NCBI GenBank assembly: GCA_913045445.1 | Contig: CAJWQP010000011.1 | Span: forward strand, 1-35,623 | DNA from: an uncultured Nitrospina sp. | GTDB lineage: Bacteria > Nitrospinota > Nitrospinia > Nitrospinales > VA-1 | Reading direction: 5' to 3' | DNA length: 35,623 nt | Shown: piece after piece, positions 1 through 35,623 of the stretch | How the letters are laid out: every line of letters begins with the position of its first letter | How positions within the stretch are numbered: the stretch's first letter is position 1 | The notes under the pieces: model-generated | Seen by the model: only the letters and a program-made list of their open reading frames with translations | Told to the model about the DNA's origin: nothing | The model's database searches: none | Program-made: the position numbers and the translations under genes

Positions 1-8
1 AAAAGTCC

Positions 9-37
9 TTGACAACTTGTCGATCGACAAGTAAATA
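9..37 (+). promoter_or_regulatory. Candidate promoter/operator, first copy
   Basis: TTGACA (9-14) is followed directly by the perfect 18-bp palindrome ACTTGTCGATCGACAAGT (15-32). A weak -10-like TAAATA lies 17 bases downstream of the TTGACA box. A palindrome filling the spacer is a typical TetR-family operator position. This copy precedes the truncated tetR copy. Function is inferred. Confidence 0.55.
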
Positions 38-109
38 TTAATTAATATGAAAATATTGCAGATTCCGAAACTGATAGAAAATGCTTTGCACTAAAAATAT
101 AATGGGGGC

Positions 110-250
110 ATGAATACACCAAAAAATGTAAACAGCCGTAAACATGAGATCATTAAAGCTTCTGTAGAACTGTTCTATAAATATGGGTATCAGAAAGCTT
201 CATTAAGGGATATTGCACGAAAGGTCGGAATTTCCCAGGCTGCCATTTAA
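110..250 (+). pseudogene. Truncated tetR 5' copy
   Basis: ATG at 110 opens the same reading frame as the intact regulator at 376 and encodes its first 46 residues, covering most of the helix-turn-helix. The codon for Tyr47 (TAC) is TAA here, so translation stops at 250. A few homologous codons follow before the second repeat unit starts. It can only make a 46-residue DNA-binding fragment with no effector domain and is probably non-functional. Confidence 0.85.
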
Positions 251-274
251 TATCATTTCAAAACTAAAAAGTCC

Positions 275-303
275 TTGACAACTTGTCGATCGACAAGTAA
301 ATA
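275..303 (+). promoter_or_regulatory. Candidate autoregulated tetR promoter/operator
   Basis: TTGACA (275-280) is followed by the palindrome ACTTGTCGATCGACAAGT (281-298) and an AT-rich -10 region (TAAATA at 298-303). A repressor bound here would block RNA polymerase, consistent with autoregulation by the TetR gene 73 bases downstream. The TCGATCG core sits at the same distance from TTGACA as in the promoter before the second tetR (14471). Binding is inferred. Confidence 0.6.
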
Positions 304-375
304 TTAATTAATATGAAAATATTGCAGATTCCGAAACTGATAGAAAATGCTTTGCACTAAAAATATAATGGGGGC

Positions 376-963
376 ATGAATACACCAAAAAATGTAAACA
401 GCCGTAAACATGAGATCATTAAAGCTTCTGTAGAACTGTTCTATAAATATGGGTATCAGAAAGCTTCATTAAGGGATATTGCACGAAAGGTCGGAATTTC
501 CCAGGCTGCCATTTACTATCATTTTAAAACAAAAGAAGAAATTCTGCTGAATATTATTGAGAAGTACTCAAACAAATTACTTTTTTCTCTTAAGACGTGT
601 TTTGTCCAGAAAAAAGATCCCATTGAAAATCTCAGAGATGCCATTTTTGCACATGCAACCTCTATTCGAAACAGTCGAAATGGAACAAAAATAATCATAG
701 AAGACAAACGATTCCTTAGTGATGAAATCAAGCAAATTGTTAAGGAAAAAGAGATAGTCATTTTTCTCCTTTATAAAGATTATTTAAAGCAATTACAGGA
801 TTTAAAATTAATAAAGCAGGGAGACTTGTCAATTGCCACTTTTGGTATTCTTGGAACGGTCAATTGGCTTTACCATTGGTTTAATCCTGATAAAGCAATG
901 ACTATGGAAAAGATTGCAGAGGAAATGATCGACAATCTTCTTTATGGTCTTATAAATAAATAG
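376..963 (+). CDS. TetR/AcrR-family transcriptional regulator
   Basis: 195 aa. The N-terminal TetR helix-turn-helix lies at about residues 12-58, with the family pattern LRDIARKVGISQAAIYYHF. The rest is the all-helical ligand-binding and dimerisation domain, of normal length, with an ILGTVNW...WF region near residue 158 that resembles fatty-acid/CoA-responsive TetR proteins. The GGGGG stretch before ATG 376 is only one base away, so initiation is atypical. It lies 61 bases upstream of livK and probably represses the liv/CoA-ligase cluster and itself through the 281-298 palindrome. The effector is unknown; an acyl-CoA or the imported acid is plausible. Confidence 0.9.
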   Translation: MNTPKNVNSRKHEIIKASVELFYKYGYQKASLRDIARKVGISQAAIYYHFKTKEEILLNIIEKYSNKLLFSLKTCFVQKKDPIENLRDAIFAHATSIRNSRNGTKIIIEDKRFLSDEIKQIVKEKEIVIFLLYKDYLKQLQDLKLIKQGDLSIATFGILGTVNWLYHWFNPDKAMTMEKIAEEMIDNLLYGLINK

Positions 964-1024
964 TTGTGAAAGAGTTGTTTGTATTTATAGAAATATTAAC
1001 TTTCCAGGCAGGAGGTAAAAGGCA

Positions 1025-2167
1025 ATGAGAAAACGGAGTATTATTATTTCTTTGGTGATTGGGGTTTTTCTATTAACATCTAATGGAGTTTCGGCTGCTG
1101 ACCCAATAAAAATTGGTTCTCCTTTGTTACTTAGCGGGAGGGGTGCTTTTGTTGGAGGTGCCGAAAAAGCAACGCTTGAAATGATGGCAGAAAAAGTTAA
1201 TAAATCCGGAGGAATAAATGGAAGACCTATAGAATTTATTTTTTATGATACTGAGGCAAAGCCTGATATTGCAGTCCGTCTCGTAAAACGACTGATTCAA
1301 AAAGACAAAGTTGATGCGATTATTGGTATATCTGCAAGTTGGGCTGCTTTTCCCGTTATTCCTATTATCGAAAAACACAAAATTCCTACAATCATGCTGG
1401 GGTCCGCAAGCAAGATTGTAAATCCTGTAAATAAATATATATTTAAAACTCCTTCTGATGACAGAATTGTAGTTGCAAAACTTTTAGATTATTTACAGAA
1501 ACAGGGTACCAAAAAGATTGCTATCATGTCCAGTCAGGATGGATTTGGTGATGGCGGCAGGAGCGAGTTATTATCTCAAACCCCTAAATATGGTATAGAG
1601 ATTGTATTTGATGATAAATATACAATGGATGATACTGACGTAACGCCAACCATAAACAAAATCAAAAAAACTGATGCACAGGTTGTTGTTAACTGGTCAT
1701 CAAAAAGAGCACCGGTTATTATGACTATGGGCTACAGGCAACTTGGTATGACTCTTCCTCTCTACCAGAGCCATGCTGCACTTTCTGCTGATTTTCTCAA
1801 AGCTTTAGGTGAAAAAGGGAACGGTATTAAAATTGCCAGTTTTAAATTTCCCGGAGCTGAAAATCTGGCGGACAATGATCCTCAGAAAAAAATAATTCTA
1901 GACTACCAGGCCCAATATCAGGAAAAATTCGACAAACCTGCCAACCAGTTCGGTGCATGTGCTTTTGACGCATTTAACATTATGCTTAAAGCTTTGAAAA
2001 TCGCCGGAACTGACAAAGAAAAACTTCGCGATGCAATAGAAAATACAAAAAATCATATGGGAATTAACGGTGAATTCAATTACTCATCTGATGATCATGG
2101 AGGTTTAACAAAAAAAACTATGGTTATGTATGAAGCTGTTGATAATAAATGGAAACTATTAGAATAG
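1025..2167 (+). CDS. livK: Branched-chain amino acid-type ABC transporter substrate-binding protein
   Basis: 380 aa, with a strong GGAGG site about 8 bases before the ATG. Residues 1-24 form a signal peptide (basic start, hydrophobic core, VSA cut before ADPIKIG). The mature part starts with the family hallmark IKIGSPLLLSGRGA and contains the INGRPIEFIFYD segment, as in LivJ/LivK-type periplasmic binding proteins (Peripla_BP_6). It should capture the substrate for the LivHMGF permease encoded from 3701. In sulfate reducers and other Proteobacteria this family is often used for aromatic or short-chain acids, so the substrate need not be an amino acid. The stop codon lies at the edge of the IS remnant that separates it from livH. 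Confidence 0.9.
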   Translation: MRKRSIIISLVIGVFLLTSNGVSAADPIKIGSPLLLSGRGAFVGGAEKATLEMMAEKVNKSGGINGRPIEFIFYDTEAKPDIAVRLVKRLIQKDKVDAIIGISASWAAFPVIPIIEKHKIPTIMLGSASKIVNPVNKYIFKTPSDDRIVVAKLLDYLQKQGTKKIAIMSSQDGFGDGGRSELLSQTPKYGIEIVFDDKYTMDDTDVTPTINKIKKTDAQVVVNWSSKRAPVIMTMGYRQLGMTLPLYQSHAALSADFLKALGEKGNGIKIASFKFPGAENLADNDPQKKIILDYQAQYQEKFDKPANQFGACAFDAFNIMLKALKIAGTDKEKLRDAIENTKNHMGINGEFNYSSDDHGGLTKKTMVMYEAVDNKWKLLE

Positions 2168-3620
2168 ACCCTAACGTTGTATAAAAGTTTCCATTGACTG
2201 CTTCATTCTGGTTATGTTGCTTTTTTAACAACATTGAGGAAATGCAACAAATCCTGGCGAACCGTTTGGTTTGGACCCATAGTGAGTGTAAGTTCTCCGT
2301 GGGGTTTAGTAAGCCGGCCGGCCCTTTGAATAATCCGATGACTGAGGGTATCCAGTCTTTCAAATACCCAGGGCGCAGGACGTTTTGAGAGGGCACGCGA
2401 GAGGGTAGGTGAAGCCTGCATTTGTAATTTTCTGGACAAATTATGTGCCATCATGGAGCAAAGTGTGCATATCTAGTTGCCTGTCAGGCGTTTGGTGAGA
2501 ATAATATCAAGAGCGGCATCGGTTTTCCCATCGCCGAATATTACCTCTTGTGAACCACGCCCATTATGGAAAAAGACCACGCTTTTGGTTGATTCAGTTT
2601 TGTTGGTCACTATCATCTTGTAATCGAATTGGTCATCACGGGGTTCAAAAAGATGCAATTGAAGAGGTCCTTTATACTGCTTTCCCCCACGTGAAAATGA
2701 ATCTATTGGGGGTATTCCAGGGCTTTGGTTTCCATTTGGTTTGTAGGCATGACCACTCACGATCAATGCTGCACAAGCGTTTTCTGTTCTCGATTATCTC
2801 TTTAAACTGTGGGAACCTTGCAAAGGGGACAGAAACGATAAATTTCACATAGCGGCTGTCCAAAACAGACAATATTATGTCGCTGGAAAAAGCTTGGTCC
2901 ATACGGGATTCAAATAGGGTGTTTTTCAGTTCTTCTTTTGCTTTATAGAAACATTGCATTATGAACTGATCAACGCCATTGGAATCATGGACATTGCCGG
3001 GGCGGTGGAGGGGGTCAAAGAACTGGCTTGTTTGTGCTTCAGTACAGAACAATGAATAGTAACTACGTGAACTCTTTTTCTTTTTATTAAAACCAACAGC
3101 GGTCCCCTCGGCATGACACTTGGTGGACTGAACCGAAACATCGAAGTCAAAGGTCAAACGGGGCAGACATTCTCGTTTAAGACCTTCTCCACTCCTTCGC
3201 CTTCCATCTGAGAAAGGGCACGGGAAATGGTGGAAACATCGACCAGTTTTCGCAACTCCATTAATCGAAGAACTAAAGGATCGTCGCGGTAATAGTCTAC
3301 TTCTCTTATGCGACGAAAACCTAAAAAGAGATAAGCAATTAACAGCAGAACAACCAAATGATGTCCAAAGATGGAGGGGAAGTTTAAAATGATTGAAGCA
3401 CTTTTTCAGGCGCTTTTTTAGATTTAGCCGTCCCAATAATGCTTAGAATATCAATAAGCCTGAAAAGGATGTAAGTCTTTGATCTTCGAATTTAATCACA
3501 AGAATTTTTTAGTGGTTTGCATGAATCTGAGCTTTGCTGGAATTCACTTGCGGCGACCTCCTGGATATAAGGTTTTTTGTGTTGCAGTAGATCACTATAA
3601 CCATAGTCTATGAGGGTCTA
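2165..3620 (-). mobile_element. Possible extent of an IS1380-like insertion element
   Basis: The decayed transposase is bracketed by TAGACCCT (2165-2172) and its reverse complement AGGGTCTA (3613-3620). The resulting 1456 bp fits a degenerate IS1380-family element. The next bases inward agree only loosely, and no target-site duplication is visible. The ends are therefore a guess, although the transposase itself is clear. Confidence 0.35.
2212..3436 (-). pseudogene. IS1380-family transposase, broken
   Basis: Pieces of one DDE transposase appear in order on the minus strand but in changing frames. They are LKKRLKKCFNHFKL (about 3420-3365), LLIAYLFLGFRRIREVDYYR (from 3357), RLTFDFDVSVQSTKCHAEGT then GFNKKKK...SYYSLFC (about 3165-3030), and KSVVFFHNGRGSQEVIFG (about 2590). 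The C-terminal MMAHNLSRKLQMQ follows from 2454. Frame changes lie near 3360, 3160 and 2720, and an in-frame TAG (complement of 2473-2475) follows TGN, where intact relatives usually continue GNQLY. These motifs are those of IS1380 transposases. It cannot make an active enzyme. Confidence 0.85.
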
Positions 3621-3700
3621 CAACCTTTTTACTATTTATTTCACTATATTTTTTTGCGACTATAGGGTAGAGTTTACTTTTTATAGGAGGTAGAACGTTT
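3437..3700. other. Gap upstream of livH
   Basis: About 260 bases with no convincing gene. It holds the presumed left end of the IS remnant and AT-rich sequence, and a good ribosome-binding site (TAGGAGGT) just before livH. A new promoter for livH may lie here, because the IS remnant separates livH from the tetR promoter, but I could not identify a convincing -35/-10 pair. Confidence 0.5.
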
Positions 3701-4603
3701 ATGCTCACTGATGTAATTCAGGCAATTTTTGCCGCTTTACCTGTTGGGTGTATATATGCCCTGGTAGCTCTTGGTGTTGCCCTGATTTATAATGCAACAA
3801 ATATTATAAATTTTGCACAGGGTGAATTTGTTATGCTGGGTGGAATGTCGATGGTTACCCTTTACGGGGAAATGCACGTGCCTATTTATCTTTCTATCTT
3901 TGCATCTGTGGCTATCGCTACAATAATCGGCATGGCACTTATGAAAGTTGCATACAGACCGGGGAAGAATACTTCTCTTATTATTGTCCTTATTATAACC
4001 ATTGGGGCTTCACTTTTTATCTCCGGTTCTGCCATGCATATATGGGATGCTGATATTCACAGATTTCCAGCTTTTTCCGGAGAAAAGCCGATTGTCTTTT
4101 TGGGTGCAGCCATTGTACCTCAATCTTTATGGGTAATAGGCCTGACATTCCTTCTGGTGATTTCTTTGGTTTGTTATTTTCAGTTCACAATCCATGGGAA
4201 GGCTATGAAAGCTTGTGCGCTTGACAGAACTGCAGCAGGACTTCTTGGAATCAAAGTCAAACGAATGGTTTTGATCTCATTTGCAATGAGTTCAGCGCTT
4301 GGGGCACTTGCCGGCATTATTATGACCCCTCTTACCATGATAGATTATTCAGGTGGGATGTTACTTGCCATTAAAGGGTTTTCCGCGGCTATGTTAGGAG
4401 GAATGGGAAGTTTTGTAGGTGCAGTTATTGGTGGATTTGTCTTTTCATTCCTTGAATCTTTTACTGCCACTTTTGTATCTGGAAGTTTTAAAGAACTTGT
4501 AACTTTCATTGTTATAATCAATGTATTGCTTTTTATGCCTAATGGAATTATGGGGCCGAGAAGCAAAGAAGGGCTTGAAGAAGAAGAGGTTCTTGGAGAG
4601 TGA
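3701..4603 (+). CDS. livH: ABC transporter inner-membrane permease, LivH type
   Basis: 300 aa and very hydrophobic, with about eight predicted membrane segments. It carries family signatures: the N-terminal GCIYALVALGVALIYNAT, the INFAQGEF loop, and the C-terminal GGMGSFVGAVIGG cytoplasmic loop that contacts the ATPase. A strong TAGGAGGT lies 8-10 bases before the ATG. It pairs with LivM (5989) to form the channel. Its last bases overlap the GTG start of the MmgE/PrpD gene (GTGA), so the two are translationally coupled. Confidence 0.92.
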   Translation: MLTDVIQAIFAALPVGCIYALVALGVALIYNATNIINFAQGEFVMLGGMSMVTLYGEMHVPIYLSIFASVAIATIIGMALMKVAYRPGKNTSLIIVLIITIGASLFISGSAMHIWDADIHRFPAFSGEKPIVFLGAAIVPQSLWVIGLTFLLVISLVCYFQFTIHGKAMKACALDRTAAGLLGIKVKRMVLISFAMSSALGALAGIIMTPLTMIDYSGGMLLAIKGFSAAMLGGMGSFVGAVIGGFVFSFLESFTATFVSGSFKELVTFIVIINVLLFMPNGIMGPRSKEGLEEEEVLGE

Positions 4604-5976
4604 TAGATAAAATTTCCAGTTTAGTTGGAGAACATGTCTCAAAGGCCAGATTTGAAGACCTTAGCCTTAAGGCTATAGCTTCGGCGAAACGGTCTACTCT
4701 GGATACTATAGGAGCGATGATTGCAGGATCTTCTGCTCCTGGTGTAGATATTGTTGTAAACATGGCCAAAGGGTGGGGTGGGACTAAAGAGGTACTGGTA
4801 ACAGGCTTTGGAATTTATCTGCCAGCCCCGGCAGCAGCATGGTGCAACGGAACTATGGCCAGAGCCCTGGAAATAGATGATTGTGTTGATTTTCTTCCCG
4901 TTCATCCTTCTGCATCTGCTGTACCAGCACTTTTTGCACTTGCAGAACAAAAAAGAAGCATTTCAGGTCGAGAGTATTTAACATCGCTTGCAGTCGGTCA
5001 GGATCTGATTATAAGAATGGGTCTGACAGTCAAAAAAAGCGCAATGGAGACAGGACGAAATAATCTGTTTAAAATCTTCGGCCCGACAGCCGCACTTGCA
5101 CACGCTATGAAATTTAGTCCAGAAGAGGCGCAAAATGCCTTGGGGATTTCATTCTCCCATGCAGTAGGAGATGGACAATGCGCTCTTGATGGAGCGCTGA
5201 CATTAAGATTACAACAAGGCATTGTTGCCCAGGGAGCTCTTCTCTCAGTACATTTAGCGGCTCAAGGATTTACAGGTGCAAAAAATTTTTTAATGGGAAA
5301 ATGGGGTTATTTAAAATCGTGGGAACCTGATCCTGAACTGGAATATCTTACTTTTGAATTTGGAGAGTTTTTTTATGGGGAAAAGATATCAATTAAACCA
5401 TATTCATCATGCAGGGCTACTCATTCGGCTCTGGATTCCATTATTGCGCTTTCAAAGAAGCATGACATTGATGTATCATCAATCAAAAAAGTGATAGTTA
5501 GAACAAGCCCTGAGATATATAATCTTGTCGGCTTTCCCCATGAACTTAAGGCAAAGCCAGATTCAATTCCCACTGCACAATTTTCCATCCAATACACTAT
5601 TGCTGCAGCACTTATCAAAGGAGACATGTTCTTAAAAGAACTTGATTTTGAAACAATACGTGATGAAAAAATAGGTAATTTAGCTTTGCGTGTTCATGTT
5701 GAATCTGTGCCAGAGCTTAGATCTGATAGTATTCTCGGGCACACCGAATTGAAAATTGAGTGTGAAAATAATAAAACTTTTCAAGATAAAATCAAGTTCC
5801 CGAAAGGGAGTCCCGAGCGACCAATGTCATATAATGATTGCATAAAAAAATTCAAAAAATGCATTCCCTATGCTTTTAATCCAATTACTCCCGATCTTGT
5901 TGAAGAACTGATAGATCGGGTTGGGAACCTCGAAAATCTCCAGGATATGTCGCAAATATTAACTTGTTTGAAGTAA
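4600..5976 (+). CDS. MmgE/PrpD-family protein inside the liv operon
   Basis: 458 aa, the normal family length. Hallmarks are ALEIDDCVDFLPVHPSASA (about residues 87-105) and QGIVAQGALLSVHLAAQGFTG followed by WGYLKSW (about 205-245). The family includes 2-methylcitrate dehydratase (PrpD), cis-aconitate decarboxylase and epimerases, usually acting on di- or tricarboxylic acids. No prpB/prpC neighbours are present, so methylcitrate dehydratase is not assured. The start is a GTG overlapping the livH stop by four bases, and livM follows after a 12-base gap, so it is an integral part of the transporter operon. It may act on the imported substrate, but the reaction is unknown. Confidence 0.88.
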   Translation: MIDKISSLVGEHVSKARFEDLSLKAIASAKRSTLDTIGAMIAGSSAPGVDIVVNMAKGWGGTKEVLVTGFGIYLPAPAAAWCNGTMARALEIDDCVDFLPVHPSASAVPALFALAEQKRSISGREYLTSLAVGQDLIIRMGLTVKKSAMETGRNNLFKIFGPTAALAHAMKFSPEEAQNALGISFSHAVGDGQCALDGALTLRLQQGIVAQGALLSVHLAAQGFTGAKNFLMGKWGYLKSWEPDPELEYLTFEFGEFFYGEKISIKPYSSCRATHSALDSIIALSKKHDIDVSSIKKVIVRTSPEIYNLVGFPHELKAKPDSIPTAQFSIQYTIAAALIKGDMFLKELDFETIRDEKIGNLALRVHVESVPELRSDSILGHTELKIECENNKTFQDKIKFPKGSPERPMSYNDCIKKFKKCIPYAFNPITPDLVEELIDRVGNLENLQDMSQILTCLK

Positions 5977-5988
5977 AATCTGATTGAA

Positions 5989-6957
5989 TTGATTCGGATA
6001 AAAAATAAAAATAAATCCGCATGGCTTGGGATATCAGTGGCTCTTTTAGCCTTGCCTTTTATCTTGGGTGACGGATATTACCTTAGTGTAATGAACTTTA
6101 TTGCTTTTTATGCCATTGTTGCCATTGGGCTTTGCCTGTTGACAGGATACGGGGGACAACTTTCCATGTCCCATGCAGCTTTTTTTGGTATTGGAGCTTA
6201 TACCTCTGCAATATTATCAACCCGTTTTGGCTTAAATCCTTTGATATCAATTTTCATCGCTCAGATTGTCTCTGCAACTGCTGCCCTATCAATCGGATCA
6301 GTTGTACTGCGTTTAAAAGGACATTATCTTGCAATTGCAACCTTGAGTTTTACCATAATTGTCGAAATACTCATCATTGAAACCGCGTGGCTCACCGGAG
6401 GTCTTCAGGGACTCTCCTTAATACCCTATATCTCTTTTGGTGACTTTATCATCGATTCAGACTGGAGGCTTTATTTTATCGTTTGGCCGATCACTATGCT
6501 TATAATGCTGTTCTCTTTGAATTTGGTTGATTCCCGTATGGGACGTATTTTCAGAGCTACAAAAGAAAGTGAAGACATTGTACGTCTGTTCGGGGCTAAT
6601 GTGAAAATATATAAAATCAAGCTTTTTGTGCTTTCATCAGTTTTTGCTTCTCTTTCTGGTAGTTTTTATGCCCATTTCGTAAATTTTATATCACCCACTG
6701 CAGGCTCTCTTATGTTTGCCATAGATATAATTATGGTTCTTGCCTTCGGAGGTTTCACCATACTTTGGGGCGCATTATTAGGGGCAGCTTCATTAACTTT
6801 CTTAAATGAATATCTTACAGTGTTTGCCGATTTTAAGCGTACTATTTATGGGCTATCCCTTATTTTGATAATGCTTTTTTGCCCAAATGGACTTCTTGAA
6901 GGGCTTAAAGATTCCTTAAGCCGTCTCATTTCAGTCAAAAATGCTGGAGGCGATTAA
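5989..6957 (+). CDS. livM: ABC transporter inner-membrane permease, LivM type
   Basis: 322 aa, multi-spanning. It has LivM signatures: AIGLCLLTGYGGQLSMSHAA (about residues 44-63), then FFGIGAY and the RLKGHYLAIATLSF segment. A C-terminal MVLAFGGFTILWGALLGA loop provides the ATPase contact. The frame opens only with TTG at 5989 (CTG at 5980 is an alternative), and no good Shine-Dalgarno is seen, so translation may depend on coupling to the gene before it. It forms the heterodimeric channel with LivH. livG follows after two bases. Confidence 0.9.
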   Translation: MIRIKNKNKSAWLGISVALLALPFILGDGYYLSVMNFIAFYAIVAIGLCLLTGYGGQLSMSHAAFFGIGAYTSAILSTRFGLNPLISIFIAQIVSATAALSIGSVVLRLKGHYLAIATLSFTIIVEILIIETAWLTGGLQGLSLIPYISFGDFIIDSDWRLYFIVWPITMLIMLFSLNLVDSRMGRIFRATKESEDIVRLFGANVKIYKIKLFVLSSVFASLSGSFYAHFVNFISPTAGSLMFAIDIIMVLAFGGFTILWGALLGAASLTFLNEYLTVFADFKRTIYGLSLILIMLFCPNGLLEGLKDSLSRLISVKNAGGD

Positions 6958-6959
6958 TA

Positions 6960-7727
6960 GTGCTTGATTTAAATAGTGTCAGTAAAAATTTTTCAGGTTT
7001 AGCTGCATTGACTGATGTCAGTTTTGATGTAAAAAATTCAGTTATTAAAGGGATTATCGGACCTAATGGTGCTGGGAAAACGACCCTTTTTAATATCATT
7101 ACAGGAGTTTTTCCGCCAAGCAAAGGAACAATAAATTTTGATGGGAATGATATCAGCCATAAACGATCAGATGAGATAGCAAAACTTGGGGTATCCAGGA
7201 CTTTTCAACAGACTTATCTTTTTAAAACTCTGACTGTACTTGAAAACGTAATGTTAGGAAGACACTACAGAACACGTTCCGAGTTCTTCGCTTGCGGATT
7301 AAGACTTCCTGGTGCACGAAGAGAAGAAAAATTAATACGTGAACAGGCAATGGAATGCCTTGATATGATCGGTCTTGCAGGCAAAAAAGATAGAATTGCC
7401 AACAAACTTCCCATGGGAGAACAAAGATATCTGGAAGTTGCAAGAGCTTTGGCTACGGAACCACGCCTTCTGATTTTAGATGAACCAACGGCAGGATTAA
7501 ATGAGTTTGAAAGAGACGATTTTTTAAATCTGGTATTTAAAATCAGAGATATGGGTATCACAATCCTGGTTGTTGAGCACCATATGAAATTCATCATGAA
7601 AGTGTGCAGTGAACTGGTAGTACTGAATTTTGGCGAAAAAATAGCCGAAGGTACTCCAGACGAGATACAAAATTCCCCCAAAGTCATTGAAGCCTATCTT
7701 GGCGTGGAGGAAGACATTGATTATTAA
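6960..7727 (+). CDS. livG: ABC transporter ATPase, LivG type
   Basis: 255 aa, GTG start preceded by CTGGAGG. Walker A is GPNGAGKTT (about residues 34-42), the Q-loop is in VSRTFQQT, and the signature region is LPMGEQRYLEVARAL. Walker B is LLILDEPTAGLN and the switch His is in VVEHHMKF. The C-terminus VIEAYLGVEE is the usual LivG ending. It supplies ATP hydrolysis for the importer together with LivF, whose start overlaps its end by 11 bases. Confidence 0.93.
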   Translation: MLDLNSVSKNFSGLAALTDVSFDVKNSVIKGIIGPNGAGKTTLFNIITGVFPPSKGTINFDGNDISHKRSDEIAKLGVSRTFQQTYLFKTLTVLENVMLGRHYRTRSEFFACGLRLPGARREEKLIREQAMECLDMIGLAGKKDRIANKLPMGEQRYLEVARALATEPRLLILDEPTAGLNEFERDDFLNLVFKIRDMGITILVVEHHMKFIMKVCSELVVLNFGEKIAEGTPDEIQNSPKVIEAYLGVEEDIDY

Positions 7728-8433
7728 AATTAAAGACCTTGACGTTTTCTATAAAAATATACATGCCTTAAAAAAAGTATCCGTCAGTATTGAAAACGGA
7801 AAAATTATAGGGCTGGTCGGTGGAAATGGTGCTGGAAAGTCAACGATGATAAAATCTATCACAGGACTTGTGCCAATAAAGAATGGAAAAATATTTTTTA
7901 ATGACAGGGACATAACACGCCTGGACTCAGCTTCAATTGCCCGACTTGGGATATCCACAGTACCCGAAGGTCGCCGTCTGTTTGCCCCTATGACAGTCCA
8001 GGATAATATGAATCTTGGAGCCTATCTGCGTTTTAAAAATGAGAAGAAAAAAGATATAGAAAAAGATATAAAGAAAATATTTGAACTTTTTCCGCGTCTT
8101 ATGGAGCGAAAGAATCAAACAGCCGGAACACTTTCCGGAGGTGAGCAGCAGATGCTTGCCATAGCACGTGCTTTAATGGCAAAGCCAAAGGCAATTTTGA
8201 TGGACGAGCCATCAACTGGCCTTGCTCCTTTAATTGCCAAAGAAATATTTAAAGTGATTAAAAGCTTAAAAAACAGAGGGTATACGATTTTGCTGATAGA
8301 ACAAAGTGCCCGTATGGCATTAAAGATATCAGACTATGCATATGTTTTGGAATCGGGTAAAATAGTCCTTAAAGGCAAAGCTTCAGATCTGTTAAAGGAT
8401 GAATCTGTGCAAAAAGCATATTTAGGTGTTTGA
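7717..8433 (+). CDS. livF: ABC transporter ATPase, LivF type
   Basis: The ORF track begins at 7687, but the likely start is TTG 7717 (MIIKIKDLDVFY). It has GGAGG six bases upstream and gives a normal 238-aa LivF. Walker A is GGNGAGKST and the STVPEGRRLFAPMTV region is diagnostic of LivF. The signature is LSGGEQQMLAIARAL and Walker B is AILMDEPSTGLAP. The end VQKAYLGV is typical. It overlaps livG by 11 bases and closes the transporter part of the operon; the SDR gene follows after 40 bases. Confidence 0.92.
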   Translation: MIIKIKDLDVFYKNIHALKKVSVSIENGKIIGLVGGNGAGKSTMIKSITGLVPIKNGKIFFNDRDITRLDSASIARLGISTVPEGRRLFAPMTVQDNMNLGAYLRFKNEKKKDIEKDIKKIFELFPRLMERKNQTAGTLSGGEQQMLAIARALMAKPKAILMDEPSTGLAPLIAKEIFKVIKSLKNRGYTILLIEQSARMALKISDYAYVLESGKIVLKGKASDLLKDESVQKAYLGV

Positions 8434-8473
8434 CAGGACTTAAATTTATAAAAAATTATGAGAGGATAAATTT

Positions 8474-9295
8474 ATGGGTAATGTAATAATAATTACAGGG
8501 TCTGGATCAGGAATAGGGCGGACAATTGCATTAAGATTTGCAAAAGCTGGATACAGAGTAGTAATCAATGATATTGTCAAAGAAAATGGAGAAAAAATAC
8601 TGGCTGAAATTATAAGTCAAGGCGGTCAGGGAATATTTGTTCCTGCTGATGTTTCAAATATAGAGCAAGTGAGAAACTTATTTCAAACAACTCTGGCAGA
8701 ATATGGTCAAGTGGATGTTCTTGTAAATAATGCCGGTGTTCCAGGTGGATTCTCCTTTATAACAGATATGCCGGATGAAACCTGGCTTAAAACCATATCT
8801 GTCCATCTTACCGGCACTTTTTTCTGTATTCGAGAAGCCTTAAAAACAATGATAAAAATGGAAACAGGACGGATTATTAATATTGCTTCTATAGCAGGTT
8901 TAATGGGAACAGTGGGATCAGGAGAGTATGGTGCTGCCAAGGCTGGTATCATTAATCTTACAAAGACCTGTGCCAAAGAATCGGGACCTTTTAATATCAC
9001 AGTGAATGCGATTGCACCGGGAATGGTAGGCACACCAACGAACTTGAAACTTCAGAAAAAGAGAAGTCAGTTTATTGAAACCGCTATAGAAGGTACACCC
9101 ACTGGATGTATGACCACTCCTGCCCAGATTTCAGAAACTTGTTTTTTCCTTGCTTCCAAAAGTGCCTCCAATATTACAGGTCAGGTAGTTACAATAGATG
9201 GCGGTGCTGAAATGAGTACCAATATGGATAGTTTTATGGCACAGCATCTGATCAGGCGTAATAAATCTGCAAGCAATAATAACCACGGCAAATAA
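8474..9295 (+). CDS. Short-chain dehydrogenase/reductase (SDR) 1
   Basis: 273 aa, classical SDR. The Rossmann motif TGSGSGIG lies at residues 8-15, NNAG at 85-88, and the catalytic Ser139-Tyr152-Lys156 in INIAS...EYGAAK. NINITVNAIAPG-like sequence and the TGQVVTIDGG strand near the end are also family features. It should oxidise or reduce a hydroxyl/keto pair with NAD(P); Asp33 after the second strand (VVINDI) hints at NAD preference. Ribosome-binding site GAGAGGA. Located between the transporter and the CoA ligase, it may act as a 3-hydroxyacyl-CoA or secondary-alcohol dehydrogenase. The substrate is not visible from sequence. Confidence 0.88.
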   Translation: MGNVIIITGSGSGIGRTIALRFAKAGYRVVINDIVKENGEKILAEIISQGGQGIFVPADVSNIEQVRNLFQTTLAEYGQVDVLVNNAGVPGGFSFITDMPDETWLKTISVHLTGTFFCIREALKTMIKMETGRIINIASIAGLMGTVGSGEYGAAKAGIINLTKTCAKESGPFNITVNAIAPGMVGTPTNLKLQKKRSQFIETAIEGTPTGCMTTPAQISETCFFLASKSASNITGQVVTIDGGAEMSTNMDSFMAQHLIRRNKSASNNNHGK

Positions 9296-9340
9296 TAAAA
9301 ATCTCGAAATATTATTTTGTATTAATTAGGAGATTATTAA

Positions 9341-10855
9341 ATGAGAGTTGTTGGTGATATCCCCAGATTGAATGCCAGAAGGTATCCTGAAAAAATAGCT
9401 TTGATTATGGATGAAAAGCATATGACATTTCAAGAGCTTGATGAGATGTCTAACAGGATAGCAAATGGCTTGATCTCTTTAGGAGTCAAACCTGGTGATA
9501 AAATAGCAGTCATGGCGCAGAACTGTCTGGAGTTCCCTCTACTGGTATATGCTATAGCTAAATGTGGCGCAGTATTTGTCCCGGTTAATTTTCGATATGG
9601 AAAAAAAGAATTGATTTATGTGATTGGCAATTGCAAACCGAAAATAATTTTTTTCGGTTCTGAAAATGCTTTACTTGTAAAACAGGCCTCTTCTGATTTT
9701 TCTGGCGATACAAAAATGTTTGCAATTTCAAGGGAAAATTTATTTTACGAACAAACAAAAGCTCAACCTTTGGTGCAAGTTGATCCTGATTCACCGGCAA
9801 TGCTCATGTATACAAGTGGTACAACAGGATTCCCAAAAGGAGTTCTTTATTCACATTCAGCTTATTTATCTGTCTATGTCGGCATGGCTATTGAGGGAGA
9901 TCTCAAACGTGAAGAAGTCACCATGGTAGCTTTGCCACTTTTCCACAATGGTGGTTTAAATGCACTGCTCCAACCTACATTAATGTTAGGTGGTTCAGTT
10001 GTAATCATGCGCAAGGGTTTTGAACCACATGCCATATTAGAAGCAGTACAACGTTATAAAGTTACAATGACAATGTGGGTTCCAACCATGTTGATCATGC
10101 TTACCAGCCATCCTGGTGCATCAGATTATGATCTGAGATCTCTTGAAAAAATCTGGTATGGATCTTCACCAATAAGTCCTTCAGTATTAAAAGCTTCCAA
10201 AAAACTTTTCCATGCAAAGTTTTACCAGTGGTATGGTCAGACCGAAACAGGGATGAACTCCATATTGAGACCTGAAGACCATATCGAACATTCAAATTAT
10301 ACAGGAAGAGAGATATTTAATGCAGAAATACGGATAATTGATGAAAAGGGAGATGATGTGCCAAAAGGTGAAATAGGTCAGATTATTTCAGCCCAGAAAC
10401 CTTTAGGGATGCTTGAATACTTCAATATGGAAGATAAGACAAAAGAGACAATTCGTGATGGCTGGATTTACACAGGTGATCTTGCAAGAGTTGAAGGTAA
10501 TGGTTTTTTCACTATAGTAGACCGCATGAAAGATATGATTATCAGTGGTGCTGAAAATATTTATCCAAAAGAGGTGGAAGATGTTATCTGCAACCATCCT
10601 GATGTGATAGAGACTGCAGTTATCGGAATTCCTGATGATATCTATGGAGAATCTGTTCTTGCTGTTGTTGTACTTAAAAAAGAAAAACAGTTAACTGAAG
10701 CTGATCTTATAGAATTTTGCACTCATCATCTGGCTCGATATAAAAAGCCCAAAAAAATTGTATTTACAGATGAATTGCCAAAAAATGCAGCAGGCAAAGT
10801 TGCCAAGAATGTTATTCGTGAGCCATACTGGACAGGCAGAAAAGAGATAATTTGA
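9341..10855 (+). CDS. AMP-forming acyl-CoA synthetase (class I adenylate-forming)
   Basis: 504 aa, full length. The P-loop is MYTSGTTGFPKG (156-167), followed by WYGQTETG, the Asp in GWIYTGD, the hinge DRMKDMIISGAENIYPKEVE and the catalytic Lys in PKNAAGKV. This family activates a carboxylic acid to its CoA thioester via an acyl-adenylate. AGGAG lies before the ATG. Its position after an acid importer and before SDR, DUF35 and thiolase genes indicates activation of the imported acid. The acyl substrate (medium-chain, branched or aryl) cannot be read from the motifs. Confidence 0.92.
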   Translation: MRVVGDIPRLNARRYPEKIALIMDEKHMTFQELDEMSNRIANGLISLGVKPGDKIAVMAQNCLEFPLLVYAIAKCGAVFVPVNFRYGKKELIYVIGNCKPKIIFFGSENALLVKQASSDFSGDTKMFAISRENLFYEQTKAQPLVQVDPDSPAMLMYTSGTTGFPKGVLYSHSAYLSVYVGMAIEGDLKREEVTMVALPLFHNGGLNALLQPTLMLGGSVVIMRKGFEPHAILEAVQRYKVTMTMWVPTMLIMLTSHPGASDYDLRSLEKIWYGSSPISPSVLKASKKLFHAKFYQWYGQTETGMNSILRPEDHIEHSNYTGREIFNAEIRIIDEKGDDVPKGEIGQIISAQKPLGMLEYFNMEDKTKETIRDGWIYTGDLARVEGNGFFTIVDRMKDMIISGAENIYPKEVEDVICNHPDVIETAVIGIPDDIYGESVLAVVVLKKEKQLTEADLIEFCTHHLARYKKPKKIVFTDELPKNAAGKVAKNVIREPYWTGRKEII

Positions 10856-10873
10856 CAATTTTATGGGGATTTT

Positions 10874-11614
10874 ATGAAACTAAAAGATAAAGTTGCTCTT
10901 GTTACAGGAGCTGGAGGTGATCTTGGACGCGGTATGGCACTTGAATTTGCCAAAGAGGGAGCAAAAGTTGTAGTCAATGATATTAATGGTGAAAAAGCCG
11001 GAGAAACCGTTCAAATGATTACTTCCAAAGGAGATATTGCCACAGGTGATTCCTCTGATCTCACAGACAGCAAAGCTGTTCTTAAGATGGTTGATAAAGT
11101 TATCAAAGAAAATGGAGATCTCCACATTCTTGTTAACAGTGCCGGTGATATAAGGGATGCCCAGTTAGTCAAAATGAGTGATGAAGAGTGGGATTTTGTC
11201 CTGGATCTTAATTTGAAGGCAAGTTTTGTCTGTGCACGAGCTGTTGCACCACATATGATTAAAAAGCGTTACGGGAAAATACTCAATTTATCCTCAATGG
11301 CATACAAAGGAAATATTGGCCAGGTTAACTATACCTCGGCAAAAGCTGGTGTTGTTGGTCTGACACAGGCTCTCGGTCTTGAACTTGCCAGATACAATAT
11401 TAATGTCAACTGTATTGCACCAGGGCTTATCAATACTCCTAAAAGTGCAACTCTGGATGAAAGAGTGAGGAACTATCTGATTAAAAAAATACCAATGCAA
11501 TGCATGGGTGAGATTACTGATATAGCAAAAACTGCGCTCTTTCTTGTGTCTGATGATGCCCAATTTATTACCAGACAGATAATACATGTAAGTGGCGGTA
11601 TGGAAGGGTTCTAA
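10874..11614 (+). CDS. Short-chain dehydrogenase/reductase (SDR) 2, FabG-like
   Basis: 246 aa. TGAGGDLG lies at 11-18 and NSAG (a variant of NNAG) at 88-91. The catalytic set is Ser140/141, Tyr153 and Lys157 in LSSMAY...NYTSAK, followed by INVNCIAPGLINTP. The length and the N/C-terminal layout match FabG or 3-hydroxyacyl-CoA dehydrogenase-type SDRs. Asp36 after beta-2 (VVVNDI) favours NAD(H). It probably makes the 3-keto substrate for the thiolase two genes downstream. It is distinct from SDR 1, so the pathway may have two alcohol/keto steps or two stereospecific enzymes. Confidence 0.88.
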   Translation: MKLKDKVALVTGAGGDLGRGMALEFAKEGAKVVVNDINGEKAGETVQMITSKGDIATGDSSDLTDSKAVLKMVDKVIKENGDLHILVNSAGDIRDAQLVKMSDEEWDFVLDLNLKASFVCARAVAPHMIKKRYGKILNLSSMAYKGNIGQVNYTSAKAGVVGLTQALGLELARYNINVNCIAPGLINTPKSATLDERVRNYLIKKIPMQCMGEITDIAKTALFLVSDDAQFITRQIIHVSGGMEGF

Positions 11615-11661
11615 AATTCAGATAATTGACAAATATAAGAAATTCAGGAGAGATAAAGCGT

Positions 11662-12123
11662 ATGAATGAAACTTCCAAAAAAGCTTTAGAAGGCAAGGAG
11701 AAATATGCTGTTGTTGTCGAAGCAGGATTGTTTCATTATCCTCTGAACAGAGGAGAGAAACCACATCTTACAGGAAACAGATGCAATATTTGCGATAAAC
11801 GGTTTTTTCCTAAAAGAACCGGCTGCCCATACTGTTTTAAAGATGGTGATATGGAAGATGTCGAGCTTGACAGATATGGCATTATCTATGCCTGTACACT
11901 TGTTCATATCCCATCACCTTCTGGAATCAAAGCTCCCTATGCATATGGCTATGTAGATATCCCAGTTGACAGAATCCGTGTGTTTGGTCTCTTTACAGGA
12001 GCAGAACCCTCTTCATTTCACGCAGGACAAAAAGTAGAGTTGGTTATTGAACCCATAAAGACAGATAAAAATGGGCAAGAAGTTATAGGTTATAAATTTA
12101 AACCAGTTGAAAATAGGCATTAA
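11662..12123 (+). CDS. DUF35 zinc-ribbon/OB-fold protein, thiolase partner
   Basis: The ORF opens at 11626, but ATG 11662 has AGGAG upstream and gives a normal 153-aa protein. Cys41, 44, 55 and 58 (CNIC...CPYC) form a rubredoxin-like zinc ribbon. An OB fold follows (IIYACTLVHIPSP, YAYGYVDIP). DUF35 proteins accompany thiolases, HMG-CoA synthases and ChsH-type hydratases, and in the archaeal thiolase/HMGCS complex the DUF35 subunit bridges the two enzymes and binds CoA. The gene ends two bases before the thiolase start, so a thiolase-DUF35 complex is very likely. Confidence 0.9.
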   Translation: MNETSKKALEGKEKYAVVVEAGLFHYPLNRGEKPHLTGNRCNICDKRFFPKRTGCPYCFKDGDMEDVELDRYGIIYACTLVHIPSPSGIKAPYAYGYVDIPVDRIRVFGLFTGAEPSSFHAGQKVELVIEPIKTDKNGQEVIGYKFKPVENRH

Positions 12124-12124
12124 A

Positions 12125-13312
12125 ATGAGGGACGTATATTTAGGTGGCGTTGGAATGACTGTTTTCGGGAAACATCTCGCGAGGCGTCTCAGGGATTTAG
12201 GGCGTGAGGCATGTTTGAAGGCTATTGAAGAAAGCAGAATACATCCAAAAGAAATTCAGGCAGGATATTGTGCCAATGCATTAGGGTCGGCAATTCAGGG
12301 TGAAACAGGAGTAGGGCAAAATGTTTTGTGGGAATTGGGTATTAATAAGATTCCCATTATCAATATCGAGAATGCATGCGCTTCCGGGTCTACTGCCCTT
12401 CGGGAAGGCTGGATGGCAATAGCTGGAGGTTTTTATGATGTAGTACTTGTTGTTGGAGTAGAAAAGGCTGTCATGCCAAAGGGTACTATGCTTAACGTTG
12501 GGGCGGCCGAGCTTGAAACAAAGCTGGGGGATGTTTTTCCAGGATATTTTGCTTTAACTGCAAAAAAACATATGGAAGTTTATGGCACAACAAAAGAGCA
12601 GTTGGCCCAGGTATCAGTTAAAAACCATGCAAACGGGATATTGAATTCATATGCACAATTTAGAAAAGAATTCACTGTGGAAGATGTTTTAAACTCCCCT
12701 ATGATTGCTGATCCAATTACATTGTATTCCTGTTGTCCTAACAGTGACGGTGCAGCGGCAGTCATATTATGCTCTGAAAAAAAAGCCAAAGAGCTTAGTT
12801 TGATCCCGGTAAAAGTAGCAGCATCGGTATTGACAACAGGCTGCTATGAGAACGGAGCTGATATTACAGGATGGGAAGTCGAGAAACTTGCAGCCAAAGA
12901 GGCTTATGATATGGCTTCATTGGGACCAGAGGATCTGAATGTTGTTGAAGTTCATGATGCATTTACTATTTGTGAAATAATTCATTATGAAGATCTTGGA
13001 TTATGTAAATCAGGAGAAGGCGGCCGTTTTATTGAAAAAGGAGCCACTGATTTAGGCGGACTTATTCCTGTGAACCCGAGCGGCGGATTGCTTTCAAAGG
13101 GACATCCTGTAGCTGCTTCCGGAATTGCACAAGTTGTTGAAATCGTCTGGCATCTTCGGGGTCAGGCTGGAAAAAGACAAGTTGAAAATGCTAGAATTGG
13201 TCTTGCACAGATCATGGGTGGTGGTAAAGAAGGAGACACAAAAGCCTGCACTGTCCATATTCTTGTAAAGGTACAAAATACTATAACATTGGATTGTAAG
13301 GATAACATTTAA
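12125..13312 (+). CDS. Thiolase-family acyl-CoA acyltransferase (SCP2/archaeal-type)
   Basis: ATG 12125 gives 395 aa. The nucleophile is Cys85 in NACASGS. His277 lies in VHDAF and His327 in SKGHPVAASG. The second catalytic Cys of classical thiolases (CGGG near the C-terminus) is absent: the sequence is QIMGGG. The HDCF Cys of SCP2 thiolases is Ala here as well. This pattern, with DUF35 next door, suits the DUF35-associated branch. The expected reaction is CoA-dependent cleavage of a 3-ketoacyl-CoA, or the reverse condensation; a retro-aldol type reaction is less likely because Cys85 is kept. It is the last gene of the region 1 operon. Confidence 0.87.
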   Translation: MRDVYLGGVGMTVFGKHLARRLRDLGREACLKAIEESRIHPKEIQAGYCANALGSAIQGETGVGQNVLWELGINKIPIINIENACASGSTALREGWMAIAGGFYDVVLVVGVEKAVMPKGTMLNVGAAELETKLGDVFPGYFALTAKKHMEVYGTTKEQLAQVSVKNHANGILNSYAQFRKEFTVEDVLNSPMIADPITLYSCCPNSDGAAAVILCSEKKAKELSLIPVKVAASVLTTGCYENGADITGWEVEKLAAKEAYDMASLGPEDLNVVEVHDAFTICEIIHYEDLGLCKSGEGGRFIEKGATDLGGLIPVNPSGGLLSKGHPVAASGIAQVVEIVWHLRGQAGKRQVENARIGLAQIMGGGKEGDTKACTVHILVKVQNTITLDCKDNI

Positions 13313-13466
13313 TCTTCAATTTTCTGAAATTAATGGATTGCTCCCCATTGGAATTCCTTTCCATGACAAGTCTGTCAACTTGATAACGGCCAATATTTTT
13401 GCGCTGGGAAAAGGTCCGATTATCCCCATTGACACCGGATATAAATTTACTGGAACTTTAAATTCC

Positions 13467-13709
13467 ATGGCAACATCCGTCTACCGAAAGCGCGAATCTC
13501 GGAACTCTTCTTATTATCTGTGTATGGAGAATCATTTTGAAACATTCGAACAAGTCTATGCGGATCGGTTCGAGCGTAGATACGGATTTTATCGCCCCTA
13601 TGTCGGGCTGGTGATGTTGCGGTACCTTGACTGCAGGATTCTGCACAACGGGTTTGCCCGTGTGCGTTGTGATCACTGTGGTCATGAATATTTCTTGGCT
13701 GACAAATAG
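13467..13709 (+). pseudogene. IS91-family transposase, N-terminal fragment
   Basis: ATG 13467 opens MATSVYRKRES, followed by HFETFEQVYADRFERRYGF, RYLDCRILHNGFARVRC and CGHEYFLA. This is the N-terminal zinc-binding region of IS91/IS801-type rolling-circle transposases. The frame ends after ADK at 13709, just where the next Cys pairs should come; the HUH catalytic domain is not seen. The ORF track joins 43 unrelated-looking residues upstream (from TTG 13338) that I do not recognise. A dead fragment marking a rolling-circle element end or rearrangement. Confidence 0.75.
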
Positions 13710-14029
13710 CCTCTCCGTTGGCGCTGAAGTCTCAATTGTCATCGCAAACGATGGGTTTTATAATATGTTGCGGTTTGCATGATTTCCAGACACAATGATA
13801 AAATTTCAATCTACCCGATCTTAAAAAGCGAGTTCCTATCAATTGTACTGTCGCGCGCGGCAATTGCCGCCCAGATTCTGGCGCAACTCTGACGAGATGC
13901 ATTCATGAAAAACACGGCTTGCCTCTTGATGTTGCTTGTATTGAGCACGGGTCTGGTTCTGGGCAGCGGACAAATCTCACCGACCTTTGCCCGCGCCCGC
14001 GTTTCCTCTGCCAACGGCGCCGTGACGCT
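13710..14029. other. Unassigned mosaic DNA
   Basis: No gene I can support. A plus-strand ORF at 13905-14063 starts with a signal-peptide-like stretch (MKNTACLLMLLVLSTG), but its end lies on the complement of the ATPase remnant. The minus-strand ORF covering this stretch has no recognisable domain. The sequence is GC-richer than region 1 and is probably shuffled debris. Confidence 0.4.
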
Positions 14030-14161
14030 GACCGCCATCGCCGCCATGGTCCAGGTCGGATAGATGAGTCCGGTGGCCGCTACGGGAATGCCGATGCCGT
14101 TGAACATTAACGCCAGTGGCAATGCAGCCAAAATTAACGTTCGAACCAGGCGCTTGTCCAA
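14030..14161 (-). pseudogene. P1B-type (heavy-metal) ATPase C-terminal fragment
   Basis: On the minus strand the segment reads LMFNGIGIPVAATGLIYPTW then MAAMAVSVTA. This matches the last two membrane helices of CopA/CadA-like metal-transporting P-type ATPases (N-G/A-IGIPLA...P...AMA-S-V). None of the upstream domains (DKTGT, HP, metal-binding) is present. It is fused abruptly to a transposase remnant on its N-terminal side at about 14158. A non-functional fragment. Confidence 0.55.
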
Positions 14162-14456
14162 AACCGATAGAAGAACACACCCATCAGGTGCTTTAGCACT
14201 TTGAAGTTGACTTCGATCTTAAACCGGTAGCTGTGTATCGCGTATGATATCGTTAACCGACAGAGTCAAATCAGAACACATTATAATGAAGTATTCTGAA
14301 CCGTCACGAACAAGCACAAAGCGGACTTTTTCCTCAATCGGTTTCCATATCAGATCCAGGCATAGAAACGAGACTTCTTCACATTGACCGTAAATTTCAA
14401 CAGATATTTTCTCTAAAGTTACACACTTCCCGACCCCTCATATATTTTCACTTTCG
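14155..14456 (-). pseudogene. IS4-like DDE transposase, C-terminal fragment
   Basis: Minus-strand translation gives VSFLCLDLIWKP, VRFVLVRDGSEYFIIMCSDL and then, after a one-base frame change near 14245, SYRFKIEVNFKVLKHLMG and FFYRFW. The last part is the typical end of IS4-type transposases, where the YRFKIE glutamate completes the DDE triad. There is a second frame change near 14425. The N-terminal half is missing. It is too short for the ORF track and was read directly from the complement. Confidence 0.65.
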
Positions 14457-14470
14457 TTTTATCTTTTTCC

Positions 14471-14499
14471 TTGACAATATATCGATCGTTCGATATTTA
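14471..14499 (+). promoter_or_regulatory. Candidate tetR-2 promoter/operator
   Basis: TTGACA (14471-14476) is followed by ATATCGATCGTTCGATAT (14479-14496), an inverted repeat with 7-bp arms and a 4-base centre, and by TATTTA (14494-14499) 17 bases after the -35 box. The layout equals that of the first tetR promoter, including TCGATCG at the same offset. It lies 165 bases before the tetR-2 ATG, which leaves a long untranslated leader. Confidence 0.6.
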
Positions 14500-14663
14500 T
14501 TAAGATAATCGGATTAAATCTATCTGCTGACAATCAAATAATTTGATTACAGTCTAGCCCTATAACGTTAGTTAGTGTCGTTGTGGGGCTAATTGCTTTG
14601 CCCTTAATGTCTGTCTTAAAGTAGAAGCATCAGACACCCCGCTCTAAGACAAGATACTCAGAC

Positions 14664-15218
14664 ATGGAAAACGTTCAGATAAACAAAGAAAAACTCATCC
14701 AAGTTGCCACCAATCTCTTTGCCAGTAAAGGTTTCAGCGGAACATCCATTCGTGACATTGCTAACGCGATGAACATGAGCATTTCCAATATTTATCATTA
14801 CTTTGGTAACAAAGAAGGGCTCTTACTGGAGATATTGCAACATTCCGCAATATTGTTGCGCAGGAAGCTTTGCCAAACTTCAGATCCAAACCTTGAACCC
14901 CTAGAACGCTTTAAACGGCTCCTAAATTCCCATCTCCAGCATTCTGTCGAAGGATCAGCAGTATCGACATATTTCAATATTTTGGGGGTAATTAATTGGG
15001 CGCTGCGATGGTATCGACCTGATGGAAAATTAAATTTGGAAGAGACAACTGAAGAAGTGGTTTCCTTTATCTTATATGGCGCATTGGGTGGCGATTCTTC
15101 AACTAAAGAAAGTAGGCAACGAATAACCCCCATAAGACCGTCATCGGTTTTGATCGTTTTCCAGAACAAGTTTGGGTTGAGAGGAGGTAAAGGCCATGGG
15201 TTACACGATAGATATTGA
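14664..15218 (+). CDS. TetR-family regulator with shortened effector domain
   Basis: 184 aa. The N-terminal TetR HTH is intact (TSIRDIANAMNMSISNIYHY, about residues 27-46). The C-terminal part FNILGVINWALRWYRPDGK is related to the first TetR (FGILGTVNW...WFNPDK). Between the HTH and this motif there are about 60 residues instead of about 109, so some 49 residues of the ligand-binding domain are missing around HSVEG/SAVSTY. The end is also odd: the last residues are translated from the ribosome-binding site and start of hyuA (overlap 23 bases). DNA binding may survive; ligand response is doubtful. Confidence 0.8.
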   Translation: MENVQINKEKLIQVATNLFASKGFSGTSIRDIANAMNMSISNIYHYFGNKEGLLLEILQHSAILLRRKLCQTSDPNLEPLERFKRLLNSHLQHSVEGSAVSTYFNILGVINWALRWYRPDGKLNLEETTEEVVSFILYGALGGDSSTKESRQRITPIRPSSVLIVFQNKFGLRGGKGHGLHDRY

Positions 15219-17238
15219 TACAGGCGGAACCTTCACTGACGGATTTTTTGTCAATCAGGAGCAGGTGGAAACCGTAAAAGTGCCGACGACACCTCACGAC
15301 CTTACGGTCTGTTTTCTGGAATGTATCAGTGCCGGAGCTGCACGCCTTGGGGTTAAGGTGGAAGATCTCCTATATAAAGTCGACATTATACGTTTTTCCA
15401 ATACAATCGGCACTAATACCATCATCCAAAGGGACGGCAGTAGGTTGGGCCTTCTGGTCTCAGCCGGATGCGAAGATTTAGCGCCAACCCAAAGTGAAGA
15501 AGGCAAAAGTCCACTGGTCATTCCGGAAATGGTGCTCGGGATAGAAGAGAAAACAAGCCCGTCCGGGGAGGTCGTTAAATCGCCGGAGGAGCAGACAATA
15601 ATGGGTGCCGCGCAGAAACTTATCGACCGTGGCGCCCGCTGCCTGGTGGCGGCATTTACCAATTCCGAATTTAATGCCGAAAACGAACGCCTAGTGCGAA
15701 AAACCGTCAAAAACGAATATCCTCGCGATTTTTTGGGCTCGGTACCCGTGTTTTTGTCCTCGGACATCTCACGTCGGTCAGGGACCGCAGAGCGGATCAA
15801 TGCCGCCGTACTAAATGCCTATATTCATGCCAAGCTGGTCAAGCTTTTATACAAGGCGGGTGAGGACCTCCGCCGGAGACTTTACCGTAAGAGCCTCTTT
15901 ATCGTTCATAGCAACGGCGCTGTGGCCAGAGTGGCTAAAACCCGGGCCATATACACCTATAATTCAGGCCCGGCGGCGGGACTGTTGGGCGCCCATTTGA
16001 TTGGCCGATTGTATGAGGCCAAAGATCTGATTTCCGTTGACATGGGCGGTACCTCCTTTGATATCGGGTATGTGCGCAATGGCCAGGCCAGCTATACCCT
16101 CAAGCCTGATATCGAGGGGCTTAGGGTAAATGTGCCTATGTTGGACATCCGATCCCTGGGAGCCGGCGGAGGATCCATTGCCTCGGTGGTGAACGGAACG
16201 CTTCAAGTCGGCCCTCAATCTGCTGGAGCCTTACCGGGTCCGGTGTGCTTTGATTTAGGGGGCATGGAGCCGACGGTGACAGATGCGGACCTCATCCTTG
16301 GCATTTTAGACCCAGACTATTTTCTGGGCGGCACCATGAAGCTCAATTACAAAAAGGCCAGGGAGATTATGGAGGAAAAAGTGGCACAGCCTCTGGGGGT
16401 CTCTGTGGAAACGGCTGCCCGTGAAATCAAAGGCCGAATCGATACATCCATGGGGAGGGAGTTAAAAAATCTGAAAAACAGACTGGGAGGGACTCAGGAT
16501 CCTTTGCTTGTTGTCTATGGAGGGGCTGGCCCGGCCCATTGCTGTGATATGGCAAAGGTTGCCGGACTCAAAAAGATTGTTATTACGCCATTTTCTGCAG
16601 TCTTTTCCGCTTTTTCATCATCAAATATGGATGTGGGGCATGTCTATTATTCACGGGTTGATCTCCCTTTTAACGAAAAAAAGGATTTCAAAGGGATGGC
16701 CCAGTTCATGGCGATCATGGAAAAGGAGGCCGAACGGGATATTCGCGGCGAAGGCTTTTCGTCGGATCAAGCCGAATTCCAATTGGCGCTTTTTGTTGAA
16801 TCAAAGAAGAAGGACATTGAAGCCAAATTTGACGTGGAATACGACCTGTTCAACAATCTCAAGGCAAAAGATGTCAAACGGATAATTAAAACATCCCTTG
16901 AACAAATGGGCTCGAAAAACCTCACCGCGCCCAAAGATCTAATGCTGGCTATGGTAAGTTTGACCGCCCGCTCTGAAGTCGAACATTATAAGATTAGCGA
17001 AATCCCTTCGGCTTCAAAAGATGTGAAGCAGGCCAAAAAAGGCGACCGAAAAATCTTTTTACAAGCAGGCCATAACGCACAGGCAATAGCAGTCTACGAT
17101 AGATCTCGCCTTACAAATGGCCACAGCTTGACGGGCTCGGTAGTGGTCGAGTCGGAGCAGACCACGCTGTTTATTCCAGCTGGATGGAAATTGACTGTGG
17201 ACAAGTATAACAACGCAATCTTGGAGGAGATTTCTTAG
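15196..17238 (+). CDS. HyuA-type subunit 1 (hydantoinase A / ketone carboxylase-like)
   Basis: 680 aa; ATG 15196 with GGAGG upstream. It has an N-terminal Hydant_A_N fold with DTGGTFTD (8-15), the hydantoinase_A core with VDMGGTSFDIG (about 281) and LGAGGGSIA (about 323), and a C-terminal domain. These are the ATP-binding (actin/Hsp70-like) motifs of hydantoinase/oxoprolinase A, acetone carboxylase beta and acetophenone carboxylase subunits. With the gamma-like gene just downstream, a ketone-carboxylase-type role (ATP-dependent activation of the ketone or bicarbonate) fits better than hydantoinase. It is the shorter and more divergent of two HyuA paralogues. Confidence 0.88.
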   Translation: MGYTIDIDTGGTFTDGFFVNQEQVETVKVPTTPHDLTVCFLECISAGAARLGVKVEDLLYKVDIIRFSNTIGTNTIIQRDGSRLGLLVSAGCEDLAPTQSEEGKSPLVIPEMVLGIEEKTSPSGEVVKSPEEQTIMGAAQKLIDRGARCLVAAFTNSEFNAENERLVRKTVKNEYPRDFLGSVPVFLSSDISRRSGTAERINAAVLNAYIHAKLVKLLYKAGEDLRRRLYRKSLFIVHSNGAVARVAKTRAIYTYNSGPAAGLLGAHLIGRLYEAKDLISVDMGGTSFDIGYVRNGQASYTLKPDIEGLRVNVPMLDIRSLGAGGGSIASVVNGTLQVGPQSAGALPGPVCFDLGGMEPTVTDADLILGILDPDYFLGGTMKLNYKKAREIMEEKVAQPLGVSVETAAREIKGRIDTSMGRELKNLKNRLGGTQDPLLVVYGGAGPAHCCDMAKVAGLKKIVITPFSAVFSAFSSSNMDVGHVYYSRVDLPFNEKKDFKGMAQFMAIMEKEAERDIRGEGFSSDQAEFQLALFVESKKKDIEAKFDVEYDLFNNLKAKDVKRIIKTSLEQMGSKNLTAPKDLMLAMVSLTARSEVEHYKISEIPSASKDVKQAKKGDRKIFLQAGHNAQAIAVYDRSRLTNGHSLTGSVVVESEQTTLFIPAGWKLTVDKYNNAILEEIS

Positions 17239-17240
17239 CC

Positions 17241-17720
17241 ATGAAAGTCCGAATCACGGAATACCTGGAAATTGACGTAAAGCGCGAAAAGTGGGTTTGT
17301 GAGCGTTGCGGACATTTATTAATCGACGCCAGCGAAAACTACAAAAAGGGCTGTTTGGTGGCTGAAAAGCCCTTCGAAGAGGTTCATCCGGCCATGGTTG
17401 AGGGCCAAGCGTACAGCTTCAGTCCGGATCCCGAATATGTCCGCCTTTTAGAGTTTTACTGTCCAGGATGCGGCATAATGATTGAAAACGAGTATCTACC
17501 ACCTGGACACCCCATTACACACGACATCCAGTTAGACATTGATGCGTTAAAAAAGCGACTGGGCAAGGGGGAAGGAATATCCGAAAAAATGCTTGAGGCT
17601 ATTTTGACGAAGACCGTAAGGGAAACTGCGGAGAGAGTTACCAAAGGGGAAACCACCGCTACCGTAACTGAGGAGGTTATTAAAAAAACCATCGATGCCC
17701 TGAAAGAGTTGGGAGTCTGA
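17241..17720 (+). CDS. Acetone carboxylase gamma-subunit-like zinc protein
   Basis: 159 aa, starting two bases after hyuA-1. Cys20/Cys23 (CERCG) and Cys74/Cys77 (CPGCG) form a zinc ribbon. The segment EYLPPGHPITHDIQLDID is characteristic of acetone carboxylase gamma subunits (family length about 165 aa). In acetone carboxylase this small subunit completes the alpha2-beta2-gamma2 complex. The C-terminal 50 residues look helical and charged (KTVRETAERVTKGETTATVT). This gene is the best evidence that the neighbouring HyuA/HyuB proteins form a carboxylase rather than a hydantoinase. Confidence 0.82.
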   Translation: MKVRITEYLEIDVKREKWVCERCGHLLIDASENYKKGCLVAEKPFEEVHPAMVEGQAYSFSPDPEYVRLLEFYCPGCGIMIENEYLPPGHPITHDIQLDIDALKKRLGKGEGISEKMLEAILTKTVRETAERVTKGETTATVTEEVIKKTIDALKELGV

Positions 17721-17721
17721 A

Positions 17722-18669
17722 ATGGCTAGTGGCCGTGAACTTTTCAGAAAATTTTTAAATCGTGAACCGCTGTCGCGACCGGTTTTTTTGCCCATGGCAA
17801 GGGGGCTCCTGTCGCGGGTTGAAGACATGCCCATGGAGAAATTGACCTCGGATCCTACCCTATGGGCCAATGGCATAATGAAAACAGCTAAGCTGTTTGG
17901 TTTCGATGGCGTAGTGACGGGATTCGATTTCAGTTTGATGGCAGAGGCCTGTGGCTGCGACATCACCTGGAAAAACGACAGGCCCATCGTCATGTCCCTC
18001 AAGGGCAACTTGAGTCAAAATCCTGAACAAGGCGAACGGATGAGCCATGCCCTGGAGGCCGCCAATAGGTTGTTTGAAGCCTGTCGGCTCGAATTCGCGT
18101 GCGTGGCTGCTTTGACAGGGCCAGTGACCTTAGCCAGTCAGCTTTTCGGAAGAGACGAAGGCCAAGACCACATCCGTGAAGTTAACCGGCCGGTGGTCCA
18201 AATGGTCGAGGCGTTTTGCAAGACGAAGCCGGATGTGTTGATCTTTCTAGAGGGACGTCCCCTGGCACTGGCCGAGCCCAATGCTATTCATCGGCGCATC
18301 TACAACACGCTCAAAAATATCGCGGATTACTACAATATACCGGTCGGCCTGTACCTGCAAGGCTACGATCCTTTGCGACTGAACCAATTTTCATCCCTTA
18401 AGATGGACCTCTATATTCCAGGGCCCTCTTTTGACAATCGCTTACCTCCGGTTGTGGAATTGTTGGCGCTTGGTGAGGACGCCTTGGGCGTCGGACTGGG
18501 GCTGCCACTGGACAATCTCGAAAAGGCCAGGAAAATCATCCGGGAAGGACTTCAACGATACCATGCCAAGGCCGGTCAGGGCTTCTTTTTAACTAGTTTC
18601 GGGCCGGCGGCAAGGGATGTCAATCTCGAAAACCTTCATGAATTGGTCACTGAAATCTGCACCTTGTAA
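17722..18669 (+). CDS. UroD-family (uroporphyrinogen decarboxylase-like) protein
   Basis: 315 aa; starts one base after the gamma-like gene, so coupled. The fold signals are an N-terminal RELFRKFLNREPLSRPVFLP, the FGFDGVVTGFDFSLMAEACG segment and a C-terminal GQGFFLTSFGPAARDVNLEN. It belongs to the UroD/MtaA/CmuA superfamily. The zinc ligands of corrinoid:thiol methyltransferases (HICG motif and later Cys) are replaced by LYLQG and TSFGPA, and the haem-pathway RQAGRY motif is absent. It is therefore probably neither a typical methyltransferase nor HemE. No corrinoid protein is nearby. Role in the carboxylase cluster unknown. Confidence 0.75.
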   Translation: MASGRELFRKFLNREPLSRPVFLPMARGLLSRVEDMPMEKLTSDPTLWANGIMKTAKLFGFDGVVTGFDFSLMAEACGCDITWKNDRPIVMSLKGNLSQNPEQGERMSHALEAANRLFEACRLEFACVAALTGPVTLASQLFGRDEGQDHIREVNRPVVQMVEAFCKTKPDVLIFLEGRPLALAEPNAIHRRIYNTLKNIADYYNIPVGLYLQGYDPLRLNQFSSLKMDLYIPGPSFDNRLPPVVELLALGEDALGVGLGLPLDNLEKARKIIREGLQRYHAKAGQGFFLTSFGPAARDVNLENLHELVTEICTL

Positions 18670-18693
18670 CTTTATCCGGATAGGAGGCGGGTC

Positions 18694-20844
18694 ATGGGTT
18701 ATACAATAAGTATCGATATTGGCGGCACCTTTACCGACTTTTGTGTCAGCCAAGACCACGGGGACACCCATATAACTAAATCTCCGACCACCCACTACGA
18801 TCTTTCAGTCGGTTTTATGAAGGGTATTAAAGAGCTCGCACATATTTATAAATTGGGATTGGATGATTTTTTGCGTCAGACCGACGCCGTGCGCTATTGC
18901 ACAACTTTGGGGACCAACGCCCTTATCGAGAGAACCGGACCCAAACTCGGCCTGATTACAACTTCCGGCTTCGAGGACACCATCTTTCTGGGCCGGGCCC
19001 GTAGCTGGGCGGACGGCGGTACGACGAATGAGAATAAGGACCTCGCCCGCATTGAAAAGCCTGAACCTTTGATATCGCGGGACATGGTTGTGGGCGTGCG
19101 AGAACGAATCGACTCCTTCGGCAATATTATCTGTCCCCTCAATCGGGATGAAGTTTTTGAAAATCTTCAGACTCTGGTTGACCGGGGAGCCATGGGATTC
19201 GTGGTCTGTTTGTTATGGTCTTTTGTGAATCCAGAGCATGAACGCATGGTCAAGGAAATCATTGAAGAAGAATATCCGGAGGATTACCTGGGTTCCATGC
19301 CGGTGATTTTATCGAGTGATGTCTCACCAAAATCTGCCGAATATACACGATTTATCACCACCATCGTCAACGCCTATATTCACGGGGTGATGTCTGATGA
19401 GCTCAACAAGTTGGGGATCGAGCTGCGGGACGGGGGATACAAAAAGCCCCTTATCCTGGTGCATAACACCGGCGGCATGAAGAAGGTGTCTCGGACCCGG
19501 GCGGTTTTGACCCATAATGCCGGTCCTGTAGCCGGACTTCACGGCGCCCTGACTATGAGTAAGATTTACAATTATAACGACACCATCTTCACCGACATGG
19601 GCGGTACCTCCTTTGATATCGGAGTTATTACCGGCGGTCGTCTTCGAACCTATGATTTTATTCCTCTGATTGATCGCTGGCGAACGAATATCCCTGCCAT
19701 CGAGGTCAAATCCATCGGGGCCGGTGGCGGTTCCATAGCATGGGTCAATAAGCTGATGGGAAACGCTTTGGAGGTCGGTCCTCAGTCAGCCGGCTCTATG
19801 CCCGGACCGGCTTGCTATGACCAGGGCGGTCAGGAGGCCACTGTCACCGACGCCGACCTGGTGTTGGGCTATCTCAATCCGGAAAATTATCTGGGGGGTA
19901 AAATGCTGCTTGATCCTGATTTGAGCCGCGAGGCTATCGAGGAAAAGATCGCCCGACCCCTCGGTATCGAGGTGGTTGAAGCGGCCTTGAGGATCCGGCA
20001 AATCATAGACGCCCGCATGGGCCAGGAGGTCTTTAATGAGGTTGCCCTCAAGGGGCACGACCCGCGAAAGTTTGTTCTATTCGCATGCGGCGGAGCAGGA
20101 GCCACCCATGCTTGTGGTTTCGCGCCGTATCTGCAAGTCAAGAAAGTGATCGTTGCAAACTATGCACCGGTCTTCGGTGCCTTCGGTGCATCAACTGTCA
20201 ATGTCCAGCAAGTCTGGGAAAAATCCCGAACGCTCAAAATTTTTCAGTGGGCCACACAGGCCTACTCCGAAGATGTAAATACTTTTAATGGGGTAGTTAA
20301 CGAGCTCAAAAATCTTGCAATTCGTGATCTTCGTTTAGAAGGCTACAAGGAGGATCAAATCCAATTCCGTCTGGAATTGGATATGCGTTTTGGTATGCAG
20401 TACAACTTGACAAAAATTGTGTCACCCCACCTGAATGTCCAAACACCTCAAGACTTCAAGGATATCTGCGACAGATTTAATGAGCAGTATTCAGCCATAT
20501 ATACACCGGAGGCCACCTTTCCAATGGGCGGGATTAATGTAGAGTGCTTTTATCTGACCGCCTTTGTGGAAACACCGGATCCGAGGATTGGAAAGGGTTC
20601 GTGGAAACATAGGCTGAAAGATTCCGAACCGTTAGAATCGGCTCGCCTGACATCCCGGCAGGCATATTGGCCTGAGGCCGGTAAATTTGAAGAAACGCCG
20701 GTTTTTGATCTGGTAAAACTTAAAACAGGCAACATTATTAACGGTTCGGCATTAGTTGAAGCCCCGGATACAACTTATGTCATCGATCCGGATTGGCAGT
20801 TTACGTTGGATGTTTACCACAACGGGATCCTGAAAAGGAATTAG
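18694..20844 (+). CDS. HyuA-type subunit 2 (ketone carboxylase beta-like)
   Basis: 716 aa, very close to acetone carboxylase beta length (about 717). DIGGTFTD lies at 8-15, TTLGTNALIERTG near 70, TDMGGTSFDIG near 300 and SIGAGGGSIAW near 343. A C-terminal domain includes PMGGINVECFYLT. It has a good AGGAGGCGGGTC site. It shares a 29-bp identical DNA stretch over the DMGGTSFDIG codons with hyuA-1. With HyuB downstream it probably forms the catalytic core that phosphorylates and carboxylates a ketone. A hydantoinase/oxoprolinase function cannot be excluded from motifs alone. Confidence 0.88.
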   Translation: MGYTISIDIGGTFTDFCVSQDHGDTHITKSPTTHYDLSVGFMKGIKELAHIYKLGLDDFLRQTDAVRYCTTLGTNALIERTGPKLGLITTSGFEDTIFLGRARSWADGGTTNENKDLARIEKPEPLISRDMVVGVRERIDSFGNIICPLNRDEVFENLQTLVDRGAMGFVVCLLWSFVNPEHERMVKEIIEEEYPEDYLGSMPVILSSDVSPKSAEYTRFITTIVNAYIHGVMSDELNKLGIELRDGGYKKPLILVHNTGGMKKVSRTRAVLTHNAGPVAGLHGALTMSKIYNYNDTIFTDMGGTSFDIGVITGGRLRTYDFIPLIDRWRTNIPAIEVKSIGAGGGSIAWVNKLMGNALEVGPQSAGSMPGPACYDQGGQEATVTDADLVLGYLNPENYLGGKMLLDPDLSREAIEEKIARPLGIEVVEAALRIRQIIDARMGQEVFNEVALKGHDPRKFVLFACGGAGATHACGFAPYLQVKKVIVANYAPVFGAFGASTVNVQQVWEKSRTLKIFQWATQAYSEDVNTFNGVVNELKNLAIRDLRLEGYKEDQIQFRLELDMRFGMQYNLTKIVSPHLNVQTPQDFKDICDRFNEQYSAIYTPEATFPMGGINVECFYLTAFVETPDPRIGKGSWKHRLKDSEPLESARLTSRQAYWPEAGKFEETPVFDLVKLKTGNIINGSALVEAPDTTYVIDPDWQFTLDVYHNGILKRN

Positions 20845-20890
20845 ATTTGACTGGACTTCTGTGTATAACTGTATATAAGGGAGGCGAATC

Positions 20891-22963
20891 ATGAGTGCAA
20901 TGGTTTACGGTAGAGACACGGAAGTCGTTAAAAGGCTCAAGCCTGAACCCGTGACTTCAGAGGAGCGGGCAGCCCAAAAAAAAATCAATGATGTGGATTT
21001 CGAAATTTTTCACCACAAGATGAACATGATCGCCCAGGAGGGCAAAGAGACAACCATGAAGCTGGGCGCTTCTTCAGGGATGCGCTGGGGCGACGTGGCT
21101 TTCGGGATTTACACCAGCCAGGGAGATCTATCAGTGGTCGCCACAGGCATTTGGTTTCACGCGGTTTTGGGCCAGATACCTGTGAAATACATTGTTAAGC
21201 ACTGGGTCAATGAAGCTTCGGTCGGCGTCAAGGAAGGAGATTCATTCTTCTTTAATGACCCATTTTATGGCGGTGTCCACGGGGCTGATATGGGCCTGTG
21301 CGTGCCCGTATATTACGAGGGCAAATTGGTTTGTTTTACAGGGGCCATTGTTCATACCGGGGAATGTGGCGGCAGTGAACCCGGCGGTCTGGTGGGCAGC
21401 GCGCGTTCCAAATATGACGAGGGTATGCTGGTTCCGCCAATAAAGATTGGTGAAAATTATACCCTTAAGGAAGATTTATTAAATATGTTTGCGGCCATGA
21501 ACCGTGATCCACGCACTATGATCCTCGATATCAAAGCCCGTCTGGCTGCCAGCCGGATTGCACAGCGACGGATTGTCGAATTGATAGATCAGAAAGAAGA
21601 GGCGTTTTTTATTGGGGCATTGAGGCGTATCCTAACAATAACCTCCGAGGCAGCAAAAAAGAAAGTCCGTCTCTTAAACGACGGGGTTTTCCGGCAACCC
21701 CGCTTTATGGATACAGTGGGCCCGGAACCGGCCCTCACCAAGATTGACATCACACTGACCAAAAAAGATGACACTATCAAATTTACTTTCAAAGATACGA
21801 CACCCATGCTCCCGGACAAACCTTTAAATACCTTTTTTCAGGGTATTGTCGGACTTTCCATGGTTTATTTCTGTGGTTGGTTCTTCCATGATCTTCCCGC
21901 CAATAACGGTTTGCTGGAAACATTGGAGTGGGAGTTTCCAGAAAACTCACTGATAAATGCCCAGGGTGATGTACCGACATCGGTCTCTCCTTTTACCCAA
22001 ACCTGTTTTGCCCATGGAATGTTCCTTTGTGGTGCCCGGATGACGTACCATCTGGATCGCTTGCGGGCAGTAGCAGCCTGGTTCCAGGGATTCGGGGTGC
22101 CGATTTATGGCGGTATGAATCAGTGGAATGAGCCGATGGCCGACATTACCCCAGAAATTAATGCCACTGGAGCAGGGGCCCGGCCTGACAAAGACGGGGT
22201 TGACGGCGCCGGTGCATACTTTGCCACTATGAGTGATTGTTCAGATGTGGAAACTACCGAGTCAGATCGACCGTTTCTATATCTGTTCCGCAATTATTTT
22301 AAAAACTCCTATGGCCACGGGAAATTTCGAGGTGGCGCCGGCGTTGGTTTTGGGTTGATGATGCATCATGTGCCCTGGGTGGCCATGGGAAGTTTCGGAT
22401 ACGGCTCCAAGTTTCCCTCCACGCTTGGAATCTTTGGAGGGTACGCCGTACCGCCAATGTTTATCCGAACCGTAGACGGGAGCAATGTGAAGAAACTTTT
22501 GGCCAAAGGCAGCACTTCGCTGCCTAACACGATGGACAAAGTATATGATTGGGAAAATCCAGAACAAGGCAGGGAGATGCACCAGCACGTCACCATGCCC
22601 ATCAGACCTGTGATGAACGGTGATACATTTTATGTCCCTGTCGGTGGAGGCGCCGGCTACGGCGACCCATTGGAACGTGACCCCGAAGCCGTATTGGAAG
22701 ATTTGCAAAACGGGATAACGACCCATTGGGCAGCACAAAATATTTACAAAATTGCTTATGATGAACAAAATCTGCGCCTGGATACGGAAACCACGGAGGC
22801 CCTACGAGCGGAGGCGGTGGCCGAGCGGCTAAGACGAGCTAAACCCTATGATAAATTTGAAGTAGATTGGCTCAAACAAAGGCCTTCGGATGAAATCATT
22901 AAATACTACGGAGCCTATCCGAATCCCAGTGAGGGCTCCCCACCAGGACCCCCAGGTTTGTAG
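20891..22963 (+). CDS. HyuB-type subunit (ketone carboxylase alpha-like)
   Basis: 690 aa, GGGAGG before the ATG. Hydantoinase_B hallmarks are FFNDPFYGGVHGADM (about 117-131), HTGECGGSEPGGL, and a C-terminal PVGGGAGYGDPLERDPEAV with the following GIT helix. It is shorter than acetone carboxylase alpha (about 776) but close to acetophenone carboxylase-type and hydantoinase B proteins. It is the single B partner for two A paralogues. It is followed after about 50 bases by the second liv operon, suggesting that the transporter imports the substrate or exports nothing visible. Confidence 0.88.
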   Translation: MSAMVYGRDTEVVKRLKPEPVTSEERAAQKKINDVDFEIFHHKMNMIAQEGKETTMKLGASSGMRWGDVAFGIYTSQGDLSVVATGIWFHAVLGQIPVKYIVKHWVNEASVGVKEGDSFFFNDPFYGGVHGADMGLCVPVYYEGKLVCFTGAIVHTGECGGSEPGGLVGSARSKYDEGMLVPPIKIGENYTLKEDLLNMFAAMNRDPRTMILDIKARLAASRIAQRRIVELIDQKEEAFFIGALRRILTITSEAAKKKVRLLNDGVFRQPRFMDTVGPEPALTKIDITLTKKDDTIKFTFKDTTPMLPDKPLNTFFQGIVGLSMVYFCGWFFHDLPANNGLLETLEWEFPENSLINAQGDVPTSVSPFTQTCFAHGMFLCGARMTYHLDRLRAVAAWFQGFGVPIYGGMNQWNEPMADITPEINATGAGARPDKDGVDGAGAYFATMSDCSDVETTESDRPFLYLFRNYFKNSYGHGKFRGGAGVGFGLMMHHVPWVAMGSFGYGSKFPSTLGIFGGYAVPPMFIRTVDGSNVKKLLAKGSTSLPNTMDKVYDWENPEQGREMHQHVTMPIRPVMNGDTFYVPVGGGAGYGDPLERDPEAVLEDLQNGITTHWAAQNIYKIAYDEQNLRLDTETTEALRAEAVAERLRRAKPYDKFEVDWLKQRPSDEIIKYYGAYPNPSEGSPPGPPGL

Positions 22964-23014
22964 GGGATTAAAGTTAACTTGAATTTGATTAATCTAAATC
23001 AGAAGGAGGAGAAA

Positions 23015-24202
23015 ATGAACAAAATTAAGCTAGGATTTTTTGTCGTATTGGGTTTCATGTTTGTGATAACAGTGAGCCAGAATACCTATGCGCAAGAAGC
23101 AAAGACATTGAAGATTGGCGCTGTTTTTGCACTGACCGGGCCTGCCGCGGCTGGAATAAAAGACTGTATGGACGGTGTGCAGGCAGCGGCAGATTGGATC
23201 AACAAGAAGGGTGGAATCACCGTTAAGGGGCAGCAGTATCTGATAGAAGTCGTGCCTGAGGACAACAAAAGTGCCCCTGATGGCATAGTTGCTGCTGCGA
23301 ACAAACTAGTCTATAAGGACGAGGTAAAATTCATTGTGGGACCGGTTGTGCCGGGTCTATCCATGGCAATGACGCCAATAACGGAGAAAGCCAAAGTATT
23401 GCGGTGCAAGGTTAATGGTACTGGAAACAAGGCAGAGATGAAGCCCGGCATGCTCTATACTTTTTCTACGTTTATGGAAATTCAATATGTTCGTTCAGTA
23501 TATGACTACTTTGTTAAGAGCTATCCAAACGCAAAAAAAATAGCAATAACAGGTCCGGATGAACCCGGGGGGCAGGCTATGGTGGCAGTAGCCAAAAAGG
23601 AGGCTGAGGCGCATGGATTGAAGGTAGTATTTTCTGAGCTTTACCCCTTTGGCACTCAGGATTTTTACCCAATGTTGACCAAGGCGATGGCCCAGAAACC
23701 AGATGTCTTTGACCTAGGCGTAGGCATAGCCCCCTGGTATGCAGGTATCATAAAACAGGCGCGAGAGCTAGGTTTTACAGGGCCAATGTTCGCTCCCTCG
23801 GCTACAGGCAATATCTACCTGATACCGATGCTGGCTGGTAAAGATTTTTCCTACGATATATTTTTCCTAGATGCAGACCTGAAAAGCCCTAAGATGCCAT
23901 CTATTGTAAAGGAAGCAAGACAACAGGTGTCGAATAAATTTGGGGTAGATCTTACATTTGGTCATGGTGCTGGGTGGGAATCCCTATGGTGTCTTGTACA
24001 GGCTATTGAGGCAGCACAAAGCCTTGACACCATCAAGGTGGCAAAAGTCTGGGAGAAAATGAAAAGCATCGAAACATTATACGGAGAAGGAACGATGAGC
24101 GGGTTAAAAGATTTTGGTATTAACCATGTGGTATTGAAGCCGCGTCCTCTTAGCAGACTAGAGAAAGGAGAGATAGAATTTATCAAGTTCATTTCTCCCT
24201 GA
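23015..24202 (+). CDS. livK: ABC transporter substrate-binding protein 2, LivK type
   Basis: The track starts at TTG 22979, but ATG 23015 has AAGGAGGA four bases upstream and exposes a clear signal peptide (MNKIKLGFFVVLGFMFVI, cut after TYA-QEA). The mature protein of about 370 aa begins LKIGAVFALTGPAAAGIKD, the Peripla_BP_6 hallmark. It is only distantly similar to the first LivK (different lobes and C-terminus), so the two importers probably take different ligands. Being linked to the carboxylase genes, it may bind a ketone-derived acid or an amino-acid-like compound. Confidence 0.9.
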   Translation: MNKIKLGFFVVLGFMFVITVSQNTYAQEAKTLKIGAVFALTGPAAAGIKDCMDGVQAAADWINKKGGITVKGQQYLIEVVPEDNKSAPDGIVAAANKLVYKDEVKFIVGPVVPGLSMAMTPITEKAKVLRCKVNGTGNKAEMKPGMLYTFSTFMEIQYVRSVYDYFVKSYPNAKKIAITGPDEPGGQAMVAVAKKEAEAHGLKVVFSELYPFGTQDFYPMLTKAMAQKPDVFDLGVGIAPWYAGIIKQARELGFTGPMFAPSATGNIYLIPMLAGKDFSYDIFFLDADLKSPKMPSIVKEARQQVSNKFGVDLTFGHGAGWESLWCLVQAIEAAQSLDTIKVAKVWEKMKSIETLYGEGTMSGLKDFGINHVVLKPRPLSRLEKGEIEFIKFISP

Positions 24203-24230
24203 GGCCGTGTGAACCGGCGATTCTTAATGT

Positions 24231-24272
24231 TCCTCCGGGCGAGGCCGAGTAGTTCTGGATATGCCCGGAGGA
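24231..24272 (+). terminator. Stem-loop between livK-2 and livH-2
   Basis: TCCTCCGGGC (24231-24240) pairs perfectly with GCCCGGAGGA (24263-24272) across a 22-base loop. A short T-containing run (TTTGGGTTTTAG) follows rather than a clean T-tract. It may be a partial terminator or an mRNA-protecting hairpin that lets livK be expressed above the permease genes, as is common in liv operons. Confidence 0.45.
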
Positions 24273-24312
24273 TTTGGGTTTTAGATGATAAAATAAAAGA
24301 TTAGGCACAGCC

Positions 24313-25167
24313 ATGATCACACAAAGCATACTCAATGGATTGGTGTTGGGGGGGATTTACATTCTGGTAGCTCTGGGCTTGACCCTCATCTTGAGCATTA
24401 TGGGGATCGTGCAACTCGCCCATGGTGAAGTATATATGCTGGGTGCTTATGCTATGTACTATCTTTGCGTTCACGCTGGTCTAAATTTTTTATTGGCCAT
24501 ACTCATATCTGCATTCCTTGTCGGCGGGCTTGGGGTACTCCTGGAGAAATATTTCTTTCGGCCGTTTCGCGGGAAGATGGAGAGAGCCCTCATCATTTCC
24601 ATCGGGCTTATTTTACTGCTTCAAAATGCAGTTCTTGTCATCGCAGGTGGCACGCCAAGAGCGTTTGCGAGCCCGTTTTCAGGGATGATAAGCGTCCTGG
24701 GCGTAACGCTTTCTTTGGAGAGATTAATCGTTATTAGTGTTGCTTTCGGTCTTGTGTTAGTCCTTTTTTTCCTGATTAAAATGACCAAAGTGGGCCAGGC
24801 CATGGTTGCCATTTCCCAGGACAGAGAGGTTGCCGCCCTTCAAGGAATAAACATTGACCGCATTTCATCCATTGCTATGTTTTTAGGTTGTGCCTTCGCG
24901 GCAGTCTCAGGGGCTTTAGTAGGCGCTTTGTTTAGTGTAAGCCCGTTTATGGGGGGCTTTGCTTTGATGAAAGGAATTGCGGTGATCATCTTGGGAGGCA
25001 TGGGAAGCATCCTCGGTGCCGTTCTTGGAGGTCTGCTTTTGGGTTTAATAGACGGCGTAGTTCCCGTGTATTCAACGACTCACATGGCTGGTCTTATTGG
25101 TTTTGGGTTCATTATCCTTATCTTGCTTTTTAAACCCCAGGGAATGTTGGGTCGTGAGTTTGAGTGA
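24313..25167 (+). CDS. livH: ABC transporter permease 2, LivH type
   Basis: 284 aa, membrane-spanning throughout. Signatures are GLVLGGIYILVALGLTLILS at the N-terminus, VQLAHGEVYMLGAYA and the C-terminal IILGGMGSILGAVLGGLLLG ATPase-contact loop. The Shine-Dalgarno is weak (about 110 bases separate it from livK-2). It forms the transport channel with LivM-2, whose start lies within its last codons. Confidence 0.92.
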   Translation: MITQSILNGLVLGGIYILVALGLTLILSIMGIVQLAHGEVYMLGAYAMYYLCVHAGLNFLLAILISAFLVGGLGVLLEKYFFRPFRGKMERALIISIGLILLLQNAVLVIAGGTPRAFASPFSGMISVLGVTLSLERLIVISVAFGLVLVLFFLIKMTKVGQAMVAISQDREVAALQGINIDRISSIAMFLGCAFAAVSGALVGALFSVSPFMGGFALMKGIAVIILGGMGSILGAVLGGLLLGLIDGVVPVYSTTHMAGLIGFGFIILILLFKPQGMLGREFE

Positions 25168-26137
25168 TAAGAAAAAGTCCAAAGGATTGAGGTATGGGGG
25201 TGCAATACTGTTTTTGTTTTCTATACCCTTGATTGTAAGAGGGCAATACACCCTCCATATTCTCATTATGGCTGCCATGAATATTATCCTCGCCAGCAGT
25301 CTCCGTTTAGTTGCCAGTTCAGGTCAGCTTTCCATGGCGCATGGGGGCATGATGACAATTGGCGCCTATACTTCAGCATTGCTGGTGATGAAGCTGGGTA
25401 TTTCATCCTGGGCTGCATTACCTTTAGCCGGCCTAGCTGCAGCAGCTCTAGCATTATTGGTCGGCTTTCCGTTTGTTAGAATAAAGGGAATCTATTTTGC
25501 AATGGTTACTGTTTTTTTAGCGGAGATGATCACACTTACTGCCGAGCACTGGCGGAGCCTTACAGGCGGCAGTTCAGGAGTTGTCAATATCCCCCCGCCC
25601 GACCCACTTGTTATCCCGGGGTTGATAAGCATCGACTTTCCTACTAAGACGGAATTTTATTACTTTATCCTGGTCCTCATGTTAGTGACACTTTTATTTC
25701 TTTACGCAATTGAGCGTTCACGTATTGGACTGACCTTGATCAGTATCCAGCAAACTGAACTTCTGTCTGAGAGTGTGGGTGTTAATACTTCGAGATTCAA
25801 GGTCCTTGCCTTTTGCATCGGTTGCTTTTTTGCGGGTATTGTTGGTAGCTTTTATAGCCAGTACATCAACGTCATCACGCCGCGATCTTTTGAATTTTTC
25901 TTTGCGATCTATATTATTGTCTATATGATAGTGGGGGGAATAAAAAAATTCTCCGGACCTATTTATGGTGCCTTCATTCTCACTATCTTTCCGGAATTCA
26001 TTCGCGCTTTGAAAGAGTTTCAGCCGTTTATTTTTGCAGGCTTGCTCATGCTGGCAATTTTCTTCCTACCTGATGGGCTGGTTGATTTGCGCAGACAATG
26101 GGATAAATTTTATGAGAAGAGGTTCAACCGTGCTTGA
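25154..26137 (+). CDS. livM: ABC transporter permease 2, LivM type
   Basis: The track start (25097) would overlap livH by 71 bases and lacks a ribosome site. GTG 25154 (or TTG 25160) gives a normal protein of about 327 aa beginning VSLSDKKKSKG. Signatures are LRLVASSGQLSMAHGGMMTI, then GAYTSAL and RIKGIYFAMVTVF, with the YMIVGGIKKFSGPIYGA loop near the C-terminus. The overlap with livH implies coupled translation. The exact start is uncertain. Confidence 0.88.
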   Translation: MSLSDKKKSKGLRYGGAILFLFSIPLIVRGQYTLHILIMAAMNIILASSLRLVASSGQLSMAHGGMMTIGAYTSALLVMKLGISSWAALPLAGLAAAALALLVGFPFVRIKGIYFAMVTVFLAEMITLTAEHWRSLTGGSSGVVNIPPPDPLVIPGLISIDFPTKTEFYYFILVLMLVTLLFLYAIERSRIGLTLISIQQTELLSESVGVNTSRFKVLAFCIGCFFAGIVGSFYSQYINVITPRSFEFFFAIYIIVYMIVGGIKKFSGPIYGAFILTIFPEFIRALKEFQPFIFAGLLMLAIFFLPDGLVDLRRQWDKFYEKRFNRA

Positions 26138-27020
26138 GCTGACTTCAGTGACCAAATACTTTGGCGGGTTAGCTGCTGTTGACGACCTTGACCTGGAAAT
26201 TAACAAAGGCGAAATAGTCGGTCTCATAGGGCCCAATGGCGCTGGCAAAACCACCCTGTTTAATCTAATCACCGGTGTCCTGCGGGTTACCGAAGGAAAT
26301 ATACGATTTGAAGATAAAAATATAACCAATAAGAAACCATGCTTAATAGCCGAACATGGGATTGTCAGGACCTTCCAGGAGACCAGCGTGTTTCCTGATT
26401 TCAGTGTAATGCTGAATATTATAGCAGCTTGCCATCTAAATCCCAGAATTGGCTTTCTGGAATCTATCTTCCGGACTTCCAAGTACCACGAGAAAGAAGA
26501 ACATATCGTTGAACGGGCCATGGAGATCATGCAATTCGCTGGACTATGGGAAGTGAAAGATGTACCCGCTAAAAGCCTGCCTCACGGTTATAAAAAAATC
26601 CTGGGCATTGCCATAGCTTTAGCAGCACGTCCCAAGCTTTTATTACTCGACGAGCCATTGTGTGGAATGAACGCCGCGGAGGTAGTTCGAACAAATACGC
26701 TTATACGCAAGGCATGGGAAAGTAGTATTACGCTCCTATTGATCGAGCATAATATGAAAGCGACTATGAGTCTGTGCCAGAGGATTGTGGTCTTAAGCTT
26801 TGGGATGAAGATTGCCGAAGGTCCGCCCCAGCAGATCAAAAAAGATCGTAAAGTGATTCAAGCCTATCTTGGAGCTGCGCGAAAATATGAGGGTCCATTT
26901 CGCTATAGCGAGGAGTTAAAGAAAAGCAAGGAGGATATCCCGGCCAAATCCGAAGATAACGAAAATGCTGCTACAAACGAAAAACATAAAGGTCCATTTC
27001 GCTACAGCCGAGGTTATTAA
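26130..27020 (+). CDS. livG: ABC transporter ATPase 2, LivG type, with C-terminal extension
   Basis: GTG 26130 (VLELTSVTKYFGG), with AGAGG upstream, is preferred to the track start at 26034, which lies inside livM. Walker A is GPNGAGKTT, Q-loop IVRTFQET and Walker B LLLLDEPLCGMN. The signature region is the unusual LPHGYKKILGIAIAL. After the normal ending VIQAYLGAARK the protein continues about 45 residues with GPFRYS occurring twice, 33 residues apart. The second copy is encoded in DNA that is also the start of livF (56-base overlap). The tail is charged and probably disordered. Confidence 0.87.
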   Translation: MLELTSVTKYFGGLAAVDDLDLEINKGEIVGLIGPNGAGKTTLFNLITGVLRVTEGNIRFEDKNITNKKPCLIAEHGIVRTFQETSVFPDFSVMLNIIAACHLNPRIGFLESIFRTSKYHEKEEHIVERAMEIMQFAGLWEVKDVPAKSLPHGYKKILGIAIALAARPKLLLLDEPLCGMNAAEVVRTNTLIRKAWESSITLLLIEHNMKATMSLCQRIVVLSFGMKIAEGPPQQIKKDRKVIQAYLGAARKYEGPFRYSEELKKSKEDIPAKSEDNENAATNEKHKGPFRYSRGY

Positions 27021-27672
27021 GGGCATTAATGTCGAGGTAGCCACCAAGGGGGTCGTAAGCATTATCGGTTCAAATGGCGCGGGCAAAAGCACTTTCTTAA
27101 AAGCAATTACCGGGTCAGTGTCCTTGCACTCGGGGGAAATCTGGTTCCTCAGAAAAAATATAAACGCTCTGCCGGTCCATGAGATTATCAAACTTGGTAT
27201 TGCCCTTGTTCCTGAAGGCAGAAGACCTTTTCCATATATGAGTGTCCTTGCCAATTTAAAATTGGGAGCCTATCTCCAGAAAGATAAACGGATAATAAAC
27301 AGGGCATTGGCTGACATTTTTGACCGTTTTCCTATCCTGTGGAAACGGCGAAAACAACAGGCGGGAACCCTCAGCGGCGGGGAGCAGCAGATGCTCGTAA
27401 TCGGGCGGGCATTAATGTCCATGCCAAAGATAATTCTTATGGATGAACCTTCGCTTGGGCTAGCGCCGATAGTTATTGAAGAATTGGTAAGCATTATAAA
27501 AGACATCAATAGGGATGAAATCGGGGTGTTGCTGGTCGAGCAAAATGCTAATATGGTCACCCAGGTTTCAGAAAGAGGCTATGTCATGGAGATGGGTAAA
27601 ATTGTTCTTAAAGGCGATATAAAGAAACTAATGGCCCATGATGTTGTACAGCGGGCATTTTTGGGTACTTAA
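26965..27672 (+). CDS. livF: ABC transporter ATPase 2, LivF type
   Basis: 235 aa. Start ATG 26965 gives MLLQTKNIKVHFATAEVIKG, a normal LivF beginning, although no strong Shine-Dalgarno precedes it. Walker A is GSNGAGKST, then VPEGRRPFPYMSV, signature LSGGEQQMLVIGRAL and Walker B IILMDEPSLGLAP. It ends VVQRAFLGT. It overlaps livG in another frame by 56 bases, so translation is probably coupled. Last gene of the second importer. Confidence 0.9.
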   Translation: MLLQTKNIKVHFATAEVIKGINVEVATKGVVSIIGSNGAGKSTFLKAITGSVSLHSGEIWFLRKNINALPVHEIIKLGIALVPEGRRPFPYMSVLANLKLGAYLQKDKRIINRALADIFDRFPILWKRRKQQAGTLSGGEQQMLVIGRALMSMPKIILMDEPSLGLAPIVIEELVSIIKDINRDEIGVLLVEQNANMVTQVSERGYVMEMGKIVLKGDIKKLMAHDVVQRAFLGT

Positions 27673-27860
27673 TTTGAATCCCAATTTGAGTTAAATAAAT
27701 TCCTGATTCGCCCTCATAGAGGTATCGGTCTGAATAAGAGGCCGGCAAGGACATTAAATGTTCACATAATACCTGGAAAACGAATTGGAACCTTTTGGTA
27801 AAGGACGTAGGGCTTAACCGTCCAAAGTATTAACCCTTAACATTAGGAGGTGTGAAGGGG

Positions 27861-28049
27861 GTGACCATAGCCTGCGACCATGCCCAGGCAGGCAACGTCA
27901 CGGACGCCATGCAAATCATCAACTCGGTCAAATATGACATTGAAAAGATCAATAATATTCACTACACGCTGGAAGACCTTCCCCGAACCCTGAAAGAGAC
28001 GGCTGATCCGCCGGAGGGATTTATCAGGGGTGCCGTGGTTTTCGATTGA
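27861..28049 (+). pseudogene. Zinc-alcohol-dehydrogenase-like C-terminal fragment
   Basis: A short frame (GTG 27852 or, better spaced from AGGAGG, GTG 27861) encodes about 62 residues: CDHAQAGNVTDAMQIINS, YDIEKINNIHYTLEDLP and FIRGAVVFD. The pattern resembles the end of medium-chain (zinc) dehydrogenases, where a substrate-domain helix precedes the last strand. The catalytic and NAD domains are absent. It keeps a good ribosome site, so a short peptide may be made, but a remnant is more likely. Confidence 0.45.
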
Positions 28050-28286
28050 TTAAGTTCATCAGACGTGGAGTAAAAGAAAAATCGATCTTTTTTGGAGAAA
28101 ATATGGATGGGAATGAATTTGAACTGTTTTAAGGATAAAGGCATTGACGTTTTGATGAACGCTGAAACCGATGTGGAGGGAATGGGACACGTCCGGGCGG
28201 CTTATATGCAATCGGCGCCGGTGGCGTCCTTTTTGAGTTAATCATAGATAAAGCCCTGAGAGATTATGGGCAGAAAGGAGAGATCG
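28050..28286 (+). other. Spacer with possible gene debris before E1 alpha
   Basis: No intact gene. A plus-strand frame reads CFKDKGIDVLMNAETDVEGM and, in another frame, GGLYAIGAGGVLFELIIDK, running into the E1 alpha start. The two pieces could be one frameshifted protein end, but I do not recognise it. AAAGGAG (28274-28280) is the ribosome-binding site of the next gene. Confidence 0.35.
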
Positions 28287-29258
28287 ATGTCTTTGGAAAA
28301 TGAAAAACTCTTGGAACTTTACCGCAAAATGCTGCTAGTCCGGGCCATTGAGCAAACACACGGCAAGCTTTTGCAGGAAGGAAAAATTCAACTGATGTCT
28401 CATTTCGGTACCGGGCAGGAGGCAGTGGCCATCGGGGTGGCTGGGCCTTTGAGACAGGAAGATATTCTCTTTGGAACCCATCGGGGCGTGGGAGAATATA
28501 TTGGGAAGGGAATGACCGCGAAAGACATTTGGCTTGAATACCTGGGAAAGAAGACAGGACTTTGCAAAGGAAAAGGGACTTTGCACCTTTGTGACCGAAA
28601 GGTGAATATCCCAGGTCTGGTTTCCAGTCTGGGATCGGATTTTTCATATGCCGTGGGAACGGCCCTTAGTGCCAAGATGAGCAAAACTGACCAGGTAACC
28701 CTATACTTTGTTGGTGAAGGTACCTGCAATCAAGCTGATGCACATCCTTCCATGTGCATGGCTGCCCTGTGGAAGTTGCCGGTGGTGTTTGCTGTATGCA
28801 CGAATCAATTTTGTGAGTTTGCTTACATGGACGAGCACTATCCCACCGAAGACGTGGCAATCAGAGCTGCGGGCTACGGGATGCCGTATGATATTGTGGA
28901 TGGACAGGATATCGAGACGACCTATAAGGTAACAGAAAAAGCTATCGAACATGCCCGTAACGGCAAGGGGCCTTACCTGGTCGAATATAAGACCTTTCGT
29001 ATGGCACTCCACCATTCGGGCGATCCCGGAGAATACGTCAAGTCTGAGGATCTGGAAAAATGGGGGAAAAGAGATCCTATAGACCTCTGTCAGAAGAAGC
29101 TCCAGGATCGGGGAATCCTCACCGGCGAAAGGGATCAAGAGCTGAGAAAGGCAGTCCAGACCGAGGTGGATAGCGCGGTGGAAGAAGCTTTTTCGGGACC
29201 AGATCCGACGGTGGATGATCTATTCGAGGACGTATATGCTCAAAAGGAGGTGATCTAA
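28287..29258 (+). CDS. Thiamine-diphosphate dehydrogenase E1 alpha (PDH/acetoin-dehydrogenase-like)
   Basis: ATG 28287 has AAAGGAG seven bases upstream and is preferred to 28266; 323 aa. Family landmarks are HFGTGQEAVAIGV, FGTHRGVGEYIGKGM, GKGTLHLCD and the ThDP/Mg motif. The motif reads GEGTCN (143-148), where GDGxxN is usual. ALWKLPVVFAV follows, then TNQFCEFA in place of NNxYA-type sequences. The second His of HRGHG is Val. It should pair with the E1 beta just downstream and decarboxylate a 2-oxo acid or cleave an acetoin-like compound. Substrate uncertain. Confidence 0.87.
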   Translation: MSLENEKLLELYRKMLLVRAIEQTHGKLLQEGKIQLMSHFGTGQEAVAIGVAGPLRQEDILFGTHRGVGEYIGKGMTAKDIWLEYLGKKTGLCKGKGTLHLCDRKVNIPGLVSSLGSDFSYAVGTALSAKMSKTDQVTLYFVGEGTCNQADAHPSMCMAALWKLPVVFAVCTNQFCEFAYMDEHYPTEDVAIRAAGYGMPYDIVDGQDIETTYKVTEKAIEHARNGKGPYLVEYKTFRMALHHSGDPGEYVKSEDLEKWGKRDPIDLCQKKLQDRGILTGERDQELRKAVQTEVDSAVEEAFSGPDPTVDDLFEDVYAQKEVI

Positions 29259-30232
29259 TGGCTAAGACAATCAGCTTTTTGCAAGCGATCAATGAGGCTA
29301 TGGCCGAGGAAATGCGTCGGGATTCAAGTGTTTTCGTGCTTGGGGAGGATGTTCGCATCGGTCCTTTTGGTCAGACCGCCGGATTGGTGAAAGAATTTGG
29401 TGAAGAAAGGGTGTTAAACACTCCCATTGCCGAGAATGCCATTACAGGAGTGGCCATGGGCGCTGCCATGAATGGAGGTCGACCTGTTCTGGAGCTTATG
29501 TTCTGTGATTTTACCATGCTGGCCATGGATCAGATTTGCAACCATCTTGGCCAGTGGCGTTACATCACGGGAAACCAGTATGCTGTCCCAATAACCATTC
29601 GAACCGCCGTGGGTGCTGGCTTCCGTATGGCCTACGGTCATTCCCAGTGCCTCGAATCACAGCTTCTTCAAGCACCAGGCCTTATCCTGGTAGAACCTTC
29701 CACGCCGCATGATGCCAAAGGCCTTCTGAAATCGGCCATACGCAGCGATGATCCGGTGGTGTTTTTTGAGCATAAAAAACTGATCCTGGGAGGCGTTGAA
29801 GGCGAGGCCCCTGAAGAGGAATATACCATCCCGTTCGGGGAGGCCGTAATTCGAAAGGAAGGTAAAGATGTGACCGTAGTAGCCTTTGGATTCATGGTAT
29901 ACGAAGCCTTGAATGCGGCCCAGGAGCTGGCGCAGGAAGATATCGATATTGAAGTGATTGACCCGCGAACCATCGTTCCTCTGGATCAGGACACCATTTT
30001 TGAGTCGGTGGAAAAGACAGGACGTTTGGTTACTGTCGAGGAAGGAAGGATCAGGGGTGGCCTGGGTGCTGAGATGGCAGCGCTAGCCTGCGGGGATTAT
30101 TTTTCTTTGCTTAAGGCCCCCGTGCAAAGGATCGCTGCCCCCATGGTGCCGATTCCAGGCAGTCCGGTTTTGGAAGATCTTTACTTGCCGAACAAAGACT
30201 CCATCGTGCGCGCCGTAAAGCGCACTCTGTAA
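29258..30232 (+). CDS. E1 beta of 2-oxo-acid/acetoin-dehydrogenase-like complex
   Basis: 324 aa, normal length. ATG overlaps the E1 alpha stop by one base (TAATG), with AAAGGAGG upstream. The catalytic-proton Glu lies in VFVLGEDV (about residue 30). Other landmarks are NTPIAENAITGVAMGAA, FCDFTMLAMDQICNHLGQWR, YGHSQCLESQLLQAPG and VEPSTPHDAKGLL, with the C-terminal transketolase domain (VTVEEGRIRGGLGAE). It forms the alpha2-beta2 E1 with the preceding protein. Confidence 0.9.
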   Translation: MAKTISFLQAINEAMAEEMRRDSSVFVLGEDVRIGPFGQTAGLVKEFGEERVLNTPIAENAITGVAMGAAMNGGRPVLELMFCDFTMLAMDQICNHLGQWRYITGNQYAVPITIRTAVGAGFRMAYGHSQCLESQLLQAPGLILVEPSTPHDAKGLLKSAIRSDDPVVFFEHKKLILGGVEGEAPEEEYTIPFGEAVIRKEGKDVTVVAFGFMVYEALNAAQELAQEDIDIEVIDPRTIVPLDQDTIFESVEKTGRLVTVEEGRIRGGLGAEMAALACGDYFSLLKAPVQRIAAPMVPIPGSPVLEDLYLPNKDSIVRAVKRTL

Positions 30233-30355
30233 TCGATATCGAGTAACGGTTTGTGGATTCCGAGGTTCAAAGGTCCGGGGTTGAACGAATTCTTTCCACC
30301 CATGGTGTGGTCAAGATACTGGTGAGGCCTTAAGTAAACGAGGAGTTGCACTGAA

Positions 30356-31450
30356 ATGATTTCACCGATTATAGTGCCGAAACTGGGCATGACCCAGCAG
30401 GATATCACCGTTGTCAAGTGGCTCAAAGACGACGGCGAAAGGGTAGATAAAGGCCAAGGTGTGGTTACCATCGAAACAGCCAAGGTTAACTATGAAATCG
30501 AGGCTCCTGCTGCGGGCATGGTGTTCGAACTCAAGAAGGTAAAAGATAAGGTCAAAATTGGGGAAACGTTGGGCGCTGTGGCGGACAGTGCGCAGGAGTT
30601 CGAAGCGTATAAAAGCAGCCTGTCCCAGGAACCGGAGGACGGGGTGGGTCTTATCTTTGATGAGACAGAGGCAGAAGAGGGAGTCCGCCTATCCTTTGAG
30701 GACGAGACGGAGCAGGAGACGGCTTCCGCCGTAAGTGCGGCTGGTTTGGGCGATCAATTGGTCCTTGAACGTATTCCTTTTGTGGGAATGCGCCGCACCA
30801 TCGCCGACAACCTGGTGGCAAGTCTGCAGTCCGGAGCCCAGTTAACCGTGGTCTCCGAAACGGATTTTACTGAACTGGCCGGTTTTCGCCGGGAGTTTCT
30901 GCTGGATCATGGCGGGGATAAGATCACCTTTGTTGATATGCTGGTCAAGTTGCTGGCATCTGTTTTAAAGGAGTTTCCGATCATCAACTCCACCGTGATG
31001 GGGGATGAGATCATTTCTTGGGGTGAGTATCATATTGGCGTGGCGGTGGCCCTTGAAGACGGCCTGGTGGTTCCGGTCGTGCGAAATGCGGATCAAAAGA
31101 GCCTGGTGGCCGTCAGCCGGGAAGTTAAAATGCTGGCAAAAAAGGCTCGCAACAACCAACTGGAACCGGAGCACTACCAAGGAGGGACATTCACCTTGAG
31201 CAGTGGGGGCAAGGTGGAAGTGGATTTCATGACGCCGATTATCAACCCGCCGCAAAACGCCATCCTGGGTATGGGAAAAATCGGCCCAAGACCTGCCGTA
31301 TACGAGGGAAAGCTTGTTATTCGCACCTTGACCCATCTGTGCTTGACCCACGACCATCGCGTCATCGATGGGGTCCCGGCAGCAATGTTTTTGGGGCGGT
31401 TGAAACAAATCATTGAGCAGCCGGAGCTTTTTCGAAAAATCCTCAGGTAA
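30356..31450 (+). CDS. Dihydrolipoamide acyltransferase E2, no visible E1/E3-binding domain
   Basis: 364 aa. Residues 1-80 form a lipoyl domain with lipoyl-Lys43 in IETAKVNYEIEAP. Residues about 82-130 are an acidic, Glu-rich linker (DETEAEEGVRLSFEDETEQE). From about 138 the catalytic core runs to HDHRVIDG (332-339), with TFTLSSGG and PIINPPQNAILGMG before it. The peripheral-subunit-binding domain usually found between lipoyl and core domains (S-P-x-A-R-x-L-A...G-x-G) is not recognisable. It would transfer the acyl group from E1 to CoA. AGGAG lies before the ATG. Confidence 0.88.
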   Translation: MISPIIVPKLGMTQQDITVVKWLKDDGERVDKGQGVVTIETAKVNYEIEAPAAGMVFELKKVKDKVKIGETLGAVADSAQEFEAYKSSLSQEPEDGVGLIFDETEAEEGVRLSFEDETEQETASAVSAAGLGDQLVLERIPFVGMRRTIADNLVASLQSGAQLTVVSETDFTELAGFRREFLLDHGGDKITFVDMLVKLLASVLKEFPIINSTVMGDEIISWGEYHIGVAVALEDGLVVPVVRNADQKSLVAVSREVKMLAKKARNNQLEPEHYQGGTFTLSSGGKVEVDFMTPIINPPQNAILGMGKIGPRPAVYEGKLVIRTLTHLCLTHDHRVIDGVPAAMFLGRLKQIIEQPELFRKILR

Positions 31451-31515
31451 TGCGTAATGCAGGTTTCACGAACTTTAGTACGGATAAAGATACGAGCGCC
31501 GAGGAGCATGGGGAC

Positions 31516-32916
31516 ATGACCATTAACAAGTGTGATTTGTTGGTTATCGGCGGAGGTCCGGGTGGTTATACGGCGGCTATACGAGCAGCCCAGAAAGGTC
31601 TGCAAATAATATTGGTGGAACGGGGTCCTCTGGGAGGTACCTGCCTGAACCGGGGATGTGTGCCCACCAAAACCTTGCTTGAAGATACCTTCATGATTTC
31701 GAGGGTTCGAAACTGTCATTTCATGCGGGGTGATATGAAAATCAACCTCAAACGCATCGCCGGACACAAGGATTTAGTTGTGGAAGGATCGTGCAGCTGG
31801 GTCCAAAACCTTCTTGCGGAAAATGGCGTCACTCTCTTACGCGGCGAGGCTTCATTTTCAGGTCCCAAGACCGTAACCATAAAGAGGCAAGGCGGGGAGC
31901 TGGAGGAAGTAACCGCCCCAAAAATCATATTGGCCACAGGCGCTGTAACAATCTATGACGCTGGTCTTCATGCAGACGGTGAACGTATTTGGAGCACCGA
32001 CGATGCCCTTTCCGTCAAATCGATCCCACGCAGTTTGGCCGTGATCGGGGCTGGCAACAGGGGTGTGGAATTTGCTTCCATCTATCACAACCTGGGAACA
32101 AAGGTTGTGATCATCGAAAAAGAAAAACGCATTTTACCCCGTATGTATTGGGAATTGGCCGACCGATACAAAAGAACCTTGCTCGATCGTCAGATAAAAG
32201 TTCTGACCCACACTACAGTTTTGGCAGCCCATCCTTCCAATGGCAACGGAGTAATCTTGACTTTGGAGACCGCCAAAGGTCGTCAGGAAGTCCGGGTCGA
32301 CAGAGTCCTTATGACCGGGGTGCGGCGCCCGGCTTACCATGGTATAAATTTCGAGGCGACGGATTTAGTGTCAAGTGATGGAATATTAGAATATGGACCC
32401 AATTTGGAGACCAAGGTGAAAGGCATTTACGTGGTGGGTGATGCGGCCGGCCCTCCGTATCTGGCTCACAAGGCCATTGTCCAGGGCATGATGGCTGTAA
32501 ATCACATTCTGGGTAAAGACACCGCTCAACAGCCGCTTTTTTACCCAAATTGTGTATACGGTAACCCGGAAGTTGCCACCGTGGGATTGACGGAAGACGA
32601 GGCCCTTGAGTCCGGCCGCAGCACTAAGGTGGGGGAGTTTCACTTCATCGGCAACGGCCGCTCTGGCACCATTGGTAATGACCAGGGGCTGGTCATGATC
32701 GTTTCGGACTCCAAAACCATGGAGGTTTTAGGCGTTCACATGATCGGGCCTCAAGTAACTGAGCTCATCTCACTGGCCTGCCTGGCGATGCAAAATGGGA
32801 TCGATGTGAGCGGGATTAAAAAAACAGTTTTTGCCCATCCGACGCTGGCAGAAACCTTTTTTGAAGCCGCATTGGCCACGGATGGTGAAGCTATCCATTT
32901 GATTATAAATGACTAA
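31516..32916 (+). CDS. lpdA: Dihydrolipoamide dehydrogenase E3
   Basis: The track starts at ATG 31450 (one base into the E2 stop), but ATG 31516, with GAGGAG about 10 bases before it, gives the usual 466 aa. The FAD motif is VIGGGPGGYTAA, the redox disulfide is Cys43/Cys48 in GGTCLNRGCVPTK, and the NAD motif is VIGAGNRGVEFA. GIYVVGDAAG and the C-terminal HPTLAETFFEAAL supply the His-Glu pair. It reoxidises the lipoyl arm of E2 with NAD. Last gene of this operon. Confidence 0.92.
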   Translation: MTINKCDLLVIGGGPGGYTAAIRAAQKGLQIILVERGPLGGTCLNRGCVPTKTLLEDTFMISRVRNCHFMRGDMKINLKRIAGHKDLVVEGSCSWVQNLLAENGVTLLRGEASFSGPKTVTIKRQGGELEEVTAPKIILATGAVTIYDAGLHADGERIWSTDDALSVKSIPRSLAVIGAGNRGVEFASIYHNLGTKVVIIEKEKRILPRMYWELADRYKRTLLDRQIKVLTHTTVLAAHPSNGNGVILTLETAKGRQEVRVDRVLMTGVRRPAYHGINFEATDLVSSDGILEYGPNLETKVKGIYVVGDAAGPPYLAHKAIVQGMMAVNHILGKDTAQQPLFYPNCVYGNPEVATVGLTEDEALESGRSTKVGEFHFIGNGRSGTIGNDQGLVMIVSDSKTMEVLGVHMIGPQVTELISLACLAMQNGIDVSGIKKTVFAHPTLAETFFEAALATDGEAIHLIIND

Positions 32917-33212
32917 GAATAAACGGCTGAACACTGGAAAGAACACCCCACCGAAAGGCAATCCGGAGATTATCGATGCCTTTAGAGAACCGGGAAAGCA
33001 TCGGACACAATCTATAAATGCTTTTTGTATGAAAGAAAAGTCGATTCAATCAAAATGTCCCCGGATAGTTTATTCTCAAGGGACGAGCCATGTTTGATCC
33101 TTTTTATGTGTAGCTAAAATTATAGCGAATCCTATAGTTTCTTGTCGTGATGGCTGTCAAGATTCAAGACCTGACCCTGTTGTTTTTACGCAATCGGAAA
33201 CCCGGTTGTCCG
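32917..33212. other. Gap after E3
   Basis: No supported gene. The listed ORF 32909-33097 starts inside the E3 end and has no recognisable domain. No clear terminator hairpin was found. A copy of the 13-bp CGGAAACCCGGTT repeat lies at 33195-33207. Confidence 0.4.
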
Positions 33213-33610
33213 CTATTGTCCAGGGGGCCGATAGTCGATGGTTAGCTTGGTGGCCTCATCAATCCCCTCTGGTGTCAACAGAACCGTGGCCTTGACGTTG
33301 GCTGCCCCGCTGGCGTTGACTACTAGCGAAACTGCAGTGAATGTCACGTTGTCGGGAACATCTACGATGAGGTACACATCGTCATCACCAAAGGCATAAT
33401 AAAACGCTTCTAGGGTGTGTGCCGCCCATCTTCCTTAATAGGCTCTCCACCATGGCTCTACGTGACGTACCACCATCCTTGAGGAGGCCCTTCACACCTT
33501 CCGTAGTGTATGAAGCCCGAAAAAGATACTTTCCCATGTCACACCCCCTGTGTTTTGTTTTCCTGCTTCTAAGAACACCAATCACCGCCAACAGGTACGG
33601 AAACCCGGTT
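33195..33610. repeat. 13-bp direct repeats flanking the GYD-domain remnant
   Basis: CGGAAACCCGGTT occurs at 33195-33207 and again at 33598-33610 in the same orientation, 403 bases apart. The next bases (GTCC and CTCC) are nearly the same. The pair brackets the GYD pseudogene. It may be an insertion or excision footprint, or chance. Confidence 0.5.
33213..33537 (-). pseudogene. GYD-domain protein with one frameshift
   Basis: From ATG (33537) the minus strand reads MGKYLFRASYTTEGVKGLLK, then SRRAMVESLLRKMGGT. One base out of frame it continues LEAFYYAFGDDDVYLIVDVP, NASGAANVKATVLLTPEGID and stops at 33213. Joined, this is a complete protein of about 107 aa of the GYD family (ferredoxin-like fold, function unknown). 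The region is 325 bases, one more than a multiple of three, so one extra base near 33418 breaks it. This could be a real mutation or a sequencing error. Confidence 0.75.
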
Positions 33611-33767
33611 CTCCAGCAAAAAGACCGGTTTGCCGGGAAGTTTTTCGCACGCCCGGGCGAGCGTGCTCCAGATCGTCCAGGTAATCGTCAAAACGCTCGC
33701 CTGATAAGAACTCGCTTTTTGAGATCGGATAGATTGAAATTTTATAATTGTGTTTCAAATCATTCAT
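33569..33767 (-). pseudogene. Unknown short gene or fragment, frameshifted
   Basis: The minus-strand frame from 33767 reads YKISIYPISKSEFLSGERFD, then DYLDDLEHAR. One base out of frame it continues CEKLPGKPVFLLENRVSVPV and stops at 33569. The length (199) is again one base over a multiple of three, with the break in a CGCCCGGGCG run near 33657. I do not recognise the family. It abuts the HsdR remnant. Confidence 0.35.
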
Positions 33768-34335
33768 CTATCTCAGGGGATTCACTCGGACTGCCTCAGA
33801 ATAATTCTTGTAAAACCTCTCCTTCACATACTTGTATCGATTGGGTTCGGTCAGTTTCTTGTAGCAGTCCAAACTTTCATCCACTAAACCTTGAAGGAAT
33901 ACATCGAACTTCTTGTCAAACACGAACCTCTTGTTGGATTCCGTATTGTCAGAAGTTTGAACCTCCTTCTTTAGTGCTTCATCATCTTGGAGTTGTTTTT
34001 GAATCTTCCCCAAGTTTACTTTATCCTCATCAGTCAAGTCACTACCAAAGCTCTCGTTCAGAACTTGGATGATATGGGATAGTGGTTTTTCGGTTCTTCA
34101 GTTGGAGTCCCACCAACTTCGATTGAAATCGGTTCTAGTCCCCCTTCTTCTTTTACCAAAGATATTTTTTGACTGTGTTTCTTCTCTATTCTAAAATATT
34201 CCAAATCCACATAAGAGAATAGATCCGTCAATTTTTTAGTTTGTTTTTTGGGGAGTTTCCTGTTTAGGAATCGTAGGAAGATATACAGTTTTTCAAGATT
34301 TATATCCTTGAACGAGATTATTTGAGACAGTCACA
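33768..34335 (-). pseudogene. Type I restriction enzyme HsdR, C-terminal remnant
   Basis: The minus strand reads LEKLYIFLRFLNRKLPKK, then VDLEYFRIEKKHSQKISL and GGTPTEEPK. After a one-base frame change near 34090 (short A-run) it continues PLSHIIQVLNESFGSDLTDE and ends YKYVKERFYKNYSEAVR at 33768. These are features of the C-terminal part of type I restriction R subunits (EKLY...FLxRKLP, LSxIIxxLNExFGxD). The helicase and nuclease domains are missing, and no hsdM or hsdS is present. Confidence 0.6.
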
Positions 34336-34482
34336 GCAGTACATCAACAATTACAACAGTATATAGAGAAAGGAAAAAGAGCAAAGTTATCAAAAGCAAA
34401 TTCGGAAGTTATAGTTTTCAGTGAAAAACTAAAAATTGCGGGTACAGTTGATTTATTGAGGCAGTTAGCAATACAATCTTGA
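34327..34482 (+). pseudogene. PD-(D/E)XK nuclease-like fragment
   Basis: The plus-strand frame reads AVHQQLQQYIEKGKRAKLSK and then VIVFSEKLKIAGTVDLLRQL before a stop at 34482. E-x-AGTVDLL resembles the core of RecB/Cas4-type nuclease domains. The junction with the oppositely oriented HsdR remnant is abrupt, near 34330. Too short to be functional; recognition is tentative. Confidence 0.35.
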
Positions 34483-35075
34483 TTAAAGTATCTATTGAAG
34501 AAAAAGGCACAACACCTTGAAAAATCAATATAAATTTTCTATTTTCTGAGACCAACTGATACTAAACTGAAAGCTTTTAATGGCAGCAAGTTCGAAAATT
34601 ATTGATGCTTTGATTGCCTATGTCTGATTTTTAGGGAAAGCTTAATCGAGCACGGGAAAACGAGCGCATTACAGGGACCCTCTCCCTGATTGATCATTGT
34701 ACTGATAGCCTCTCCGATTAAACGCTACAATTTTATAACTGTTTCTGGTTTATAAAAAACTCCCATCGGAAAATGGGAATATTTCTGTTTGGATACTTTG
34801 ACATGAATCAAATTGCATAACAATTGATATCCAAAAAATCCGATATACATGCTACAAAATTTATTTGAAGATCTAAATTTTTTAAGTTTTCTAATTTATT
34901 TAAAAAAATATCGATATTTTTGTTATGAAGAATTATTCTTTCTGAAAAATCTGTAAATAAATCATACCCATTTTCGACTTTGTCAATGGTAAACGGTTAT
35001 TTCGAATGATAAAGTTTTCCTAGATGAGGATCCTTCTTCAAATAATCTTCCCGCTAAATAAAGCACTTGATAATT
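34483..35075. other. AT-rich gap without genes
   Basis: About 590 bases with no gene I can support. Two small hairpins are visible: CAGGGA/TCCCTG (34672-34688) and TCCCAT/ATGGGA (34761-34778). The second has an A-run before it and a T-rich stretch after it, so it could terminate transcription weakly in either direction. Confidence 0.4.
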
Positions 35076-35623
35076 TTAAGTAACAGAAAATCTCATAACA
35101 GGCTTTTCATCTATGGGCAAGTGTACAAGGGTAGCGAAGAATGAAAGTCCAATCGATAAGTAGAATGCATAATCATAAGAACTGTATTGATCAAAAAAAT
35201 ATCCTCCTAGATAAGCTCCCAAAAAACTGCCTATTTGATGGCTAAAAAATACAATTCCATATAGCGTAGCTAAATATTCAGTTCCAAAAATCTGGGAAAC
35301 AATACCATTGGTTGGCGGTATAGTAGCAAGCCAAAGATAACCATAAAGAACGCCAAAACCAAGGGCCGTGTAGCGGGAAGGAGGCAAAAATATAAATAAA
35401 ACTAGTACTATTCCACGTGAAAAATACAGAATGCTCAACAGTATTTTCTTACTATATTTTCCGGACAAAAATCCAAAGGTTAGCGTGCCAAAAATGTTAA
35501 AAAGACCTGTTAACGATAAAATTGCAAAAGCTGTCCACGCTTCAAAGCCTCTTTCTTGCATATATCCAGGTATATGTGCTGCAACCAAAGTAATATTAAA
35601 TCCGCAAACGAAAAAACCAAAAA
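35076..35623 (-). CDS. MFS transporter, C-terminal part (runs off the window)
   Basis: The frame is open to the window edge (FFVCGFNITLVAAHIPGYMQ), so the listed TTG start at 35588 is only internal. The visible 182 residues contain about five membrane segments (LTGLFNIFGTLTFGFLSGKY, SILYFSRGIVLVLFIFLP, YGIVFFSHQIGSFLGAYLGG). They end EKPVMRFSVT. GxLSGKYSKK is the loop motif of major facilitator superfamily carriers (monocarboxylate/oxalate-like subgroup by general look). The substrate cannot be named. Confidence 0.8.
   Translation of the reverse strand, partial: FGFFVCGFNITLVAAHIPGYMQERGFEAWTAFAILSLTGLFNIFGTLTFGFLSGKYSKKILLSILYFSRGIVLVLFIFLPPSRYTALGFGVLYGYLWLATIPPTNGIVSQIFGTEYLATLYGIVFFSHQIGSFLGAYLGGYFFDQYSSYDYAFYLSIGLSFFATLVHLPIDEKPVMRFSVT

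Follow-up and report, generated by a model that had tools for sequence, protein, structure and literature searches.

Acetophenone carboxylase (Apc) of Aromatoleum aromaticum was, by 2017, the sole enzyme of its branch to have been characterised, and its published core is an (alpha alpha' beta gamma)2 complex in which ApcC represents the alpha, ApcA the alpha', ApcD the beta and ApcB the gamma subunit (PMC5214803). The epsilon subunit was termed "elusive" in that study, where it was reported to be missing from some operons, with its close orthologues confined to two other gene clusters (PMC5214803). For sulfate-reducing bacteria a CO/formyl route to ketones has been described in Desulfococcus biacutus. 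In silico analysis of a stretch of 35,623 nucleotides (contig CAJWQP010000011.1 of assembly GCA_913045445.1, here called the window) established that positions 15196-22963 of the forward strand carry five intact, closely spaced open reading frames, separated in the 5' to 3' direction by gaps of 2, 1, 24 and 46 bp (Table 1). The five-gene inventory of the original prediction for this region proved correct, as all open reading frames and Pfam domains were found: the two unequal HyuA proteins (680 and 716 aa) and the single HyuB match Hydantoinase_A (8e-72 and 3e-71) and Hydantoinase_B (2e-83), the UroD-family protein matches URO-D (7.5e-13), and the resemblance of the small Zn protein to a gamma subunit holds at profile level against both Acetone_carb_G (9e-32) and the NCBIfam ApcB model.

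Table 1. Features of the window, by position and predicted product.
Feature	Position	Strand	Evidence
SDR dehydrogenase (possible alcohol-to-ketone step, inferred)	8474..9295	+	Pfam
AMP-forming acyl-CoA ligase (candidate 3-oxoacid:CoA ligase)	9341..10855	+	Pfam, NCBIfam
SDR dehydrogenase, FabG-like	10874..11614	+	Pfam
BbsA/ChsH2-type OB-fold partner of thiolase	11626..12123	+	NCBIfam BbsA 1.3e-26
BbsB-like thiolase (candidate 3-oxoacyl-CoA cleavage)	12107..13312	+	Pfam, NCBIfam
TetR regulator	14664..15218	+	Pfam TetR_N 1.9e-15; usual clade position
ApcA-like HyuA subunit (alpha', predicted bicarbonate kinase), 680 aa	15196..17238	+	NCBIfam ApcA 3.6e-130; PDB 5l9w_b 1.9e-99, 5l9w_B 3e-118
ApcB-like small Zn subunit (gamma in PMC5214803), 159 aa	17241..17720	+	NCBIfam ApcB 1.8e-50; 5l9w_C 3.7e-42
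ApcE (Apc epsilon), predicted UroD/MtaA fold, 315 aa	17722..18669	+	NCBIfam ApcE model 2.6e-9; 9fou profile match; AF2/Foldseek
ApcC-like HyuA subunit (alpha, predicted ketone kinase), 716 aa	18694..20844	+	NCBIfam ApcC 4e-203; 5l9w_B 1.7e-187
ApcD-like HyuB subunit (beta), 690 aa	20891..22963	+	NCBIfam ApcD 2.7e-132; 5l9w_A 7.6e-127
Peripla_BP_6 (Liv-type) solute-binding protein, 15 bp past apcD	22979..24202	+	Pfam 4.8e-49
Liv-type permeases and ATPases, four genes	24313..27672	+	Pfam

NCBIfam and PDB sequence searches returned an Apc subunit (ApcA, ApcB, ApcC, ApcD or epsilon) as the closest solved relative of every protein of the cluster, and not a hydantoinase or oxoprolinase. The window holds the complete core set of Apc, namely two HyuA proteins, one HyuB and one small four-Cys Zn subunit, and both HyuA proteins contain the ASKHA ATP-site motifs published for Apc. 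The R/KERxDsxG alpha fingerprint is present in ApcC only and absent from ApcA, as expected for an alpha' subunit; the 680-aa HyuA scores nearly equally against ApcA and ApcC, and it was assigned as ApcA owing to its position, its NCBIfam ranking and its lack of the fingerprint. In ApcB four invariant cysteines (C20, C23, C74 and C77) and a C-terminal extension were seen in the small-subunit alignment. The metal ligands H150, D153, H175 and E89 of acetone carboxylase correspond to H130, D133, H155 and D68 in ApcD of the window, the glutamate being replaced by Asp, and these D/H/D/H equivalents are conserved in 67-69 of 69 ApcD relatives as well as in ApcD of A. aromaticum. As none of the subunits attains its NCBIfam equivalog cut-off (bits against cut-off 435/1250 for A, 170/250 for B, 676/1500 for C, 442/1500 for D and 37/450 for E), they are considered divergent members of the Apc family. 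It is very unlikely that the cluster instead encodes a hydrolase driven by ATP in the manner of hydantoinases, oxoprolinases or lactamases: these enzymes do fall within the HyuA and HyuB families, and the threonine at the position of Apc L81 is similar to hydantoinase sequence, but hydantoinases consist of two genes only, the present operons consistently add another HyuA, the Zn subunit and epsilon, and a hydantoinase was never the best match of any subunit.

The cluster thus very probably encodes, as judged by sequence comparison, a ketone carboxylase of the Apc type that has five subunits, depends on ATP but not on biotin, and belongs to a distinct clade with the gene order A-B-E-C-D. The original prediction had named the cluster a ketone-carboxylase-like candidate for an undescribed system; the ketone-carboxylase-like complex stands, its subunits matching those of Apc, whereas the claim that it is undescribed does not, the arrangement being the published Apc core (PMC5214803) plus epsilon. 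The identity of the family is therefore already known, and its unusual features are a gene order that places epsilon after B and before C, a clade of its own and changed residues in the pockets. From the homology to Apc, ApcC would be expected to phosphorylate the ketone enol and ApcA to form carboxyphosphate from bicarbonate, while ApcD would hold the protomers together, its conserved D/H/D/H site presumably corresponding to the Mn/Fe site in acetone carboxylase. The role of the Zn subunit ApcB would be structural, and epsilon, with its UroD fold, may dock onto and close the complex and so let the two activated substrates meet. CoA ligation of the resulting 3-oxoacid and its cleavage by an OB-fold/thiolase pair would follow.

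The original prediction regarded the UroD-family gene as an addition that made the system a new one, and this was not borne out, since by profile comparison with the ApcE crystal structure 9fou and by Foldseek search of a predicted model the gene is assigned as Apc epsilon, a protein of predicted UroD fold. The single epsilon sequence matches the NCBIfam ApcE model at 2.6e-9 and 9fou at 2e-4. From an alignment of 40 operon-linked relatives, 34 of which match the ApcE model and 28 URO-D, a family profile was obtained that matches 9fou_A over its full length (residues 8 to 301) at 1.9e-51, a value partly inflated by the inclusion of close relatives of A. aromaticum ApcE in the alignment, and MtaA at 4.9e-12. 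An AlphaFold2 model of epsilon based on 38 sequences (pLDDT 94) gave MtaA as the top Foldseek match in the PDB (TM 0.77 by query length), followed by ApcE and UroD structures. P24, R116, G133, P134, E177, N199 and G258 are nearly invariant in the 40-member alignment, and they include neither His nor Cys, which, as far as the alignment can be read, argues against an MtaA-type zinc site. In this superfamily the catalytic residues are Zn ligands in MtaA and Arg/Asp in UroD. An unrelated corrinoid/CoM methyltransferase, or a true uroporphyrinogen decarboxylase, that came to lie in the operon by chance would account for the Pfam URO-D and MtaA matches and for MtaA as the top Foldseek match, but this explanation is scarcely credible in view of the matches of 34 of the 40 family members to the ApcE model and of the profile to the ApcE structure, the persistence of the gene as a member of the operon in different phyla, where it takes any of three positions, and a family alignment without a conserved His or Cys. 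As 9fou was released in December 2025, the fold of epsilon is probably already familiar to those who deposited the structure; our literature search found no open paper on the ApcE structure and no paper linking Apc with UroD.

The synteny of the cluster was determined by scanning GTDB genomes with the small-subunit alignment, which yielded 526 relatives, of which the best 80 loci were kept and mapped by profile searches, and the five genes were found to be kept together in distant genomes. Among these best 80 of 526 relatives, all five genes occur in the order A-B-E-C-D at 34 loci and in the order A-B-C-D-E at a further 28. A haloarchaeal plasmid has the order A-E-B-C-D. The A-B-E-C-D loci, which usually have a TetR gene ahead of them and AMP-ligase, OB-fold protein and thiolase genes behind, belong to Desulfobacterota, other Deltaproteobacteria and Alpha-, Beta- and Gammaproteobacteria, a range that extends from sulfate reducers through aerobic proteobacteria; the hosts of the A-B-C-D-E order are Acidobacteria, Actinobacteria, Chloroflexi and Burkholderiales. 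Epsilon is near-universal in the complete Apc operons of this sample by profile search, being present in 59 of the 62 that have enough flank (32 + 26 + 1; best 80 of 526 relatives), with scores of only 23-53 bits in three of the plasmid operons. In quick trees with SH-aLRT support only, in which the placement of some long rows outside the clade is uncertain, the A-B-E-C-D rows form a single group for ApcC (35/35, support 100) that includes the window, and are likewise grouped for ApcD (32/32); for ApcA the group needs one change when L019 and L074, two loci truncated directly after apcB, are left unlabelled. In the ApcC tree the A. aromaticum enzyme lies among the A-B-C-D-E operons, far from the window. 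No characterised member or biochemistry of the A-B-E-C-D clade was found in the literature, and the literature on NaphS2 and Desulfococcus multivorans makes no mention of the cluster. Four Defluviicoccus loci (L069, L073, L075 and L076) have a gene resembling apcB (about 58-61% identity) around which ApcA, ApcC and ApcD were not found, and genome G078 (L011, Desulfobacula) has three ApcB-like loci, which suggests several carboxylase clusters.

The ketone pocket of the Apc alpha subunit has been tentatively assigned, from a ketone-free structure, to L81, F281, I333, Q344 and T345 (PMC5214803), and when these roles are moved by sequence alignment onto the clade, ApcC of the window has T, H, I, E and V at the five positions. 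The substitutions L81T, F281H and Q344E are present in 35/35 clade members, T345V in 33/35 and a change of R279 to L in 34/35, whereas A. aromaticum-like operons retain L81, F281 and T345; the bicarbonate pocket predicted for alpha' carries E248N and K281D in 37/37 clade members. Owing to these clade-wide changes acetophenone is probably not the substrate of the A-B-E-C-D clade, which probably acts on a more polar ketone. A strict acetophenone carboxylase forming benzoylacetate would have the same subunit set as the A. aromaticum enzyme. Such an activity would fit the resemblance of the thiolase and its OB-fold partner to benzoylsuccinyl-CoA thiolase, and also the occurrence of TIGR03200, the ring hydrolase of anaerobic benzoyl-CoA metabolism, at scores exceeding its cut-off in 13 of the 24 genomes searched. 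It is nevertheless quite unlikely, as the hydrophobic L81 and F281 have become T and H throughout the clade, A. aromaticum ApcC is placed far from the window, and the scores fall far under the equivalog cut-offs. TIGR03200 is moreover also present in 63 of 194 sampled Desulfobacterales, so that the association is weak, and co-occurrence of the benzoyl-CoA pathway was dropped as a non-discriminating substrate clue. The carboxylation of small aliphatic ketones such as acetone or butanone, by which an Apc-type machine would do the job of acetone carboxylase (Acx), accords with the more polar pocket, the conserved Acx metal ligands and the occurrence of the clade in sulfate reducers, a group with known ketone use. 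We regard it as unlikely, since Acx lacks epsilon and contains a single HyuA subunit, every subunit is nearer to Apc than to Acx, and the described acetone route of sulfate reducers is a formylation. The known route for hydroxyaryl ketones such as acetovanillone depends on biotin and is not known to involve HyuA/HyuB-type proteins. It was considered and set aside as non-homologous (acetovanillone, PMC9618137), and a literature search found no paper on the carboxylation of isoprenoid ketones. The preferred reading is of an Apc-type enzyme with a probably more polar ketone substrate.

The genes that surround the cluster bear on the later steps of such a pathway. Ligase, OB-fold and thiolase genes lie downstream of apcD in most clade members by profile mapping, whereas the ligase of the window lies upstream and is not orthologous to the usual ligase of the clade (about 30% identity), and the thiolase of the window is 48-53% identical to the post-apcD thiolases of the clade, which share 55-73% identity among themselves. 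The case for CoA ligation and thiolysis is weaker for the window owing to this non-orthologous upstream ligase and the diverged OB-fold and thiolase proteins, and ligation and thiolysis of the 3-oxoacid by the upstream genes is a plausible assignment. The Liv-type binding protein that follows apcD would fit a substrate that needs uptake. The TetR protein adjoining apcA is without about 54 internal amino acids of its ligand-binding domain (tblastn against the TetR proteins of L011, L018 and L020), and as a regulator it may be defective or unable to respond to an inducer. Just upstream of the intact first TetR, its N-terminal part recurs as an interrupted second copy (125-277 and 376-963). Transposase remnants, a DDE_Tnp_1_4 element at 2672-3436 (minus strand) and an IS91-type Zn-binding domain at 13338-13709, flank the first transporter/ligase/thiolase block, and the GC content is 0.39 in the first 13.5 kb and 0.49 from 13.5 to 24 kb. 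An MmgE/PrpD-family gene (4600-5976) is situated within a Liv-type transporter cluster, with LivH on one side and LivM on the other, and a complete E1alpha-E1beta-E2-E3 2-oxoacid/acetoin-type dehydrogenase cluster (28266-32916) follows the second Liv transporter.

With regard to its host, the contig is probably mis-binned in GCA_913045445.1. A total of 34.6 kb of the window matches a contig of Desulfobacteraceae bacterium UBA2156, the compared parts being 99.9-100% identical, and UBA2156 is classified in Desulfobacterales, whereas GCA_913045445.1 belongs to a different group, represented by 77 genomes in our sample, of which only two, itself included, have ApcB. Matches of the AMP-ligase type number 4 in GCA_913045445.1 as compared to 31 in UBA2156, those of the enoyl-CoA-hydratase type 1 as compared to 15, and the nearest ApcC, ApcD and ApcA relatives of the window in the trees include Desulfobacterales. 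The tetranucleotide comparison for the whole window was ambiguous (0.59 versus 0.63).

A large clade with uniformly changed pockets, and a near-universal epsilon of UroD/MtaA fold, are now defined, and these features make substrate specificity, the role of epsilon and ketone carboxylation in sulfate reducers directly testable. It is an evenly balanced possibility that the A-B-E-C-D clade is a ketone carboxylase in its own right, acting on a more polar substrate peculiar to it, providing sulfate reducers with an ATP-dependent carboxylation beside the CO/formyl route of D. biacutus, and with the UroD-fold epsilon as a near-universal partner of Apc. Among described systems, ApcABCDE of A. aromaticum (PDB 5l9w for the core, 9fou for epsilon; PMC5214803) shares with the window all five subunit types, the ATP motifs of both HyuA proteins, the alpha fingerprint, the four-Cys small subunit and the UroD-fold epsilon, and differs in having the order A-B-C-D-E; the window has the order A-B-E-C-D, belongs to a separate, long-stemmed clade in which both predicted pockets are changed invariantly, and has a TetR regulator adjoining apcA. 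Acetone carboxylase AcxABC (PDB 5svb, 5m45) has homologues of HyuA, HyuB and the Zn gamma subunit and the same kind of HyuB metal ligands, but just a single HyuA, no alpha' or epsilon, and much lower sequence scores. The HyuAB hydantoinases, oxoprolinases and caprolactamases have the HyuA and HyuB folds and an ATP-dependent phosphorylation of carbonyl or amide groups in common with the cluster, yet comprise two subunits, with no Zn subunit, second HyuA or epsilon. The MtaA/UroD superfamily (PDB 4ay8 and the UroD structures) is similar to epsilon in predicted fold, with a TM of 0.77 to MtaA, but epsilon has no conserved His/Cys zinc ligands in the alignment, many of its members are shorter, and its gene is found within a carboxylase operon.
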